Source of the DNA: Kutzneria buriramensis
GTDB lineage: Bacteria > Actinomycetota > Actinomycetes > Mycobacteriales > Pseudonocardiaceae
Direction: 5' to 3'
Length of the DNA stretch: 64,000 nucleotides
Assembly (NCBI RefSeq): GCF_003387475.1
Contig: NZ_QUNO01000003.1
Span: 682,001 to 746,000, forward strand
This document shows positions 1 through 64,000 of this stretch, one piece after another (the stretch's first letter is position 1; each line of letters starts with the position of its first letter). Both the position numbers and the translations under genes were made by a program. Below the pieces are notes generated by a model. The model ran no database searches. It was not told where the DNA came from and saw nothing but the letters and a program-made list of their open reading frames with translations.

Positions 1-395
1 TCGGCCGGGTTCAGGCTCTGCACGGTGATGACGACCTGGATCTCGTTGCGCAGGCCGTCCACGAAGGACGGGCGCAGCGGGCGGTCGATCAGGCGGCAGG
101 TGAGGATCGCGTCCGTGGACGGCCGGCCCTCGCGGCGGAAGAAGGCGCCCGGGATGCGGCCGACGGCGTACATCCGCTCCTCGACGTCCACCGTCAGCGG
201 GAAGAAGTCGAACTGGTCCTTCGGGTGCTTGGACGCCGTGGTGGCGCTCAGCAGCATGGTCTCGTCGTCCAGGTAGGCGACGACGCTGCCGGCGGCCTGG
301 CGGGCCAGCCGGCCCGTCTCGAAGCGGACGGCGCGCTTGCCGAACGCGCCGTTGTCGATGACGGCGGTGGTCTCGTGGACCTCGAAATCGGTCAT
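1..395 (-). CDS. pnp: Polyribonucleotide nucleotidyltransferase (PNPase), N-terminal part, cut by window edge
   Basis: The first 131 residues of PNPase, the phosphorolytic 3'-5' exoribonuclease of RNA turnover. The visible part is the first RNase PH-like domain: [45 protein letters not shown] and [10 protein letters not shown] follow the family order. The ATG at 395 is preceded by GAGGAGA, a good ribosome binding site. It lies downstream of rpsO on the same strand, the usual rpsO-pnp order, but a strong rpsO hairpin (570-600) lies between them, so pnp may also have its own promoter in the 210 bp gap. The gene continues beyond base 1. Confidence 0.97.
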
Positions 396-569
396 GTAGT
401 TGGTTCTCCTCGTCACAGGGAGACGCCCGCGGTCCCTGGCGACGAGGCCGGTCTTCGATCGAAGTCCACGGGATGCTCCCGGGGACCACTACCGAGGACC
501 GGCGTACCCGTACTCGCCGTGCGCCGCTGGCGCGTGTCCCGATGTTCGTTTGTTGTGGTTACGTGCGGA

Positions 570-600
570 GAGGGGGAGCGGCCGGTGGCCGCTCCCCCTC
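570..600 (-). terminator. Strong hairpin just after rpsO
   Basis: A perfect 14-bp stem (GAGGGGGAGCGGCC, 570-583, with its complement at 587-600) and a 3-base loop start 5 bases after the rpsO stop. There is no T-run on the minus strand, so it is either a U-poor terminator or an RNA-stabilising hairpin or processing site between rpsO and pnp. Confidence 0.75.
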
Positions 601-605
601 GCTGC

Positions 606-875
606 TCATCGACGCAGGCCGAGCCGCTGGATCAGCGACCGGTAACGCTCGATGTCGGTCTTGGTCAGGTAGTTCAACAGCCGGCGGCGGCGGCCGACCA
701 TCAGCAGCAGGCCACGACGCGAGTGGTGGTCGTGCTTGTGGAAACGCAGGTGCTCGGTGAGGTCGCTGATGCGCTTGCTCAGCAGCGCGATCTGGGCCTC
801 GGGAGATCCGGTGTCCCCGTCCTTCAAGCCGTACTCGGCGAGGATGGTCTTCTTCTGCTCGGTGGACAGTGCCAC
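606..875 (-). CDS. rpsO: 30S ribosomal protein S15
   Basis: 89 residues, exactly the usual S15 length. S15 binds 16S rRNA in the small-subunit platform. Family motifs visible: [35 protein letters not shown] and RRRRLLNYL. The start is the GTG at 875 (V-ALSTEQK); a longer frame reaches to 1466 but the extra residues are unrelated to S15. It sits between thpR and pnp, all on the minus strand. Upstream, at 914-931, is a GC-rich palindrome that could end thpR transcription or belong to an S15 autoregulatory leader; the sequence alone does not decide. Confidence 0.97.
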
Positions 876-913
876 TTGTTCGCTCTCATCTCTGTTGCGG
901 TCGTCCCGTGGGG

Positions 914-931
914 CCCCCTTCGCGAAGGGGG
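914..931 (-). terminator. 18-bp palindrome between thpR and rpsO
   Basis: CCCCCTTCGCGAAGGGGG is a perfect palindrome 60 bases after the thpR stop and 39 bases before the rpsO start. It is a likely thpR terminator, or part of the rpsO leader. Confidence 0.5.
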
Positions 932-990
932 TTGTCGGTACCGGCCGCCACGGACCGCAGCCGGACCCAAACACCGAGGTTAGCAGGTGT

Positions 991-1494
991 TCACGGGAGG
1001 CCGCGCAGCAGCACCGCGTCGAGGGCCGAATAGCGGTACCCGTCCGGGGTCCGCTCGCTTCGCATGAGCACCAGCTCGCTCGACGTCCACCAAGGTCCTT
1101 TGTAACCCACAAGGGGGATGGCGTCGAGCGATTTGCGGGGCGACCGGGCGACGGTGAGGTGCGGCACGAACTCGTGCCGCTCGACGTGGACGGAGGTGTG
1201 GTCCCGGACGGCCGCCGCCGCCGCGGCCAGCCCGTCGTCGGCCTCGACGCCGATCCACAGCACCCCGGGGAAGGTGCCGGCCGAGGCCAGCCGGAGCCGG
1301 ATGGGCCGCAGGTCGGCGGCCCGTTCCCGCAGCCAGGCGGCGCGGGCCGCCGGGTCGTCGCCGTCCCCGTGGAAGCAGAGGGTGATGTGCCACTTGTCCC
1401 GGGCGATCCACTGAGGACCGTCGACTGTGGCCAGTGCCGCCGCCAGGTGGTCGAGGGCGGCGGCATCCGGGACGAGGGCGGTGAAAGTTCTCAT
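991..1494 (-). CDS. thpR: RNA 2',3'-cyclic phosphodiesterase (2H/LigT family)
   Basis: 167 residues with the two HxT motifs that define 2H phosphoesterases: HITL near residue 50 and HLTV near residue 130, each supplying a catalytic His. The family opens 2',3'-cyclic phosphates on RNA ends, or the reverse in vitro ligation. The start is taken as ATG 1494 ([10 protein letters not shown]), matching the normal family N-terminus; an in-frame ATG at 1515 would add seven residues (MPRAQPG). It lies between an XRE regulator gene and rpsO on the minus strand. Its physiological substrate in bacteria is unclear. Confidence 0.9.
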
Positions 1495-1526
1495 ACCCGG
1501 TTGAGCGCGAGGCATGAACACAGTTC

Positions 1527-2009
1527 TCAAACTTGTGGGAAGGCTGCTCGGCGGAGCAGCTCCGCGAGCCACGGGTGGCGGTCGCGAACCGTCTCGGCGG
1601 CCTGCGTCAGGTCCTCGGGGCGGGCGACGCGGCGCAGTGCCTGCACGGCGGCGACGTCCGGGCGGCCGTCGTGCACGGGCAGCGCGTCGCGGTCCACCGT
1701 GGGCCGGGATTCCCGCACGTCCTCCAGCGCCTGCTGCATCGACGGCCGGTCTCCCGAGGCCACGCCGGGGGTGAGGATCTTGCGTTCGAGCATGATCAGC
1801 CGGGCCAGCACCGCCGGGTTGCCGATCTTGGCCCGCCGGCCGCTCATCACCTGGCTCAGCATCGGCGCGCTGATGCCCAGCACGTCGGCCAGGTAGGCCT
1901 GGGAGATGTCGAAGGCCACCACGAGCCGGCGCACCCGGTCCCCGAGCGGCTCGCCGTACCACTCACGTTGCAGCGCCAGATTGCGCTGGACGATCTTGTG
2001 GTCCTCCAC
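1527..2009 (-). CDS. XRE-type helix-turn-helix regulator
   Basis: 160 residues. An HTH_3-like segment lies at about residues 33-70 (ISQAYLADVLGISAPMLSQVMSGRR), followed by a predicted alpha-helical C-terminal half with no recognised ligand domain. The GTG at 2009 is well placed behind GGAAGGGGG. It is on the minus strand, 83 bases after ribF and 32 bases before thpR, so it could be co-transcribed with either, but it is not a standard member of the truB-ribF-rpsO block. It may regulate its own locus; its target is unknown. Confidence 0.8.
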   Translation of the reverse strand: MEDHKIVQRNLALQREWYGEPLGDRVRRLVVAFDISQAYLADVLGISAPMLSQVMSGRRAKIGNPAVLARLIMLERKILTPGVASGDRPSMQQALEDVRESRPTVDRDALPVHDGRPDVAAVQALRRVARPEDLTQAAETVRDRHPWLAELLRRAAFPQV

Positions 2010-2092
2010 GTGGCCCCCTTCCCCGACGAATGTCCGGTTTGCATTCGCACCCGGGATGATCGTAGCTGATGGCGCGGGGTGGGACGGGCCGT

Positions 2093-3016
2093 TCAGACCA
2101 GCAGCCGGCGTGCCTCTTCCACGTCCAGCCGCATCTGCTCGACCAGGGCGTCGCTGGAGTCGAACTTCAGCTGCCCGCGCAGCCGCGCCACGAAGTCCAG
2201 CGCCACCCGCTGCCCGTAGAAATCCTCGCTGACGTCCAGCACGAACGCCTCCACCCGGCGCTCCCGACCGGAGAAGGTCGGGTTCGTGCCGACCGAGACG
2301 GCGGCGTTGCGCACCTGACCGCCCTGGATGAAGCGGCAGGCGTAGACGCCGTCGGCCGGCACGGCGGCGAACTTCGGCGTGGACAGGTTCGCCGTCGGGA
2401 AGCCCAGGTCGCGGCCCCGGCCGTCGCCGCGGACGACGATGCCCTCCAGCCGGTGCGGGCGGCCCAGCGCGTGCTCGGCGGCGACCACGTCGCCGGCGTC
2501 GATGCAGGCCCTGATGTACGTCGAGGAGTAGACGAGGTGGTCCTCGGTGACCAGGCTCTCGCCCTCGGCCGTGAAGCCGAAGCGGTTGCCCAGCGTGCGC
2601 AGCAGCGTCACGTCGCCGGCCGCGCCACGGCCGAAGGTGAAGTTCTCCCCCACCACCACCGCGGCCACGTGCAGCTGCTCCACCAGCAGCTCGTGCACGA
2701 ACACGTCCGCCGGCATGCGCGACAGCTCCGGGGTGAACGGCAGCACGCAGAACACGTCCACGCCCAGCTCCTCCACCAGGTCGGCGCGGCGCTTCAGCGT
2801 CGTCAGCTGGGCCGGGTGGCTGCCCGGGCGGACCACCTCGGACGGGTGCGGGTCGAACGTCATCAGCACGCACGGCAGGTCCCGCTTCGCGGCCAGCTCC
2901 ACCGCCCGGTTGATCAGCTCCCGGTGTCCCCGGTGCACGCCGTCGAACACGCCGATGGTCAGCACACAGCGACCCCAGCCGCTCGGAAGATGCTCAAGCC
3001 CACGCCACCGCTGCAC
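2093..3016 (-). CDS. ribF: Bifunctional riboflavin kinase / FAD synthetase
   Basis: 307 residues. It phosphorylates riboflavin to FMN and adenylylates FMN to FAD. The N-terminal adenylyltransferase domain shows GVFDGVHRGH (about residues 22-31) and SSTYIR near residue 165; the C-terminal riboflavin kinase domain shows RGRDLGFPTANL and GTNPTF. Length and domain order are normal for the bifunctional enzyme. The start MQRWRGLEHLP is the usual actinobacterial N-terminus. It follows truB, from which it is separated by a 126-base gap holding a hairpin repeat (3089-3131), so it probably has its own promoter there. Confidence 0.97.
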   Translation of the reverse strand: MQRWRGLEHLPSGWGRCVLTIGVFDGVHRGHRELINRAVELAAKRDLPCVLMTFDPHPSEVVRPGSHPAQLTTLKRRADLVEELGVDVFCVLPFTPELSRMPADVFVHELLVEQLHVAAVVVGENFTFGRGAAGDVTLLRTLGNRFGFTAEGESLVTEDHLVYSSTYIRACIDAGDVVAAEHALGRPHRLEGIVVRGDGRGRDLGFPTANLSTPKFAAVPADGVYACRFIQGGQVRNAAVSVGTNPTFSGRERRVEAFVLDVSEDFYGQRVALDFVARLRGQLKFDSSDALVEQMRLDVEEARRLLV

Positions 3017-3088
3017 GAGAAAGAAGCCTACTCAGGAGTACCGACGCGCGGAGGGAAAGGTGACCAAGCGGGTCGCCGCCGATGGTCG

Positions 3089-3131
3089 GAAGGGGGCATT
3101 CCCAGCGTTCAACGCCAGGAATGCCCCCTTC
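3089..3131. repeat. Dispersed hairpin repeat, copy A (truB 3' end)
   Basis: Arms GAAGGGGGCATTCC (3089-3102) and its exact complement (3118-3131) enclose an inner GCGTT-C-AACGC hairpin. The flank ACTGCATC after the right arm is also present in the copy at 28722-28780. It lies 12 bases after the truB stop, so it probably acts as the truB terminator. Confidence 0.85.
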
Positions 3132-3142
3132 ACTGCATCAAG

Positions 3143-4093
3143 TCAGTCGATCGCCAGCACGACCAGGGGCTTGGACACGCCCTCCGCGTCGACCGCCAGC
3201 GCCAGGGCGCGGCCGTCCGGGCCGAACACCCCGTACGGGCCGTCGATCCCGGCCGCCGGGAGCTTCCGCCCGTGCGACAGCGCCGCCGCGGACGGCAGGT
3301 CGATGTCGTGCCGGGGGAAGGCGGTGTTCACGGCCTCACCCAGGTCCAGCGACAGCGCCGGCTCCTCCTCCAGCTGCTCCAGCGTCCGAGCGGTGCGCAG
3401 GTCGAACGGTCCGACCCGGGTCCGGCGCAGGGCCACCAGGTGCCCGCCGACGCCCAGCTTCTGGCCGAGGTCACGGGCCAGCGCCCGGACGTACGTGCCG
3501 GAGGAGCACTCCACCATCACGTCCAGCTCGGTGGCGTCCTCCTCGCGCCGCAGCACCAGCACGTCGAACCGGCTCACGGTGACCGGCCGGGCGGCCAGCT
3601 CGACCTCCTCGCCGGCGCGCACCCGGGCGTAGGCGCGCTTGCCGTCGACCTTGACGGCGCTCACGGAACTGGGCACCTGCATGATCTCGCCGGTCAGCTC
3701 GGCGATCTCGGCCCGCACCTGCGCCTCGTCCACCTGCGACCCGTCGGCGGTGAAGGTGACCTCGCCCTGCGCGTCGTCGGTGGTGGTGGCGGCCCCGAGC
3801 CGGATCGTCGCCAGGTACGCCTTGGTGTCCATGGCCAGATGCCCCAGCAGCTTGGTGGCCCGCTCCACGCCGAGCACGAGCACGCCGGTCGCCATCGGGT
3901 CCAGCGTGCCGGCGTGGCCGACCTTGCGGGTGCCGAGGATCCGTCGGGCGCGGGCGACCACGTCGTGCGAGGTCAGCCCGGCCGGCTTGTCGACGACCAC
4001 CAGTCCGGCGTTGGCGGTGGTGCCGGGCGTGCGCTGTCGGTTCTGCGGGCGTCGGGAGCGAAGCGGTTGTGACACAGCCGAATATTCTGTCAC
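3143..4093 (-). CDS. truB: tRNA pseudouridine(55) synthase
   Basis: 316 residues. It makes pseudouridine 55 in the T-loop of tRNAs. Seen: GLVVVDKPAGLTSHDVV, then KVGHAGTLDPMATGVL with the catalytic Asp (GTLDP), YLATIRLG and SSGTYVRALARDLG, in the TruB order, with an actinobacterial C-terminal extension. The start is GTG 4093; the bases GTGA there also contain the TGA stop of the preceding MFS gene, so the two are translationally coupled. The longer open frame through 5473 is a shadow of the MFS gene. It is part of the conserved truB-ribF-rpsO region. Confidence 0.96.
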   Translation of the reverse strand: MTEYSAVSQPLRSRRPQNRQRTPGTTANAGLVVVDKPAGLTSHDVVARARRILGTRKVGHAGTLDPMATGVLVLGVERATKLLGHLAMDTKAYLATIRLGAATTTDDAQGEVTFTADGSQVDEAQVRAEIAELTGEIMQVPSSVSAVKVDGKRAYARVRAGEEVELAARPVTVSRFDVLVLRREEDATELDVMVECSSGTYVRALARDLGQKLGVGGHLVALRRTRVGPFDLRTARTLEQLEEEPALSLDLGEAVNTAFPRHDIDLPSAAALSHGRKLPAAGIDGPYGVFGPDGRALALAVDAEGVSKPLVVLAID

Positions 4094-5415
4094 GCCGCCG
4101 CGGGCTCGATGACGTCGTCCCAGCGCCGGCGCCGGAGCTGCACCGGCACCTCCTCGCCGCGGGCGGCGGCGTGCAGCACGACGGCGCGGGCCCGCCGCCA
4201 CCAGATGGCCATCCGCCAGGTGCCCAGCGACTGCACGAGCAGGATCGCCACGAAGGCGACGCGGAACGCGTTCTGCTGGCCGAGACCGTCGGCCACGCCG
4301 AGCAGCACGCCCACCGACAGCGCGGCGATCGTGGTGGCGACGAAGCCGCCGACGTTGACCACGCCGGTCGCGGTGCCGACGATCCGCGTCGGGTTGTAGT
4401 CCTTGGCCAGCGCGAACCCGACGGACGAGGCGGGGCCGCCGACGGCGAACAGCCCGAACGCGATCACCAGCAGCCACAACGGGATCCGGCCGGGCACGAC
4501 CAGCAGCAGCGTCCACAGCACGCCGGAGGTGGCCAGGTACGCGGCCGCCAGCGGCACCCGCAACTCGGGGTTGCGGCTGATCAGCGTGCCGACGACCGGG
4601 CTGAGGATGAGGCCGCCGATGACCAGCAGGCTCAGCACGGAGCCGGCGGTCTCGACACTGAGTCCCTGCGCCTGCACGAGATACGGCACGCCCCACAGCA
4701 GGCCGAGCGTGGTCGGCGCGACCATCGTGCTGAAGTGCACCCAGAAACCGAGACGGGTGCCGGGGGTACGCCACGCGGCGGCGATGTTGCGAGCGACCTC
4801 TCGCGGCGTGACCCGCGGCACAACCGGCTTCGGCGCGCCCTCGGGCAGGTCCCGCAGTCGCGTCGCGGCGACGGTGGCGTACGCGGCGGTGGCCACGCCG
4901 GCGACGAGGAACGTCAGCGTCCAGCCGGCGTTGTGCAGCGAGAGGGTGAGCGGCACGGTGGCGACCAGGTTGCCGGCGGAGCCGATCATCGCCGACAGCG
5001 ACATCACCACGGCGTACTTGCGGGCCGGGAAGTGCCCGCCGATCAGGCGCAGCACGCTGACCCACGTCATGGCGTCGCCGAGACCGAGCACGCCGCGGGC
5101 GATCAGGCCGAGCGGGTAGCTGTCGGCGACGGCGAACAGGATCTGGCCCAGCCCCATGAAGATCGCCGCCGCGGTGAGCAGCTTGCGCGGGCCGAACCGG
5201 TCGACCAGCAGGCCGGTGGGCACCTGCATGGCGGCGTAGACGAAGACCTGGAGCACGGTGAACGTGCTGAGCGCGGCGGGGCCGACGCCGAAGCGGTCGG
5301 CGGCAGCCAGTCCGGCCACGCCGAGCGAGGACCGGTGGAAGACGGCGAAAAGGTAGACGACGACGGCGGTGATCCAGACCACCCAGGCTTGACGGGTGGC
5401 GCGCGAGGCCGGCAC
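4090..5415 (-). CDS. Major facilitator superfamily transporter
   Basis: 441 residues, about 12 hydrophobic segments. The loop after segment 2 reads LLVDRFGPRKLL, close to MFS motif A. It begins VPASRATRQAWVVWITAVVVYLF at GTG 5415, with GGAAGGACAGCC directly upstream as ribosome binding site. It overlaps truB by four bases (GTGA). The substrate cannot be told from sequence; the arrangement resembles NarK/sugar-phosphate-like MFS carriers but I would not assign one. It is a coupled partner of truB by position only, with no obvious functional link. Confidence 0.88.
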   Translation of the reverse strand: MPASRATRQAWVVWITAVVVYLFAVFHRSSLGVAGLAAADRFGVGPAALSTFTVLQVFVYAAMQVPTGLLVDRFGPRKLLTAAAIFMGLGQILFAVADSYPLGLIARGVLGLGDAMTWVSVLRLIGGHFPARKYAVVMSLSAMIGSAGNLVATVPLTLSLHNAGWTLTFLVAGVATAAYATVAATRLRDLPEGAPKPVVPRVTPREVARNIAAAWRTPGTRLGFWVHFSTMVAPTTLGLLWGVPYLVQAQGLSVETAGSVLSLLVIGGLILSPVVGTLISRNPELRVPLAAAYLATSGVLWTLLLVVPGRIPLWLLVIAFGLFAVGGPASSVGFALAKDYNPTRIVGTATGVVNVGGFVATTIAALSVGVLLGVADGLGQQNAFRVAFVAILLVQSLGTWRMAIWWRRARAVVLHAAARGEEVPVQLRRRRWDDVIEPAAA

Positions 5416-5507
5416 GGCTGTCCTTCCAAAAGTCAGATGTAGGGGAGATCCAATACGGGTATCGCCGCAGCACAGGGGCGTGTTAACCGCTTCAGACGTG
5501 CAGTCCG

Positions 5508-6821
5508 TCACACGCCCGTGACGGCCCAGCGCCCGGACCGGGTGCGCAGCACCACCGCGACCAGCCGGAACGCCATGAACGTGGACAGCCCGACCCAGAT
5601 GCCCAGCAGTCCCCAGTGGAACGCCAGCGACAGCCAGACCAGCGGCACGAACCCGACCAGCGCGCTGACAACCGTTGCGGTGCGGAGGAAAGCGGCGTCG
5701 CCGGCGCCGAGCAGCACACCGTCCAACGCGAACACCACACCCGCGATCGGTTGCATCAGCACGAAAAACCACCACGCGTGCGGGATCTCGGCCAGCACCC
5801 CGGGCGCGGTGGTGAACACGCGCGGAATGACGTCGTACAGCGCGGCGAACAGCACCGACAGCACGACGCCGAACATCAGGCCGTAGCGAGTCACCTGCCA
5901 GGCAAGGGACTTCGCCTCGTCGTCCCGCCCCGCGCCGAGCGACGCGCCGACGAGCGCCTGCGCCGCGATGGCCAGCGAGTCCAGCACCAGTGCGAGGAAG
6001 CTCCACAGCTGCAACACGATCTGGTGCGCGCCGACCGCGTCCGCGGACGTGCGGGAGGCCACCGACAACGCGGAGATGAACGACAGCTGGAACGCCAGTG
6101 TGCGGATCACCAGGTCCCGGCCGAGGCCCAGCTGCGCCCTGATCAGGCGCGGCACCGGCTTCAGCGGCACCTTCTCCTTGACCAGCGCGGTGACGAACAG
6201 CGTCGCCGCGACCGTTTGCGCAAACACGTTGGCGATGGCGGAACCCTCCAGGCCCCAGCCGAGCACGAACACGAGGATCGGGTTCAGCACGGCCGAAAGC
6301 CCGTTGCCCAACAGCACGTACACCAGCGGGCGCTTGGTGTCCTGCACGCCGCGCATCCAGCCGTTGCCGGCCATCGTGATCAGCACCATCGGCGCGCCGA
6401 ACAGCGCGATACGCAGCCAACTCACGCCGGCGTCCGCGATGGGTCCCTTGCCCGCCAACAACTCCGCGACCGGCGCGGCGAGCAACTGGCCCAGGATCAG
6501 GACGGCGAGACCGACCGCGAATCCCAGCCAGGTCGCCTGCACGCCCTCCTCGACGGCCTCGCCGCGACGGCCGGCGCCGTGCAGGCGCGCGGTGCGCGAG
6601 GTGGTGCCGTACGAGAGGAAGGTCAGCGCGCTGGAGACCTGGGAGAACAGCAGGCCACCGAGCGCCAAGCCGGCCAGCGGCAGCGCGCCGAGGTGGCCGA
6701 CCACGGCCGTGTCGACGAGCACGTACAGCGGCTCGGCCGCGAGTACGCCAAGGGCCGGAACCGCCAGGGAGAAGACCTGACGGGCCGAACCGGAGCGCAC
6801 TGTCACCGTCCCAGGGTGCAC
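5508..6821 (-). CDS. dinF: MATE-family efflux transporter, DinF type
   Basis: About 437 residues with some 12 membrane segments. N-terminal LAVPALGVLAAEPLYVLVDTAVVGHLG is the characteristic first MATE segment of actinobacterial DinF proteins. MATE carriers export cationic or toxic compounds using H+ or Na+ gradients. DinF normally follows nrnA in the actinobacterial nusA-infB region, which supports the name. The start is GTG 6821 behind GGGGGGC; GTG 6806 is an alternative. It is divergent from the phosphotransferase-like gene at 6887. Confidence 0.88.
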   Translation of the reverse strand: MHPGTVTVRSGSARQVFSLAVPALGVLAAEPLYVLVDTAVVGHLGALPLAGLALGGLLFSQVSSALTFLSYGTTSRTARLHGAGRRGEAVEEGVQATWLGFAVGLAVLILGQLLAAPVAELLAGKGPIADAGVSWLRIALFGAPMVLITMAGNGWMRGVQDTKRPLVYVLLGNGLSAVLNPILVFVLGWGLEGSAIANVFAQTVAATLFVTALVKEKVPLKPVPRLIRAQLGLGRDLVIRTLAFQLSFISALSVASRTSADAVGAHQIVLQLWSFLALVLDSLAIAAQALVGASLGAGRDDEAKSLAWQVTRYGLMFGVVLSVLFAALYDVIPRVFTTAPGVLAEIPHAWWFFVLMQPIAGVVFALDGVLLGAGDAAFLRTATVVSALVGFVPLVWLSLAFHWGLLGIWVGLSTFMAFRLVAVVLRTRSGRWAVTGV

Positions 6822-6886
6822 GGCGCGCCCCCCGGTCCGCGAATTATGTGATGGCACTTACGGTTGCGTTGTCCCAGTATGTGGCC

Positions 6887-7762
6887 ATGCGCATGCACGC
6901 GGACGAGATCGACATCGACTCCGGGCTGGTGCGGCGGCTGCTCGCCGCGCAGTTCCCGCACTGGGCCGATCTCCCCATCGAACGTGTCGATTCCTCGGGC
7001 ACCGACAACGCCATGTACCGCCTGGGCAGCGAGTTGGCCGTTCGGCTGCCACGCCGGCAGTTCGTGGCGGACGGCCTGCGCAAGGAGCAGCACTGGCCGG
7101 CCGTGCTGGCCCCACAACTGCCGGTCGAGGTGCCGGTCCCGGTCGCGGTCGGCGAACCCGACGACGACTTCCCGTTTCCGTGGGCCGTTCTGCGGTGGAT
7201 CGACGGCCGCAATCCGGTTGTCGGCGCCCTGGCCGATCCGGAGGCGTTGGCCCTCGACCTGGCCGAGTTCGTCCAGGCCCTGCGCAAGATCGATCCCACC
7301 GGCGGGCCGGCGCAGAGCCGCGGCGTGCCGTTGGGTTCGCCCGGCCGCGACGCCCTCACCCGTGAGGCCATCTCCCAGCTCCATGACGACATCGACACCG
7401 GTGAAGCCCTGGCGTTGTGGGACCGGGCCATCACCCTGCCCGAGCCGCCCGGCGTCTTCTGGTCGCACGGCGACCTCTCCCCCGGCAACGTGCTCGTGCG
7501 GGACGGCCGCCTCTCCGCCGTGATCGACTTCGGTGGTGTCGGCATCGGCGACCCCACTGTGGACCTCGTCGTGGCCTGGAACCTCCTGCCCGCCGACGCC
7601 CGCTCGGTGTTCCGCGCCGAATTGGACGTCGACGATGACACCTGGGAACGCGGCCGCGCCTGGGCCATGTCCATCGCCCTGGTCCAGTTGCCCTACTACC
7701 GCGACACGAATCCCGGGCTGTCGGCCAACTCCCGGCACGTGCTGAGCGAGGTGCTCGGATGA
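6887..7762 (+). CDS. Aminoglycoside phosphotransferase-family kinase
   Basis: 291 residues. The kinase catalytic motif is HGDLSPGNVLV (H194, D196, N201) followed by VIDFGGVGIGDPTVDL, the Mg-binding loop of APH enzymes. Relatives phosphorylate aminoglycosides, macrolides or other small molecules; whether this one confers resistance cannot be judged from sequence. The start is ATG 6887 (or 6893); an in-frame ATG at 6848 would overlap the dinF promoter region. No clear ribosome binding site precedes it, so it may be translated from a leaderless or near-leaderless mRNA. Its stop overlaps the next start (ATGA). Confidence 0.85.
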   Translation: MRMHADEIDIDSGLVRRLLAAQFPHWADLPIERVDSSGTDNAMYRLGSELAVRLPRRQFVADGLRKEQHWPAVLAPQLPVEVPVPVAVGEPDDDFPFPWAVLRWIDGRNPVVGALADPEALALDLAEFVQALRKIDPTGGPAQSRGVPLGSPGRDALTREAISQLHDDIDTGEALALWDRAITLPEPPGVFWSHGDLSPGNVLVRDGRLSAVIDFGGVGIGDPTVDLVVAWNLLPADARSVFRAELDVDDDTWERGRAWAMSIALVQLPYYRDTNPGLSANSRHVLSEVLG

Positions 7763-8217
7763 ATACCGTTACCACGCAACGGCTTTCACTGACCCGCGTG
7801 ACCATGGCCGACCTGGACGAGTTCCTCGCCCTGCACGCGGTCGAGGACAAGCCCCGGTCGGTCGAGGCGCTCAACCGGCTGCTCAAGGACTTCTGCGCCG
7901 TCTGGGACGCCGGCGAGCACGGCTACTGGCGGATCGACTTCGACGGCCGGACCGCCGGATTCGGCGGCGTGAAGCCGAAAACCTGGCGCGGCCGATCCGT
8001 GTGGAACCTGTACTACCGGATCTGGCCGGAACTGCAAGGAAAAGGCATCGCCACGGAGATGGCGCGCAAGGCCATCGCCGTGGCGAACGAGATCCACCCG
8101 GACTGGCCGGTGCTGGTGGAGACCCGCCCGGACAACGAGCCGGCGATCCGGCTGGCCGTCCGCGTCGGCATGAACAGGCATCCCGACGCGGACGGCTGGG
8201 CGGTGTTCCTGCGGTAG
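7759..8217 (+). CDS. GNAT-family N-acetyltransferase
   Basis: 152 residues, RimJ/RimL-like fold: N-terminal TQRLSLTRVTMADLDEF, a central YYRIWPELQGKGIATEMA acetyl-CoA loop (Q/RxxGxG/A variant QGKGIA) and VETRPDNEPAIRLAVRVGM near the end. It is coupled to the upstream APH-like gene through an ATGA overlap; two small-molecule or protein modifying enzymes in tandem could form a detoxification pair. The substrate is unknown. It ends only two bases before the convergent chitinase gene. Confidence 0.85.
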   Translation: MNTVTTQRLSLTRVTMADLDEFLALHAVEDKPRSVEALNRLLKDFCAVWDAGEHGYWRIDFDGRTAGFGGVKPKTWRGRSVWNLYYRIWPELQGKGIATEMARKAIAVANEIHPDWPVLVETRPDNEPAIRLAVRVGMNRHPDADGWAVFLR

Positions 8218-8219
8218 AA

Positions 8220-9281
8220 CTACCGCCCCTCGAGGGACTTCACGTTGTTGCCGAAGGTCCAGCTCTTCGAGCCGTCCCAGTTGATCGACCACGTCATCAG
8301 GCCCTTGATCCCGCTGACGCTCTTGTACGCCTGCGAGACCAGCCCGGTGGACATGTAGCCGCCGCCGGCGCCGGCCTGCGCCGGCAGGCCGGGAACCTGC
8401 TTGTCGTAGGGCACCTTGATCGTCGTGCCCTGCACCACCAGGCCGTTGTTGAGGCACTGGGTCTGCACGGTGAAGCCCTGCACGGTGCCGGCCTGGTACG
8501 AGTCGCCCTTGCAGCCGTACATGCTGCCGTTGTAGTACTGCATGTTCAGCCACCACAGCCGGCCGTTGTCCGCGTACTTCTTGATGATCGGCAGGTACGC
8601 GCCCCAGATCGAGCCGTAGGTGATGCTGCCGCCGGTGACGTAGGCGGTCTCCGGCGCCATCGTCAGGCCGAAGTTGGACGGCATCTTGGCCAGGATGCCG
8701 TCGATGATGCGGATCAGGTTGGACTGCGAGGCCGACAGCGTCTTGATGTTGCCGCTGTCGGTGAGGCCGGTCTCGATGTCGATGTCGATGCCGTCGAAGT
8801 TGTAGGCCTTGAGGATCGGCACGATCGTGCTGACGAACTTGTCGGCCACCGTGGACGAGCTCAGGTCGATGCCGGCGGCCGCGCCGCCGATGGACATCAG
8901 GATGGTCGCGCCGGCGGCCTTGGCCGCGCAGTTGTCGGCCGGCGTGCCGACCTTCACGTTCGCGTCCATGCCGTCCTGCCACAGCGCCGTGCCGTCCGAG
9001 CGGATCACCGGGAAGGCCTCGTTGATGACGTTGTAGCCGTGCTGCGCGATCCGGCTGTCGGTGACCGGTATCCAGCCCAGGCCCGGGTGCACGCCGTTGA
9101 CGGCGCCGTCCCAGTTCTCCCAGTAGCCCTGGAGCACCTTGCCCGCGGGCCGTGATTTGACGGCGCAGGTGTCCGCTTGCGGCGCGGCAGGGTTCGCCTG
9201 TGCGGACGCCAGACCGAGCGCCGGAACGGTTAGCGCGGCGGCAAGGACTGCCGTCAGGGTCCGCGATATCCGACCGAACAT
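8220..9281 (-). CDS. Secreted chitinase, glycoside hydrolase family 18
   Basis: 353 residues. A Sec signal peptide (about residues 1-29, ending ASAQA) precedes a single GH18 barrel with the catalytic motif DGIDIDIE (residues 163-170, E170 the acid). There is no carbohydrate-binding or fibronectin domain, so it is a compact enzyme hydrolysing chitin outside the cell. ATG 9281 has the ribosome binding site GGGAGC. Upstream lies TGGTCTAGACCA (9347-9358), which matches the core of the DasR operator, so expression is probably repressed by a DasR-type GntR regulator and released by glucosamine phosphates. It is inserted, with two other accessory genes, between nrnA and dinF. Confidence 0.93.
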   Translation of the reverse strand: MFGRISRTLTAVLAAALTVPALGLASAQANPAAPQADTCAVKSRPAGKVLQGYWENWDGAVNGVHPGLGWIPVTDSRIAQHGYNVINEAFPVIRSDGTALWQDGMDANVKVGTPADNCAAKAAGATILMSIGGAAAGIDLSSSTVADKFVSTIVPILKAYNFDGIDIDIETGLTDSGNIKTLSASQSNLIRIIDGILAKMPSNFGLTMAPETAYVTGGSITYGSIWGAYLPIIKKYADNGRLWWLNMQYYNGSMYGCKGDSYQAGTVQGFTVQTQCLNNGLVVQGTTIKVPYDKQVPGLPAQAGAGGGYMSTGLVSQAYKSVSGIKGLMTWSINWDGSKSWTFGNNVKSLEGR

Positions 9282-9346
9282 GGCCAGCTCCCATCGTCGA
9301 AGGACGGCGGCGGCCGGATCTCCGACGATACCGCCGCCCCTCAAGG

Positions 9347-9358
9347 TGGTCTAGACCA
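9347..9358 (-). promoter_or_regulatory. DasR-type operator (dre) of the chitinase gene
   Basis: TGGTCTAGACCA is a perfect 12-bp palindrome equal to the core of the published Streptomyces dre consensus. It lies 66 bases before the chitinase start and overlaps a possible -35; a TATCGT -10 (9325-9330) lies 17 bases downstream of the TAGACC within it. Confidence 0.8.
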
Positions 9359-9380
9359 GATCGGCGCATTTACCGGAAAC

Positions 9381-9433
9381 GCCACATGCGCTTCCTATGT
9401 GGCATCAGATGACACATAGGAAGCGCATGTGGC
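9381..9433 (-). terminator. Long perfect hairpin after nrnA
   Basis: A 21-bp perfect stem (GCCACATGCGCTTCCTATGTG at 9381-9401, complement at 9413-9433) with an 11-base loop, 17 bases past the nrnA stop. It probably ends the nusA-infB-rbfA-nrnA transcript and insulates the chitinase promoter. Confidence 0.8.
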
Positions 9434-9450
9434 AGAAAAGGCGGGCGGTG

Positions 9451-10437
9451 CTAGTGGGCGGGGGTAGCCTCGGCGAGGGCGGCGCGGATGCCGGCGACGA
9501 CCTCCTCGGCGGTGCCGTGGCCGGTGAAGCCGGCGGCCAGGCGGTGACCGCCGCCGCCGAACCGCACGGCCACCGACCGCACGTCCAGCCGCCCGACGGC
9601 CCGCAGCGAGACGGTCCACTCCCCGGACGGGGTTTCCTTCAGGACTGCGGCGACTTCGGCCTCCGAGGTCGACCGCACGACGTCGATGACGCTCTCGACC
9701 TCCTCCGCCCGCACCCCGGCGGCGTCGGCCCGACGCACGACGGCGTGCACGAAACCCAGCCCCTGAGCGGCATCCGGCTCCAGCTGGGCGGCCGACAGCA
9801 CCGAGGCGAGCATGCCCAGCCAGGCGAACGGGTGGCTGTCCATCAGGCCGCGGATCAGGCCGGCGCCGTCCACGCCGGCCTCCAGCAGCCGGGCGGCCAG
9901 CCGGTGCGTTTCCGGCTTGGCGAAACGGAAGGACACGGTGTCGGTGGCGATGCCGGCGTACAGGCAGCGGGCGATCGGCTCGTCGATCTCGACGGCGAGC
10001 TCGTCCAGCAGCCGGGCCACGATCACGGCGGTGGCCTCGGCGCGGTCGTCGACCAGGTTGTGGCTGCCGTAGCGGGTGTTCGACACGTGATGGTCGACGA
10101 CGAGCGAGACGTCGGCGGTGGCCACCCGGTCGCCGAGCGGGCCGAGCCGGTCCACGCTGCCGGTGTCCAGGGCCACCAGCACCGGCACTACGGCCGGCAC
10201 CTCGGCGGCGGGCACGAAGAGGCCCTCGGAATCCAGTACCCGCAACGACTCCGGCACCGCGGACGGCGCGCCGAAGGACACGCGGACGGTCGCGCCGCGC
10301 CGCCGCAGCGCCAGGCCCAGGGCCAGCGCGCTGCCCAACGCGTCGGCGTCGGGATTGACGTGGGCCAGCAGCGTGACGTCGGCCGCCGCGCCCAGCAGGG
10401 CGGCGGCGGCCGTGACATCAACCTCGGGTGCGGTCAC
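9451..10437 (-). CDS. nrnA: DHH-family phosphoesterase, NrnA-like
   Basis: 328 residues. DHH motifs: HVNPDADALGS (about 26-36), VALDTG near residue 90 and VVDHHVSN near 115; the DHHA1 domain ends in RFGGGGHRLAAGF. Family members degrade short oligoribonucleotides, pAp or the linear products of c-di-AMP. The start is GTG 10437. It is the last gene of the rimP-nusA-infB-rbfA-nrnA series and is followed by a long hairpin (9381-9433). The gap to rbfA is 15 bases, consistent with co-transcription. Confidence 0.92.
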   Translation of the reverse strand: MTAPEVDVTAAAALLGAAADVTLLAHVNPDADALGSALALGLALRRRGATVRVSFGAPSAVPESLRVLDSEGLFVPAAEVPAVVPVLVALDTGSVDRLGPLGDRVATADVSLVVDHHVSNTRYGSHNLVDDRAEATAVIVARLLDELAVEIDEPIARCLYAGIATDTVSFRFAKPETHRLAARLLEAGVDGAGLIRGLMDSHPFAWLGMLASVLSAAQLEPDAAQGLGFVHAVVRRADAAGVRAEEVESVIDVVRSTSEAEVAAVLKETPSGEWTVSLRAVGRLDVRSVAVRFGGGGHRLAAGFTGHGTAEEVVAGIRAALAEATPAH

Positions 10438-10452
10438 ACCCGAACGCTACCG

Positions 10453-10905
10453 TCACTCCGAGTCCGACTCCTCCTCGCGGGGAGCCTTGTACGGGTCGGC
10501 CTCGCCGGCCGGCTGCGCGCCGGAGGCCAGCTGCGCCACCTCGGCGTCCGACTCGCGGGCCTTGGCCAGCAGCTCCTCGATCCGCTTGGAGTCGGTCGGG
10601 ACGGTGTCGGCGACGAAGGCCAGCGTGGGCGTGAACCGCACGCCGGTCTGCTGCCCCACCATGGTCCGCAGCACACCGGTCGCGCTGGTCAGCGCGGCGG
10701 TGACGCCGGCGTGGTCGGGAGCGGACTCCAGGTTGTCGCCGAGCACGGTGTAGTACACGGTCGCGTCGTGCAGGTCGGGGGTGACCCGGGCGTCGGTGAT
10801 GGTGACCCGGGCCAGCCGGGGGTCCTTCACCTCGTGTTCCAGCGCGGACGCCACGATCTGGGCGATCCGCTTGGCGAGCCTGCGGGCGCGGGCCTGATCG
10901 GCCAC
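10453..10905 (-). CDS. rbfA: Ribosome-binding factor A
   Basis: 150 residues. It assists late maturation of 16S rRNA and the 30S subunit. Seen: [25 protein letters not shown], a KH-type fold with [12 protein letters not shown], and [10 protein letters not shown] near the end, plus an acidic C-terminal tail. The start is GTG 10905: GAGGAGGAGC lies six to twelve bases upstream, inside the possible ATG start at 10920, which therefore is probably not used. It sits between the DUF503 gene and nrnA. Confidence 0.95.
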
Positions 10906-10935
10906 GGCGCTCCTCCTCATGAGTAGTGACAGGTA

Positions 10936-11232
10936 CTAGTCGTCCTCGGGGCCGAGCAGCCGCTGCCGCGCGGACAGGACCTGGAGCTCGGGCCGGGAGG
11001 ACACCAGCCGCTCGCACGCGTCGAGCACGTCCCGGACGTGCTCCGCGTCGGCGGCGACCACCGACACCCCGACCAGGGCGCGGCGGTGCAGGTCGAGATG
11101 ACCGGCCTCGGCGACCGAGACCTCGTACTTGCGTCGGATCTCGGCCAGCACCGGCCGGACCACGGAACGCTTCTCCTTCAGCGAGTGGACGTCGCCCAGC
11201 AGCACGTCCAACTCGAGGGCACCGACGAACAT
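10936..11232 (-). CDS. DUF503 (YlxP-like) protein
   Basis: 98 residues, matching DUF503 length. MFVGALELDVLLGDVHSLKEKRSVVRPVLAEIRRKYEVSVAE is the family signature. The function is unknown; a link to ribosome assembly is inferred from its constant place between infB and rbfA. Starts at 11232, 11238 or 11244 are all in frame; 11232 fits the family N-terminus best, though no strong ribosome binding site is present. A hairpin (11258-11284) separates it from infB. Confidence 0.88.
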   Translation of the reverse strand: MFVGALELDVLLGDVHSLKEKRSVVRPVLAEIRRKYEVSVAEAGHLDLHRRALVGVSVVAADAEHVRDVLDACERLVSSRPELQVLSARQRLLGPEDD

Positions 11233-11257
11233 GGGCATCACCATGGGCGGACGCCCA

Positions 11258-11284
11258 GCGGGGCCGGCCGAGAGCCGGCCCCGC
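11258..11284 (-). terminator. Hairpin between infB and DUF503 gene
   Basis: A perfect 11-bp stem (GCGGGGCCGGC and complement) with a 5-base loop, 13 bases after the infB stop. There is no T-run; it is a terminator or mRNA-processing hairpin that could lower expression of the downstream genes. Confidence 0.65.
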
Positions 11285-11297
11285 GGGCGCCACTTGT

Positions 11298-14200
11298 TCA
11301 GTTGCGGGGCTTCTCCCGCATCTCGTACGTCTCGACGGTGTCGCCGACCCGCAGGTCGCCGTAGTTGCCGAGGGTGAGACCGCACTCGAAGCCCTCGCGG
11401 ACCTCGGTCACGTCGTCCTTGAAGCGACGCAGCGAGGTGAGGGTCAGGCTCTCCTGGATCACGACGTTGTCGCGGATCAGGCGCGCCTTCGAGTTGCGCT
11501 TGAGCTCGCCGGACATCACCAGGCAGCCCGCGATCGTGCCGACCTTGGAGGACTTGAAGACGTCGCGCACCTCGGCCCGGCCGAGCTGCACCTCCTCGTA
11601 CTCCGGCTTGAGCAAGCCCTTGAGGGCCTGCTCGATCTCGTCGATCGCCTGGTAGATGACCGTGTAGTAGCGGACCTCGACGCCCTCGCGGTTGGCGAGT
11701 TCCGTGGCCCGGCCCTCGGCCCGGACGTTGAAGCCCAGGACGATGGTGTTGTCCGTCGCGGTGGCGAGGTTGATGTCGCTCTCCGTGACACCACCGACGC
11801 CGCGGTGCACCACGTGCAGCTCGACGTCGTCGCCGACCTCGATGTTCATCAACGCGGACTCCAGCGCCTCGACGGTGCCGGAGTTGTCGCCCTTGATGAC
11901 CAGGTTGAGCTGGCTGGTCTCCTTCAGCGCGGCGTCCAGGTCCTCCAGGCTGACGCGCTTGCGGCGGGACGCGTTGAGGGCGTTGCGGGTGCGGGCCTGG
12001 CGGCGCTCGGCGATCTGCCGGGCCACCCGGTCCTCGTCCACGACCAGGAAGGTGTCGCCGGCCCCGGGCACCGAGGTCAGACCGATCACCTGCACAGGAC
12101 GGGACGGCATCGCCTCGATGACGTCCTCGTTGTGCTCGTCGACCATGCGCCGGACGCGCCCGTAGGCGTCGCCGGCGACGATCGAGTCGCCCACCCGCAG
12201 CGTGCCGCGCTGCACCAGCACCGTGGCCACCGGGCCGCGACCGCGGTCCAGGTGCGCCTCGATCGCGACGCCCTGGGCCTCCATGTTCGGGTTGGCCCGC
12301 AGGTCGAGCGCGGCGTCCGCGGTCAGCAGGATCGCCTCCAGCAGCTGGTCGATGTGCAGACCCTGCTTGGCCGAGATGTCGACGAACATGGTGTCGCCGC
12401 CGTACTCCTCGGCCACCAGGTTGTACTCGGTCAGCTGCTGGCGGATCTTCTGCGGGTTCGCGCCTTCCTTGTCGATCTTGTTCACCGCGACCACGATCGG
12501 CGCGCCGGCCGCCTGGGCGTGGTTGATCGCCTCCACCGTCTGCGGCATCACGCCGTCGTCAGCGGCGACGACGATGACCGCGATGTCGGTGGAGTTGGCG
12601 CCACGGGCACGCATGGCGGTGAACGCCTCGTGACCCGGGGTGTCGATGAAGGTGATCAGCCGCGGCTTGCCCTCCAGCGAGGTCTCGACCTGGTAGGCGC
12701 CGATGTGCTGGGTGATGCCGCCGGCCTCGCCCTCGTGCACGTTCGCCTTGCGGATCGTGTCCAGCAGTCGGGTCTTACCGTGGTCGACGTGACCCATGAC
12801 GGTCACCACCGGCGGCCGGATCACGAGGTCGTCCTCGCCACCGGCGTCCTCGCCGTAGGTGATGTCGAAGGTCTCCAGCAGCTCGCGGTCCTCCTCCTCG
12901 GGGGAGACCACGTTGACCACGTAGTTCATCTCCGAGCCCAGGAGCTCCAGGATCTCGTCGGAGACGGACTGGGTCGCGGTGACCATCTCACCGAGGTGGA
13001 ACAGCACCTGCACCAACGCCGCCGGGTTCGCGTTGATCTTCTCCGCGAAGTCGGTCAGCGACGCGCCGCGCGGCAGCCGGATGGCCTCGCCGTTGCCCTT
13101 GGGCAGACGGACGCCGCCGACGCTGGGCGCCTGCATGTTGTCGAACTCTTGGCGCTTCTGGCGCTTCGACTTGCGACCACGGCGCGCGGGACCACCGGGA
13201 CGGCCGAACGCACCCGCGGCGCCGCCGCGACCGCCGGGACCACCCGGACGACCGCCGCCACCGCGGAAGCCGCCGCCACCACCGGCCGGAGCGCCGGCAC
13301 CGCCGCCGCCACCACCCGGACGGAAGCCACCGCCACCGCCGCCACCGCCGCCGGGACGGAAGCCACCGCCACCGCCGCCGCCCCCACCGGGACCGCCACG
13401 GAAACCGCCGCCACCGCCGCCGCCACCAGGGCCGCCACGGAAACCGCCACCGCCGCCGCCCCCACCGGGACCGCCACGGAAGCCACCGCCACCGCCGCCC
13501 CCACCGGGACCGCGGCCGCCGCCACCACCGGGACCGCCGGAGCGGCCGCCACCACCGGCCGGCCGGGCCGGTCGGGGCGGCATCATGCCCGGGTTGGGCC
13601 GAGGCGGCATGTTGCCCGGGGTCGGGCGGGGACCGCGATCGCCGCCGCGGTCGCCGGACGGACGGTCGCCGCGCGGGGCGCGGTCGGGCCGGCCGTCACC
13701 GGGACGCGGCCGGTCGCCGCCGCCCTGGGCGGGCGGGCCCGGACGGGGCCCGCTGGGACGCGGCGCGGGCGCGTTGGAGCCCACGCCGAAGGGGTTGTTG
13801 CCGGGACGCGGCGCGCGCGGGCCGGGCTTGGGGCCCTGCTGGCGCGGCGGCACCGTGGCGCCGCCGTCCTGCTGCGGCTGCTGCCGGGGGCCGGGACGCG
13901 GGCCGGGACGGTTGCCCTGGCCCTGGGACTGCGGCCGGGACGGCGCCTGCTGACCGGCCGACGCGGCGGCCGGGGCCTGCTGCGACGGCTGGGGACGCTG
14001 CTGCTGCGGCGCCGGCGCGGGGGCCGGGCTGGACAGCTGCGGCTGCGTAGGCGGCTTCGGAGCCTGCGGAGCCGGGGCCTGGGCGGTCTCGGCCGGAGCG
14101 GCCGCCGCGGCGGCCGGGGTCTCCGCCGGCTTGGGGCTGGGGCGCGGACCCGGACGCGGGCCGGGCATGGGGGGACGCTGGCCGGGGGCGCCGGCCGGCT

Positions 14201-14480
14201 TGGGGGCGGATCCGCCCTGCGGCGCGGAACCGGTCGCGGCGGGCTCCGGAGCGGGCTTCGCCGCCGGCGGTCCCGGACGCGGGCCGGGCTTCGGGGCGCC
14301 GCCCCTGGGCTTGGCGCCGCCCTTCTCGTAGGCGTCCCGCAGCCGTCGGGCCACCGGGGCCTCGACCGTGGAGGACGCGGACTTCACGTACTCGCCCTGT
14401 TCGGCGAGCTTGTTGAGCACTTCCTTGCTCGTGACGCCGAGCTCCTTCGCGAGCTCGTGCACTCGGGCCTTGCCTGCCAC
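11298..14480 (-). CDS. infB: Translation initiation factor IF-2
   Basis: 1060 residues. IF-2 is the GTPase that brings initiator tRNA to the 30S subunit. An N-terminal IF2_N segment ([15 protein letters not shown]) is followed by a very long Pro/Ala/Gln-rich then Gly-rich disordered region to about residue 430, then a basic [10 protein letters not shown] element. The G domain has GHVDHGKT (about 560), DTPGHE (about 610) and NKID (about 664); domains II-IV complete a normal C-terminus. The Gly-rich tract holds at least four near-identical 13-residue units ([13 protein letters not shown]). The start is GTG 14480 behind GAGGAGA. The large antisense frame over it is a codon-bias shadow. Confidence 0.97.
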
Positions 14481-14593
14481 TGCTCTCCTCGTCTAGGGAG
14501 GCCGGCGGCAACAGCCCGCTCGACCTCGTCCTATCGTCGCGCGATCATGTCTTCAGCTTCACGGCTGACTCATGACGGGTCGACCTGCTTCCT

Positions 14594-14917
14594 CTACTCA
14601 TCCGCCGCAGGGGGCTCCTGCGACGTCTTCCCCAGCTGCACCGACTCGACGTGAGCGGTCAGGACCGCGAGATCGAGCGGCCCCTGGACCCGGAGGGCCC
14701 GCGGGAACGCCCGACGTCGCTCGGCGGCACGCAGGCACGCCGGATCGGGATGCAACCACGCGCCCCGGCCGGGCAGCCTGCGCCTCGGGTCCGGGACCAC
14801 GGTCTCGTCCCTGACCACCGCGCGCAGCAGCTCGGAGTCCGACGCCCTGGCGCGGCATCCCACACACGTCCGGACGGGGCCGGTGGTCAGGGGTGCCGGT
14901 TCTTGACGACGAACCAC
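14594..14917 (-). CDS. ylxR: YlxR-family protein (DUF448)
   Basis: 107 residues. Signature RTCVGCRARA (about 16-25) and GRGAWLHPDPACLRAAERRRAF. YlxR is a small RNA-binding-type fold found between nusA and infB in most Gram-positives; a nucleoid or transcription regulatory role has been suggested in Bacillus. The start is GTG 14917. It follows nusA by 22 bases. The 113-base gap to infB shows no other feature. Confidence 0.92.
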   Translation of the reverse strand: MVRRQEPAPLTTGPVRTCVGCRARASDSELLRAVVRDETVVPDPRRRLPGRGAWLHPDPACLRAAERRRAFPRALRVQGPLDLAVLTAHVESVQLGKTSQEPPAADE

Positions 14918-14939
14918 CGAAGATTCTATCCCCTCGGGC

Positions 14940-15953
14940 TCACTCTGCCGAACCGGATACCGGACCGGTCGGCGCGACCACCTCGGCGTCGCTGCGGATG
15001 TCGATGCGCCAGCCGGTCAGCCGGGCCGCGAGCCGGGCGTTCTGGCCCTCCTTGCCGATGGCCAGGGAGAGCTGGAAGTCCGGCACCACCACGCGCGCCG
15101 TCTTGGCCCGCTCGTCGAGCACCCGCACGGACACAACCTTGGCCGGGGACAAGGCATTCCCGACGAAGGTGGCCGAGTCCTCGGAGAAGTCGATGATGTC
15201 GATCTTCTCGCCGGCCAGCTCGCTCATCACGTTGCGCACGCGCGCGCCCATCGGGCCGATGCAGGCGCCCTTGGCGTTCACGCCGGCCACCGTGGACCGC
15301 ACCGCGATCTTGGAACGGTGACCCGCCTCACGTGCCACCGCCGGGATCTCCACGGTGCCGTCGGCGATCTCGGGCACCTCCAGCGCGAACAGCCGGCGCA
15401 CCAGGTTCGGGTGGGTGCGGGACAGCGTGATCTGCGGGCCGCGGGCGCCCCGGGACACGCCGACCACGTAGCACTTGATCCGCTCGCCGTGCTCGTAGCG
15501 CTCGCCGGGCACCTGCTCGGCCGGCGGCAGCACGCCCTCGGTGTCACCCACCTGGACCACCACCATGCCGCGCGAGTTGGCGCGGGCGTCGCGCTGCACG
15601 ACGCCGGCGATGATCTCGCCCTCCTTGGCCGCGAACTCGCCGAAGGTGCGCTCGTGCTCGGCGTCGCGCAGGCGCTGGAGGATGACCTGGCGGGCGGTGG
15701 TGGCGGCGATGCGGCCGAACCCCTCGGGGGTGTCGTCCCACTCCTCGTTGACCACGCCGTCCGGGCCGATGTCCTGGGCCAGCACGCGGACCACGCCGGT
15801 CTTGCGGTCGATGTCCACCCGGGCGTGCGCGATGTGGCCGTCGGTGTGCTTGTACGCCGTCAGCAGCGCGGTCTCGATGGCCTCGATGACGGTCTCGAAG
15901 GGGATGTCCTTGTCCCGTTCGATCGCCCGGAGGGCGGCGATGTCGACGTTCAT
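14940..15953 (-). CDS. nusA: Transcription termination/antitermination factor NusA
   Basis: 337 residues, the short actinobacterial form. The N-terminal RNA-polymerase-binding domain ([20 protein letters not shown]) is followed by an S1 domain ([11 protein letters not shown]) and two KH domains ([14 protein letters not shown] and [21 protein letters not shown]). It lacks the acidic C-terminal repeats of E. coli NusA, as expected. Its ATG overlaps the rimP stop (ATGA), so it is translated with rimP. It regulates pausing, termination and antitermination. Confidence 0.97.
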
Positions 15954-16471
15954 TCGGACTCCTCCTGACAGCCGCGCTCCAACAGCGCCAACTCCTCGAC
16001 CGGCGGCTGCCGGAACTCCACTTCCACCACGGCCCGCTCCACGGACCCGTGGGCGACCTCCCGCAGCTGGCCGGCGACCAGCAGCTGGACGGTCTCGTCG
16101 GTGACCCGGCCGACCCGGCCGAGGAACTCGTCCCCGTCGGTCTGGCGCACCTTGACCAGCCGGAACTTCGCGCGCCGCCAGTGGCGGGGCGCGGTCAGCG
16201 GCCGGTCCAGGCCGGGCGAGGTCACCTCGAGCGTGTACGGGCCCGCGAGCACGTGGTCGTGCTCGTCGAGCGCGGCGGCCACGACGCGGCTGGCCTCGGC
16301 GATCTCGTCGAGGCCGACGCCCTCCTCGCCGTCGACGACCACCTTGACCAGTCGGCGACGCCCAGCCTGCTGCACGTCGAGCAGCTCGAGATCGAAGCCG
16401 ATCGCCGAGACGGCCTCCCGGACGACCGGTTCGAGCTGCGCGGTTATCTCCCCGCGCGGCGCGCTGGACAC
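15950..16471 (-). CDS. rimP: Ribosome maturation factor RimP
   Basis: 173 residues. Seen: [52 protein letters not shown] and [21 protein letters not shown], all diagnostic for RimP, with a C-terminal SH3-like domain (GRVGRV). It is required for 30S maturation. The start is GTG 16471 with GGGGAGTGAG upstream. It is the first gene of the nusA-infB operon; the operon promoter should lie in 16472-16637, a region it shares with the divergent lipoprotein gene. Confidence 0.95.
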
Positions 16472-16527
16472 GTTCTCACTCCCCTGCGTCGCAGTTCCTG
16501 CCTGCCGCCACGCGGACGTGACGACAT

Positions 16528-16552
16528 CGACCGGCGATAGCGTCGCCGGTCG
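16528..16552. promoter_or_regulatory. Inverted repeat upstream of rimP
   Basis: CGACCGGCGA-tagcg-TCGCCGGTCG, a perfect 10-bp inverted repeat in the divergent promoter region of rimP and the lipoprotein gene. It could be an operator or a leader hairpin of the nusA operon. Confidence 0.5.
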
Positions 16553-16637
16553 TGGTCGCCAAGCGTATCTCGTCACTGAGCCGTCCAGACGCACGTGGAC
16601 CGGAGTGGGTCGGGTGTTGCTGGCAAGATGACTCACC

Positions 16638-17123
16638 GTGACCCCTCTGCTCGGCCGCCGGGCCCTGTTGCGGCTCGCCGCGCTCGCGGCCGTCGCCGCG
16701 CCGGCCGTCGCCGCGTGCACCACGCAGCCGCCCGCCCCGCCGCCACCGGACCCGCTGGCAGCGCTCGCGGACGCCGCCGCCGCGGACGCCGCGACCGCCC
16801 GCGGGCTGGTCGCCGCGTACCCCGCGCTGGCGGCCAAGTTCCAGCTCGTCGCCACCAACCGGGAGGCGCAGGCCGTCGCGCTGCGCAAGGAGATCGACCG
16901 CGCCACACCGCCGCCGTCGACCTCCGCGTCGACCACGCCGTCGAGCCCGCCGCAGGGCAAGACCTACCCGGATCAGGCCGCCGCCGTCGCCGGCCTGACG
17001 GCCTCGCTGGGATCCGCCGTGGAGCAGGCCACCCGGGTGGCGCTGAACGCGCCCGGCTACCGCGCCGGGCTGGTCGGCTCCGTCGTCGCCGGCTGCGCGT
17101 GCCTGAAGGAGCTGCTGTCGTGA
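16638..17123 (+). CDS. Putative lipoprotein, DUF4439-gene partner
   Basis: 161 residues. An RRALLRLAALAAVAAP signal with a twin-arginine look leads to a lipobox-like PAVAAC (Cys near residue 27), so it is probably exported and lipidated. The rest is Ala-rich helical sequence interrupted by a Pro/Ser/Thr linker (about residues 90-105); a CACLKELL segment lies near the C-terminus. No known enzymatic motif is visible. The start is GTG 16638. It is coupled (GTGA) to the ferritin-like DUF4439 gene that follows, a pairing common in actinomycetes. Confidence 0.8.
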   Translation: MTPLLGRRALLRLAALAAVAAPAVAACTTQPPAPPPPDPLAALADAAAADAATARGLVAAYPALAAKFQLVATNREAQAVALRKEIDRATPPPSTSASTTPSSPPQGKTYPDQAAAVAGLTASLGSAVEQATRVALNAPGYRAGLVGSVVAGCACLKELLS

Positions 17124-17569
17124 CCTCCCCCGTGCCGACCGAGACCGTCGACGCCCTCCAACGAGCGCTGGCCGCCGAGCACGCCGCGATCTGGGCGTAC
17201 GGGCTGGCCGGCGCCTACCTGCCGGCCGCCTCCGACGCCGCGCTGACCAAGGGCGCCGAGGCCCACACCGTCCGCCGGGACGCGGTGACCGCCACCCTCC
17301 AGAAGGCCGGCGCGACGCCGAAGCCGGCCGAGCCCGGCTACAGCGTGCCGCAGCCGCTGACCAACGCCTCGTCGGCGTTCGTGCTGCTGGTGGCGGCCGA
17401 GACCGACGTGGTGTCGGCGTGGCGGTCGGTGCTCGAGTACACGGCGGACGCCGGGATCCGGAAGACGGCGCTGGCCGCCCTCACCGACGGCGCCGTGCGG
17501 GCCATGACCTGGCGGCAGTCCGGCGGCCAGACCCCGGCGACGCCCCCGCTCCCCGGCCAGCCCGCCTGA
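17120..17569 (+). CDS. Ferritin-like DUF4439 protein
   Basis: 149 residues, four-helix ferritin-like. Seen: LQRALAAEHAAIWAYGLAGAYL (helix 1 with AEH, a potential metal-ligand pair), AEAHTVRRD (helix 2) and AETDVVSAWRSVLEYTADAGIRKTAL (helix 3). This is the DUF4439 pattern; metal binding and function are unproven. It has no signal peptide. It is translated with the preceding lipoprotein via a GTGA overlap and is followed by a 25-bp hairpin repeat. Confidence 0.85.
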   Translation: MTSPVPTETVDALQRALAAEHAAIWAYGLAGAYLPAASDAALTKGAEAHTVRRDAVTATLQKAGATPKPAEPGYSVPQPLTNASSAFVLLVAAETDVVSAWRSVLEYTADAGIRKTALAALTDGAVRAMTWRQSGGQTPATPPLPGQPA

Positions 17570-17574
17570 CCCGT

Positions 17575-17637
17575 CCAATGCAGGGAAGGACGCCTTACCC
17601 GCATTGGACGCAGGTAAGGCGTCCTTCCCTGCATTGG
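17575..17637. repeat. Dispersed hairpin repeat, copy B
   Basis: A perfect 25-bp stem: the left arm at 17575-17599 starts CCAATGCAGGGAAGGACG and the right arm is at 17613-17637, with a 13-base loop. It shares GGAAGGACGCCTT and the GCA(T/G)T centre with the copy at 28722. It sits between convergent genes, probably a two-way terminator. Confidence 0.9.
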
Positions 17638-17640
17638 GGG

Positions 17641-18357
17641 TCACTTGCCGGTGAGGCCCAGGGCGTCGGTGCTGATGTCCTTGAGCGCCGCCTTGTCCTG
17701 GTGGGCGCCGACGCACGCCGACAGCGTGATGGTGGTGACGTCGCCGTTGGTGGTGGACGCGTAGCCGCCGTCCTGGAGCTGATCGGTGGTGGGCATGTCG
17801 GTCGCCGTCACGCCGCCGTCCTTGAGCAGGTCGGTGATGTTGCCGGTGTTGTCCTGGCTGGTCAGCGTCCGCAGCTGCTGGGTGGCGTCGGCGCTGGGCA
17901 TCTTGACGTCGACCACCGACACCACGGCGACGGTGCCGTCCTTGGTGGTGGTCCGGTACAGGGACCGCACCAGCTGCTGGCACGGGTGGGTCTGGAGGAA
18001 CGTCTGCGTCTTGCCGAAGGCGTGCTGCGCGCAGTTGGCGTCGGTGGCGGGGCCGGCGACCCGGACGAAGGTGTACTTGCCGGCGACCACGCCCTGCGGG
18101 GCCTGCGCCTCGGCGACGCCGGCGACGTGCGAGGGCTGCACGGCCCAGAACAGCAGGCCCGACAGCACGGCGACACCGACCAGACCCAGGCCCTGGAGCA
18201 GCAGCTTGTTGCGCCGGTCGGGCGGCTGGGGGCCGCCGCTGGGCTCCGGGTCGTAGAACTCCGGGGGCAGCTGGAACGGCGAGGTGTCAGACGGCCCGGC
18301 CGTCATCGGACTGGTCCGCCAGGTCGCCTGATCGGAAGGGGGATACGACTCCGACAC
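17641..18357 (-). CDS. Single-pass membrane protein with extracytoplasmic domain, function unknown
   Basis: About 238 residues. A Pro/Ser/Asp-rich cytoplasmic head (about 65 residues) precedes RRNKLLLQGLGLVGVAVLSGLLFWAV, one membrane anchor. The outer domain (about residues 95-238) has three Cys (NCAQHAFG, HPCQQL and SACVGAH) that may form disulfides, and a VVSVVDVKMPSADATQQL strand-helix pattern. No family is recognised. The start is uncertain: GTG 18357 is chosen, but ATG 18306 is possible. It is convergent with the DUF4439 gene. Confidence 0.7.
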   Translation of the reverse strand: MSESYPPSDQATWRTSPMTAGPSDTSPFQLPPEFYDPEPSGGPQPPDRRNKLLLQGLGLVGVAVLSGLLFWAVQPSHVAGVAEAQAPQGVVAGKYTFVRVAGPATDANCAQHAFGKTQTFLQTHPCQQLVRSLYRTTTKDGTVAVVSVVDVKMPSADATQQLRTLTSQDNTGNITDLLKDGGVTATDMPTTDQLQDGGYASTTNGDVTTITLSACVGAHQDKAALKDISTDALGLTGK

Positions 18358-18417
18358 AACCAGCACCGTAACGGGTGAGCGATTGCGACACGATTCGGCC
18401 GACCCCATCACGATCCG

Positions 18418-19437
18418 TCACCGGAGCAGCGACCGGACCGCCAGTTCCACGTCGTCGACCGTGTTGTTCAGGGCAAACGACAACCGGACGCGGCCGGCTC
18501 GGACCGAATGCCGCACACCGGCCTGCGCCAATCGGGTGGCATTCGCGTCGACGGAAACGATGGCGGATTCACCGGGCGGCAGGCCGAGCCGGTCGAGGAA
18601 CAGGTTGGCCAGGCCGACGTTGTGCCGGCGGACCGCCTCGACGTCCAGCGACGCCAGCCACGGCAGCACGGCCGCCGCGCCGACGTGGGAGAACCAGGCG
18701 GGCGAGAGGTCGAGCCGACGGGCGTCGCCGGCCAGTCGCAGCGGCAGGCCGTAGACGGTCTGCCAGGGGTCCTCGCCGGCGTACCAGTTCGCGACCAGCG
18801 GGAGGGTCCGGTCCAGCACGTCCGGGTGAAGCGCCATCCACGCCGCGCCACGGGGCGTCATCAGCCACTTGTAGCCGGCGGCGACCACGTAGTCGGCCCA
18901 GGCGAGGTCGGCCGGCAGCCAGCCCAGGGCCTGGGTGGCGTCGAGCACGACGGTGACGCCGGCCCGGTTGCGGCGCACGGCGTCGAGGTCGAGCACGGCC
19001 CCGTCGCTGGACTGCACGACGCTGGCGGCCAGCACGTCGTGGTCACGCATCGCGTCCGGGACCTCGGCCAGCGGCACCTCGGTCACCTTGATCCCCCGGT
19101 GCCCCAGCGCCGCGAACGGGAAGGTCGTGCTGGTGAACTCGCCGTCCGGCACGAGCACCCGGGCGCCGTCCGGCACGGACGCGGCGGCCAGCGCGATCAG
19201 CTGGGAGGCGCTGGCCCCGATCGCCACCTGGGCCGCGTCCACGCCGACCAACGCGGCGAAGGCCGCCCTCGCGGCGGCCACGTCGGCGTCGAAGCCGGGC
19301 GGCACGTCCGCGCCGAGCCGCCACCGCCGCACCGCCGCCTCCACCGCGTCGGCGGCCACGGTCGGTGGCACACCGATACTTGCCGTGTTGAGATAGCCCG
19401 CCGGGATGTCGAAGGTCTGTCCGAAGGCTTCGCGCAC
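18418..19437 (-). CDS. Class V aminotransferase (PLP-dependent, fold type I)
   Basis: 339 residues. Seen: YLNTASIGVPP near the start, VVLDATQALGWLPADL (PLP-ring Asp) and YVVAAGYKWLMTPRGAAWM with the Schiff-base Lys in GYKW. The family includes cysteine desulfurases, kynureninase-like enzymes and isopenicillin-N epimerase-like proteins; no Cys-loop typical of desulfurases is visible, so it is best left as a generic aminotransferase. The start is GTG 19437. It is divergent from the YjbQ-family gene, with 24 bases between starts. Confidence 0.85.
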   Translation of the reverse strand: MREAFGQTFDIPAGYLNTASIGVPPTVAADAVEAAVRRWRLGADVPPGFDADVAAARAAFAALVGVDAAQVAIGASASQLIALAAASVPDGARVLVPDGEFTSTTFPFAALGHRGIKVTEVPLAEVPDAMRDHDVLAASVVQSSDGAVLDLDAVRRNRAGVTVVLDATQALGWLPADLAWADYVVAAGYKWLMTPRGAAWMALHPDVLDRTLPLVANWYAGEDPWQTVYGLPLRLAGDARRLDLSPAWFSHVGAAAVLPWLASLDVEAVRRHNVGLANLFLDRLGLPPGESAIVSVDANATRLAQAGVRHSVRAGRVRLSFALNNTVDDVELAVRSLLR

Positions 19438-19448
19438 GGATCACACGC

Positions 19449-19454
19449 TACGTT
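19449..19454 (+). promoter_or_regulatory. Possible -10 for a leaderless YjbQ-family mRNA
   Basis: TACGTT lies 7 bases before the GTG at 19462, and no ribosome binding site is present. This is the spacing expected of a leaderless actinobacterial transcript. A -35 is not clear. Confidence 0.4.
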
Positions 19455-19461
19455 CAACCAT

Positions 19462-19872
19462 GTGCGAAGTGTGGAAATTCAGATCAGGACCGGATCATCC
19501 GAGGTCGTGTACGACCTGACCGCGGACTGCGAGCGATTTCTCGCCGAGGAAGGCGCCGTGGACGGGTTGCTGCACGTCTGGGTGCCACACGCGACGGCCG
19601 GCCTCGCGGTGCTGGAGACCGGCGCGGGCAGCGACGACGACCTGCTGACGGCGCTGTCCCGGCTGCTGCCGCGTGACGAGGCGTGGCGACACCGTCACGG
19701 CACGCCAGGACACGGCCGGGACCACGTGCTACCTGCGTTTCTTCCGCCGTACGCGACGATTCCGGTCCTCGCCGGCCGGCTGGCGACGGGCACCTGGCAG
19801 TCGATCTGCCTGGTCGACACCAATGTGGACAATCCGGTCCGGCACGTCCGCTTCTCCCTGCTCCGCGGTTGA
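19462..19872 (+). CDS. YjbQ/UPF0047 family protein
   Basis: 136 residues. Family landmarks: LLHVWVPHATAGLAVLE, HGTPGHGRDHVLPAFL (the conserved His cluster) and LATGTWQSICLVDTN. UPF0047 proteins have been reported to show weak thiamine-phosphate synthase activity, hence the common name secondary thiamine-phosphate synthase; the real role is unknown. The start is GTG 19462, or GTG 19471. It is probably leaderless. Confidence 0.88.
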   Translation: MRSVEIQIRTGSSEVVYDLTADCERFLAEEGAVDGLLHVWVPHATAGLAVLETGAGSDDDLLTALSRLLPRDEAWRHRHGTPGHGRDHVLPAFLPPYATIPVLAGRLATGTWQSICLVDTNVDNPVRHVRFSLLRG

Positions 19873-20004
19873 TCACCGAACGCCGTCTCCCCCATACGAG
19901 GGTGATACGAATCCGGTGACGTGCGGAATTGTCCCGTTGAATTCACTTCTCCGGTTAACCCTGCCTTTTCGTCTCTTGCCCGAAACGGCCCAGGACTGGC
20001 ACCC

Positions 20005-20032
20005 TTGACGCCGATGCGCATTCCCGTACTCC
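20005..20032 (+). promoter_or_regulatory. Candidate promoter of the LAL regulator gene
   Basis: TTGACG (20005-20010), a 16-base spacer and TACTCC (20027-20032), 20 bases before the start at 20052. This is a good sigma-70-type match for this genome. Confidence 0.5.
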
Positions 20033-20051
20033 CCCAGCCTTGCGAGGTGCC

Positions 20052-22970
20052 GTGACCGGCCGGCGCGAACGCACGCGGGGTACGGCGGAGGACCCTGACC
20101 GGGCGCCGCTGGTCGGCCGGGCGGACGCGCTGCGCTCGGTGGACAAGACGCTGGACCGGGCAGGAAAGGGCGCGTTCCAGCTGTTGGAGCTGGTCGGCGA
20201 GCCGGGGGTGGGCAAGAGCCGGCTGCTGGCCGAGGCGGTGGCGGCGGCCCGCGGCAAGGGCATGCTGACGCTGGTCGGCCGGGCCTCGGAGTTCGAGCGG
20301 GACGCCCCGCTGGCGGCGGTCGCCGACGCGCTGGACGACCACCTGGAGACGTTGTCGGACCGTCAGCTGGCCCGCCTGAGCGACGGCGAGCGGCGGCTGC
20401 TGGGCTCGGTGTTCGCGGGCATCGCCACGGACGTCCCGGCCGAGGCCACGGACCGCTACCGGCTGTACCGCGCCGTGCGGGGCCTGCTGGAGCTGCTGGC
20501 CGAGTCCGGCGGCATGGTGCTGGTGCTGGACGACGTGCACTGGGCCGACGAGAGCTCGGTGGAGCTGCTGGACCACCTGCTGCGGCACCCGCCGCGCGGC
20601 CGGCTCGTGGTTGCGGTGGCCTACCGCCCGGGCCAGGCGTCGCCGCTGCTGGTGGCGGCGCTGGGCTTGGCCCAGCCGACCCGCCGCGTACGGCTGGATG
20701 TGGCGCCGCTGACCGAGCAGGAGACCGAGGAACTGCTCGGCCCGGACGTGAACCACACCCGCCGGCGCTGGCTGTTCGAGGCGAGCGGCGGCAATCCCTT
20801 CTACCTGGAAGCGCTGTCCCGGATGAACGGCGGCCGGGTGCCGGCGCCGCGGGACGCGCAGAGCGAGGCGTTCCCGTCGATGACGGCCGAGGTGCCGGAC
20901 ACGGTGCGGGCGGCGCTGCTGATGGAACTGACCAGCCTGAGCCGGATCGGGCAGCTGGTGGCGAAGGCGGCCGCGGTCGTCGGCGACGAGTTCGAGCCGG
21001 CGGCGGTCGCCGCGGCCGGTGAGATCGCCGAGTCGGACGCGCTGACGGCGTTGGACGAGCTGGTGGCCCGGGACGTGGTGCGGCCGGACGCGGCGCGCTT
21101 CCGGTTCCGGCATCCGCTGGTGCGGCACGCGGCGTACGCGTCGGCGAAGGCCGGCTGGCGGATGGGCGCGCACGGGCGGGCGGCGCACTTCCTGCGCGGC
21201 AAGGGCGCGCAGCCGCAGATGCTGGCGCACCACGTGGTGAACTCCGCCCCGTTCGGGGATCTCGCGTCGGTCGGCGAGCTGGCCTCGGCGGCGCAGGCCG
21301 TGGTCTCGCGCGCCCCGGCGACGGCGGCGCACTGGCTGGGCAACGCGCTGCGGCTGCTGCCCGACAACGAGGCGACGCGGCCGACGCGCTGCAATCTGTT
21401 GCTGGCGCTCGGCAACGCCCAGTTGACCAGCGGCCAGCTGGGCGCGGGCCGCGACTCGGCCCGTGAGGCGTTGCAGCTGCTGCCGGCCGAGGACCTGACC
21501 CGACGGGCGATCGCCGCGCGGCTGTGCGCGACGACGGAGCGCATGTTGGGGTCACGGGAGGCGGCGAAGGCTGTCCTGCTGGCGGAGCTCCGCAAGCTGC
21601 CGGACCCGTTGATGGTCGAGGCGGCGCCGCTGTACCTGCGGCTGGCCGTGGAGTACGTGGGCACGGGCGAGGCCGCGGAATGCGCGCGGATGCTGGAGGA
21701 GCTCACCAAGCTGGACCACCTGGACCCGCCGACGGCGTTCGCGGCCACGGCGCTGGGCGTGATGCCGGCCTACATCGCCGGCGACATCCCGGGCGCGCTG
21801 GACCGGCTGGACGAGGTGGACCGGCTGATGTCCCGGCTGACCGCCGCGGAGATCACGCCGTGGATGGACATCTGCGCGTGGCTGTGCTGGGCCGAGCTGA
21901 TGGTCGGCCGGCATTCCTCGGCGCTGGCCCGGCTGGACCGGGTGACCGAGCTGGCGCGGTCCACCGGGCAGCAGTTCGTGCTGGCGTACCTGTTGTCCGC
22001 CAAGATCTTCGCGCTGGGCCGGATGGGACGGCTGACCGAGGCGGCGACGGTGGCCGAGGAGGCGTGCGACATCGCGCGGCTGGTCGGCTCGGGCGACGCG
22101 CAGACGATCGCGCTCACCTCCCAGGCGCTGGTGCTGGCCTGGGCCGGCGAGTACCCGGCCGCGCTCAAGGCGGCCAGCGGGGGCGCGCAGGCCAACCAGC
22201 CGAGCAAGGTCTACTGGTCGGTGCTGGCCGGCTGCATGCGCAGCCTGGTGCTGATCTACTCCCGCGACCTCGAAGCGGGCAAGCCCGCGGTCCTGGCCGC
22301 GTGCGACGAGTTCGAGCTCGAGGGCGTCCGCGACGAGACGCTGATGCTGATCTGCCTGGAGGCGATCGCGCACGCCGAGGCGATCGCCGGCAACCCGGGC
22401 GCGGGCCTGCCGCTGGCCGACCGCGCCGACGCGATCCGGCACCCCGACCACGAGGTCAATGTCGCGATCGCCGACCTGATCCGGGCGCACGCGGTGAGCG
22501 GCTCGGACCCGTCGACCTCGGCGCGGCTGGCGCTCCGGGCCGCGGACACGCTCACGGGCCCTGACTACCGTCTGGAGGAGGGCCGCGCGCGGCTGCGCGC
22601 CGGCCAGAGCCTCGCCGCCGCCGGCGACCGCGCGGGCGGGCTCAGGCAGCTGGCCATCGCGGCCGAACTGTTCGCCACGGCCGGCGCACGCGGGCTGCAC
22701 GCCCAGGCCACCGAGGCGCAGCGCCGGCTCGGCCAACGGGTGCCGGTGCCGCGCGGCGGCCGCCGGCCGGAGCTGCCGTTCGGGCTGTCGGCCCGCGAGT
22801 TCGAGGTGGCGCGGCTGGTCGTGGAGGGCCGGACGAACGCCCAGATCGCGGAGCGGCTGTCGCTGAGCCTGCGGACGGTGGAGACGCACCTGACGCGCGT
22901 GTTCGGCAAGACCGGGGTGCCGGCGCGGGGCGGCCTGGGCCGCGTGCTGGGCCCGCACCTCGAAAACTGA
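20052..22970 (+). CDS. LAL-type LuxR transcriptional regulator with AAA/NACHT-like ATPase
   Basis: 972 residues. N-terminal Walker A GEPGVGKSR (about 44-52) and Walker B-like LVLDDVHWADE (about 155); then winged-helix and TPR-like helical repeats over about 300-880, and a C-terminal LuxR HTH (LSAREFEVARLVVEGRTNAQIAERL ... TVETHLTRVFGKTGV, about 905-965). Large ATP-binding LuxR regulators activate maltose, antibiotic and other operons after binding an inducer. The start is GTG 20052 behind GCGAGG; TTG 20040 is less likely. It lies directly upstream of, and in line with, the four-gene hydrolase/GMC/patatin/C-domain operon, which it may control. Confidence 0.92.
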   Translation: MTGRRERTRGTAEDPDRAPLVGRADALRSVDKTLDRAGKGAFQLLELVGEPGVGKSRLLAEAVAAARGKGMLTLVGRASEFERDAPLAAVADALDDHLETLSDRQLARLSDGERRLLGSVFAGIATDVPAEATDRYRLYRAVRGLLELLAESGGMVLVLDDVHWADESSVELLDHLLRHPPRGRLVVAVAYRPGQASPLLVAALGLAQPTRRVRLDVAPLTEQETEELLGPDVNHTRRRWLFEASGGNPFYLEALSRMNGGRVPAPRDAQSEAFPSMTAEVPDTVRAALLMELTSLSRIGQLVAKAAAVVGDEFEPAAVAAAGEIAESDALTALDELVARDVVRPDAARFRFRHPLVRHAAYASAKAGWRMGAHGRAAHFLRGKGAQPQMLAHHVVNSAPFGDLASVGELASAAQAVVSRAPATAAHWLGNALRLLPDNEATRPTRCNLLLALGNAQLTSGQLGAGRDSAREALQLLPAEDLTRRAIAARLCATTERMLGSREAAKAVLLAELRKLPDPLMVEAAPLYLRLAVEYVGTGEAAECARMLEELTKLDHLDPPTAFAATALGVMPAYIAGDIPGALDRLDEVDRLMSRLTAAEITPWMDICAWLCWAELMVGRHSSALARLDRVTELARSTGQQFVLAYLLSAKIFALGRMGRLTEAATVAEEACDIARLVGSGDAQTIALTSQALVLAWAGEYPAALKAASGGAQANQPSKVYWSVLAGCMRSLVLIYSRDLEAGKPAVLAACDEFELEGVRDETLMLICLEAIAHAEAIAGNPGAGLPLADRADAIRHPDHEVNVAIADLIRAHAVSGSDPSTSARLALRAADTLTGPDYRLEEGRARLRAGQSLAAAGDRAGGLRQLAIAAELFATAGARGLHAQATEAQRRLGQRVPVPRGGRRPELPFGLSAREFEVARLVVEGRTNAQIAERLSLSLRTVETHLTRVFGKTGVPARGGLGRVLGPHLEN

Positions 22971-23011
22971 CCAACGCGTCAAAAACGGTCACGCTGCGGG
23001 CATGGCCCCTC

Positions 23012-23028
23012 ACCTGGGCGTACCAGGT
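23012..23028. promoter_or_regulatory. Inverted repeat after the LAL gene
   Basis: ACCTGG-gcgta-CCAGGT, 42 bases after the LAL stop and 119 bases before the next gene. It is a short terminator or a regulator-binding site. Confidence 0.4.
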
Positions 23029-23063
23029 TCGGCGGCCGATCGGGCCGGATCGAACACCGAATG

Positions 23064-23079
23064 TCGTGGTTTACCACGA
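23064..23079. promoter_or_regulatory. Inverted repeat in the promoter region of the 23147 operon
   Basis: TCGTGG-ttta-CCACGA, a perfect 6-bp inverted repeat 68 bases before the first gene. It is a candidate operator, perhaps for the adjacent LAL regulator. Confidence 0.45.
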
Positions 23080-23146
23080 TGGAAAAGACGAAGCTGGTCC
23101 GTCAGGGTGACGGTCGACCAACAGACGAGTCGCTGGGGGGCGCGCC

Positions 23147-24217
23147 ATGAACCGTGAGATCCCGCTCTACACCCTCGACGGTGTGCGCGACGCGGATGTG
23201 AGCGTTCACCCGGTGACCACCCTGGACGGCCTCGGCCTGACGCTGACCCGGTTCCGCCGGGAGCCCGCCGAGGACGTCGTGCTGCTGGTGCACGGCCTGA
23301 CCTCGTCCACGGACATGTTCGTCATGCCGGAGCACCGCAACCTGGTCAACCACCTGCTGGACAACGGGTTCGGCGAGGTGTGGTCCTTCGACTCCCGCAT
23401 GAGCAACCGCCTGCCGTACAACAAGTCGCAGCACCGGTTCACGCTGGACGACCTGGCGCGCAACGACTATCCCGCGGCACTGTCCGAACTCCGCCGCCAC
23501 GTCGGGGGGCGGCGGATCCACGTGGTCGCGCACTGCCTCGGCTCCGTGTCCTTCCTGATGAGCCTGTTCTCCGGGGCGGTCGGGGACATCGCGAGCATGG
23601 TGTGCAACAGCGTCGGCCTCACCCCACGGGTGCCGCTGTGGTCGCGGGCGCGCCTGGTCGCCGGCCCGGACGTCGTCGAGTACGGCCTGCGCCAGCCGTA
23701 CCTGGACCCGCAGTGGGGCGACGCGCCGGCGTTCACCACCGGCTGGGCGGTGTCCAAGGTGATGTCGGTGCTGCACCCGGAGTGCTCGGTGCCGGCCTGC
23801 CACCTGCTCAGCATGATGTGGGGCACCGGCTGGCCGGCCATGTACGAGCACCGCAACCTGCTGCCGGTCACGCACCAGCGGATCGGCGACATCTGCCAGG
23901 CCAGCGGCGTCAACTACGACCGGCACGTGCGCAAGATCATCTTCGCCGGCCGGGCCGTGGCCTACGACACCGGCGAGGACTACACCGCCGACCTCGGCGC
24001 CGTGACGACCCCGCTGCTGCTGCTCACGGGCTCGCACAACCGGGTGTTCATCGACTCGCAGCAGGTGTTCCACCGCCGGCTGGAGGAGGCCGCGCCCGGC
24101 CGGCACGAGCTGCGGGTGCTGCCCGGCTACGGGCACCTCGACCCGTTCATCGGCAAGCACGCCGACCTCGAGGTGTTCCCGCACATCGTGGACTTCCTGA
24201 AGCAGCGGGCCTCGTGA
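23147..24217 (+). CDS. Alpha/beta hydrolase with Cys at the nucleophile elbow
   Basis: 356 residues. VVLLVHGLTSSTDMF (oxyanion His-Gly) is followed by VVAHCLGSVSF, where the normal GxSxG nucleophile Ser is Cys130; the catalytic His is likely H330 (PGYGHLDPF). The usual acid-loop region reads LLTGSHNRVF without an obvious Asp. A Cys elbow is known in dienelactone hydrolases and also in hydrolase domains found with cholesterol-oxidase-like GMC enzymes. It is the first gene of a coupled four-gene operon; ATG 23147 follows GGGGGG, and its stop overlaps the GMC start (TGATG). Confidence 0.88.
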   Translation: MNREIPLYTLDGVRDADVSVHPVTTLDGLGLTLTRFRREPAEDVVLLVHGLTSSTDMFVMPEHRNLVNHLLDNGFGEVWSFDSRMSNRLPYNKSQHRFTLDDLARNDYPAALSELRRHVGGRRIHVVAHCLGSVSFLMSLFSGAVGDIASMVCNSVGLTPRVPLWSRARLVAGPDVVEYGLRQPYLDPQWGDAPAFTTGWAVSKVMSVLHPECSVPACHLLSMMWGTGWPAMYEHRNLLPVTHQRIGDICQASGVNYDRHVRKIIFAGRAVAYDTGEDYTADLGAVTTPLLLLTGSHNRVFIDSQQVFHRRLEEAAPGRHELRVLPGYGHLDPFIGKHADLEVFPHIVDFLKQRAS

Positions 24218-26538
24218 TGGCCGGCCCACGGGGAACCGGGATCGAGACGGTCGACGCGGTGATCGTCGGCTCCGGCTTCGGCGGCTCCGTCGCCGCGCAC
24301 CGGCTCGCCGACGCGGGGCTGTCGGTCGTCGTGCTGGAGCGCGGCCGGGCCTGGCCGCCCGGCAGCTTCGCCCGCACGCCCGACGAGATGCACCACAACT
24401 TCTGGAACCCCGCGCAGGCCGACTACGGCCTGTTCGACGTGCTGGAGTTCCGCGGCTTCGACTCGGTGGTGTCGGCCGGCCTCGGCGGCGGGTCGCTGAT
24501 CTACGCGAACGTGTTGCTGCGCAAGGACGAGCGCTGGTTCGTGCAGGACAGCGAGCTGCCCGGCGGCGGCTACGAGTCGTGGCCGGTGACCCGCGAGGAC
24601 CTGGACCCGCACTACGACACCGTCGAGGCGATGCTGACGCCGAGCCGGTACCCGTTCGACGATCCGCAGTTCGCCGGCGTGCCCAAGACCGAGGCGTTCC
24701 AGGAGGCGGCCGCCGGGCTGGGCCTGGACTGGCAGCTGCCGCCGCTGGCCGTGGCGTTCGCGGCCAAGCCGGGCGGGCAGCCGGGCATCGGGCTGCCGAT
24801 CGTCGAGCCGTCCTACGGCAACCTGCACGGCCTGCCCCGGCGCACCTGCCGCCTGTGCGGCGAGTGCGACTTCGGCTGCAACGACGGCGCGAAACTGAGC
24901 CTGGACCACACCTACCTGTCGGCGGCCAAGGCGGCCGGCGCGGACCTGCGCACGATGTGCGAGGTGCAGGCGATCCGGCCCGGCGGCCCCGGCTACCAGG
25001 TCCGCTACCTGCTGCACGGCATGGACGGCAGCTCGGTGCCCAAGCGCATCGACTGCGAGCGCCTGATCCTGGCCGCCGGCTCGTTCGGCACCACCCGCCT
25101 GCTGCTGGGCAACCGCGCCAACCTGCCCGGGCTGAGCGCGGCGCTGGGCACGCGGTTCAGCGGCAACGGCGACATGCTGTCGTTCGCGCTGCACGCCCGC
25201 CGCGACGGCCGCCCGCGTCCGATGCACGCCAGCCGCGGGCCGGTGATCACCAGCACCATCCGGGTCCCGGACGAGCTGGACGAGGACGGCGGGGTCGGGC
25301 GTGGGTTCTACATCCAGGACTCGGGCTACCCGGTGATCCTGGACTGGCTCGTGCAGAACATGGACGTGCGCGGCGACCTGTCCCGGCTGACCGGCTTCAC
25401 CTGGAACCGGGTGCGCGCGCTGCTGCGCTGGACCGGCCCGGACCACCTGGAGCACGGCATCGGCCAGCTGATCGGCAGCGGCACGCTGTCCAACTGCTCG
25501 CTGCCGCTGCTGGGCATGGGCCGGGACGTGCCCGACGGCGTGATGCGGCTGCGCAAGGGCGAGCTGGACGTGTCGTGGACGACCGAGACCAGCCGGGACT
25601 ACATCGAGCGGGTCCGCGCGACCATGCGGGCCATCACCGGCGCGCTGGGCGGCGAGTACGTGGACAATCCGCTCTGGCTGCGCCGCCGGCTGGCGGTCGC
25701 GCACCCGCTCGGGGGCGCGCCGATAGGCCGCCATCCCGGCGAGGGAGTCTGCGACCCTTATGGCGAGGTGTTCGGGCATCCGGGCCTGTACGTTGCCGAT
25801 GGGGCCGCGATGCCGGGCCCGGTGGGCGCGAACCCCTCGCTGACGATCGCCGCGATGGCGGACCGTCTCTGCGATCATCTGTTGCTCGCGCGCGGTATGG
25901 CGGGGAGGTCGTCCGCGCGCGGTGGTCAGCGCCGTTCAGGGGGAACGACGCAGGCCACTCCGGTGGCACCGGCCCGTCTCAGCGGGGGTCGGACCGGTGC
26001 AGCCGCCCTCTCGTTCACCGAGGAGATGGCCGGCCAGGTCACCCTCGGTGAACGAGAGGGGCAGAACCCGCTTCGCCTGCACGTGACCGTGTCGATCGAG
26101 GACATGGACGCGTTCCTGGCCGACCCGCGGCACGAGGCCGCCGCCACCGGCTGGCTGGACTGCGAGCCGCTGGGCGGCCGGCTGCTGGTCGCCCGTGGCC
26201 GGGTCGAGCTCATGGTGACCGAGAGCGCCGGCGGGCGGCGGCGGATGCGCTACCGGCTGCCGTTCGCCGACGACCGCGGCCGTGAGCTGCTGCTCAGCGG
26301 GCACAAGGAGCTGCGGGCCGGGCCGCCGACGGCGATCTGGCCGGACACCACCACGCTGCACGCGAAGATCCTCTGCGACGGCGTCACGCTCGGCGCCGGC
26401 GAGCTGCGGCTGGGTGGGCTGGACTTCTTACGCGAGCTCACCACGATCCGCGCCGCCAGTCCGACCGTGCTGGAGCGCTTCGGCACGTTCTTCCTGGGCT
26501 CCCTGTGGCAGGTGTACCGCCCGAGGCTGACGTCGTGA
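24217..26538 (+). CDS. GMC-family flavin oxidoreductase (cholesterol-oxidase-like) with extra C-terminal domain
   Basis: 773 residues. The N-terminal FAD-binding fold has VIVGSGFGGSVAAHRLA (about 15-31) and LERGR; GLGGGSLIYAN follows. At residues 211-221 the sequence reads CRLCGECDFGC, a Cx2Cx2Cx3C pattern identical in spacing to [4Fe-4S] ferredoxin motifs. The GMC core ends HPLGG ... GLYVADGAAMPGPVGANPSLTIAAMADR near residue 560. After a 30-residue Gly/Arg/Thr linker comes a second domain (about 597-773, FTEEMAGQ ... VSIEDMDAFLADP) of the type attached to large GMC proteins. It should oxidise a sterol- or alcohol-like lipid. It is coupled at both ends (TGATG and GTGA). An 18-bp palindrome lies at the domain junction. 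Confidence 0.88.
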   Translation: MAGPRGTGIETVDAVIVGSGFGGSVAAHRLADAGLSVVVLERGRAWPPGSFARTPDEMHHNFWNPAQADYGLFDVLEFRGFDSVVSAGLGGGSLIYANVLLRKDERWFVQDSELPGGGYESWPVTREDLDPHYDTVEAMLTPSRYPFDDPQFAGVPKTEAFQEAAAGLGLDWQLPPLAVAFAAKPGGQPGIGLPIVEPSYGNLHGLPRRTCRLCGECDFGCNDGAKLSLDHTYLSAAKAAGADLRTMCEVQAIRPGGPGYQVRYLLHGMDGSSVPKRIDCERLILAAGSFGTTRLLLGNRANLPGLSAALGTRFSGNGDMLSFALHARRDGRPRPMHASRGPVITSTIRVPDELDEDGGVGRGFYIQDSGYPVILDWLVQNMDVRGDLSRLTGFTWNRVRALLRWTGPDHLEHGIGQLIGSGTLSNCSLPLLGMGRDVPDGVMRLRKGELDVSWTTETSRDYIERVRATMRAITGALGGEYVDNPLWLRRRLAVAHPLGGAPIGRHPGEGVCDPYGEVFGHPGLYVADGAAMPGPVGANPSLTIAAMADRLCDHLLLARGMAGRSSARGGQRRSGGTTQATPVAPARLSGGRTGAAALSFTEEMAGQVTLGEREGQNPLRLHVTVSIEDMDAFLADPRHEAAATGWLDCEPLGGRLLVARGRVELMVTESAGGRRRMRYRLPFADDRGRELLLSGHKELRAGPPTAIWPDTTTLHAKILCDGVTLGAGELRLGGLDFLRELTTIRAASPTVLERFGTFFLGSLWQVYRPRLTS
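26006..26060. repeat. 18-bp perfect inverted repeat inside the GMC gene
   Basis: CCCTCTCGTTCACCGAGG (26006-26023) is repeated inverted at 26043-26060 with a 19-base spacer. It lies in frame exactly where the linker meets the C-terminal domain. Confidence 0.85.
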
Positions 26539-27467
26539 GCGACGAGGTCGCGCTGGTGCTCTCCGGCGGCGGGGCGTCGGCGGCGTACTTCGGCGCCGGT
26601 GTCGCGCAGGGCCTGGCCGACGTGGGGCTGCGCCCGACCGTGCTGTCCGGGACGTCGGCCGGCGGGCTGAACGCCGGCCTGCTGGCCGCCGGCCTGTCGC
26701 CGCAGCAGCTGGTGGAGCTGTGGATCAACGTGCAGGGGCACGACGTCTACAAGCCGCGGCTGGACCTGTGGCGGCTGCTGCGGCCCGCCGGGCTGGTGCG
26801 GCTGCCCACCAGCGACCTGATGGGGTACGCGCTGGACTCCGTCGGCTGGACCTGGCTGCTCGACACCGCGCCGGCCCGCAAGACGCTGATCGCCGCGATC
26901 GGCGGCGAACGCCTGCGGATCGAGGAGGGGGTGCGGGTTGTCGTCGCCGCCGTCGAGGAATGCTCGGGCGAGGTCGTGCACTTCACCAACTCCGCACCGG
27001 AGGGCTCGGGGTTCCACGAGGTGCCGCTGACCGTCGACCACCTGATGGCCGGGGCGGCCGCGCCGATCCTGTTCCCGCCCGTGCACATCGACGGCCGCAC
27101 CTATGTGGACGCCGGCATGGTCGCGAACACGCCCTTGCAGCCCGCTCTCGCGTATGAGCCGCGGACCGTCGTGGTCGTGACGTCGTCCTGCGGGCGGCAG
27201 TCGACCACGCCGGCGTCCCTGGGCGACGCGCTGGGCCTGGCGTTCGAGAACGTCGCCCGGTTCGCGGTGCTGCGGGACTACGAGCACACCAAGCAGCTCG
27301 GCGAGCTCGGGCCCGGCGAGGCGCCCCGGCTGGTGCTCATCGAGCCCGGCGACGAGTTCGAGGTGTCCGGCTTCGCCCGGTTCGACCCGGACGTCGCCAG
27401 GACCGTCGTCGCGCACGGCCGGGCGCGGGCACGCGCGGCGCTGGCCACCGTCACCTCAGGGGGATGA
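26535..27467 (+). CDS. Patatin-like phospholipase
   Basis: 310 residues. The patatin dyad is intact: the oxyanion loop SGGGASAAYFGAG (about 9-21), the nucleophile in GTSAGG (S41) and the DAG motif VDAGMVANTPLQPAL (Asp near 192). The family hydrolyses acyl chains from phospholipids or other lipids, usually at the membrane; there is no signal peptide. The start is GTG 26535, overlapping the GMC stop; its own stop overlaps the next ATG. Its coupling with a GMC oxidase and a hydrolase suggests joint processing of a lipid substrate. Confidence 0.9.
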   Translation: MSDEVALVLSGGGASAAYFGAGVAQGLADVGLRPTVLSGTSAGGLNAGLLAAGLSPQQLVELWINVQGHDVYKPRLDLWRLLRPAGLVRLPTSDLMGYALDSVGWTWLLDTAPARKTLIAAIGGERLRIEEGVRVVVAAVEECSGEVVHFTNSAPEGSGFHEVPLTVDHLMAGAAAPILFPPVHIDGRTYVDAGMVANTPLQPALAYEPRTVVVVTSSCGRQSTTPASLGDALGLAFENVARFAVLRDYEHTKQLGELGPGEAPRLVLIEPGDEFEVSGFARFDPDVARTVVAHGRARARAALATVTSGG

Positions 27468-28711
27468 GCATGACCGCCTTTTCGACGTCCCGGTGGCCGC
27501 TGTCCGCCGCACAACACGGAATCTTCTCGGCGCACCAGGTGGATCCCGGTGGCGCCGCGCACAACGTCGCCGAGTACGTCGACATCGCGGGGCCCGTCGA
27601 CCACGGCCGCTTCGAGGAGGCCACCCGGCGCGCGGTGGCCGAGGCGGAGGCGCTGCACATGCGGTTCGCCGTCGTCGGCTGCCAGGACGTGGTGGCGGTG
27701 CGGCCGTGGCGGCTGGAGCCCGTCGACGTCAGCGCCTCGGCCGACCCGATGTCCGCCGCGCTGACTTGGATGCGAGCCGACCTCACATCTGCCGTCGACC
27801 TCGCCGACGGGCCGTTGTTCCGGCAGGCGCTGATCACCGTGTCGCCCGAGCGGGTGCTCTGGTACCACCGCAGCCACCGGATCGCCCTGGACCGCTATGG
27901 ACTGTTCCTTGTGGACCGCCGGGTCGCCGAGCTGTACAACGGCGTCGACGGGGAACCGTTCGATCCCTTACGACCCGTGGTCGACGAGGACGTCGCCTAC
28001 GCGCTGTCGGCCGGGTGGCGGCGGGACAGACGCTTCTGGCTCGACCGGTTCGCCGACGCGCCCGTGCCTATCGGGCTCACAGAGGGCTCCGCGCCGCCGT
28101 CGGCCGGCGTGCTCCGTCGCACCGTCGAGCTGCCCCGGACCGCCCTGGAGGACTGGGCCGAGGTCGCCGGCCGCTGCCACACCAGCTGGTCCGCCGTGGT
28201 CATCGCCGCCGTCGCCGCGTACCTGCGGCACGTCACCGGTACGTCCGAGGTCGTGCTCGGGCTGCCCCGCATGTGCCGGCGGCGCACCGCCGCCTTGAAC
28301 GTGCCCTGCTCGACGTCCAACACCATGCCGCTGCGGGTGCTCACCCCGCCCGGCGCCAGCCTGGCCGAGCTCGCCGGCGACGTCGCCGAGGAGGTCAAGG
28401 TGTGTCAGCCGCACGAGCGGTACCGGTCAGAGCTGCTGCGCCAGGAACTGCACATGCCCCGGCTGTACGGGCCCGTCGTCGACATCAACCCCATCAGCTA
28501 CGAGCTGGTGTTCGACGGGCGAACCGCCGTCGCCCACACGCTGTCCGCCGGGCCCGTGGAGGACCTGACCATCACCGTGCACGGCGGCCAGGGCGGCGCC
28601 GGGCCGCGCATCGACTTCGACGGCAACCCGGCGCTGTACTCCGGCGACGACCTCACCGTGCACCAGCAGGCGTTTCTGGACCTGCTGGAGACGGCCCCGG
28701 CCTTCGCCTGA
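27464..28711 (+). CDS. Stand-alone condensation-domain protein with degenerate HHxxxDG motif
   Basis: 415 residues, about one NRPS condensation domain. Seen: WPLSAAQHGIFSAHQVDP (C1 motif), WYHRSHRIALDRYGLFL at the catalytic C3 position and STSNTMPLRVL (C5-like). The C3 motif HHxxxDG is HRIALDR here (H138, R139, D143, R144): the second, catalytic His and the Gly are both Arg. Similar HRxxxDD changes occur in the non-catalytic X domains that recruit P450s. No adenylation or carrier domain is attached or nearby. It is the last gene of the operon, coupled by ATGA, and is followed by a 27-bp hairpin repeat. Confidence 0.85.
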   Translation: MSMTAFSTSRWPLSAAQHGIFSAHQVDPGGAAHNVAEYVDIAGPVDHGRFEEATRRAVAEAEALHMRFAVVGCQDVVAVRPWRLEPVDVSASADPMSAALTWMRADLTSAVDLADGPLFRQALITVSPERVLWYHRSHRIALDRYGLFLVDRRVAELYNGVDGEPFDPLRPVVDEDVAYALSAGWRRDRRFWLDRFADAPVPIGLTEGSAPPSAGVLRRTVELPRTALEDWAEVAGRCHTSWSAVVIAAVAAYLRHVTGTSEVVLGLPRMCRRRTAALNVPCSTSNTMPLRVLTPPGASLAELAGDVAEEVKVCQPHERYRSELLRQELHMPRLYGPVVDINPISYELVFDGRTAVAHTLSAGPVEDLTITVHGGQGGAGPRIDFDGNPALYSGDDLTVHQQAFLDLLETAPAFA

Positions 28712-28721
28712 TCGGGTCTTT

Positions 28722-28780
28722 GATGCAGTGAAGGCGTCCTTCCCTGCGTTGAGCGCAGGGAAGGACGCCTTCACTGCATC
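28722..28780. repeat. Dispersed hairpin repeat, copy C
   Basis: A perfect 27-bp stem: the left arm at 28722-28748 begins GATGCAGTGAAGGCGTCC and the right arm is at 28754-28780, with a 5-base loop. It lies between convergent genes, 10 bases from each stop. It shares its arms with copy B and its outer flank with copy A. Confidence 0.9.
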
Positions 28781-28789
28781 GGCGGGTTC

Positions 28790-29488
28790 TCACTGGCCGC
28801 CGGTGGTTCTCGTGACGACGTTGGAGGACGGGCCGTAGTAGAACGCCCGCACCCGGTAGGACGCCTCCTTCTCGTCGGGCAGGGTGATCAGGGCGAACGA
28901 GTTGATGTCCTTGTCCAGCGTGGCCACCACCGAGTAGTCGGCGGCGCCGGCGGGCTTGTCCTCCACGAGGTAGCCCTCCTCGTCGCTGGCGTTGTCGGTC
29001 CAGGTCAGCTGGATCCCGTTGTCCTGAATGACTTTCGCCTTCAGCCCGGTCGGGGCCCCGGCGGTGGAGCCGTCGCGGATGGAGTGGGTCACCGCCGGCC
29101 CGCCCGGCAAGGTGGCGGGCGCCGGGAAGTCGGTGGGCTGGTCGCCGGCGCCGCCCGGCACGGTGACGTCGACCGCGGTGGACGCCGGTCCGTAGTAGGG
29201 GCGGAGCCGGTAGTAGAACGGGGTCTGCGGCATCAGGTTGGGGTGGGTGTAGCTGTTCTGCCGCACCGGCATGAACTGCAACGTCGTCCACGGCCCGCCC
29301 GACGCAGTGGCGAACTCGATGATCCGGCCGGCGGCGGCCGGGTCGCTCCCGGTCCAGTCCAGCCGGATGTCGACGGGCGAGGTCATGGTGGCGGCCAGCA
29401 TGATGCCGGCCGGCGGGGTCGCCGCGGCGGAGCAGGCGGTCAGCGCCGCCCCGACGGCGGCGCAGCAGAGCACGAGCGCACGTTTCAC
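28790..29488 (-). CDS. Putative lipoprotein with two fibronectin type III-like modules
   Basis: 232 residues. The signal VKRALVLCCAAVGAALTAC has a lipobox (LTAC, Cys near residue 19). Two similar beta modules follow: residues about 35-110 (SPVDIRLDWTGSDPAAAGRIIEFA ... FYYRLRPYYGPAST) and about 140-232 (APTGLKAKVIQDNGIQLTWTDNASDEEGY ... YRVRAFYYGPSSN). Both show the LxWxD ... YRVRA(F/Y)YYGPS pattern of fibronectin III folds. It is probably surface-attached and binding; no catalytic site is seen. The start is GTG 29488. It follows the jelly-roll protein gene on the same strand after a hairpin. Confidence 0.82.
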   Translation of the reverse strand: MKRALVLCCAAVGAALTACSAAATPPAGIMLAATMTSPVDIRLDWTGSDPAAAGRIIEFATASGGPWTTLQFMPVRQNSYTHPNLMPQTPFYYRLRPYYGPASTAVDVTVPGGAGDQPTDFPAPATLPGGPAVTHSIRDGSTAGAPTGLKAKVIQDNGIQLTWTDNASDEEGYLVEDKPAGAADYSVVATLDKDINSFALITLPDEKEASYRVRAFYYGPSSNVVTRTTGGQ

Positions 29489-29511
29489 AGGGTTGCCTCG
29501 GCGGTCGGGGT

Positions 29512-29541
29512 GGCCGCCCGCCCCGATCCGGACGGGCGGCC
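29512..29541 (-). terminator. Hairpin after the 29548 gene
   Basis: GGCCGCCCG (29512-29520) pairs with CGGGCGGCC (29533-29541) across a 12-base loop, 6 bases past the stop at 29548. Confidence 0.6.
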
Positions 29542-29547
29542 GGCGGC

Positions 29548-30144
29548 TCACTTCGTCCAGAACTTGATGTTGCTCCAGGTGACCGAGATCGGCCCCTGCC
29601 CGGTGGACGTCCGGTACGCCCCGAACTTGTCGTAGTAGCTGCCGCCCGGGCTCGAAACCGTGTTCTTCAGCGACCCGTTGATGTAGGTGCGGTGCGTGTT
29701 GCCGACCTGGTTCACAGTATTGACGCGAACCGTGGTTCCGACGGTCGCGGAGCCCGAAATGGTGGCTCCGCCCTCCACGTCGTACATGCGTCCACCGGCC
29801 TCGACACCCAGCAGGAAGAACGGCCCGTTGTTCTCGTTGAACGTCTGCTTCAGGCTGATCCGGCTGCCGCCCATGCTGTTAATTTTGAAATAGCCCTCGA
29901 ACTGGTGGGTGCCGCTGCTGTAGGTGTCGTAGCGACGCTCCGCCCGCTGCTCGCCGCTGCTGCTGGAGCAGGTCAGCTTGAACGTCGAGCCGCTGGCCGA
30001 GCCGCAGCCGACCGTCTGGACCTTGAAGCCGGGATTCCACGTCTTCCAGGTGCCGCTTTCGACCTGGGCATAGGCATTGGGCGCGACGAGAAACAGGGCC
30101 GCCGCGGCCAGAATTCCCCCGAGAGCGCGAGTGCGTCGAGACAC
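29548..30144 (-). CDS. Secreted jelly-roll protein, possible polysaccharide lyase
   Basis: 198 residues. A Sec signal peptide ending PNAYA (about residue 26) precedes a mature all-beta domain: RRYDTYSSGTHQFEGYFKI, SRISLKQTFNENNGPFFLLGVE and YYDKFGAYRTSTGQGPISVTW. The alternating strands and the closing YxKFGaYxxxxGxGPxxVxW resemble concanavalin-like polysaccharide lyases (PL7/PL20 type), but I cannot confirm catalytic residues. There is one Cys pair (VGCGS and LTCSS). The start is GTG 30144: the GAGGAGG lies six bases upstream, overlapping the ATG at 30150. Confidence 0.75.
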   Translation of the reverse strand: MSRRTRALGGILAAAALFLVAPNAYAQVESGTWKTWNPGFKVQTVGCGSASGSTFKLTCSSSSGEQRAERRYDTYSSGTHQFEGYFKINSMGGSRISLKQTFNENNGPFFLLGVEAGGRMYDVEGGATISGSATVGTTVRVNTVNQVGNTHRTYINGSLKNTVSSPGGSYYDKFGAYRTSTGQGPISVTWSNIKFWTK

Positions 30145-30296
30145 GGGCATCCTCCTCGACCCGGGTCCGCCCGAAATTCGACAGGGCGAGCGGAACCACG
30201 GGAAAGTGGCGTGAGGCGGAGGCAAATCCGAGTGTAAGCGCGATCACGTCGGGGGGACAAGGCCCGCCGCGAAGCCTTCAGGTCGGCGGCTCGCGG

Positions 30297-30302
30297 TAAT
30301 CT
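30297..30302 (+). promoter_or_regulatory. -10 element for yaaA, probably leaderless
   Basis: TAATCT lies 6 bases before the yaaA GTG start and there is no ribosome binding site, the arrangement of a leaderless mRNA. Confidence 0.45.
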
Positions 30303-30308
30303 CGGCGG

Positions 30309-31040
30309 GTGCTGGTGCTGCTTCCCCCGTCCGAGACGAAGTCCGACGGCGGCGCCGGCGGCCCGCTCGACCTGGACGCGCTGTCCTTCCCCGAGCTGAC
30401 GCCGCTGCGCCGCAAGCTGGCCGACGCCCTGGTGACGCTGGCGGCGGACGTGCCGGCGAGCCTGCGGGCGCTGGACCTGTCGGAACGCCAGCAGCACGAG
30501 GTGCACCGCAACGCCGCGCTGCGCACGTCGGCGACCGCGCCGGCGCTGTCCCGCTACACCGGCGTGCTCTACGACGCCCTGGACGCGAAGTCGCTGTCCA
30601 AGGCGGAACGCGCCCGCGCCGAGAAACGCCTCGCCGTGGCCTCCGCGTTGTTCGGTGTCGTCCGCGCCGGCGACCCGATCCCCGCCTACCGGCTCTCCGG
30701 CGGGAGCACGCTGCCCGGCATCGGCACGCTCGCCGCGCTGTGGCGGCCGGAGCTGGAGCCGGTGCTGGCCGCCGCGGACGAGCTGGTGATCGACATGCGC
30801 TCGGGCGCGTACGCGGCACTGGCCCGGATCCCGGATGCGGTGGCAGTAAAGGTGATCATGCCCAACGGCAAGACCGTCAGCCACTTCAACAAGGCGTACA
30901 AGGGACGCCTCGCCCGCGTGTTGACAACCGCCGCGCGAGAGCCCTCGACGGTGTCCGCGCTGGTCCGCACGGCGACCGCCGCCGGACTCACGCTGCGGCA
31001 GACCGGGGACCGCGCAGTTGACCTCGTTGTGACCGACTGA
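30309..31040 (+). CDS. yaaA: YaaA family peroxide-stress protein (DUF328)
   Basis: 243 residues. Diagnostic segments: LVLLPPSETK at the N-terminus, RYTGVLYDAL in the middle and FNKAYKGRLARVL near residue 200. In E. coli YaaA lowers intracellular free iron under H2O2 stress and binds DNA. The start is GTG 30309. It stands alone between the divergent secreted-protein gene and the GGDEF/EAL gene 39 bases downstream. Confidence 0.93.
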   Translation: MLVLLPPSETKSDGGAGGPLDLDALSFPELTPLRRKLADALVTLAADVPASLRALDLSERQQHEVHRNAALRTSATAPALSRYTGVLYDALDAKSLSKAERARAEKRLAVASALFGVVRAGDPIPAYRLSGGSTLPGIGTLAALWRPELEPVLAAADELVIDMRSGAYAALARIPDAVAVKVIMPNGKTVSHFNKAYKGRLARVLTTAAREPSTVSALVRTATAAGLTLRQTGDRAVDLVVTD

Positions 31041-31079
31041 TCCGGGCTACAGTCGTCTGATCGCGGCTGGAGAGGCGTC

Positions 31080-33206
31080 ATGACGGGCGAGGACGAGCAG
31101 GGCGGGTCGATGTACCCCGGCCTCGCGGAGTTCGCGCGGCTGTGGACCGGCGCGGTGCTGCCGACCAGCAACGTCCCGCTGTCCCGCGGCGAACTCAACG
31201 TCATCCTGACCGGCTTCGCCGAGCTGCTGATGACCTCGCTGCACGCCGAGCAGTTCGACCACTCGCCCGCCCTGGAGGTCGGCCGCGGCCTGGTGGCCAG
31301 CCAGCTGGTCGGCCCGAAGGCACTGGACGCCACGATCCGGGTGCTCAGCCGGTACCTGCGCAGCGAGGCCGACGACGACCGGCTGGTGGACCTGCTGGGC
31401 GCGGTCGCCGGCGGCTACGTGGACGCGTTGCGGGACCACATCTTCCTCCAGCAGGAAACGCTGAAGAAGGCGGTGTTCCGGGCCCGCGACGCGGCCGAGA
31501 AGGCCCTGCGCGCCAGCGAACGCCGGTTCCGCACGGTGTTCACCGAGTCGGTGGTCGGCATCGCCATCGGCGACATCCAGGGCCACATCGTCAACTCCAA
31601 CCTGGCGATGCAGGAGATGCTCGGCTACAGCGCCGACGAGCTGCGCCAGCGCACGCCGTACGACCTGATGCCGCGCAAGGACGCCGAGGAGGTGTCGACG
31701 GCCTACCGCAAGCTGATCAACGGCCAGTTCACCTCGCTGCGCTCCGAGCAGCAGATGCTGCGCAGCGACAACGAGCCGATCTGGGTGCACATCGCGGTCA
31801 CCCTGATCAAGGACGAGAACGGCCTGCCGGACTACCCGGTGGTGATGATCGAGGACATCACCGACCTGCACCTGTTGCAGGACCGCTGGTCGCACCAGGT
31901 GGCCCACGACCCGCTGACCAACCTGCACAACCGGGCGCTGTTCATGTCCAAGGTGGAGACCGCGGTCGGCGGCCTCGGCCCGGGCGACCGGATCGGGCTG
32001 GCCTGCTTCGGCCTGGACGGCCTGTCGGTGATCAACGCCGGCGCGTCCGACCAGGTCGGCGACAAGATCCTCAAGACCGCCGCGGACCGGCTGCGGGCCG
32101 TCGTCGATGACGACACGGGCCTGCTCGGCCGGGTCGACGGCGACCGGTTCGCGCTGCTGGCGGTGCGCTCCAGCACCCAGGGCATGATCGACGTCGTCGA
32201 GCGGGCGATGGCCCGGATCGCCGAGCCGGTGCTCGCCGCCGGCCGCGAGTACTCGGTGACCTCCAGCGTCGGCATCGTGGAGCGGGCGGCCGCCGGCTCG
32301 AACCCGTTCCGGCTGCTCGCGGACGCGGAACTGGCGCTGCAGTGGGCAAAGCGGGACGGCCGGGCCCAGTGGCAGCTGTTCGAGGCGGACCGCGGCAGCC
32401 GGCAGCGGCGCGACTTCGAGCTGGCCGCGCAGCTCCCGGCGGCGCTGCGCGGCGGCCAGTTCGCCGTCGAGTTCGAGCCCGTCGCCCGCGTCGCCAACCG
32501 CGGCCTGGCCGGCTTCTCGCTGGTCGTCTCGTGGGACCACCCGGAGCAGGGCATGTTGTCCGCCAAGGACTTTCTGCACCTGGCCGAGCGCACCGGGCAC
32601 ATGCTGCCGCTGGGCTCCTGGGCCCTGCGGCAGGCATGCGACCAGGCCCGGGAGTGGCACGACGAGCACGGCGACCGCACGCCGCCGCTGTCGGTGGCGC
32701 TGTCCGACCGGATGGTGGGCGACCAGGACCTGTCGGCGCTGCTGCTGGCCGTGCTCGACGCCAGCGGCGCCCGCGCCGAGCAGCTGGTGCTGGAGGTGTC
32801 CCCCGACATGCTGCGCGACGCCGACGGCGACCCGGCCGAGGTGCTGACCGTGCTGACCGACCTGGGTTTCAAGGTGCTGGTCGGCGGCATGACCGCGAGC
32901 TGCTGCCCGCACGGGTTCGGCGGGCTGCCGCTGCACGGCGTGAAGCTGGCCCCCGAGTTCGTGGCCACGCTCGGTGAGGACGACAAGCCGGAACCCTCGG
33001 CCGAACGGGCGATCGGTGGCGTGGTGTCGGCGGCCCAGCTGGCCGAGCTGCCGGTGCACGCGGCCGGCGTGCACCACGAGCGGCACGCCGTGGCGCTGCG
33101 GGAACTCGGCGTGGAGTTGGGCCAGGGCGACTGGTTCGGGCCGCCGTCGCTGCCGTTCGAGGTGGAGCCGATGATCATCGCGGGCACGGTCGACCCGGAC
33201 TGGTGA
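31080..33206 (+). CDS. PAS-GGDEF-EAL protein with both signature motifs degenerate
   Basis: 708 residues. An N-terminal helical sensory region (1-140) is followed by a PAS domain (about 145-265, RRFRTVFTESVVGIAIGD ... VMIEDITDLH), a GGDEF-type domain (about 270-425) and an EAL-type domain (about 435-690). The diguanylate-cyclase loop is DGDRF (353-357) in place of GGDEF, and the EAL position reads FSL (479-481), so neither synthesis nor hydrolysis of c-di-GMP is expected; it may be a receptor or scaffold. No membrane segment was seen. GGAGAGG precedes ATG 31080. The adjacent SAM-methyltransferase gene is a frequent partner in actinomycetes. Confidence 0.9.
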   Translation: MTGEDEQGGSMYPGLAEFARLWTGAVLPTSNVPLSRGELNVILTGFAELLMTSLHAEQFDHSPALEVGRGLVASQLVGPKALDATIRVLSRYLRSEADDDRLVDLLGAVAGGYVDALRDHIFLQQETLKKAVFRARDAAEKALRASERRFRTVFTESVVGIAIGDIQGHIVNSNLAMQEMLGYSADELRQRTPYDLMPRKDAEEVSTAYRKLINGQFTSLRSEQQMLRSDNEPIWVHIAVTLIKDENGLPDYPVVMIEDITDLHLLQDRWSHQVAHDPLTNLHNRALFMSKVETAVGGLGPGDRIGLACFGLDGLSVINAGASDQVGDKILKTAADRLRAVVDDDTGLLGRVDGDRFALLAVRSSTQGMIDVVERAMARIAEPVLAAGREYSVTSSVGIVERAAAGSNPFRLLADAELALQWAKRDGRAQWQLFEADRGSRQRRDFELAAQLPAALRGGQFAVEFEPVARVANRGLAGFSLVVSWDHPEQGMLSAKDFLHLAERTGHMLPLGSWALRQACDQAREWHDEHGDRTPPLSVALSDRMVGDQDLSALLLAVLDASGARAEQLVLEVSPDMLRDADGDPAEVLTVLTDLGFKVLVGGMTASCCPHGFGGLPLHGVKLAPEFVATLGEDDKPEPSAERAIGGVVSAAQLAELPVHAAGVHHERHAVALRELGVELGQGDWFGPPSLPFEVEPMIIAGTVDPDW

Positions 33207-33279
33207 TGTCGCCGTCCCGCCGCGATCACTAGGATTCGCCGGGCGGATTCCCCGGGCGAGGCGGAAGGGGTGGGCGTTG

Positions 33280-34086
33280 GTGGATCGGCCGGACTGGGCT
33301 CCCAAGGATGTCGACATCGAGAAGGCCAGCGCGGCCAGGCTGTACGACTTCTTCCTCGGCGGCAGCTACAACTTCGAGGTGGACCGGGAGCTCGGCCGCA
33401 AGGTCGCCGCGGTCGCCCCGGGCGTCTTCGACTTCACCCGGCTCAACCGGGCCTTCCTGCGCCGCGCCGTGCGCTACCTGACCGAGCAGGGCGTCGACCA
33501 GTTCCTGGACATCGGCTCCGGCATCCCCACCGCCGGCAACGTGCACGAGATCGCGCAGAAGGCCAACCCGGACGCGCGCATCGTCTACGTGGACAACGAG
33601 CCGGTCGCGGTCGCGCACAGCGACCTGCTGCTGGAAGGCAACCCGAACGCGGTGGCCATCGAGGCCGACCTGCGCGACCCGGACAGCATCCTGGGCAACG
33701 ACCGCACCCGGCAGATGCTCGACTTCAGCCGCCCGATCGGGCTGCTCACCGTCGCCGTCTACCACTTCATCCCCGAGTCCGACGACCCGCTGGGGCTGGC
33801 CGCCCGCTACCGGGCCGCGCTGCCCAGCGGCAGCTACCTGGCGCTGTCGCACGTGACCATGGACGCCATGGGCGAGCAGATCCGGCAGCTCATCGACCTG
33901 TACCGCAACAGCCAGAATCCGGTGACGGCCCGCACCAGGGACCAGTTCGCCGCCATGTTCGACGGATTCGAACTGGTGGAGCCGGGCGTGGTGTTCACGC
34001 CGGAATGGCACCCGGAGTCGCCGGAGGACGTCGGCGAGCACCCGGAGGAGTCCGCGGTGTACGCGGCCGTGGGCCGCAAGCCGTAA
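33280..34086 (+). CDS. SAM-dependent methyltransferase, DUF574/Methyltransf_19 family
   Basis: 268 residues. Seen: ARLYDFFLGGSYNFEVDRE (the highly conserved N-terminus of the family), FLDIGSGIPTAGNVHEIA (SAM loop, motif I), VYVDNEPVAVAHS (acidic loop, motif II) and ADLRDPDSIL. The family is expanded in actinomycetes and its substrates are unknown. GTG 33280 is preferred over TTG 33277; GGAAGGGG lies upstream. It follows the PAS-GGDEF-EAL gene by 73 bases and is closed by an intrinsic terminator (34106-34136). Confidence 0.9.
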   Translation: MDRPDWAPKDVDIEKASAARLYDFFLGGSYNFEVDRELGRKVAAVAPGVFDFTRLNRAFLRRAVRYLTEQGVDQFLDIGSGIPTAGNVHEIAQKANPDARIVYVDNEPVAVAHSDLLLEGNPNAVAIEADLRDPDSILGNDRTRQMLDFSRPIGLLTVAVYHFIPESDDPLGLAARYRAALPSGSYLALSHVTMDAMGEQIRQLIDLYRNSQNPVTARTRDQFAAMFDGFELVEPGVVFTPEWHPESPEDVGEHPEESAVYAAVGRKP

Positions 34087-34105
34087 ATCAGTTGCTTTGA
34101 CGCGG

Positions 34106-34136
34106 CGGTCGGCGGGAGTATCCCGCCGACCGTTTT
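34106..34136 (+). terminator. Intrinsic terminator after the methyltransferase gene
   Basis: A perfect 11-bp stem (CGGTCGGCGGG at 34106-34116, complement at 34122-34132), a 5-base loop, then TTTT. It is one of the few U-tailed terminators in the window. Confidence 0.85.
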
Positions 34137-34170
34137 CGTACCGGCGTGGATCGACCGGAGGAGGTGCGCT

Positions 34171-34236
34171 GTGGCAACGACTGTCGTCTGGGGCGTGGCC
34201 CGCACCCGTCCCGGCGTCCCGCCGAGGTCCGCGTAG
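34171..34236 (+). CDS. Possible 21-residue leader peptide upstream of the RIO kinase gene
   Basis: GGAGGAGGTG at 34157-34166 precedes GTG 34171, which opens a 21-codon frame (V-ATTVVWGVARTRPG ... RSA, TAG at 34234-34236). It ends 56 bases before the kinase start and lies in a different frame. The ribosome binding site is stronger than that of the kinase itself. It may be a regulatory leader or a genuine micropeptide; it is also short enough to be chance. Confidence 0.4.
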   Translation: MATTVVWGVARTRPGVPPRSA

Positions 34237-34292
34237 CGACGACCGCTCGGTGGGGACGTCTTCCCAGTTCTTTTCTTGAGGAGACCTCACCA

Positions 34293-35243
34293 GTGCGCGA
34301 GCACGATTTCGATTTCGACCTGCCCGAACGCCGGCGCGGCAAGCGCCGGTTCGACGACGACACACCCCGTCCCACCCGCCGCGGCCGGCTGACCGAGGAG
34401 GCCAGGGGGCTGCTCGCCCAGCAGCGCGCGGACGCGGAGGACGCGATCGGGGATCCGCTGCCCGAAGGGGCCGACCGCTGGTCCACCTGGGGCGACGGCG
34501 ACCTGGGACCGACGCCCCGGCCGGACTGGCTGATCACCGAGGCGGCGGCCGTGGACTACGAGCTGGGGCCGGTGAAGACCGGCAAGGAGGCCGACGTGCA
34601 CCTGGTGCGCCGGTCGCTGCCCGGCTCCGACCGGACCACGCTGCTGGCCGCCAAGCGGTACCGCAGCAACGACCACCGGATGTTCCACCGCGACGCCGGG
34701 TATCTGGAGGGTCGCAGGCTGCGCAAATCCCGTGAGATGCGGGCCATCGCCACCCGCACCACGTTCGGCCGCAACCTGATCGCCGAGCAGTGGGCGGTCG
34801 CGGAGTTCGTGGCGCTGAGTCGGCTGTGGACGGTCGGCGCGCCCGTGCCGTACCCGGTGCAGCGCACCGGCACCGAGCTGCTGCTGGAGTTCCTCGGCGA
34901 CGACGAGGGGGCGGCCGCGCCGCGGCTGGCGCAGCTGCGGCCGGTCGGCCCACAGCTGCGGGACCTCTGGTACCAGCTGGGGGCGGCGCTGCGCGCGCTG
35001 GCGTCGCTGGGCCTGGCCCACGGCGACCTGTCCGCGTACAACCTGCTGGTGCACGAGGACCGGCTGATGCTGATCGACCTGCCGCAGGTGGTCGACGTGG
35101 TGGCCAACCCGCGTGGGCCCGAGTTCCTGGCCCGGGACGTGCGCAACATCACGTCCTGGTTCGCGGGCAGGGGCCTGCCGGTGGAGATGTCCGACGCCGA
35201 CGGGCTGATCGCGGAGCTCCTGGCGGAGGCGGGAATGGGCTGA
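34293..35243 (+). CDS. RIO-type protein kinase
   Basis: 316 residues. The basic N-terminus (LPERRRGKRRFDDD) precedes a RIO fold: GPVKTGKEADVHLVRR (the P-loop equivalent), AAKRYR with the ATP Lys, HGDLSAYNLLV (catalytic H243, D245) and MLIDLPQVVDVV (metal-binding Asp near 264) where typical kinases have DFG. RIO kinases are atypical Ser/Thr kinases known from archaeal and eukaryotic ribosome assembly; bacterial substrates are unknown. The start is GTG 34293 behind GAGGAG. It is followed by a 10-bp hairpin, then the DEAD-box helicase gene. Confidence 0.9.
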   Translation: MREHDFDFDLPERRRGKRRFDDDTPRPTRRGRLTEEARGLLAQQRADAEDAIGDPLPEGADRWSTWGDGDLGPTPRPDWLITEAAAVDYELGPVKTGKEADVHLVRRSLPGSDRTTLLAAKRYRSNDHRMFHRDAGYLEGRRLRKSREMRAIATRTTFGRNLIAEQWAVAEFVALSRLWTVGAPVPYPVQRTGTELLLEFLGDDEGAAAPRLAQLRPVGPQLRDLWYQLGAALRALASLGLAHGDLSAYNLLVHEDRLMLIDLPQVVDVVANPRGPEFLARDVRNITSWFAGRGLPVEMSDADGLIAELLAEAGMG

Positions 35244-35251
35244 GCGGATCG

Positions 35252-35281
35252 GGTGTTGTGGTCCTGCGGGGCCACAACACC
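35252..35281. terminator. Hairpin after the RIO kinase gene
   Basis: GGTGTTGTGG (35252-35261) pairs perfectly with CCACAACACC (35272-35281) across a 10-base loop, 9 bases past the stop. Confidence 0.7.
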
Positions 35282-35331
35282 TGGTTAGCGAGCTCACTGG
35301 CCTGCTGGTCGGGACCGCCCCGTTGATCAGA

Positions 35332-35499
35332 TATAGTTATGACGCACCGCTGTGGCGAACCCGCCACCGACTCCACACAGGTTCGCGGTGCGACCCACCC
35401 ACCATCGGCGCGGACAAGCGCGCCGGGCCCGTCCTTGTGAATCTCCGCGACCTTCCGCGGCGCCTTCCCCGAGACGTGCCACGTTCCGGAAGGTTATTT
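35332..35499 (+). promoter_or_regulatory. Promoter and structured leader of the DEAD-box helicase gene
   Basis: A -10 TATAGT (35332-35337) gives a start near 35344 and a 5' leader of about 155 bases. Right at the 5' end, GCACC (35344-35348) pairs with GGTGC (35387-35391) and GCGAACC (35355-35361) with GGTTCGC (35380-35386), a bulged hairpin; TGTGG/CCACA offers an alternative pairing. A long structured leader is typical of cold-inducible helicase genes. Confidence 0.5.
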
Positions 35500-37101
35500 G
35501 TGCCCGCACCATCGTCCGACCGCCGTTACGGCAACTCTTCCTCTTCCCGCGGCGGCAACGGCGGCTACCGCCGTCGGCCGAACCGTCGCAGCAACAAGCC
35601 CGTCGAGGCGTACCAGCCGATCATCGCCGAGGACATCCCGTCCACGCTGCCCGAGGGCCCGCTGCCGACGTTCGAGGAGCTGGGGCTGGCCAAGCCCCTG
35701 CTGGACGCGCTGACCGCCAACGGCATCACCGAGCCGTTCCCGATCCAGGCCGCCACCCTGCCCGACACCATGGCCGGCCGCGACGTGCTCGGCCGCGGCC
35801 AGACCGGCTCCGGCAAGACGCTGGCCTTCGGCCTGGCGCTGCTGAGCCGGCTCAACGGCGGCCACGCCAAGCCGCTGCACCCGCGCGCCATCGTGCTCGT
35901 CCCCACCCGTGAGCTGGCCATGCAGGTCAGCGACGCCCTCACCCCGTACGCGCGGGCGCTGGGCCTGTGGTGCCGCACCGTCGTCGGCGGCACCTCGTTC
36001 ACCCGCCAGGCCGACCAGCTGCGCCGCGGCGTCGACCTGCTGATCGCCACCCCGGGCCGGCTGTCCGACCACGTCCGGCAGGGCACCTGCGTGCTGTCCG
36101 ACGTGGAGTTCACCGCCCTGGACGAGGCCGACCAGATGGCCGACATGGGCTTCATGCCGCAGGTCCGGGCGATCCTGGACCTGGTGGCGCCCGGCGGCCA
36201 GAAGCTGCTGTTCTCGGCCACGCTGGACCGGGACGTGGACAAGCTGGTCCGCGAGTACCTGAACAACCCGGTCGTGCACTCGGTGTCGCCGCCCACCGGC
36301 AGCGTCACCACCATGGAGCACCACCTGCTGATGGTCTCCAACGACGACAAGCCGGACGTGATCAACGAGGTCGCCGCCCGCGAGGGCCGCACGATCATGT
36401 TCGTGCGCACCAAGCACCACGTGGACCGGCTCACCAAGAAGCTGCGCTCCATCGGCGTGCACGCCGGCGCGCTGCACGGCGGCAAGGCACAGAACGCCCG
36501 CACCCGGGTGCTCAACGAGTTCCGGGACGGCACCACCCCGGTGCTGGTCGCCACCGACGTCGCCGCCCGCGGCATCCACGTCGACGACGTCAGCCTGGTC
36601 GTGCACGTCGACCCGCCGGCCGACCCCAAGGACTACCTGCACCGCGCCGGCCGCACCGCCCGCGCCGGGCAGTCCGGCACCGTCGTCACCCTGGTCACCC
36701 ACGACCAGCGGCGCGCGGTGCACGGCCTGACCTCGCGGGCCGGCGTCAAGCCGACCAGCACCAACGTCCGCCCCGGCGACGAGGACCTGGTGCGCATCAC
36801 CGGCGCCCGCGTGCCGAGCGGCGAGCCGGTGCCGGAGTTCGTGCCGAAGAAGCGCACCCCGCGCCCGGGCGGCACGGGCGGCGGCGGCCAGCGTCGCGGC
36901 TGGGGCGACCGCGGCGAGCGGTCCTCCGCCGAGCGCGGCGGCCGCAGCTGGGGCGAGCGCAGCTACGGCGGCGACCGCAGCGAGCGTGGCAGCCGCGGCG
37001 GCCACGGTCACGGCGGCCCGCGCGGCGAGCACGGCCACGGCGGTCCCCGTGGCGAGGGTCGCAGCTACGGCGGCGACCGCCGCCGCAGCTACAACCACTG
37101 A
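35500..37101 (+). CDS. DEAD-box ATP-dependent RNA helicase
   Basis: 533 residues. Motifs in order: Q motif (PFPIQAATLP), I GRGQTGSGKT, Ia PTRELAMQ, II LDEADQMADMGF, III FSATL, IV IMFVRTKHH, V ATDVAARGIHVDD and VI HRAGRTARAG. The C-terminal ~110 residues are an Arg/Gly/His-rich disordered tail (RGERSS ... GGHGHGGPRGEHGHGGPRG), which probably binds RNA and may drive condensation. It unwinds RNA duplexes in ribosome assembly or decay. GTG 35500 is chosen because GGAAGG lies seven bases upstream; the open frame extending to 35323 is leader RNA. Confidence 0.95.
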   Translation: MPAPSSDRRYGNSSSSRGGNGGYRRRPNRRSNKPVEAYQPIIAEDIPSTLPEGPLPTFEELGLAKPLLDALTANGITEPFPIQAATLPDTMAGRDVLGRGQTGSGKTLAFGLALLSRLNGGHAKPLHPRAIVLVPTRELAMQVSDALTPYARALGLWCRTVVGGTSFTRQADQLRRGVDLLIATPGRLSDHVRQGTCVLSDVEFTALDEADQMADMGFMPQVRAILDLVAPGGQKLLFSATLDRDVDKLVREYLNNPVVHSVSPPTGSVTTMEHHLLMVSNDDKPDVINEVAAREGRTIMFVRTKHHVDRLTKKLRSIGVHAGALHGGKAQNARTRVLNEFRDGTTPVLVATDVAARGIHVDDVSLVVHVDPPADPKDYLHRAGRTARAGQSGTVVTLVTHDQRRAVHGLTSRAGVKPTSTNVRPGDEDLVRITGARVPSGEPVPEFVPKKRTPRPGGTGGGGQRRGWGDRGERSSAERGGRSWGERSYGGDRSERGSRGGHGHGGPRGEHGHGGPRGEGRSYGGDRRRSYNH

Positions 37102-37120
37102 CCCCAACCGCTGACGAACA

Positions 37121-37216
37121 CCCCCGCGAGTCGCGCTCTCAGACACACCGAATGTAGGTCTCAGGCATAGGCCCGAAACCCACATTCGGTAGTTCCCAGA
37201 GCGCGACTCGCGGGGG
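37121..37216. repeat. Nested hairpin element between convergent genes
   Basis: The outer 19-bp perfect stem is 37121-37139 (CCCCCGCGAGTCGCGCTCT) with 37198-37216. The inner 12-bp stem ACCGAATGTAGG (37147-37158) pairs with 37179-37190, one mismatch. TTTT follows on the plus strand. It is placed between the helicase (+) and cobA (-) stops and probably terminates both. Confidence 0.88.
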
Positions 37217-37219
37217 TTT

Positions 37220-38434
37220 TCAGTGGAGGTGGTCGCCCAGGGCGGCTACGGGGCCGATGACGACGATGGCCGGGGGGCGGATTTCTTCGGCGAGCACGCG
37301 GTCCGCGACCTCGGAGAGAGTCGTGCGCAGAATGCGCTCGGAGCGGGTGGTGCCTTCCTGGATCACCGCTACGGGGGTGTCGGCGGGGCGGCCACTCAGC
37401 AGGGCGTCGGCGAAGGCACGGATGCGTTCGACGGCCATCAGCAGCACCAGGGTGCCCTTGAGCCGGGCCAGCGCGGGCCAGTCCACCAGCGAGCGGGGGT
37501 CGTCGGGGGCAACGTGCCCGGACACCACGACCACCTCGTGCGCGACGCCCCGGTGGGTGACGGGCACGCCGGCCACCGCCGGCACGCCGAAGGCGCTGGT
37601 CACGCCGGGCACGATGGTCACCGGCACGCCGGCGTCGGCGCAGGCCAGCAGCTCCTCGAAGCCCCGCCCGAACAGGTACGGGTCGCCGCCCTTGAGCCGG
37701 ACCACGAACCTGCCGGCCTTGGCCTCCTCGATCAGCGTCGAGTTGATCACGTCCTGGCTGGCCGACCGGCCGTAGGGGATCTTGGCCGCGTCCACCACGC
37801 GCACGTGCGGCGGCAGCTCGTCCAGCAGCTGCATGGGCCCGAGCCGGTCCACGACCACGACGTCGGCCAGCGACAGCAGCCGCCGACCGCGCACGGTGAT
37901 CAGCTCCGGGTCGCCGGGACCTCCGCCGACCAGCGCGACACCGCCCTCGCGGGGCTTCTCCGGACGGTCGACGACCGCGCCCGTACGCAGGGCGGTGAGC
38001 ACGCCGTCCCGCACCGCGGCGGAGCGCCGGGGCTGGCCGCCGGACAGCACACCGACCAGCAGCCCGTCGTGCTCGCCGACGGCCGGTGTGACGGCGCTGC
38101 CCTGGGTGCCGGCATCGGAGCGCACGCAGAAGATCCGGCGGCGCTCGGCCTCGGCGGCGACGGCCTCGTTGACCTCGGTCACCTGCGTGCAGGTGACGAC
38201 GTACCAGGCGCCGTCCAGGTCGCCGTCGGCGTACGGCCGCGGGTGCCAGGTCAGCTCGCCGGCGTCGGCCAAGCCCTGTACCGCCGGCGTGACATGCGGC
38301 GCGATCACCTCGACGGCGGCGCCGGACGCGACCAGGCGCGGCAGCCGGCGCTGAGCGACGGTGCCGCCGCCGACGACCACCACGCGCCGGCCGGCCAGGT
38401 CGAGTCCGACCAGGTAGTGCTGCTCAACGGACAT
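37220..38434 (-). CDS. cobA: Uroporphyrinogen-III C-methyltransferase fused to siroheme-synthase domain
   Basis: 404 residues. N-terminal precorrin-2 dehydrogenase-like part (residues 1-150, GRRVVVVGGGTVAQRRL, an NAD-binding loop) and C-terminal SUMT domain (about 165-404: LVGGGPGDPELITVRG, VVRLKGGDPYLFGRGFEE, VVPGVTSAFGVPA). It makes precorrin-2, the branch compound for cobalamin and siroheme, and may also oxidise it toward siroheme, as CysG does. Last gene of the cobalamin operon; it overlaps cobH by 11 bases and is followed by the nested hairpin element. Could equally be named cysG. Confidence 0.92.
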   Translation of the reverse strand: MSVEQHYLVGLDLAGRRVVVVGGGTVAQRRLPRLVASGAAVEVIAPHVTPAVQGLADAGELTWHPRPYADGDLDGAWYVVTCTQVTEVNEAVAAEAERRRIFCVRSDAGTQGSAVTPAVGEHDGLLVGVLSGGQPRRSAAVRDGVLTALRTGAVVDRPEKPREGGVALVGGGPGDPELITVRGRRLLSLADVVVVDRLGPMQLLDELPPHVRVVDAAKIPYGRSASQDVINSTLIEEAKAGRFVVRLKGGDPYLFGRGFEELLACADAGVPVTIVPGVTSAFGVPAVAGVPVTHRGVAHEVVVVSGHVAPDDPRSLVDWPALARLKGTLVLLMAVERIRAFADALLSGRPADTPVAVIQEGTTRSERILRTTLSEVADRVLAEEIRPPAIVVIGPVAALGDHLH

Positions 38435-39017
38435 GGGCGTCAGCCTGCCATGCGTCGACCAGCGCGTTGACCACGGAACCGGCGATCGCCGCGCCCCCGC
38501 GCTCGGTGGCGGAGCTGGCCGCCGGCAGCCCGGAGCGCCGCAGCGCGGCCTTGGCGTCGACGGACCCGACGAAGCCGACCGGAATGCCGATCACCAGCGC
38601 CGGCCGCAGCGATCCGGCGGCCGCCAGCCGCAGGATCTCCTGCAACGCCGTCGGCGCGTTGCCCACAGCCCACACCGCGCCGTCGGGAAAAGCCCTGGCA
38701 GCCAACCGAATCCCGGCCGCGGACCGGGTTGTCCCCTCGGCCTTGGCCAGCTCGGCGACACCCGGCATGTCCAGCCCGATGACGGCGTCACGCGGCGCGA
38801 CGGCCGCCGCCAACATCCGGACGTCCACGACCAGCGGTCCGCCCGCGCCCAACGCGTCCCGGCCGGCGGCCAGCGCCTGCTCGTCCAGCACGAGGTCGCC
38901 GAGCCAGGTCGGGTCGGCCGTGGTGAGGATCACGCGTTCCACGACGGCCCGGGTCAACGGCGGCAGGTGCGCGGTGTCCACCCGGGACCGCAGGACGGCA
39001 AGCTGCTGGTCGGTCAC
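38424..39017 (-). CDS. cobH: Precorrin-8X methylmutase
   Basis: 197 residues. It moves the C11 methyl to C12, giving hydrogenobyrinate. Seen: RAVVERVILTTADPTW, LVVDVRMLAAAV and AVGNAPTALQEIL, then PALVIGIPVGFVGSVDAK, all typical. The start is GTG 39017. It lies directly after (5 bases) the small secreted-protein gene of the inserted BON cassette and overlaps cobA. Confidence 0.94.
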   Translation of the reverse strand: MTDQQLAVLRSRVDTAHLPPLTRAVVERVILTTADPTWLGDLVLDEQALAAGRDALGAGGPLVVDVRMLAAAVAPRDAVIGLDMPGVAELAKAEGTTRSAAGIRLAARAFPDGAVWAVGNAPTALQEILRLAAAGSLRPALVIGIPVGFVGSVDAKAALRRSGLPAASSATERGGAAIAGSVVNALVDAWQADAHVR

Positions 39018-39022
39018 ACGGG

Positions 39023-39289
39023 TCAGGATTTCACGACGATCCGCGCGTCCCGGGGTCGGTCGAAGCAGGAAGCGCTGACCAGGCCGTAGCCGTCCTCGAT
39101 GTACACCGTGCCGCTCCGCTCGACGTGCCCGTCGACGCAGGTCACGTCCATGGCGAACGCCCCGGTGCCGTGGCACCAGCCCGTCGCGGAGCGGTCGCCG
39201 AGCCGGGCGCCGCAGTCGTGCAGGCCGGTGTCGGCGGCGGCCACGCCGGCCGACAGCAGCATCAGCGCCGCGACCAGCAGCGCCCTCAC
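39023..39289 (-). CDS. Small secreted four-Cys protein of the BON cassette
   Basis: 88 residues. A signal peptide (RALLVAALMLLSAGVAAA, about 1-21) is followed by a compact domain with four Cys (HDCGARLG, GWCHGTG, VTCVDGH and SASCFDR), which probably forms two disulfides. No family is recognised. The start is GTG 39289 behind GGGGGA; its GTGA overlaps the stop of the 55-residue membrane protein. It is third in a coupled three-gene set placed inside the cob operon. Confidence 0.75.
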   Translation of the reverse strand: MRALLVAALMLLSAGVAAADTGLHDCGARLGDRSATGWCHGTGAFAMDVTCVDGHVERSGTVYIEDGYGLVSASCFDRPRDARIVVKS

Positions 39290-39453
39290 TCCCCCGGCTC
39301 CATCTCGACGATCTTCCGCTCGCCGGTGGGCTCCTCGGCCGGCTCCGGCGCCGCGAACCGGCGCCGCGCCAGGAACCCGGCGGCGGTGACGGCCGAGCCG
39401 GCCACGAAGGACACCAGGCACAGCACAAAAACCTGGCCGAACAACCACGTCAT
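39286..39453 (-). CDS. 55-residue single-pass membrane protein, ArfB-like
   Basis: MTWLFGQVFVLCLVSFVAGS is the beginning of one membrane segment (about 5-28), followed by a basic RRR stop-transfer and an acidic, Pro/Glu-rich tail. Its size, topology and position after a BON protein recall M. tuberculosis ArfB, which follows arfA (ompATb); the FxxGSAV core also looks alike. This is a resemblance, not a proven homology. ATG 39453 overlaps the preceding stop by one base (TGATG). Confidence 0.7.
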   Translation of the reverse strand: MTWLFGQVFVLCLVSFVAGSAVTAAGFLARRRFAAPEPAEEPTGERKIVEMEPGE

Positions 39454-40076
39454 CAGGCACTCCTGGTCTTGTCCACAACGACACCGCTGCCGTACAGCCG
39501 CCCGAGCAGCTTGGCGGTGCTGGCCTTGCGCGCGGCGTCCGGCTGCACCCCGTCCAGCACCACCCGACCGTCCACGACGGACACCTTCACGTCCGTGCCC
39601 GGCGCCTGCGTCAGCACCGACACCAGGGCGGCGACCGCGGTCGTGGTCATCGCGAAGTCGGTGTCGGGGCTGGTCGTGGTGTGGTCGACGAGCGTGCGGC
39701 CGTGCGTGTACTCCCCGATCACCTGGAGATACTGCTTGCGCCACGCGTCCCGCTGGGTGGTGCCGGTGACCACGACCTGGCTGTCGTCGACGGCGATCGT
39801 CAACGGCGCCAACGCCGGCTCGCGCGCGCTCACCGTCCGCACGCCGGGCAGCGCCTGCACGACTTCCTTGGCCGCCGGGATCCGCTCGAACGGCACGCCG
39901 ACCAGCGTCACGTCCCGGCCGCTGACCACCACGTCGCCCACGCCGTTCAACGCCTTCGACGATTCGGCGCTGATCTGGCGTTCGATGTCGCCGCCCTGCA
40001 CGGCGATGCCGACCAGCGCCAGCGCTGCGGGGACGGCGACGGCGGACGTCAGCCAGTATCGGGTCCAGGGGCGCAC
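39453..40076 (-). CDS. Membrane-anchored BON-domain protein, ArfA/OmpATb-like without OmpA domain
   Basis: 207 residues. One N-terminal membrane segment (WLTSAVAVPAALALVGIAVQG, about 8-28), then two BON-like modules: VGDVVVSGRDVTLVGVPFERI ... LPGVRTVSA (about 46-85) and VKVSVVDGRVVLDGVQPDAARKA near the C-terminus. ArfA of mycobacteria has the same anchor-BON arrangement but ends in a peptidoglycan-binding OmpA domain that is absent here. It may bind lipid or envelope. The start is GTG 40076. First of the three coupled genes between cbiG and cobH. Confidence 0.75.
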   Translation of the reverse strand: MRPWTRYWLTSAVAVPAALALVGIAVQGGDIERQISAESSKALNGVGDVVVSGRDVTLVGVPFERIPAAKEVVQALPGVRTVSAREPALAPLTIAVDDSQVVVTGTTQRDAWRKQYLQVIGEYTHGRTLVDHTTTSPDTDFAMTTTAVAALVSVLTQAPGTDVKVSVVDGRVVLDGVQPDAARKASTAKLLGRLYGSGVVVDKTRSA

Positions 40077-40148
40077 GGTCCGTGTCTACCGGTCGTGCGC
40101 CGGCATCGGACACAGGCTGGCCGACGGTTCACCCGGCCGTGCGACGCC

Positions 40149-41165
40149 CTATGGCCTGATGCGGGCCGCGGCGACGGTGACGTTCACGCCTTTCGCCTTC
40201 GGCACCACCAGTTCCACGGCCCGCCCCTCGGCCATCTCCGCAGCCGCGTAGAGCGCGGCGGCCTCGGCGACGCTGGGCGTGCCGGTCTCCCGCTGCACCA
40301 CCGGACTCGGGTTGGGAACGTCCACAGTGGACAGCGTGTCGGCCGGGTAGGTGAGCAGCTTCGGCGGGGCCTCGCCGATGCTGCCCTGGCCGTGCCAGAA
40401 GTTCCAGTCCTCCAACGCCTGGAGCACGCCCTCCTCGCGGGCCTTGAGGTCGATGCTCGCGAACGCCCGCACCGCGCGCAGGTCCAGCCCGAAGTCCCAC
40501 TCCAGCATGGACAGCACGGAGGTGACCTCGTCGCCGGACACGCCCGTGGACGCGCCGAGCCCGACCACCAGCGTGCGCGGCACGATGCGCAGCAGCTCGC
40601 CGTCGGCCGCCGGCTCGGCCAACCGGTCGTCGATCAGAATCGTCCAGCGTGCGGCGTGTGTCTGGCCGACGTTGTCGGGCATCGGCGGCAGCTCGTAGCC
40701 CATCGGGTTGAGCAGCCGGATCGGCTCGCCGTCGAGCATCGCCGCCGCGCACTCGGCGATGTCGCCGTCCACGGTGGCGTCGAGCTGCTCGACCAGCTGC
40801 TCCAGCACGGTGTCGCCGGTGTTGTCGCTGCCGCTGGACTGCACCATCGTCAGGTCGAGCACCTCGGCGATGCGGTCGGCGAGCGCGTTGGCCCCGCCGG
40901 AGCTGCCGCCGGCCAGCACCACGACGAAGCCCTCGGTGACACACACGACCGCCGGCGAGGACTCGTCCTGCACCAGCATCGGCGCGATGCTGCGGACGGC
41001 CGCGCCGGTCGGCATCAGCAGCACCGCCGAGCCCAGCTTGCCCCACATCCGGTGCACGGCCTGGTGCACGGGGCCGTCCGCGACCACGGTGTCCCGGCCC
41101 AGTTTCGTCGACAGCTCGACGGCGAGCTTGCGCTGCTCCGCGTCGATGGCGAACAACCCGATCAT
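40149..41165 (-). CDS. cbiG: Cobalamin biosynthesis protein CbiG
   Basis: 338 residues. The CbiG N-terminal domain shows RMWGKLGSAVLLMPTGAAVRSIAPML (about 41-66), the central part SSGGANALADRIAEVL, and the C-terminal domain PRTLVVGLGASTGVSGDE. CbiG is cobalt-precorrin-5A hydrolase of the early-cobalt pathway, removing the C20-derived two-carbon fragment; actinomycetes with CobN often keep it. It is coupled to cobL (ATGA). There is no fused CobJ domain. Confidence 0.92.
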   Translation of the reverse strand: MIGLFAIDAEQRKLAVELSTKLGRDTVVADGPVHQAVHRMWGKLGSAVLLMPTGAAVRSIAPMLVQDESSPAVVCVTEGFVVVLAGGSSGGANALADRIAEVLDLTMVQSSGSDNTGDTVLEQLVEQLDATVDGDIAECAAAMLDGEPIRLLNPMGYELPPMPDNVGQTHAARWTILIDDRLAEPAADGELLRIVPRTLVVGLGASTGVSGDEVTSVLSMLEWDFGLDLRAVRAFASIDLKAREEGVLQALEDWNFWHGQGSIGEAPPKLLTYPADTLSTVDVPNPSPVVQRETGTPSVAEAAALYAAAEMAEGRAVELVVPKAKGVNVTVAAARIRP

Positions 41166-42358
41166 GACCGCACTCCCCACAACACCGTCACCGGGTTGAC
41201 CGCCGACAGCCGGCTCGACCCGTCGGGCAGGTCGGCCAGCCGGGACGCCGACAGCTGCACGCCCTCGACCCGGTAACCGCTCTCCCGCAACGCATCCCGC
41301 GCCGGCGCGACCCGGTCCACCGCCGCCAGCGACACCACCATCCGCGGTGCGCCGACGCTGGCCGCCGCCCGCACCACCTTCGTCCCGCCGCCGCCGACGA
41401 AGATCGCGTCCGGCTCGGGCATTCCGTGCACGGCGGCCAGGAACTCCGCCTCCACCACCCGCACGTCCACGCCGTGCGTGGTGACGTTGGCGATGATCCG
41501 CACGCACTGCACGGGATCCCGCTCCACGGCGACGACCGCCGCGCCGAACCGCGCGCATTCCACCGCGACGGAGCCTGATCCCGCGCCCACGTCCCAGATC
41601 AGCGTGCCCGGCGCGGGCGCGAGCTTGGCCAGCGCCAGCGCCCGGACCTCGGCCTTGGTCACCATGCCGTCGCGGTGCGCGAAGTCGTCCTCCGGCAGCG
41701 CCCACCCGCTCGTGCCGGGCAGCGGCTCGCCGCCGGCCAGCCAGCCGCGCGGCGCGACCGCGTCCGGATCGGCAAGGCACAGCACGACATTCGGCTCCCG
41801 CCACGTCCGACGGGCGGCATCGGCGGCGTCCACAGTGGACAGAATTTCGTCGCCGCCGATGTCCTCGGCCACCACGAAGGTCCGCCGCCAGCCGGTCAGC
41901 CCGGCCGCCAGCTCCGCCGGGCCCGCGCCGGGCGCGGTCAGCACCGCGACCGCGGGCCGCGCGCGGCAGACGTTCAGCGCCTGGCGCAGCCCGCGGCCGT
42001 GCGCGCTGACCACCGTGACGTCGTCCCACGGCCGGCCGACGAGCGCGGCCAGCCGCTGCACGCTGGACGGGGCCGGCACCACCTGCGGCCGGATTCCCTT
42101 GTCCCGCAACGCCCTCAGCACGCCGAAGTAGCCCGGGTCGCCGGAGGCGAGCACCACCGCCGGCCCATGCTCGGCGGTGTGCGCGGCCAGCGCCTCCAGC
42201 GCCTTGTCCAGCGCCCCCAGCTCGATGGTGGTGGCGCCGTTGCGGACGTGCAGCTCCAGGTGCCGACGACCGCCGACGACCAGGGTCGCCTTGTCCAGCA
42301 GCGCCTCGCCGCCGGGCGGCAGCGCGGCCCCGTCCACCCCGATCACGGTGATCGTCAT
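41162..42358 (-). CDS. cobL: Precorrin-6Y C5,15-methyltransferase (decarboxylating)
   Basis: 398 residues, the fused CbiE-CbiT form. The N-terminal tetrapyrrole methylase (ITVIGVDG, VVLASGDPGYFGV, PAPSSVQRLAALVG) adds a methyl at C5; the C-terminal CbiT-like Rossmann domain (LIWDVGAGSGSVAVECAR, IFVGGGGTK) methylates C15 and decarboxylates. ATG 42358 lies 4 bases after the cobM stop. Product is precorrin-8X, the CobH substrate. Confidence 0.94.
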   Translation of the reverse strand: MTITVIGVDGAALPPGGEALLDKATLVVGGRRHLELHVRNGATTIELGALDKALEALAAHTAEHGPAVVLASGDPGYFGVLRALRDKGIRPQVVPAPSSVQRLAALVGRPWDDVTVVSAHGRGLRQALNVCRARPAVAVLTAPGAGPAELAAGLTGWRRTFVVAEDIGGDEILSTVDAADAARRTWREPNVVLCLADPDAVAPRGWLAGGEPLPGTSGWALPEDDFAHRDGMVTKAEVRALALAKLAPAPGTLIWDVGAGSGSVAVECARFGAAVVAVERDPVQCVRIIANVTTHGVDVRVVEAEFLAAVHGMPEPDAIFVGGGGTKVVRAAASVGAPRMVVSLAAVDRVAPARDALRESGYRVEGVQLSASRLADLPDGSSRLSAVNPVTVLWGVRS

Positions 42359-42362
42359 CAGC

Positions 42363-43514
42363 TCACCCGCTCTTGCGTGTCCTCTTCGCCTGCGTGGTCC
42401 GTGCCTTGGCCGGCTGCTGCTTCGCGGTCGGCTTGGTGGCCCCGGTCTGGTTGGTCCTGGCCGTGGTCCGCGGGGCGGCGGGCTTGATCGCCGCCGGGGA
42501 CACGGTCACCTTCTGCGGCTCCTCGGCCGCCACGTCGTCCAGGCTGGTCTGGTCGGCGTCCGGCTGCTTGGCCGCGGCCTTCGGCGCGGGCGCCTTGGTC
42601 CGGGCGTCGGCCTGCCAGTTGTGCACCGCGCGCCAGGCGGCCTGCGAGGTCTCGCCGGACGCCTGCACCGGCACCTCGCTACGTGCTGCGGCGATGCGGT
42701 TGGTGCGGCCGGCCCGCGCCGACCAGGAGGTCCGGCGCGCGGCGCGCTCGCTACCCGGCTCCAGGGCCTCCTCGACCGGCTCGGCGCTCTCCGTGCGGCG
42801 GTAGCGGGCCTTGGTGCCCGGGGCCATCGCCTTGCCCACCAGGAACAGCGTGTGCCGCCACAGCTTGCGCTGCTTGACGGTCGCCTCCAGCTCGCCGAGC
42901 GTGGTGTTCAGCAGCAGCTCGTCCGGCCACGTCGTCTTGTACGCCACCACGACCGGCGTGTCCGCGCCGTAGCCGCCCTCGGTGAGCTCCTCGACGAGCT
43001 GCGCGGTGCGGGCCGCCGCCACGAAGACGCCCATCGTCGCGCCGTGCCCGGCGAGCTGGCGGATCTGGGTGGCGTCCGGCAGCGCGGTGGCGTCCACCCG
43101 GGTGAGGATCACCGACTGGTCCACATCGGTCAGCTCGCGGCCGACCGCGGACACCGCCGCCGACACCTGCGACACGCCCGGCACGATCTCGGTCTCGACG
43201 CCGATCCGGCGGCAGGCGTCGACCTGGTCGCGCACCGCGCCCCAGAGCACCGGGTCGCCGGTGATCATCCGGACCACCTGGAGCTTGTCCCGCGCGGCCC
43301 GCCGGAACAGCTCCACGACGTCGTCCCCGCCGGTTCGCGACAGGTCGATCAGCTCGGCGTCGGCACGCACGTGCTCGCGGACGCACTCGGCGTCGACCAG
43401 ACTCGGCGCCCAGACCACCACGTCCGCGTCGGCCAACCTGCGTGCGCCGCGCACGGTGATCAGATCGGCGGCGCCCGGACCCGCGCCGACGAAGGACACC
43501 AACCCCGACTTCAC
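42363..43514 (-). CDS. cobM: Precorrin-4 C11-methyltransferase with long basic tail
   Basis: 383 residues, about 130 more than the usual ~255. The catalytic part (1-255) has VSFVGAGPGAADLITVRG, VRMITGDPVLWGA and IVPGVSQVSAAVSA. The extra C-terminus (about 256-383) is low-complexity Ala/Lys/Thr/Pro/Gln sequence ending in PAKARTTQAKRTRKSG, resembling histone-H1-like tails. The tail could be disordered linker, nucleic-acid or protein contact; it has no role in known CobM. Start GTG 43514, coupled to cobI by GTGA. Confidence 0.93.
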   Translation of the reverse strand: MKSGLVSFVGAGPGAADLITVRGARRLADADVVVWAPSLVDAECVREHVRADAELIDLSRTGGDDVVELFRRAARDKLQVVRMITGDPVLWGAVRDQVDACRRIGVETEIVPGVSQVSAAVSAVGRELTDVDQSVILTRVDATALPDATQIRQLAGHGATMGVFVAAARTAQLVEELTEGGYGADTPVVVAYKTTWPDELLLNTTLGELEATVKQRKLWRHTLFLVGKAMAPGTKARYRRTESAEPVEEALEPGSERAARRTSWSARAGRTNRIAAARSEVPVQASGETSQAAWRAVHNWQADARTKAPAPKAAAKQPDADQTSLDDVAAEEPQKVTVSPAAIKPAAPRTTARTNQTGATKPTAKQQPAKARTTQAKRTRKSG

Positions 43515-44248
43515 AACTGCTCCCCTCTCCCGCCTCGGGGCGGAAGTATCACGACCGTGGACAAGTACGGCGCAGCAACCGACTCGTCCACATCGGACAG
43601 GGGGAGCACCCGCGCCCGATCCGTGCCGAGATGCTCGGCGTACACCGAGCGGTCCAGCGCCCCGGCGGCCACGATCTCGGCTTTCAGCTCGTCGAGACGA
43701 CGGCCGCCCTTGTAGGCGACGACCGTACCGCCACCCCGCAAGGCCGCCCGCAGCCCGGTCACCTCTCGGGTCACGGGCACCAGGGTGAGCGACTCGACGC
43801 CCTCGACCAGATGGAGTCCGGCGGTGCTGGCGGCCGCCTGCATGGCGGTGATGCCGGGGCTGAGGACCACTTCCACCTCGGGCAGCAACCGCCGAACGGT
43901 GGCCGCGAGGTAGGTGAAAGTGGAGTAGATCATCGGGTCGCCGATGGTCGCGAACACCGCGCTGCCGCCCTTTTCGCGCAGATGTTCGGCGACTCGCGTG
44001 CCCGCGGCGTCCCACAGTTCGTTACGACGTTGTTGTGAACCGCGCACGTCGTCGTTGAGCGCGAACACCAGTCGCTCGATCGGGGCGTCGACCGGCAGGT
44101 GCGCGCGGACCACGGCCTCCGAGCGGCCCTCCTCCTCGGTCGACATCACCGGCACGAAGACGCGGCCGGCCGCCTTGAGCTCGCGCAGGCCGGCGAGGGT
44201 GAGCAGCTCCGGGTCGCCGGGGCCGACGCCGAGTCCGACCAGTCTCAC
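43511..44248 (-). CDS. cobI: Precorrin-2 C20-methyltransferase
   Basis: 245 residues. Tetrapyrrole methylase: VRLVGLGVGPGDPELLTLAG, VFVPVMSTEEEGRSEAVVR, FATIGDPMIYSTFTYLA and LSPGITAMQAAAS. It is not fused to CobJ, although CobI-CobJ fusions are common in related actinomycetes. The start is GTG 44248 (GTGA overlap with cobB). Confidence 0.94.
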   Translation of the reverse strand: MRLVGLGVGPGDPELLTLAGLRELKAAGRVFVPVMSTEEEGRSEAVVRAHLPVDAPIERLVFALNDDVRGSQQRRNELWDAAGTRVAEHLREKGGSAVFATIGDPMIYSTFTYLAATVRRLLPEVEVVLSPGITAMQAAASTAGLHLVEGVESLTLVPVTREVTGLRAALRGGGTVVAYKGGRRLDELKAEIVAAGALDRSVYAEHLGTDRARVLPLSDVDESVAAPYLSTVVILPPRGGRGEQL

Positions 44249-45576
44249 TTCGTGCACCTTTCGACGAACCGCCTGATGGCCTGCGGGGCGCCGGCCGGAT
44301 GTGTGTGCAGGTAGGAGGCGTGCACGCCGCCGTGGACGAAGCCCTCGGGCTCGGCGTCGCGCCACCGCCACGCCGGTTGGTCGCCGTGCCGGGGCGTGAC
44401 GGCGGTGCGGTGGAACTCGTGTCCCGTCACCCGGTCCCCGATCGAGTGCAATGTTGACTCGACCGGGGCTAGAGCGTCGCGGTACCCGAGGGTCAGTCGG
44501 GAAGTCATGGCCGCTACGGCCGGCAGCACGCCGCACATCGGCAGGCCGTCGAGTTCCCGCGCGAGGTAGAGCAGGCCGCCGCATTCGGCGTGCACAGGCG
44601 CGCCGCTGGCGGCCAGCTCGGCGACCTCCCGCCGCAGCGAGTCGTTCGCGGACAGCTCGGCGGCGTGCTGCTCGGGGAAGCCGCCCGGCAGCACGAGACC
44701 GGCGGTTCCATCGGGGAGTTCCTTGTCCCGCAACGGATCCACCACGGCCACCTGCGCGCCGGCCGCCTTGAGCAGCTCCACGTGTTCGGCGTACCCGAAC
44801 GTGAAGGCCGATCCCCCGGCCACCGCGACGACGGGCCGGGCGCTCACCGGATCGACGTCCGGCGACCACGGTTGCGCCGTCAACGACGGCGCGGTCGCCG
44901 CCAGCGCGGACACCTCGTCCAGGTCCACGCCGGCGGCAACGGAGTCCGCCATCGCCTCGACCGCTTGCACCGCAACGGATCCGTGCTCCGCGGCGGTAAC
45001 GAGACCGAGGTGCCGCGACGGCACCTCCAACCCCTGCGACCGCCGCACGACCCCCAGCACGTCGAGGCCGATCTCGTCGCATGCCTCGGTCAGCACCTGC
45101 TCGTGCCGCTCCGACCCGACCTGGTTCAGGATCACTCCGGCCAGGCGGACGGTGGCGTCGTAGGAACGGAACCCGTGCAGGAGAGCCGCGAGGCTGCGGC
45201 CCTGCCCCCGGCCGTCGACCACCAGCACGACCGGCGCCTGCAACAACGACGCCACATGGGCGGTGGAACCGAAGCCGTCCGTTCCGATGCGGCCGTCGAA
45301 CAGGCCCATCACGCCCTCGATCACGGCGATGTCGGCGCCGTGCGAGCCGTGCCGGCACAGCGGCGCGATCCGCTCCTCGCCGACCAGCACCGGGTCGAGG
45401 TTCCGGCCGGGCCGGCCGGCGGCCAGCGTGTGGTAGCCGGGGTCGATGTAGTCCGGGCCGACCTTGAACGGGGCCACCCGGCCGCCGCGCCGCCGCAGCG
45501 CGGCCATCAGCCCGGTGGCCACCGTGGTCTTGCCGCTGCCCGACGACGGCGCGGCGATCACCAGCCTGGCTACCAC
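44245..45576 (-). CDS. cobB: Cobyrinate a,c-diamide synthase
   Basis: 443 residues. The N-terminal P-loop AAPSSGSGKTTVATGLM and KVGPDYIDPGYH of the dethiobiotin-synthetase-like ATPase, EGVMGLFDG, and the C-terminal glutamine amidotransferase with the nucleophile Cys in APVHAECGGLLYL. It amidates carboxylates a and c using glutamine and ATP. The start is GTG 45576, overlapping the cobO stop. Confidence 0.94.
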   Translation of the reverse strand: MVARLVIAAPSSGSGKTTVATGLMAALRRRGGRVAPFKVGPDYIDPGYHTLAAGRPGRNLDPVLVGEERIAPLCRHGSHGADIAVIEGVMGLFDGRIGTDGFGSTAHVASLLQAPVVLVVDGRGQGRSLAALLHGFRSYDATVRLAGVILNQVGSERHEQVLTEACDEIGLDVLGVVRRSQGLEVPSRHLGLVTAAEHGSVAVQAVEAMADSVAAGVDLDEVSALAATAPSLTAQPWSPDVDPVSARPVVAVAGGSAFTFGYAEHVELLKAAGAQVAVVDPLRDKELPDGTAGLVLPGGFPEQHAAELSANDSLRREVAELAASGAPVHAECGGLLYLARELDGLPMCGVLPAVAAMTSRLTLGYRDALAPVESTLHSIGDRVTGHEFHRTAVTPRHGDQPAWRWRDAEPEGFVHGGVHASYLHTHPAGAPQAIRRFVERCTK

Positions 45577-46184
45577 TCGATCCCCCGCTGGCCCTTCTGG
45601 CCGGCGTCCATGGGGTGCTTGACCTTGGTCATCTCCACCACGAGGTCGGCGGCGTCCACCAGCTTCTCCGGCGCGTTCCGGCCGGTGATCACGACGTGCT
45701 GGAAGCCGGGGCGGTCGCGCAGCGTGGCCACCACCTCGTCGACGTCGACCCAGCCCCACTTCAGGGGGTAGGTGAACTCGTCGAGCACGTACAGGCCGTG
45801 CTCCTCGGCGGCGAGCCGGCGCTGGATCTCCCGCCAGCCCTCCAGCGCGGCGGCGGCGTGGTCCTCGTCGCTGCCGGGCTTGCGGGTCCACGACCAGCCC
45901 TCGCCCATCTTGTGCCACGCCACCGGGCCGCCCTGGCCGGTGCGCTCGTGCACCTCGCCCAGCGCCCGGAACGCGGCCTCCTCGCCGACCTTCCACTTCG
46001 CCGATTTCACGAACTGGAATACGCCGATGGACCAGCCCTGGTTCCAGCCGCGCAGGGCCAGCCCGAAGGCGGCGGTGGACTTGCCCTTCATCACGCCGGT
46101 GTGCACGACGACCAGCGGCCGGTTGCGGCGCTGCCTGGTGGTCAGGCCGTCGGCGGGGACGACTTCCGGCTTTCCCTGTGGCAT
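45570..46184 (-). CDS. cobO: Cob(I)yrinic acid a,c-diamide adenosyltransferase
   Basis: 204 residues. VVVHTGVMKGKSTAAFGLALR is the ATP-binding loop of the CobA/CobO type; HKMGEGWSWTRK and LYVLDEFTYPLKWGWV follow, the last being the expected DEh-type motif. It adds the 5'-deoxyadenosyl group to Co(I). The ATG at 46184 lies 1 base after the chelatase stop; a longer in-frame start at 46214 would overlap that gene. Confidence 0.94.
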   Translation of the reverse strand: MPQGKPEVVPADGLTTRQRRNRPLVVVHTGVMKGKSTAAFGLALRGWNQGWSIGVFQFVKSAKWKVGEEAAFRALGEVHERTGQGGPVAWHKMGEGWSWTRKPGSDEDHAAAALEGWREIQRRLAAEEHGLYVLDEFTYPLKWGWVDVDEVVATLRDRPGFQHVVITGRNAPEKLVDAADLVVEMTKVKHPMDAGQKGQRGIEW

Positions 46185-46185
46185 G

Positions 46186-48129
46186 TCAGGCCGCCCTCGT
46201 CGCTCGCACCACACCGGCCACCTGCTCGGCCGACAGCTGTTCCAACCGCAGGCAGACGCCGTCCAGCGCCGTCGCCAGCTTGTCGGCGAGGCCGAGCCGG
46301 ACGGGCCCGTTCTCGCAGTCCACCACCACCGTGGCGACGCCGTCGGCCGCGAGCATCGCCGCCGCCCTGAGCGAATCCTGCACGGGGTCGTGCCCGGGAC
46401 GCGCGGCGGTGGCGCGGCCGTCCGTGACGACGACCAGCAGCGGTCGCCGGCGCGGATCGCGCAGGCGTTCCACCGACAACACCTTGTGCGCCTTCAACAA
46501 ACCGTCCGCCAGCGGCGTGCGGCCGCCGGTGCGGAGCTTGCGCAGGCGGGCCACCGCGGCGTCCACGGACGACGTCGGCGGCAGCGCCACCTGCGCCTCG
46601 GTGCCGCGGAACGTCACCACGCCGACCTTGTCCCGCCGCTGATACGCGTCACGCAGCAGCGACAGCACAGCGCCGCTCACCGCCGACATGCGCTGCCGTG
46701 CGGCCATGGAGCCGGAGGCGTCGACGGCGAACAGGACGAGGTTGCCTTCCTTGCCCTCACGCACGGCGAGTCGCAGATCCTCGCCCGTGAGCCGGAGCCC
46801 CGCGCCGTCACGCCCACGCGCCCGCTGGTGCGGGGCGGCAGCGGTGACAGTGCCGATGAGGTGCAGGCCGTGACCGTCCACGGTGGAGGAACGCACCGTG
46901 CGACCGCCGGTCGACCGCGCACGGGACCGTCGCCCGGGAGCGCCCTCGCCGACACCGGGAACCTGCAACAGCCGGGCCTTGAACGCCGACGAGGGCGCGG
47001 CCGGGGCCTGGTCCTTCGGCGCCTTGCCCTCGCCTTGCTGCTGTTGCTGTTGTTGCGGCGCCTGCGATTCCGGTGGGCTCTCGCCGCCGTCGGGGTCATC
47101 GTCCGGGTCGTCGTCGATCTCGGCGGAGGCCTGCTGCATCGCCTCTTGCAGCTGCTGCTCGTCGACACCGGGCTCGTCGAACGGGTCTCGCCGGCGGCGG
47201 TGCGGCAGCGCCAGCCGGACCGCGATCTCCACGTCCTCCTCGGTGACGGTGTTCGCCCCGCGCCACGCGCAGTGCGCGCTGGCCGTGCGGGCCACCACCA
47301 GGTCCGCACGCATGCCGTCCACCTCGAACGCCGCGCACACGGCCGCGATCCGGCGCAGCTCCGTGTCCGGCAGCACCACGTTCGGCAGCTCCGCGCGTGC
47401 CTTCACGATCCGCGCCGCGAGCTCCGCATCCGCGTCCGCCCAATCCGCCGCGAAGCCCGCGGGGTCCGCCTCGTACGACAGACGCCGGCGGATGACCTCC
47501 GTACGGGTCGAGACGTCCCGTGACGCCAGCACCTGCACCGTGAGCCCGAAGCGGTCCAGCAGCTGCGGGCGTAGCTCCCCCTCCTCGGGGTTCATCGTGC
47601 CCACGAGCAGGAACGACGCCGCGTGCGACACGGACACGCCCTCGCGCTCCACGTGCGCACGCCCCATCGCCGCCGCATCCAGCAGCAGGTCCACGAGGTG
47701 GTCGTGCAGGAGGTTGACCTCGTCCACGTACAGGACGCCGCGGTGCGCGGCCGCCAGCAGACCCGGCTGGTACGCGCGCACGCCCTCGGTCAGCGCCCGC
47801 TCCAGGTCCAGCGAGCCGACCAGGCGGTCCTCCGTGGCACCGACCGGCAGCTCCACCAGCCGTGACGGCCGACGGTCGGCGCCCGCGCCGTGCGGGCCGT
47901 CCGGGCAGTCGGGGTCGGGGTTGGCCGGGTCGCACGCGAACCGGCAGCCCGGCACCACGTCCAGGTCCGGCAGCAGCGCGGCGAGCGCCCGCACGATGGT
48001 CGACTTGGCGGTGCCCTTCTCGCCGCGCACGAGCACGCCGCCGATGGCCGGGTGCACCGCGTTGAGCAGCAGCGACAGTCGTAGGTCGTCGTGGCCGACG
48101 ACCGCCGAGAACGGGAAGCGGGGTGCCAT
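46186..48129 (-). CDS. Cobalt/magnesium chelatase subunit, AAA+ fused to VWA
   Basis: 647 residues. AAA+ part (about 1-330): Walker A GEKGTAKS (36-43), LYVDEVNLL (Walker B) and [17 protein letters not shown]. An acidic, Gln-rich linker ([12 protein letters not shown], seven Gln in a row) follows, then a VWA domain with the MIDAS DASGSM near 470. This merges the roles of CobS/ChlI and CobT/ChlD and should energise the large subunit CobN to insert cobalt. It is the first gene of the operon, with GGAAGGA upstream and a cobalamin riboswitch at about 48165-48280. CobN lies 14 kb away at the right edge of the window. Confidence 0.92.
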
Positions 48130-48164
48130 GCCAAGTCCTTCCTCGGGTGTCCACGCCCGGGTCC

Positions 48165-48280
48165 GGCGGACGAGGGGCCGAGTTCCTGACTCCCGGGCCG
48201 TAGTCAACTCGACTGCGGCCAGGTCACAGTGGCGGGACCGTCCCGGACTCGCACCGGGTTCCTCGCACACACCTCGCTGT
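48165..48280 (-). ncRNA. Cobalamin riboswitch
   Basis: On the minus strand, GGAACCCGGTGCGAGTCCGG (from 48262), then GACGGTCCCGCCACTGTGAC (to 48223) and GGGAGTCAGGAACTCGGCC (48195-48177, the B12 box) are the conserved core of AdoCbl-type aptamers. It sits 36 bases before the chelatase start and should shut off the operon when cobalamin is abundant. The segment CCTCG (48175-48171) can pair either with CGAGG at the aptamer 5' end (48276-48272) or with CGAGG at the ribosome binding site (48145-48141), so control may be translational. Confidence 0.95.
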
Positions 48281-48318
48281 CGGCGGGCAGTCTAGTTGCA
48301 TGCCCGCCGGCAGCGAGG
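48272..48318 (-). terminator. Hairpin after the SGNH gene overlapping the riboswitch 5' end
   Basis: CCTCGCTGTCGGCGGGCA (48272-48289) pairs with 48301-48318 with one mismatch; the loop has 11 bases. It begins 8 bases past the SGNH stop. Its distal arm is also the 5' strand of the riboswitch. A -10-like TAGACT lies in the loop region (48294-48289). Confidence 0.7.
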
Positions 48319-48325
48319 CGGTGAA

Positions 48326-49291
48326 TCAGCCCTTGACCAGGGCGTGGGCCAGCGCCGTGAGGGTGCTCACACTCGCGGTCGGCGCGTGTGGCGTCACCGT
48401 CGTCACGACGCGGCTCGCGCCGAGGACGCCGGCGATGATGCCCGCCTCGCCGACCATGCCGGCCTTGCGCGGGTGGTACGGGTAGGCGGCGAACAGGTCG
48501 AACGACTGCCCCTGGACCCAGGCGTTGTCGCCCGCGCACGCGTCGTGCCCGAGCGACGGCCCGTACGTGTCGACGTACGTCGCGTTCGCGGCCGCCGCGG
48601 CGTTGGACACGGCGGCGTTGAGCGCATGCTCGATGCTGTCCAGGTACGGGTAGTCGCCGTCGGCGAAGGGCAGCACGTCCGGGCAGGTGCCGGTCGGCGG
48701 CGCGATACGCGGGTAGCCGATGACCAGCACCCTCGCGTGCGGCGAGCGCTGGTGGATGCCCTGCACCACGGCCGTCACCCTGCCCTGCGTGGCGGCGATG
48801 CTCGCCAGCAGCGTGTCCTGCCCGTTCACGGTGAAGTGCGCCTTGCACGGCGCGCCAGTGGGATCGGAGGCACGCAGACCGGGACAGGTGCCGACGACGT
48901 TGCCGAACACGCCGTCGTCGTTGCCGCCGATGCCGACCGTGACGAGGTCGGTGTCCGCGCGCAGGGCGTTGAACTGCGGCGGGTTCGTGCCGAACAGCGG
49001 CACGCTCTGCGCGGCGGTCATGTTGGTGGTGTCCGCGCCGCCGCAGCTGACGTCGGTGTAGCTGCTCACGTGCAGAGTCGCGGCGAGCAGCGCCGGGTAG
49101 TTGTTGGTGGAGCGGACGCACCCGATGGGATCGAGGCGCAGGAACGGGATGAACGGGCCGGAGGTGTACGAGTCGCCGAGGGCGACGTAGCGGGAGTAGG
49201 TGGGCGTCGCCGCGGCGGCGGCGCCCGTGCCTAGGCAGACGAGGGATGTGAGGACGACAACCGCGGCTGTGAGCAGGCGGCGCAGGGTCAT
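48326..49291 (-). CDS. Secreted SGNH-family lipase/esterase
   Basis: 321 residues. A Sec signal (1-27, ending GAAAAA) precedes GDSYTSG (S41, block I), VGIGGNDDG (block III Asn) and AAYPYHPRKAG (block V, the catalytic His). Six Cys may form three disulfides as in Streptomyces SGNH lipases. It is expected to cleave esters outside the cell. GGAGGAGCC precedes ATG 49291. It is transcribed toward the cob riboswitch and ended by a hairpin that overlaps it. Confidence 0.92.
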   Translation of the reverse strand: MTLRRLLTAAVVVLTSLVCLGTGAAAAATPTYSRYVALGDSYTSGPFIPFLRLDPIGCVRSTNNYPALLAATLHVSSYTDVSCGGADTTNMTAAQSVPLFGTNPPQFNALRADTDLVTVGIGGNDDGVFGNVVGTCPGLRASDPTGAPCKAHFTVNGQDTLLASIAATQGRVTAVVQGIHQRSPHARVLVIGYPRIAPPTGTCPDVLPFADGDYPYLDSIEHALNAAVSNAAAAANATYVDTYGPSLGHDACAGDNAWVQGQSFDLFAAYPYHPRKAGMVGEAGIIAGVLGASRVVTTVTPHAPTASVSTLTALAHALVKG

Positions 49292-49352
49292 GGCTCCTCC
49301 ACGCTGAGCAGCGAACCGACCGCCCAGTGTGGTCCCGTGAGGTCAGCGGGGG

Positions 49353-49877
49353 TCAATCACCCAACACGCTCGTCGTAAGGGCCAGCACATTCACCCTGAG
49401 TGCGTTCTCCCGCCCCGCCTGCACCATCTCGCTGCGCATGCTGCCGATGATCGCCCTGGCCAGGAAGTCGGCGTCGGCCGCCGGCCGGACCTCCGCGATC
49501 AGCTCGGCCAGCTGGGTGATCCAGCGCGGCGGCGTGCCGTCGGCGCACTCGGACCGCTCCATCGTGGCCATCAGCGGCCGCAGCCGCAGCACGACCAGGT
49601 CGAACACGTCGTCCACGAACCGGATCGCGCGGTCCCTGGCCGGGACGGTCCGGTCCACGGCCCGCCGGTGCGCCTCCTGCCACCACGCCTCGGTCCGTTC
49701 CTCGACGACCGCGCGGACCAGGCCGTCGCGGTCGCCGAACCGGCGGAACAGGGTGCCCTTGCCGACGCCGGCGGCAGCCGCGATGGCGTCCATCGACACC
49801 TTCGGGCCGTGCTGGCAGAACAGGTCACCGGCCGCCTCGACGATGACCCGGTGGTTGCGCTCGGCGTCGACTCGCAT
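49353..49877 (-). CDS. TetR-family repressor
   Basis: 174 residues. The N-terminal HTH (about 10-50: IVEAAGDLFCQHGPKVSMDAIAAAAGVGKGTLFRRFGDR) is a standard TetR fold; the C-terminal domain is unassigned. It follows the aldo/keto reductase gene by 24 bases on the same strand, which suggests co-transcription and autoregulation of that small operon. Confidence 0.9.
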   Translation of the reverse strand: MRVDAERNHRVIVEAAGDLFCQHGPKVSMDAIAAAAGVGKGTLFRRFGDRDGLVRAVVEERTEAWWQEAHRRAVDRTVPARDRAIRFVDDVFDLVVLRLRPLMATMERSECADGTPPRWITQLAELIAEVRPAADADFLARAIIGSMRSEMVQAGRENALRVNVLALTTSVLGD

Positions 49878-49901
49878 CCGCGCATTCTGCCCGGGGCGTC
49901 C

Positions 49902-50975
49902 TCACGCCTCGACCGGCACCAACGCCGGATGGGCCGGTGGGCGGATGCCGTCCACCGACATTCCGCCGAACTGCATCATCGGCGCGTGCAGGTTGGCCGC
50001 CGCCGGGAAGTCGAGCGTCGGCGCGGACAGCTCGTCCAGGCGGGCCCGGTGCTCGTCGCCGAGGACGAGGTCCAGGCCGGCGATGTTGGCGGTGAACTGC
50101 TCCAGCGTGCGGGCGCCGATGATGGTCGACGTGATGCCCGGCCGGCCCTGCACCCAGGCCAGCGCGACCGCCGCCGAGCTGGCGCCGATCTCCGCGGCGA
50201 TGTCGTTGACGGCGTCGATCACCACGTACTCCTCGGCGGTCGGCGGCTGGAAGTAGCCGTTGTTGCCGCGGGCGGTGGTGCTCGGTCGGGCGCTGGAGTA
50301 CTTGCCGGACAGGAAGCCGTTCTTGAGCGGGCTCCACGGCAGCACGCCGATGCCCAGGTGCTGCGCGGCCGGCAGCAGCTCGCCCTCGGAGGTGCGCTCC
50401 AGCAGCGAGTACTCCAGCTGCAACGCGGTGATCGGCACGCGGTCGTGGAAGCGGGACGTCAGCGCCGCCTCGGCGACCCTCCACGCCGGCAGGTCGGACA
50501 GGCCGACGTACCGGATCTTGCCGGCGGTCACCAGGTCGTCGAGGGTCCGCATGGTCTCCTCGATCGGCGTGGTCGGGTCGTAGTTGTGCACCCAGTAGAG
50601 GTCGACGTAGTCGGTGCGCAGCCGGCGCAGCGAGTTCTCCAGCTGCTGCACGATCGCCTTGCGGCCGACACCGCCGCCGTTGGGGTCGCCGGCCCGCAGG
50701 TTGCCGAAGAACTTGGTGCCCAGCACCACGCCGTCGCGCAGGCCCGGGTGGGCGGCGAGGTAGTCGCCGATGATCCGCTCGGAGTGGCCGGCGGTGTAGA
50801 TGTTGGCGGTGTCGATCGAGTTGCCGCCGCGGTCGAGGTAGGCGGCCAGGATGTCGGCCGACACCTCGGGGCTGCTGCCCCAGCCGAAGTCCTCGCCGAA
50901 GGTCATCGTGCCCAGGGTGAACGGGCTGACCCGCAGGCCGGACCGGCCGAGGGTGACGTACGAGTCCAGCGACAT
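49902..50975 (-). CDS. Aldo/keto reductase
   Basis: 357 residues. NADPH-dependent (alpha/beta)8 barrel. The catalytic tetrad is visible: D55 and Y60 (SIDTANIYTAG), K88 (GTKFF) and H130 (YWVHNYD). IGARTLEQFTANIAGLDL is the C-terminal cofactor-binding region. It reduces aldehydes or ketones; the substrate is unknown. It is divergent from an AraC regulator gene, a pairing in which the AraC protein usually controls the reductase. Confidence 0.92.
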   Translation of the reverse strand: MSLDSYVTLGRSGLRVSPFTLGTMTFGEDFGWGSSPEVSADILAAYLDRGGNSIDTANIYTAGHSERIIGDYLAAHPGLRDGVVLGTKFFGNLRAGDPNGGGVGRKAIVQQLENSLRRLRTDYVDLYWVHNYDPTTPIEETMRTLDDLVTAGKIRYVGLSDLPAWRVAEAALTSRFHDRVPITALQLEYSLLERTSEGELLPAAQHLGIGVLPWSPLKNGFLSGKYSSARPSTTARGNNGYFQPPTAEEYVVIDAVNDIAAEIGASSAAVALAWVQGRPGITSTIIGARTLEQFTANIAGLDLVLGDEHRARLDELSAPTLDFPAAANLHAPMMQFGGMSVDGIRPPAHPALVPVEA

Positions 50976-51101
50976 GCCACACGCTCCAGTTGAATGATCC
51001 GATCAGTTGCTCCTTCCATTCCACCAGCGAACCCGGGTCGCTCCTAGAACGATCAGATCCGCGCGTTGCACGATCTGCGCAACTTCGGTGAAGATGGGGA
51101 C

Positions 51102-51995
51102 ATGCGGGACACGTTGCGGGAGCTGGCCGAGCGGATCACCCGGCTGCATGCGAGCACCACTCGGCCGGTGTGGATCGAGGGCATGACGGCGGCCGTCACC
51201 ACGTGCGCGCTCACCGGCACGGGCGGCATCACGACGCCGGTGCTGGCGTTGGTGGCGCAGGGTGCGAAGCAGACGACGCTCGCGGACCGGGTGTACGAGT
51301 ACCGCGCCGGGCAGTACCTGATCGCCTCGCTGGAGCTGCCGGTGATGGGGCGGATCATCGAGGCGAGCCCGCGGGAGCCGTTCATCGCGCTGGGGTTGCC
51401 GCTGCGCAAGTCGGTGATCACGGAGCTGTTGCTGGAGACGGGCGGCAGCGGTCGTGACGACGATGTCAGCAGCGGCATCGTGACCGCGGACGCCGACGAG
51501 GAGTTGCTGGACGCGGTGGTGCGCCTGCTCCGGCTGCTGGACCGGCCCGCGGACTACGCGGTGCTGGGCGCCGGGGTCGAGCGGGAGATCCACTGGCGGC
51601 TGATGACCGGCCCGCGCGGGGCGGCGGTGCGGCGGATCGGCGTCGAGGACAGCCGGGTGTCGCTGGTCGGGCGGGCCACGAAGTGGATCACCCAGCGGTT
51701 CGACCGGACGATCCGCATCGCCGACCTGGCCGACGAGGTGGGCGTGAGCGTCGCCACGCTGAACCGGCACTTCAAGGCGGTGACGGCGATGAGCCCGCTC
51801 CAGTACCAGAAGCAGCTACGGCTCCAGCACGCGCGGCTGCGGCTGATCGCCGAGCCGGACGACGTGGCCGCGGTGGGCTACGCGGTCGGGTACGACAGCC
51901 CGTCGCAGTTCAGCCGGGAGTACCGGCGGCTGTTCGGCGAGCCGCCGGGCCGGGACGTGTCGCGGATCCAGGAGGTGGTGGAGGTGGGTGCCTAG
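51102..51995 (+). CDS. AraC-family transcriptional regulator
   Basis: 297 residues. The N-terminal AraC_N-type domain (LALVAQGAKQTTLADRVYEYRAGQYLIASLELPVMG, about 45-80) and C-terminal double HTH (IADLADEVGVSVATLNRHFKAVTAMSPLQYQKQLRLQ ... VGYDSPSQFSREYRRLFG, about 205-285). The start is ATG 51102; the frame also opens at TTG 51066. It is divergent from the aldo/keto reductase; GATC-N-GCGC repeats 16 bases apart at 51056 and 51072 could be its site. Confidence 0.9.
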   Translation: MRDTLRELAERITRLHASTTRPVWIEGMTAAVTTCALTGTGGITTPVLALVAQGAKQTTLADRVYEYRAGQYLIASLELPVMGRIIEASPREPFIALGLPLRKSVITELLLETGGSGRDDDVSSGIVTADADEELLDAVVRLLRLLDRPADYAVLGAGVEREIHWRLMTGPRGAAVRRIGVEDSRVSLVGRATKWITQRFDRTIRIADLADEVGVSVATLNRHFKAVTAMSPLQYQKQLRLQHARLRLIAEPDDVAAVGYAVGYDSPSQFSREYRRLFGEPPGRDVSRIQEVVEVGA

Positions 51996-52048
51996 GGGAA
52001 GACGAGCTAGTGGCGGCCCGCCAGTGGCCTGATGCGAGACTGGCGCGC

Positions 52049-53218
52049 GTGACCGCCAGCAGCCCCTTCCCCGCACCCGAGGCCGTCTTCGACTGGATCG
52101 ACGCCCGGTCGCAGGCCCGGCAGGACGCCGGCCTGACCCGCCAGCTCCGCCCCCGCGCCGCCGGCTCGGACGCGCTCGACCTGGCCAGCAACGACTACCT
52201 CGGCCTGGCGAAGGACAAGCGGGTGGCGGGCGCGGCCGCGGCGGCGGCGCTGAAGTGGGGGGCCGGTTCCACGGGATCGCGCCTGGTCACCGGCTCCACC
52301 GAGCTGCACACCGAGCTGGAGCTGGAGCTGGCCTCGTTCTGCGGGATGCAGGCGGCGCTGGTGTTCTCGTCCGGTTTCATGGCGAACCTGGCCGCCGTCG
52401 CGGCGCTGAGCGGCCCGGAGTCGGCGATCGTCGCCGACAAGCTGATCCACGCCTCCCTGATCGACGGGACCCGCCTGTCCAAGGCGAACGTCGCGGTCGT
52501 CGCGCACTGTGACGTCGCGGCCGCCGCGAACGCCCTCGCGACCCGCAAGACCGAGCGAGCGCTGGTCGTCACCGACTCGGTGTTTTCCGTGGACGGCGAC
52601 CTCGCGCCGCTGCCGCAGCTGGCCGAGGCGTGCGGGAAGCACGGCGCGGCGCTGCTGGTCGACGACGCGCACGGCTTCGGCGTGATCGGCGACGAGGGCA
52701 AGGGCGCGGTGCACGACGCCGGCCTGGCCGGATCGCCGAACGTGGTGATGACGCTGACGCTGTCCAAGTCGCTGGGCGCGCAGGGCGGCGCGATCCTCGG
52801 CCCCCGCCGGGTGATCAAGCACATGGTCGACACCGCGCGCAGCTTCATCTTCGACACCGGCCTCGCCCCGGGCAGCGCCGCGGCCGCGCTGACGGCGCTG
52901 CGGGTGCTCAAGGAGGAGCCCGAGCTGGCCGGCAAGGCGCGGCGGAACGCCCTGGACCTGACCGAGCGTCTGACCGCGGCCGGCCTGCACGCGAGCACGC
53001 CGACCGCGGCCGTGGTGTCGGTCCGGGCGCCGTCCCCGGAGGCCGCCGTCGCCTGGGCGAACGACTGCCGCACCGCGGGTGTGGTCGTCGGCTGCTTCCG
53101 GCCGCCGTCGGTGCCGGACCAGATCTCGCGGCTGCGACTGACCGCCCGCGCCGACCTGACCACCGCCGACCTGGACCACGCGGTCGACGTGATCACCCGC
53201 ACCGCGCCGGGGCGCTAG
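52049..53218 (+). CDS. bioF: 8-amino-7-oxononanoate synthase
   Basis: 389 residues. An alpha-oxoamine synthase: LDLASNDYLGLAKDKRV, GSTGSRLVTGSTELHTELE, LLVDDAHGFGVIG (PLP Asp) and TLTLSKSLGAQGG with the Schiff-base Lys. BioF condenses pimeloyl-thioester with L-alanine. Relatives include KBL and serine palmitoyltransferase; no other biotin gene is nearby, so the substrate is not certain. The start is GTG 52049. Its stop abuts the convergent gene at 53219 with no gap. Confidence 0.88.
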   Translation: MTASSPFPAPEAVFDWIDARSQARQDAGLTRQLRPRAAGSDALDLASNDYLGLAKDKRVAGAAAAAALKWGAGSTGSRLVTGSTELHTELELELASFCGMQAALVFSSGFMANLAAVAALSGPESAIVADKLIHASLIDGTRLSKANVAVVAHCDVAAAANALATRKTERALVVTDSVFSVDGDLAPLPQLAEACGKHGAALLVDDAHGFGVIGDEGKGAVHDAGLAGSPNVVMTLTLSKSLGAQGGAILGPRRVIKHMVDTARSFIFDTGLAPGSAAAALTALRVLKEEPELAGKARRNALDLTERLTAAGLHASTPTAAVVSVRAPSPEAAVAWANDCRTAGVVVGCFRPPSVPDQISRLRLTARADLTTADLDHAVDVITRTAPGR

Positions 53219-53596
53219 TCAGGACGTCAGGCAGATCTCCCCGGCGTCACCTACGAAGCTCGCGCACCACTGCGCGCCGGGGACGTGGTCGCCGCGCCAC
53301 ACGGTCTTGTACATGCCCGCCTCGGCGTGCGTGAGGTGCTGGAAGTTGTCCGGCCCCCACACGCTGAGATCCGCGCCGCCCGGCGGGATGGCGCCGCCGC
53401 CGCTCACGCCGACCTCCACGACGTCGCAGCTGAGCAGCGCGCGCTTCACGCTCAGCGTGAACCAGGGGTTGTGGACGGAGTCGGGACGACAGCCGAGAGC
53501 GGCGGGCGCGGGCGACGCGGGCGCGACCGCCGCGCCGAGGGCCATGCCGGCGGCGATCACTGCCGACACGGCCAGGAGTCTGCTGCTGGACGACAT
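53219..53596 (-). CDS. Small secreted protein, function unknown
   Basis: 125 residues. A signal peptide (1-31, LLAVSAVIAAGMALGAAVAPASPAPA) is followed by a mature part with four Cys (LGCRPDS, LSCDVVEV, QWCASF and EICLTS), two at the ends, which suggests a disulfide-clamped small domain. No family is recognised. GGAGGATCG precedes ATG 53596. The gene stops at the very base after the bioF stop. Confidence 0.75.
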   Translation of the reverse strand: MSSSSRLLAVSAVIAAGMALGAAVAPASPAPAALGCRPDSVHNPWFTLSVKRALLSCDVVEVGVSGGGAIPPGGADLSVWGPDNFQHLTHAEAGMYKTVWRGDHVPGAQWCASFVGDAGEICLTS

Positions 53597-53727
53597 CGAT
53601 CCTCCGTGAACTCGGGATTGAATCCACAGTGGACGCTAGTCAGCGGCCAACGCCCGGTCACCACACGAGAGGTGCGTTTGTTCGTGACCGAACGTCACCC
53701 GTGTTCCCCCGTCGACCTGACGGATTG

Positions 53728-54174
53728 TCAGCCGTTGCGGCGCATCACGATGTGCGGGATGCCGTCCTCCAGGTACTCCTCACCCTCGGTCACATAGCCG
53801 TAGCGGGCGTAGAAGTCCTTCACGGTGACCTGGGCGTCGAGCACGCTCGGCGCGGACCCGATCTCGGCCACCGCGGCGTCCATCAGCCGCCCGGACAGGC
53901 CGTTGCCGCGCGCGTCGGCGGCGGTGCAGACCCGCCCGATCCGGAACTCGCCCGGCTTGTCCTCCAGCAGGCGGAGCGTGGCCAGCACCCGGCCGTCGTC
54001 GCCGGCCAGCCAGAAGTGGCGGGTGGCCTGTTCCAGGTCGCGGCCGTCGAGCTCGGGGTACGGGGCCTTCTGCTCGACGACGAAGACATCGACCCGCAGC
54101 CGCAGCAGGTCGTAGAGCTGCTGCTGGGTCAGGTCGGCCGCCCACTCGCGGCGCAGGGTGGCGTGAAGCGTCAT
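53728..54174 (-). CDS. ElaA-like GNAT acetyltransferase
   Basis: 148 residues. LYDLLRLRVDVFVVEQKAPYPELDGRDLEQATRHF is the ElaA signature, and RIGRVCTAADARGNGLSGRLMDAAV the acetyl-CoA loop (RGNGLSG). The family is a GNAT subgroup of unknown substrate. It follows the trypsin gene by 11 bases on the same strand. A 5-bp inverted repeat (ATACC ... GGTAT) lies between them. Confidence 0.88.
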   Translation of the reverse strand: MTLHATLRREWAADLTQQQLYDLLRLRVDVFVVEQKAPYPELDGRDLEQATRHFWLAGDDGRVLATLRLLEDKPGEFRIGRVCTAADARGNGLSGRLMDAAVAEIGSAPSVLDAQVTVKDFYARYGYVTEGEEYLEDGIPHIVMRRNG

Positions 54175-54185
54175 ACCACTTGGTA

Positions 54186-54995
54186 TCACGCGCCCAACTG
54201 GGCAGACACCTCGTCTCGGTAGCTGGTGAGCCGCGTGTACACACCGGGCTTGCCGGCGCGGGCGCAGCCGTCGCCCCACGAGACGACACCGACCAGCCGT
54301 CCGTCCACCACCAGCGGGCCACCCGAGTCGCCGGCACAGGCGTCCTTGCCGCCGTTCGGGTAGCCGGCGCACACCATGCTGCCGGCGTCGAAGTCGGCCT
54401 CCTCGGTGGCGCACGTCTTGTCGGCCACCATCGGCACCTGCACGGACTTGAGCGTCGGCGACGGCGCGGCGGACTCGCCGACGCGGCCCCAGCCGAGCAC
54501 CGCGGCCGGCGTGCCCGGCGCGTAGCCGGACGTGTCGCCGGCCGCGACCAGCGGCAGCGTCCGGTACGGCACCTCGCGGGCCAATGTCAGCACGGCGACG
54601 TCGTGGCCGGTACCGACGTCGCGGAAGCCCGGGTCCGCCCACACCGAGGCGATCCGCACCTGCATGCCGTCCCTGGTGCGCAGGTCGGTGCGGCCGGCGA
54701 CGACCCGCAGCGAGGACGGGGACTTGGTGGTCATGCCGCCGGTGGCCAGCGCCTCGGTCACGCAGTGCGCGGCCGTGACGACCTTGGTCGGGGCCACGAG
54801 CGTGCCGCCGCAGAAGAACTGGCCGCCGTCGGTGGTGAGCGCGACGACCCACGGTGTGGCGGTCGTGCTGGCGTCGTCGCCGCCGACGATCCGGGGCGTG
54901 GCGGTGGACGCGTACGCGGGGGCGGCCCAGATGGATCCAGCACTGAGCAGCAGCGAGGCGAGGACGGCGGCCGACCGCCGGACATGCATGGGCAC
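54186..54995 (-). CDS. Secreted trypsin-like serine protease (S1A)
   Basis: 269 residues. Signal peptide to about residue 29 (APAYA), a short pro-segment, then RIVGG. The triad is H77 (TAAHC), D132 (GHDVAV) and S224 (GDSGGP); D218, six residues before the Ser, predicts Arg/Lys specificity. Three expected Cys pairs are present. The start is GTG 54995 because AGGAG is eight bases upstream; ATG 54989 is alternative. It is one of two paralogues around the LysE gene. Confidence 0.92.
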
Positions 54996-55086
54996 GGCGA
55001 GCACTCCTACAGGGGAGGGGGAGGACACGAACCGTAGCCGATCCACCGCACCGGGTGGGACGCGAGCGAGATCACTCACCCGAACG

Positions 55087-55116
55087 TGTCAAGGCAGGAA
55101 AATCTCCCGTTAAGAT
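55087..55116 (+). promoter_or_regulatory. Candidate promoter of the LysE-type gene
   Basis: TGTCAA (55087-55092), an 18-base spacer and TAAGAT (55111-55116) lie 85 bases before the start at 55201. The predicted start of transcription is near 55123, giving a leader of about 78 bases. Confidence 0.45.
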
Positions 55117-55138
55117 CTCATAAGTACGAAGAATCTTC

Positions 55139-55176
55139 CGTCAGCAAGCCCGCGAGCGGGTTTTTGTTCGCTGACG
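55139..55176 (+). promoter_or_regulatory. Attenuator-like leader of the LysE gene
   Basis: Inner stem CCCGC-ga-GCGGG followed by TTTTT (55149-55165) looks like an intrinsic terminator, and is enclosed by an outer stem CGTCAGC (55139-55145) / GCTGACG (55170-55176). It lies in the leader 25 bases before the start codon. Confidence 0.6.
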
Positions 55177-55200
55177 GCCCGCTTGGACCGGAGTTTTCAC

Positions 55201-55815
55201 GTGAAGTTCGACGTCGCCCCCCTGCCCGCCTTCCTGCTCGCCTGCCTGGTCGTGATCATCACGCCCGGCATGGACGCGTTCCTGCTGCTCAGGACGTCGC
55301 TGCGGGCCGGCGCGCGGGCCGGGCTGCGGGCGCTGGCCGGCGTGCACACCGCGAGCGCGGTGCAGATCGCGCTGGTCGTCTCCGGCCTCGGCGCGCTGCT
55401 CGCCGGTTACCCGGCGTTGCTCCAGATCCTGCGCTGGCTCGGGGCCGCCTACCTGGCGTTCCTCGCCGCGCAGATCGTCCGCGGGCTGCTCCGGCCGCGC
55501 CGCGCCGAGTCGGACGAACCGGTCGCGGTGGCCCATCCCTTCCGGCAGGGCTTCCTGTCCAACCTGATGAACCCGAAGATGCTGCTGTTCTCCCTGGCGT
55601 TCCTGCCGCAATTCATCGGATCGGGTGACGCCGTGCTCCAGCTCGGGGTGCTCGGCGCGCTGTTCCTCGTGCTGGCCGCGTGCTGGGAGGCGACCATCGT
55701 GCTGGCCGCCGGCCGGATGTCGCGGCGGCTCCAGCGCAAGGGCGTCACCACCGCGCTGGACGCCGTGTCGGCGGCCGCGTTCTTCACCATCTCGGTCGGA
55801 CTGGTCGTGGCGTAA
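55201..55815 (+). CDS. LysE/RhtB-family amino-acid exporter
   Basis: 204 residues with six hydrophobic segments. FLLACLVVIITPGMDAFLLLRTSLRAGARAGL is the LysE signature (TPGxD) and PFRQGFLSNLMNPKMLLFSLAFLPQF the second conserved part. The family exports basic or hydrophobic amino acids. GTG 55201 follows GGAG. The leader (55139-55176) contains an attenuator-like hairpin, suggesting control by a metabolite or translation state. Confidence 0.92.
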   Translation: MKFDVAPLPAFLLACLVVIITPGMDAFLLLRTSLRAGARAGLRALAGVHTASAVQIALVVSGLGALLAGYPALLQILRWLGAAYLAFLAAQIVRGLLRPRRAESDEPVAVAHPFRQGFLSNLMNPKMLLFSLAFLPQFIGSGDAVLQLGVLGALFLVLAACWEATIVLAAGRMSRRLQRKGVTTALDAVSAAAFFTISVGLVVA

Positions 55816-55828
55816 GGGAAAAGCGAAC

Positions 55829-55860
55829 GGCGCCCGCCCCGCGTGCACGGGACGGGCGCC
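55829..55860. terminator. Two-way terminator between lysE and protease gene
   Basis: GGCGCCCG-c-CCCG pairs with CGGG-a-CGGGCGCC around a 6-base loop, between convergent genes, 14 bases after the lysE stop. Confidence 0.75.
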
Positions 55861-55872
55861 GCCGCGTCGGTG

Positions 55873-56637
55873 TCACCGGTCGAGTTCGCCCTCGATGGCC
55901 GTCACGTACGACGCCACGCGGGTGTAGACGCCGTACTTGCCGGGACGGGCGCACCCGTCGCCGAAGGACGTGATGCCGACCAGCACCCCGTTGATCTCCA
56001 GCGGTCCGCCGGAGTCGCCCTGACACGTGTCGACGCCGCCCTGCTGGTAGCCCGCGCACACCATCGCCGATGCGCGGTACTGCTGGTACGCCGCCGTGCA
56101 GGCGGTGTCCGAGTCCAGCGGGACGGCCGCCTGCATCAGGTACTCCGACGCCTCGCCCGACTCCTTGGTCATGCCCCATCCCAGCACCGTCGCCATGGCG
56201 TTGGGCTGGTAGAGGGTGTTGTCCGACGCCAGTGGCAGCGCCGGCACGTTGACCCTGCGGCTCAACGTGATCACCGCGAAGTCGGAGCCGCCGGTGGGGT
56301 CGCCCCGGTAGTTCGGGGACACCCACACCGACTGGGCGTTGACCACCCGGCCGTCGGTGGTCCTCTTGTCCTCGCGGCCGACGACCACCCGCAGGTTGTC
56401 CGCCCGCTGGTTGGCCAGGCAGTGCGCCGCGGTCAACACCTTGGTGGCCGCGACCACGGTGCCGCCGCAGAACTGGAACCCGGTCGAGTCGGTCAGGTAG
56501 ACGACCCACGGGTACTCCACGATGCTCGCCCTTTCGCCGCCGACGACGCGGGGGGAAGCGGCCGCCGGGACGGCGGCGGCGAGAGCGACTAAGACGGCGG
56601 CCACCACGGCGAGGCGGCTCGACCTGGAGATTCGCAT
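55873..56637 (-). CDS. Secreted trypsin-like serine protease (S1A), second copy
   Basis: 254 residues. Signal peptide to about residue 27, then RVVGG. Triad H72 (TAAHC), D119 (GSDFAV) and S209 (GDSGGP); D203 predicts trypsin-like specificity. It shares GTAVLGWG-type and SYxGxYTR-like blocks with the 54186 protease but the two are clearly diverged. There is almost no pro-region. The start is ATG 56637 with a weak ribosome binding site. Confidence 0.92.
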   Translation of the reverse strand: MRISRSSRLAVVAAVLVALAAAVPAAASPRVVGGERASIVEYPWVVYLTDSTGFQFCGGTVVAATKVLTAAHCLANQRADNLRVVVGREDKRTTDGRVVNAQSVWVSPNYRGDPTGGSDFAVITLSRRVNVPALPLASDNTLYQPNAMATVLGWGMTKESGEASEYLMQAAVPLDSDTACTAAYQQYRASAMVCAGYQQGGVDTCQGDSGGPLEINGVLVGITSFGDGCARPGKYGVYTRVASYVTAIEGELDR

Positions 56638-56708
56638 ACCCGCAACGGAACCGTCCGATCCGTGCGCGGACAAGCAGAACAACTCGCCGGGGTGTCACAC
56701 GAAAGGCG

Positions 56709-56737
56709 TTGACGGCCTCGTCGGGCGGGTCTACCGT
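56709..56737 (+). promoter_or_regulatory. Promoter of the TetR-P450 operon
   Basis: TTGACG (56709-56714), a 17-base spacer and TACCGT (56732-56737). The TetR operator begins at the -10. Confidence 0.6.
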
Positions 56738-56773
56738 GACTCGTGACCGGATAAGAAATCTGGTCACGAGTCA
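56737..56773 (+). promoter_or_regulatory. 12-13-12 inverted repeat, TetR operator
   Basis: TGACTCGTGACC (56737-56748) and its exact complement (56762-56773) around a 13-base spacer, covering the expected transcription start. It is a strong candidate for autoregulation by the TetR protein encoded 17 bases downstream. Confidence 0.8.
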
Positions 56774-56789
56774 AAAGGGAGCGACGCTC

Positions 56790-57494
56790 ATGCCCGGCAC
56801 CGACCACGAACGCGGCGAGCGGATCCTGGACGCGGCCGCCGAACTGGTGCTGCGCTGGGGCTACAAGCGGGTGACGATCGAGGACGTCGCCAAGCAGGCC
56901 GGCATCGGCAAGGGGACGGTCTACCTGCACTTCCGCAACCGCACCGAGCTGTTCATGAGCGTGCTGGTGCGGGAGTCGGTGGCGATGACCGCGGAGATGC
57001 TGGACGCGCTGCGGCGGGATCCGATGATGATGCTGCCGGCCGAGCAGGCGCAGATGGTGTACCTGGGTGTGATGAAGCGGCCGCTGCTGCGGGCCATGTT
57101 CAGCCGGAACGTCGAGATGCTGGGCGACCTGGTGCTCGACCCCAGCATCCAGCCGCTGGTGCGGGTCAAGACGGACCTGTTCGGCGACATGTTCCACCTG
57201 CTGCGCGAGCACGGTCTCGTCCGCACCGACCTGGACCTGGAGAGCCAGCGGCAGCTGATGTCGGCCGTGCAGACCGGCTTCTACCTGATGCCGATGCTGG
57301 GCCCGGTCGCCGGCACGCGCGACGACCACACCACCGCCGCGCTGCTGGCGCACACGATCCGGCAGGCCCTGCACACCCCCGGTGAGCCCGATCCCGAGGT
57401 GCTCCGGGCGCTCGCGCCCAAGATGACCGCGATACTCGCCGACTTCCACGGGGCGCTCGCGGCCACGGTCCACGGCAAACAGCCGGAGGGCTGA
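56790..57494 (+). CDS. TetR-family regulator of the P450 gene
   Basis: 234 residues. N-terminal HTH (about 12-55: RILDAAAELVLRWGYKRVTIEDVAKQAGIGKGTVYLHFRNR). The C-terminal domain is long and Met-rich and could bind a hydrophobic ligand. ATG 56790 follows AGGGAG. The P450 gene starts 23 bases after its stop, so the two are an operon; the 12-13-12 repeat at 56737-56773 is the likely operator. Confidence 0.9.
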   Translation: MPGTDHERGERILDAAAELVLRWGYKRVTIEDVAKQAGIGKGTVYLHFRNRTELFMSVLVRESVAMTAEMLDALRRDPMMMLPAEQAQMVYLGVMKRPLLRAMFSRNVEMLGDLVLDPSIQPLVRVKTDLFGDMFHLLREHGLVRTDLDLESQRQLMSAVQTGFYLMPMLGPVAGTRDDHTTAALLAHTIRQALHTPGEPDPEVLRALAPKMTAILADFHGALAATVHGKQPEG

Positions 57495-57517
57495 CACAAC
57501 TTCAGCTAGGGGGAGTC

Positions 57518-58705
57518 ATGACGACTACGGCGAAGCCCACCCTCCAGGACTTCCTCGACTACATCGAGGGATTCCGCAAGCAGGGGCAGGTCGTCTACGC
57601 CGAGAAGCAGCAGTCCTGGATGGTGCTCGGCCACCCGGAGGTCAACGAGGTCCTGTCGGAGCCGCACCGGTTCAGCTCCGACCTGTCCCCGCTGATCCCG
57701 ACGCAGGAGGAGTTCGCCCTGTTCCAGAAGGGCAACTTCATTCAGATGGACGACCCGCGGCACCGGCAGCTGCGGGGCATGGTCAGCAAGGCCTTCACGC
57801 CGAAGTTCGTGGCCGGCATGGAGCCGGCGATCCACGACCTCACCGAGCAGCTGCTCGACGCCGCCGGCGCCGAGTTCGACCTGGTCGACGGCCTGGCCTA
57901 CCCGCTGCCGGTGATCGTCATCGCCAACCTGCTCGGCATCCCGACCGCCGACCAGCCGGTGTTCCGCCGCTGGGCCGACACCCTGCTGGACCGGGACGTG
58001 CCGATGGACAAGCCGATCGCGGAGGTCCGCGAGGAGCTGATGGCCGAGGTGACCCCGGTGATGCGGGAGATGAACGACTACTTCCGCGAGTTCATCGCCG
58101 ACCGCCGCCGCAACCCCGGCGACGACCTGACCAGCCAGCTCACCCTGGTCGAGGAGGACGGCCGGCGGCTGGACGACGACGAGATCATCGGCTTCGTCGG
58201 CCTGCTGCTGCTCGCCGGGCACATCACCACCACCGCGACGCTGGGCAACAGCATCCTGACGTTCCACGAGAACCAGGACGCGATCCGCGAGGTCCGCGAG
58301 AACCTGTCGCTGCTGCCGGCGGCGATCGAGGAGGTGCTGCGGCTGCGCACGCCGTTCCCGCGGGTGGCCCGCATGACCACCGAGGAGACGGTGCTCGGCG
58401 GCGTCACGATCCCGGCCCAGCAGATGGTGCTGCCGTTCCTGACCGCGGCCAACCGGGACGAGCGGGTGTTCCCGAACCCGAACAAGTTCGACCTGCACCG
58501 CGACCCCAACCACCACGCCTCGTTCGGCAAGGGCATCCACTTCTGCCTGGGCGCGCCGCTGGCCCGGCTGGAGGCGCGGGTGGCGCTGAAGATCATGTTC
58601 GAGCGCTACGCCGACATCCAGGTGGTCGAGGACAAGGTGGAGGAGCGCAACCCGTTCGCCATGGTGGCCGTGACCAAGCTGCCACTTGTCGTGCGGCCGG
58701 TTTAG
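57518..58705 (+). CDS. Cytochrome P450
   Basis: 395 residues, typical bacterial class I size. I-helix LLLAGHITTTATLG (AGxxTT), ExxR in IEEVLRLR, and the haem loop ASFGKGIHFCLGAPLARLE with the thiolate C343. Substrate-recognition regions are not diagnostic. It needs ferredoxin and reductase from elsewhere. AGGGGGAG precedes ATG 57518. Its regulator is the preceding TetR gene; the substrate is probably the TetR ligand or a related hydrophobic molecule. Confidence 0.95.
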   Translation: MTTTAKPTLQDFLDYIEGFRKQGQVVYAEKQQSWMVLGHPEVNEVLSEPHRFSSDLSPLIPTQEEFALFQKGNFIQMDDPRHRQLRGMVSKAFTPKFVAGMEPAIHDLTEQLLDAAGAEFDLVDGLAYPLPVIVIANLLGIPTADQPVFRRWADTLLDRDVPMDKPIAEVREELMAEVTPVMREMNDYFREFIADRRRNPGDDLTSQLTLVEEDGRRLDDDEIIGFVGLLLLAGHITTTATLGNSILTFHENQDAIREVRENLSLLPAAIEEVLRLRTPFPRVARMTTEETVLGGVTIPAQQMVLPFLTAANRDERVFPNPNKFDLHRDPNHHASFGKGIHFCLGAPLARLEARVALKIMFERYADIQVVEDKVEERNPFAMVAVTKLPLVVRPV

Positions 58706-58730
58706 CCAGCTCGTAGCCGATACTGTCGGC

Positions 58731-59726
58731 GTGGAACGCGATGTGCTCGGTGAGGGCTACGAAGTTGTCACGCTGCCGCTCGGCGCGCTGCCGGCCGGCG
58801 CCGGGCCGGGGGGCGACAACGTCGCCCACCTGGTCCGGCGCAGGGCCGATGGGAACGGCGCCGAGAAGCCGGTCAACGGGGCCGTGCTCTATGTGCACGG
58901 CTTCGTCGACTACTTCTTCCAGACCCACGTCGCCGAGCACTTCGCCGCCCGCGGCTACGACTTCTACGCCGTCGACCTGCGGGCCTACGGCCGGTCGCTG
59001 CAGCCGGGGCAGGTGCCCAACTTCGTCACCGACCTCAGCTACCACTTCGAGGAGCTGGACGCGGCGGCGCGCATCATCCGCGACGAGCACGGCCACTCCC
59101 GGCTGACGCTGATGGGACACTCCACCGGCGGGCTGATCTCGATCATGTGGGCGCACGAGCGGCGGGACGACAACGTGCTCGACGCGCTGGTGCTCAACAG
59201 CCCGTGGGTGGACCTCCAGGAGAACTGGTTCATGCGCACGGTCGGCACCTGGGCCGTGGACGTGCTGGGCAAGGTCAGCCCGACCGCCGTCGTGCAGAAC
59301 GGGCTGGAGAGCCCGTACGGCCTGAGCCTGCACCGGGACGACAACGGCGAGTGGGAGTTCGACACCGACTGGAAGCCCAAGAGCGGCTTTCCGGTGCGGG
59401 CCGGCTGGCTGCGCACGATCCGGCGCAACCAGGCCAGGCTGCACCGCGGGCTGGACGTACGGGTGCCGGTGCTGCTGCTGCGCTCCTCGCACAGCCTGCT
59501 CAAGGCCAAGGAGTGGACGCCGGAGGCGATGCGCGCCGACACCGTGCTGGACGTGGCGCAGATGGCGAAGTGGGCGCCGAAGATCGGCCCGAACGTGACG
59601 GTGGTGGCGATCGAGGGCGGCATGCACGACCTGTTCCTCTCGGCGCCGGCCGTCCGGGAGCGGGTCCTGAGCGAGACCGACAGCTGGTTGGAGGGTCTAC
59701 GCCAGGGGGACCGGATCGTAGAGTGA
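58731..59726 (+). CDS. Alpha/beta hydrolase (lysophospholipase-like)
   Basis: 331 residues. [15 protein letters not shown] (oxyanion His-Gly), [14 protein letters not shown] with the Ser nucleophile (GHSTG) and [13 protein letters not shown] carrying the catalytic His. This is a monoacylglycerol-lipase/lysophospholipase-like fold without signal peptide. GTG 58731 follows TACTGT by 4 bases and lacks a ribosome binding site, so the mRNA may be leaderless. It is 25 bases from the P450 stop, and could also be co-transcribed. Confidence 0.88.
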
Positions 59727-59730
59727 GGCC

Positions 59731-60801
59731 ATGACCGGACCGAAGCTGCGCGGCGCGCTGAACGACATCCCCACGTACAAGCCGGGCAAGCCGGCGGTCG
59801 GCGCGGACGGGGCGCCGGCGTTCAAGCTGTCGTCGAACGAGAACCCGCACGAGCCGCTGCCCAGCGTGCTCAGGGCGATGGAGAAGGCGCTGCGGGGCTT
59901 CAACCGGTATCCGGACATGGGCTGCTCGGCGCTGATCCCGGCGGTCGCGGCGCGGTTGGGCGTGCCCGAGGCGCACGTGGCCACCGGCACCGGCGGCGTC
60001 GGCGTCATCCAGCAGGTCATGCAGGCCGTCTGCGACGACCGCGACCAGGTGATCTACCCGTGGCGGTCGTTCGAGGCGTACCCGATCATCACGAAGATGG
60101 TCGGCGCGCACTCGGTGCAGGTGCCGCTCACGCCGAACGAGTACCAGGACCTGGACGCGATCGCGGCGGCCATCAATGACCACACGCGACTCGTCATTCT
60201 CTGCAATCCCAACAACCCCACCGGTACCGCGCTGCACCGAGCAGAGCTCACAGAATTCCTGGACCGCGTGCCGAGCGACGTGCTCGTGCTGATCGACGAG
60301 GCGTACCGGGAGTTCGTCCGCGACCCCGAGGTGCCCGACGGCATCGAGTTGTACCGGGATCGGCCGAACGTGGCGGTGCTGCGCACCTTCTCCAAGGCCT
60401 ACGGACTCGCGGGGCTGCGCGTCGGCTACGCCGTGGCGCACGAGCCGGTGGCCGACGCGCTGCGCAAGATGGCCGTGCCGTTCGGGGTCAGCCAGCTGGC
60501 CCAGGACGCCGCGATCGCCTCGCTGGCCGCCGAGGCCGAGCTGTTCGAGCGGGTGGAGCTGATCACCAAGGAGCGCGGCCGCGTGATCGACGCGCTGCGC
60601 GACCAGGGCTGGACCGTGCCGGCCTCGGAGGGCAACTTCGTGTGGCTGCGGCTGGGCGAGCGGACCCTGGAGTTCGCCGAGCGGGCGCAGGCCGCGGGCG
60701 TGATGGTCCGGCCGTTCGCCGGCGAGGGCGCGCGGGTGTCCATCGGCGAGGTCGACGGCAACGACCTCTTCCTCGGAGTCGCCGAGGCCTTCCGATCTTG
60801 A
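59731..60801 (+). CDS. HisC-like (histidinol-phosphate/aromatic) aminotransferase
   Basis: 356 residues, aminotransferase class [40 protein letters not shown] (PLP Asp-Tyr pair) and [16 protein letters not shown] with the Schiff-base Lys. It belongs to the HisC/aromatic group (Pat); placed outside a his operon, it probably handles phenylpyruvate or related acids. It begins 5 bases after the preceding hydrolase stop, so the two are probably one transcript. Confidence 0.88.
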
Positions 60802-60819
60802 TCTGTCAGGCTCTAGCGC

Positions 60820-61878
60820 ATGCTTCTCCGTCTCGGCGCGCTGCTGTCCGTGTTGCTGTCGGCGCTGCCGGTGACCGCCCAGGCGGCGCCGGCCGCGCCG
60901 GAGCCCGCGATCAGCTGGATCACCGAGGCGTCGGCCACGCTGGACCACTGGTACGACCCGCAGGACGGCCGGTACCGCACGACGCAGTGGTGGAACTCGG
61001 CCAACGCGCTGCGCGCCCAGCTGGTGGCGTCCAGCCTGCTCGGCAACGACGTCGGGGCGCGCCGCGCTGCCAACACCTACAACCAGAACATCGCCGGCTG
61101 GTTCCGTAACGACTACTACGACGACGAGGGCTGGTGGGCCCTGACCTGGGTGCAGGCCTACGACCAGACCGGCGAGCAGAAGTACCTGGTGCTGGCCGAG
61201 TCGCTGTTCGACGACATGACGCACGGCTGGGACCTGACCTGCGGCGGCGGCATCTGGTGGAACAAGGACCGCACCTACAAGAACGCCATCCCCAACGAGC
61301 TGTTCCTGTCCATCGCGGCCGCGCTGGCGCTGCGCACCACCGGGCCGGCCGCGGCCAACTACGAGCAGTGGGCGCTGCTGGAGTGGGGCTGGTTCGCGCG
61401 CACCGGGATGGTCAACGCGCAGGGGCTGGTCAACGACGGGCTCACCGCCGGCTGCGCGAACAACGGCGGCACCACGTGGACGTACAACCAGGGTGTGGTG
61501 CTGGGCGGGCTGGCCGACCTGTACCGGCTGACCGGGCGGCGGGACCTGCTCGCGTCGGCCACCTCGCTGGCCAACGCCGCCATGACCAGGCTCGTCGACG
61601 CGAGCGGCGTGCTGCGCGAGCCGTGCGAGGAGCGCCGCTGCGACCTGGACCAGTCGCAGTTCAAGGGGATCTTCATGCGCAACCTCGTGGCGCTCAACCA
61701 GGTCGCGCCGTCGTCGACGTACACGGCGTTCGCGGTGCGCAACTCGCTGGCCGTCTGGAAGTCCCGCAGCCATGCGAACCAGCTGGGTCTGTTCTGGAGT
61801 GGACCCTTCGACGTCGCCGACGCCAGCCGGCAGAGCTCGGCGCTGGACTGCCTGAACGCGGCGATGCAGCTCAGTTGA
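60820..61878 (+). CDS. Secreted glycoside hydrolase family 76, endo-alpha-1,6-mannanase type
   Basis: 352 residues. Signal peptide to about residue 22 (AQAAP). (Alpha/alpha)6 barrel repeats: TTQWWNSANALRAQL, NDYYDDEGWWALTW with the adjacent catalytic pair D101-D102, GGIWWNKDRTYKNAIPNELFL and TWTYNQGVVLGGLADLYRLTG. GH76 enzymes cut alpha-1,6-mannan, as in fungal cell walls or actinobacterial lipomannan. It begins 18 bases after the aminotransferase stop. Confidence 0.93.
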   Translation: MLLRLGALLSVLLSALPVTAQAAPAAPEPAISWITEASATLDHWYDPQDGRYRTTQWWNSANALRAQLVASSLLGNDVGARRAANTYNQNIAGWFRNDYYDDEGWWALTWVQAYDQTGEQKYLVLAESLFDDMTHGWDLTCGGGIWWNKDRTYKNAIPNELFLSIAAALALRTTGPAAANYEQWALLEWGWFARTGMVNAQGLVNDGLTAGCANNGGTTWTYNQGVVLGGLADLYRLTGRRDLLASATSLANAAMTRLVDASGVLREPCEERRCDLDQSQFKGIFMRNLVALNQVAPSSTYTAFAVRNSLAVWKSRSHANQLGLFWSGPFDVADASRQSSALDCLNAAMQLS

Positions 61879-61887
61879 CGATCGGCC

Positions 61888-62172
61888 TCAGTTGACGATG
61901 GGCCGCGTCAGCGTGTCGACGTTGTCGCCGGGCGGCAGCTCGGCGCTGCGCTGGAGCGGCACGGGCGTCGGCTCGGCCCGGTTGATCACCACGATGTTGG
62001 CCAGCGGGTCCGGCTCGTCGGCCAGCATCGGCGACAGCGAGCGGGCCACCGCCTTCAGCCGCCGCAGCCGGCGCGCCGCCAGGAAGCCGATGAACCGCGG
62101 CGAGGTGAGCCACCAGCCCAGCAGGAGGCCGGCCGCGGCGACCCCGGACAACACCATCGTCTCGACCCGCAC
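61888..62172 (-). CDS. Small single-pass membrane protein, function unknown
   Basis: 94 residues. One N-terminal membrane segment (MVLSGVAAAGLLLGWWL, about 6-22) and a basic segment (AARRLRRLKAVARSL) are followed by a hydrophilic tail. The start is GTG 62172 behind AAGGGGG. No family is recognised. It is convergent with the GH76 gene, 9 bases between stops. Confidence 0.65.
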   Translation of the reverse strand: MRVETMVLSGVAAAGLLLGWWLTSPRFIGFLAARRLRRLKAVARSLSPMLADEPDPLANIVVINRAEPTPVPLQRSAELPPGDNVDTLTRPIVN

Positions 62173-62232
62173 GGCGCACCCCCTTCCCCAGTGACGGACC
62201 CGCTGGCGCGCTCCTTGGTACGGCGTCCGGTG

Positions 62233-62280
62233 TCCGCGGGTTCACCGCCCCGATCGTCTTCGGGGCGGCGAACCCGCGGA
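62233..62280 (-). terminator. Hairpin after cobN
   Basis: A 21-base arm beginning TCCGCGGGTTC (62233-62253) pairs with 62260-62280 with a single mismatch, 6-base loop. It lies 76 bases past the cobN stop. Confidence 0.75.
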
Positions 62281-62355
62281 GCACTACCTGTCATTAAAGG
62301 ACCTTCCGCGGGGAAATGCCCGGGAAGTCACCGGTCTGGGGTCAAACGGCGCGCG

Positions 62356-64000
62356 TCATTCCTCCAGCTGGCCCTCCAGTTCCAGATAGACCGTGCGCAG
62401 TTGGTCGAGCACGGTCTCGTCCGGCTGCGACCACAGTCCCCGATCGGCTGCTTCCAGAAGGCGCTCCGTCACGCCCCGCAACGCCCACGGGTTCGACTTG
62501 CGCATGAAGTCCTGGACTTCCTTGTCGAACACGTACGATTCGGCCAGCTGCGCGTACATCCAGTCGTCGACAACCCCTGCGGTGGCGTCGAACCCGAACA
62601 GGTAGTCCACTGTGGCCGCGAGTTCGAACGCTCCCTTGTAACCATGTCGACGCATGGCCGATATCCAACGGGGGTTGACAACGCGCGCCCGGAACACGCG
62701 CTTGGTCTCCTCGCCGAGGGTGCGGGTGCGCACCGCGTGCGGCACCGCGGAGTCGCCGACGTACGCGGCCGGGTTGTCGCCGGTGAGCGAGCGGACCATC
62801 GCGACCATGCCGCCGTGGTACTGGAAATAGTCGTCGGAATCGGCGATGTCGTGCTCGCGCGTGTCGACGTTCTTGGCCGCCACCTGGATCCTGCGGTACG
62901 CGGTCTCCATGTCCTGTCGCGCCTGCGCGCCGTCCAGGCCGCGCCCGTAGGCGTAACCGCCCCAAGTGGCATAGACCTCTGCGAGATCGGCGTCGTCGCG
63001 CCAGTTGCGGGAGTCGATCAGCGGCAGCAGGCCGGCGCCGTACGCGCCGGGCTTGGAGCCGAAGATCCTTGTGGTGGCACGGCGTTCGTCGCCGTGTTCG
63101 TCCAGGTCGCGGCGGAAGTGGGCGGCGACGTAGTTGTCCTCGTCGGACTCGTCGAGCCGGGCCACCGCCGCGATCGCGTCGTCGAGCACGGCGACCACGT
63201 GCGGGAAGGCGTCCCGGAAGAAGCCGGAGATCCGCACCACCACGTCGATCCGGGGACGGCCCAGTTCCGGAACCGGCACGATCTCGAAGCCGGTGACCCG
63301 CCGGGACGCGTCGTCCCACACCGGACGCGTGCCCAGCAGCCACAACAGTTCCGCGATGTCGTCGCCCTGCGTGCGCATCGCCGACGTGCCCCACACCGTC
63401 AGGCCGACGCTGCGCGGCCACTCCCCCGTGTCGGCGTGATGCCGCGCCAGCAAGGAATCCGCCAGCGCGGAGCCGACGTCGAAGGCGTTGCGGGACGGAA
63501 TCGCCTTGGGGTCCACGGAGTAGAAGTTGCGGCCGGTGGGCAGCACGGACACCAGGCCGCGGGTGGGAGATCCGGACGGGCCGGGCTCGATGAACCGGCC
63601 GTCCAACGCCCGCAGCACATTGCCGATCTCGTCGGTGGTCCGGGCCAGTCGCGGCACCAACTCGTCGCGCGCGAAGGCGAGCACCGTCGCCACGCTCTCG
63701 ACCCGTTGCCCCAGAACGGTTTCCGTGACGCCGTCGGCGGCCCAGCCGGAGTCGTGCGCGGCGGTCACCAGCCGGCGCGCCAGTTCCTCGAGCAGGTCAA
63801 CGACATCCGCGCCGGTCTGCGCCGGCCCCTCGACCAGATCGGACAGTCCGTTCGTGCTCGCGATCCTGGCGCCGGGGTCGGCCAGCAGCTCCTCCTCGTC
63901 CAGTCCGAAGTGGACGGCCAGCGCCGCGCGCAGGCCGGCGATCGCGCCGACCTTGCCGCCGAACACCTGCCGTGCCCGCAGCACCGCGAGCACGTCGTTG
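62356..64000 (-). CDS. cobN: Cobaltochelatase large subunit CobN, C-terminal part
   Basis: 547 residues to the stop; the gene continues beyond the right edge (the full protein is about 1200). Seen: VWGTSAMRTQGDDIAELLWLLGTRPVWD, RIDVVVRISGFFRDAFPH, FGSKPGAYGAGLLPLID, and MRRHGYKGAFELAATVDYLFGFDAT with WMYAQLAESYVFD, the conserved CobN C-terminus. It inserts cobalt into hydrogenobyrinate a,c-diamide with the AAA/VWA subunit encoded at 46186-48129. The leftmost visible codons run NDVLAVLRARQVFGGK in frame from base 64000. Confidence 0.95.
   Translation of the reverse strand, partial: NDVLAVLRARQVFGGKVGAIAGLRAALAVHFGLDEEELLADPGARIASTNGLSDLVEGPAQTGADVVDLLEELARRLVTAAHDSGWAADGVTETVLGQRVESVATVLAFARDELVPRLARTTDEIGNVLRALDGRFIEPGPSGSPTRGLVSVLPTGRNFYSVDPKAIPSRNAFDVGSALADSLLARHHADTGEWPRSVGLTVWGTSAMRTQGDDIAELLWLLGTRPVWDDASRRVTGFEIVPVPELGRPRIDVVVRISGFFRDAFPHVVAVLDDAIAAVARLDESDEDNYVAAHFRRDLDEHGDERRATTRIFGSKPGAYGAGLLPLIDSRNWRDDADLAEVYATWGGYAYGRGLDGAQARQDMETAYRRIQVAAKNVDTREHDIADSDDYFQYHGGMVAMVRSLTGDNPAAYVGDSAVPHAVRTRTLGEETKRVFRARVVNPRWISAMRRHGYKGAFELAATVDYLFGFDATAGVVDDWMYAQLAESYVFDKEVQDFMRKSNPWALRGVTERLLEAADRGLWSQPDETVLDQLRTVYLELEGQLEE

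What the first reader, a model, noticed from the sequence alone, without database searches (positions are those of the whole stretch)
23147..28711. Four-gene coupled operon of unusual composition: Cys-elbow hydrolase, GMC flavoenzyme, patatin lipase, degenerate condensation domain
Every junction overlaps (TGATG, GTGA, ATGA), so the four proteins are made together, and the operon sits directly behind an LAL regulator. The set suggests a lipid is released, oxidised and transferred, but no described pathway I know has this composition. The condensation domain has no carrier or adenylation partner nearby.
Basis: partly seen in the sequence, partly recalled or inferred. Interest (0 to 1): 0.85.

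Follow-up and report, generated by a model that had tools for sequence, protein, structure and literature searches.

The report
Lipid-enzyme operon with pseudo-condensation protein
A soil actinomycete of the genus Kutzneria carries a four-gene operon, apparently for cutting and oxidising a fatty molecule, in which three genes belong to a recurring toolkit and the fourth is a peptide-making domain that left its parent enzyme and lost its key catalytic residue yet is still preserved by selection.

Summary
The four genes, coordinates and overlaps are as described, in a Kutzneria-type genome. Six of 7 Kutzneria genomes held have all four in order (B is frame-broken in two of them, D in one); the seventh lacks the patatin. 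Outside Kutzneria, 19 of 21 family genomes with the hydrolase have a GMC gene in the same stretch, 7 the patatin, none the condensation gene; all 5 with it in the Crossiella genus have LAL-hydrolase-GMC-patatin. So hydrolase, GMC flavin domain, its C-terminal beta-barrel and often patatin form a modular lipid cassette, split, fused and permuted elsewhere. The condensation protein is a Kutzneria addition, akin to MxcG/EntF-type siderophore synthetases. Its HHxxxDG motif lacks the second His in 15 of 16 distinct orthologues, while dN/dS stays at 0.18-0.32. No carrier or adenylation domain was found in the window. A palindrome, TCGTGGTTTACCACGA (one spacer base differs in one genome), occurs once per genome in all 7, always upstream of the first gene. 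Best reading: a LAL-controlled hydrophobic-ester hydrolysis and alcohol-oxidation operon that recruited a pseudo-condensation domain for binding or scaffolding. Substrate unknown; the searches made showed no matching pathway.

The parts
20040..22970 (+). LAL-type regulator (AAA_16 N-terminus, LuxR/GerE HTH C-terminus); start codon uncertain (TTG 20040 or later)
   Evidence: Pfam AAA_16 and GerE; full-length homologue immediately upstream of gene A in 7/7 Kutzneria loci and in named Crossiella loci L054, L055
23064..23079 (.). Palindrome TCGTGGTTTACCACGA, candidate operator/promoter element 67 bp before the ATG of gene A
   Evidence: Pattern TCGTGGNTTACCACGA found once per genome in 7/7 Kutzneria genomes, always upstream of A (G004 differs at the free base); reversed-pattern control 0 in all 7; no other site in the window at <=3 mismatches; degenerate form 61-63 bp before A in 5 genomes of the Crossiella genus
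23147..24217 (+). Gene A: Cys-nucleophile alpha/beta hydrolase, 356 aa (Cys130 codon 23534-23536; His330)
   Evidence: Pfam Abhydrolase_1; Cys130 35/35, His330 35/35, Asn298 34/35; model pLDDT 88.9, best Foldseek matches gastric lipase and lysosomal acid lipase
24217..26538 (+). Gene B: GMC flavoenzyme, 773 aa; sterol-oxidase-like FAD core (about 24217-25896) plus C-terminal beta-barrel domain
   Evidence: GMC_oxred_N/C; best solved relatives cholesterol oxidases, His and Asn of the HPLGG...NP motifs aligned; 5855 homologues at E<=0.001 among the 7999 candidates scored
25990..26535 (+). C-terminal domain of B ('Bct'): small closed beta-barrel without a Pfam match; a free-standing gene in other genomes
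   Evidence: No Pfam match in this stretch; 23 free-standing proteins including the query's own; AlphaFold2 pLDDT 92.0; only beta-barrels of several unrelated families matched
26535..27467 (+). Gene C: patatin-like lipase, 310 aa (GTSAG Ser41; DAG Asp192)
   Evidence: Pfam Patatin 2.7e-30; Ser41 and Asp192 invariant in the 7 rows aligned
27464..28711 (+). Gene D: free-standing condensation-fold protein, 415 aa, HRIALDR in place of HHxxxDG (codons of H138-R139 at 27875-27880)
   Evidence: Pfam Condensation 2.6e-32; NCBIfam NRPS_MxcG 451 bits over residues 9-411; motif table; tree
28722..28780 (.). 27-bp perfect hairpin with 5-nt loop between convergent genes, probable terminator and downstream boundary of the operon
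   Evidence: 28712-28790 folds at -62.8 kcal/mol, z -10.9, 0 of 200 shuffles as stable; no T-run, and the consensus terminator scan did not list it

Best explanation
The locus is a dedicated, LAL-switched transcription unit for processing an esterified hydrophobic alcohol (lipid, isoprenoid or sterol-like). SHOWN: gene set, overlaps, conservation, a single operator-like palindrome per genome, a conserved Cys elbow in A, an intact Ser/Asp patatin dyad in C, an FAD-GMC core of the sterol-oxidase branch in B with a separate beta-barrel, and absence of the second His of D's motif together with continued purifying selection. INFERRED: A and C remove or move acyl groups (A through a Cys acyl-enzyme, C as acyl hydrolase); the flavin domain of B oxidises the freed alcohol while its beta-barrel holds or hands over the hydrophobic substrate; the LAL regulator binds the palindrome when it senses its ligand. 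D descends from an MxcG/EntF-type siderophore condensation domain taken up in the Kutzneria ancestor; it no longer works as an ordinary condensation catalyst and now serves as a binding or scaffold subunit (a pseudo-condensation domain), in the way that glycopeptide X domains (HRxxxDD) recruit oxygenases.
For: Four genes in order in 6 of 7 Kutzneria genomes, D next to C or B in 7 of 7. LAL-A-B-C without D in named Crossiella loci and in the 5 genomes of that genus that have A (in one, L120, the LAL was seen by tblastn on the same contig, L054). A with a B-type gene in 26 of the 28 family genomes that have A (in G042 the B is only 32% identical). Parts permuted, split or fused: A-Bct-C-Bcore (L075, L125), Bcore then C-Bct fusion (L081, L082), Bcore-Bct-A fusion of 1097 aa (L087). 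Extra partners elsewhere are lipid-type: FAD_binding_4 oxidase, OleD-like reductase (below that family's cut-off), MMPL, P450. Palindrome once per genome, 7 of 7. D: 451 bits to NRPS_MxcG; D orthologues form one group (100/100) inside a clade (98/95) that holds MxcG of Archangium. Second His absent in 15 of 16 distinct orthologues but present in 22 of 22 distinct tree relatives lying in frames of 798 aa or more and in 10 of 10 such relatives in L140-L150 (their domain content was not scanned). Structural Asp143 and Arg272 invariant in 21 of 21 rows. dN/dS 0.18-0.32 against A 0.26-0.35, C 0.11-0.24, Bcore 0.15-0.21, Bct 0.30-0.49. The second His positions both substrates in a starter condensation domain (PMC7804268, passages).
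Against: Substrate and reaction order are untested. Loss of the second His does not always abolish activity (review PMC11546977, passages, which also describes an active HQxxxDM domain). P0155 of K. albida keeps HHxxxDG, and genome G004, whose D is nearly identical to it, lacks the patatin, so D may be catalytic there. Not every free-standing relative lost the His: P0159, P0162, P0163 keep it. No X-domain entry was recognised among D's 29 PDB sequence hits. In G005 both B and D are interrupted by frame breaks, and in G001 B is: assembly errors or decay. The degenerate palindromes in the Crossiella genus are individually weak (279 of 3400 shuffled upstream stretches reach <=5 mismatches); their constant position is what counts. 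dN/dS rests on four close genomes (three for Bcore) and NG86 only.
Confidence: 0.5

Rival explanations
1. D is still an acyltransferase: a free-standing condensation enzyme like VibH or OaaC that takes acyl-CoA or a carrier-bound acyl group in trans and joins it to the product of A/B/C, so the operon is biosynthetic for an acylated lipid or fatty acid amide.
For: Free-standing condensation enzymes with soluble acceptors exist (OaaC, abstract and passages; VibH is described as a standalone domain, its soluble acceptor is recalled). D's closest solved relatives include acyl-loading starter domains: RzmA-Cs E 3.5e-75, CDA synthetase E 1.5e-55. At the acyl-length gate of RzmA (R148) D has Leu147 (read from the alignment). 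The genome holds 115 carrier matches elsewhere. P0155 keeps HHxxxDG.
Against: Second His replaced by Arg (12), Cys (1) or Asn (2) in 15 of 16 distinct orthologues, and the Gly of the motif replaced in the same 15. In the OaaC family the second His is over 99% conserved. No carrier or adenylation match in the window.
Confidence: 0.25
2. A, B and C are a catabolic set for environmental sterol, isoprenoid or wax esters switched on by the LAL sensor, and D is a passenger that is decaying and contributes nothing.
For: B resembles cholesterol oxidases and A resembles lysosomal acid lipase/cholesteryl ester hydrolase and gastric lipase. The Crossiella genus does without D. D's motif varies (R, C, N) and D is frame-broken in G005.
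Against: D keeps its place in 7 of 7 genomes and evolves under constraint like its neighbours. B is far below the cholesterol oxidase equivalog cut-off (176 against 850 bits).
Confidence: 0.2
3. Chance neighbourhood or annotation artefact without functional meaning.
For: None beyond the odd composition.
Against: Conserved overlaps, order and a single operator-like site per genome in 7 of 7 Kutzneria genomes; the A-B-C part recurs in another genus.
Confidence: 0.02

Closest known systems
MxcG (myxochelin) / EntF (enterobactin) condensation domains, starter-type
   Same: Gene D aligns over residues 9-411 with 451 bits to NRPS_MxcG and 154 bits to EntF
   Different: No adenylation, carrier or release domain in the protein; second His and Gly of the motif absent in most orthologues; sits in a lipid-type operon
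RzmA-Cs starter condensation domain (PDB 7C1H/7C1K)
   Same: Best solved sequence match, E 3.5e-75; Asp and floor-loop Arg of its structural salt bridge both kept
   Different: HRxxxDR instead of HHxxxDG; Leu at the R148 gate position
Free-standing condensation enzymes VibH and OaaC
   Same: Free-standing condensation fold outside a megasynthase (VibH match 6.4e-22)
   Different: Both keep the second His; OaaC has a carrier and adenylation partner in its own pathway (for VibH recalled)
X domain of glycopeptide NRPSs (HRxxxDD)
   Same: Condensation fold with Arg in place of the second His; recruits oxidising enzymes
   Different: X domain is part of an NRPS; no X-domain entry recognised among D's 29 sequence hits; recruitment by D is only inferred
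Bacterial cholesterol oxidase (1MXT, 1COY, 3COX)
   Same: GMC core, His and Asn of the active-site motifs aligned
   Different: Additional C-terminal beta-barrel; 176 bits against an 850-bit equivalog cut-off; no secretion signal noticed by eye (no signal-peptide program was run)
Gastric lipase / lysosomal acid lipase; PHA synthase
   Same: Gene A shares the alpha/beta fold with the former; weak profile matches to the latter, which also uses a Cys nucleophile (recalled)
   Different: Cys instead of the lipases' Ser (recalled); conserved Asn298 where the catalytic acid is usually found

Membership tests
NRPS condensation domain, catalytically competent | HHxxxDG motif with second His | tested here: not met
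   HRIALDR in the window; second His absent in 15 of 16 distinct orthologues, present in P0155
NRPS condensation domain superfamily (fold/sequence) | Pfam Condensation above gathering score | tested here: met
   112.6 bits, cut-off 30.6
MxcG equivalog (whole synthetase) | NF038078 score above 2300 bits | tested here: not met
   451 bits over the condensation part only
NRPS X domain | HRxxxDD motif inside a glycopeptide synthetase | tested here: not met
   HRxxxDR in a free-standing 415-aa protein
NRPS X domain | Recruitment of an oxidising enzyme | not testable with these tools
   No interaction data; the operon partner would be the flavoenzyme B. A P450 gene lies in the window at 57518-58705, 29 kb away
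Cholesterol oxidase (NF058674) | Equivalog score at least 850 bits | tested here: not met
   176.1 bits
Cholesterol oxidase (NF058674) | Active-site His and Asn of HPLGG...NP; catalytic Glu (roles recalled) | tested here: inconclusive
   His and Asn align; the stretch that should hold the Glu did not align
GMC oxidoreductase | GMC_oxred_N and GMC_oxred_C above cut-off | tested here: met
   28.5 (23.0) and 62.7 (24.6) bits
Patatin-like phospholipase | Pfam score, GxSxG Ser and DG/DA Asp dyad | tested here: met
   106.4 bits (27.7); Ser41, Asp192 invariant in 7 of 7 rows
CBASS phospholipase (NF041079) | Equivalog score at least 200 bits | tested here: not met
   47.1 bits
Cys-nucleophile alpha/beta hydrolase | Cys in nucleophile elbow conserved across the family | tested here: met
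   Cys at position 130 in 35 of 35 loci aligned; fold model
Known beta-barrel family (for Bct) | Clear structural homologue | tested here: inconclusive

The most novel reading that the evidence does not exclude
Gene D is a pseudo-condensation domain freed from non-ribosomal peptide synthesis and repurposed as a recruiting/acyl-binding subunit for a flavin oxidase-lipase assembly: an X-domain-like function that evolved independently, outside any assembly line, with the catalytic His lost (probably twice) while the fold stays under selection.
Probability: 0.2. Interest if true: 0.75.

Novelty: new variant of a known kind. Interest (0 to 1): 0.5.

Why it matters
It points to an apparently undescribed actinobacterial lipid cassette (Cys hydrolase, sterol-oxidase-like GMC, free or fused beta-barrel, often patatin) and to a natural series of orthologues in which a condensation domain goes from HHxxxDG to HNxxxDD/S and HRxxxDR. 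That series makes two questions testable: what the large family of proteins labelled 'cholesterol oxidase' with this beta-barrel oxidises, and whether condensation domains can live on as non-catalytic scaffolds outside synthetases. The once-per-genome palindrome offers a simple handle on a LAL regulator.

Tried and rejected
Chance cluster: rejected (conserved order). Part of an NRPS cluster: rejected for the window. D as an X domain by descent: not supported (hits; the tree held no X domain, so it does not test this). CBASS-type patatin: rejected by score. True cholesterol oxidase: not met. Bct fold name: Foldseek and VIA gave only generic beta-barrels. A wider regulon of the palindrome: none at exact match, one site per genome; no second site at <=3 mismatches in the window, so no sign of LAL self-regulation through it. 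Neighbourhoods of other free-standing condensation proteins (P0160 query, 394 genomes): nearly all matches lie in long frames; one likely free-standing relative (L139, with HHLILDA) has none of A, B, C in the fetched stretch L151; the HR-type Streptomyces proteins themselves were not located in a genome. Sigma-70 promoter scan: nothing. Literature for the composition: (and 55 for Kutzneria) showed no matching pathway; only listings were seen (3 of 3, 15 of 25, 12 of 13, 10 of 15 papers), apart from passages of the K. albida genome paper. YN00 estimates were unstable and G001's LAL coordinates contained a stop; only NG86 values are used. In alignment A5 one row (L042) had wrong coordinates and was dropped for A6.
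Full report
WHAT IS THERE. The window lies in a 12-Mb genome (G000, contig C3:682001-746000) whose close relatives include Kutzneria sp. 744 and CA-103260. A LAL-type regulator ends 176 bp upstream. The operon is followed after 10 bp by a 27-bp perfect hairpin between convergent genes (-62.8 kcal/mol, z -10.9). Upstream lie IF-2 and NusA genes and downstream a GGDEF-EAL protein, so this does not look like an antibiotic island. No carrier domain (115 matches genome-wide) and no adenylation domain (110 at E<=1e-10) lies in the window; the contig ends about 66 kb after the operon.

THE PROTEINS. A is an alpha/beta hydrolase with Cys130 in the nucleophile elbow: Cys in 35 of 35 loci where the position aligned, with His330 in 35 and Asn298 in 34 (a 12-row alignment is shown in full). 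Its AlphaFold2 model (pLDDT 88.9) matches gastric and lysosomal acid lipases best, as does a profile search (with a weaker match to a PHA synthase). A Cys-His-Asn triad is a guess from sequence. B has a GMC core whose closest solved relatives are cholesterol oxidases plus a C-terminal domain without a Pfam match, predicted as a closed beta-barrel (pLDDT 92.0). The barrel occurs as a free-standing gene elsewhere (23 proteins including the query's own). C is a patatin with Ser41 and Asp192 invariant in the 7 rows aligned. D is a condensation-fold protein of the MxcG/EntF type, nearest in the PDB to the acyl-loading RzmA starter domain.

CONSERVATION. Of 7 Kutzneria genomes held, 6 have A, B, C and D in order; G004 has no C at E<=1e-10. 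G004's D is nearly identical to P0155 of K. albida; whether G004 is K. albida or a sister species was not settled. In G005 B and D, and in G001 B, are interrupted by frame breaks; decay and assembly error cannot be told apart here. Of 390 family genomes searched, 28 have A at E<=1e-40, 7 of them Kutzneria. I looked at neighbourhoods in all 21 others (for G474 two of its three loci, for some only the part that the contig allows): 19 have a B-type gene in the fetched stretch (in G042 only 32% identical), 7 have C, and none has a D homologue at E<=1e-5. The two without B are G474 and G075. Arrangements: LAL-A-B-C (5 genomes, Crossiella genus), A-FAD oxidase-B-OleD-like (3), A-Bct-C-Bcore (2), A-FAD oxidase-Bct-Bcore (2), LAL-A-B (1), A-Bct-Bcore (1), B-A-P450 (1), B beside or divergent from A (4). 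In G474 (L137) a more distant A relative follows a PKS-condensation protein and an ACP-thioester reductase; L136 has the reductase, and L135 (G483) a similar layout that was not scanned. In 298 order genomes, 16 have B at E<=1e-60; of their loci, L081 and L082 show Bcore plus a C-Bct fusion and L087 a Bcore-Bct-A fusion, while L080 and L084-L086 show B without A or C in the stretch. Repeated splitting, fusing and reordering of the same parts is a classic sign of proteins that work together.

REGULATION. TCGTGG-TTTA-CCACGA stands 67 bp before the ATG of A. The pattern with one free spacer base occurs once in each of the 7 Kutzneria genomes, always upstream of A; only G004 differs at that base; the reversed control pattern occurs in none. 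In the Crossiella genus the same place (61-63 bp before A) holds a degenerate copy with 3-5 mismatches (5 genomes), and in L128, another locus with a full-length LAL homologue, one with 4; in nine A loci without that LAL the best match has 5-7 mismatches and lies elsewhere. Shuffled upstream stretches reach <=5 mismatches in 279 of 3400 cases, so single degenerate copies are weak evidence. I infer, without a binding test, that this is the site of the LAL protein.

THE CONDENSATION PROTEIN. The 19 D orthologue rows (16 distinct after merging three locus rows that equal or nearly equal database proteins; the broken G005 copy left out) form one fully supported group; the surrounding clade (98/95) includes Archangium MxcG and domains from long frames of the same family, with open forks near its base. 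Second residue of the motif: Arg in 12, Cys in 1, Asn in 2, His in 1 of the 16. All 22 distinct tree relatives in frames of 798 aa or more and all of L139-L150 keep His, as do P0157, P0159, P0162, P0163; the free-standing Streptomyces proteins P0158, P0160, P0161 have Arg. With G004/P0155, P0154 and G003/P0156 as one supported clade (100/95), the tree needs two changes: two losses, or one loss and one regain. I take two losses as likelier, since the residues differ (Asn against Arg). The Asp of the motif and the floor-loop Arg that form a salt bridge in RzmA are invariant in all 21 rows. dN/dS (NG86, four close genomes, 413 codons) is 0.18-0.32, like its enzyme neighbours. So the fold is kept and the usual catalytic residue is not. 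Papers: PMC11546977, PMC1894796, PMC13142362 (preprint), PMC7804268 and PMC4210621 were seen as passages, PMC7804268 also section 7. They say that the second His positions substrates, that its loss is sometimes tolerated, and that X domains carry HRxxxDD and recruit P450s.

HOW IT PROBABLY WORKS. A ligand-activated LAL switches on the unit; A and C remove or move acyl groups of a hydrophobic ester; B oxidises the alcohol, its barrel handling the greasy substrate; D binds acyl groups or partner proteins without condensing. Only the anatomy, conservation and motif changes are shown. An active D working in trans with a distant carrier remains possible (rival 1), and so does a catabolic set with a decaying passenger (rival 2). 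A curious single case points both ways: the only genome with an intact D motif among those examined is the one without the patatin.

VERDICT. I found no described pathway with this composition in the listings, which cover open-licence papers only.

Noticed in passing
window 17585-17627 and 28722-28780: Two related long hairpins (xAAGGCGTCCTTC arms) at gene ends; the exact 15-mer of the second occurs 4 times in this genome, 6 times in G005, once in G001 and in none of the other four, so they may be a small family of terminator-like or mobile hairpins.
   Followed up: partly
L137, L136 (genome G474); L135 (G483): Distant relatives of hydrolase A follow a PKS-condensation hybrid and/or an ACP-thioester reductase (L137 and L136 scanned; L135 similar in layout only), which suggests that this Cys hydrolase family also serves reductive-release polyketide pathways.
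   Followed up: partly
L073, L121, L122 (genus g8): The cassette there holds an FAD-linked oxidase and an OleD-like reductase next to A and B, a variant lipid pathway with a fixed gene order in the 3 genomes of that genus found to have A.
   Followed up: partly
P0158, P0160, P0161 (Streptomyces): Other free-standing condensation proteins with HRxxxDG/S motifs: loss of the second His outside Kutzneria too.
   Followed up: partly
L043 (G005) 8435-12893: Genes B and D are interrupted by frame breaks in this congener while A and C are open; error or decay not resolved.
   Followed up: no
L129, L130, L132, L133, L134: In these loci A is next to a gene of about 960 aa; in the two tested (L129, L132) it is a SARP/BTAD-NB-ARC-TPR regulator, so a different large regulator may replace the LAL protein.
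   Followed up: partly
window 57518-58705: A cytochrome P450 gene (Pfam p450, 135 bits) 29 kb downstream; no link to the operon was tested.
   Followed up: no
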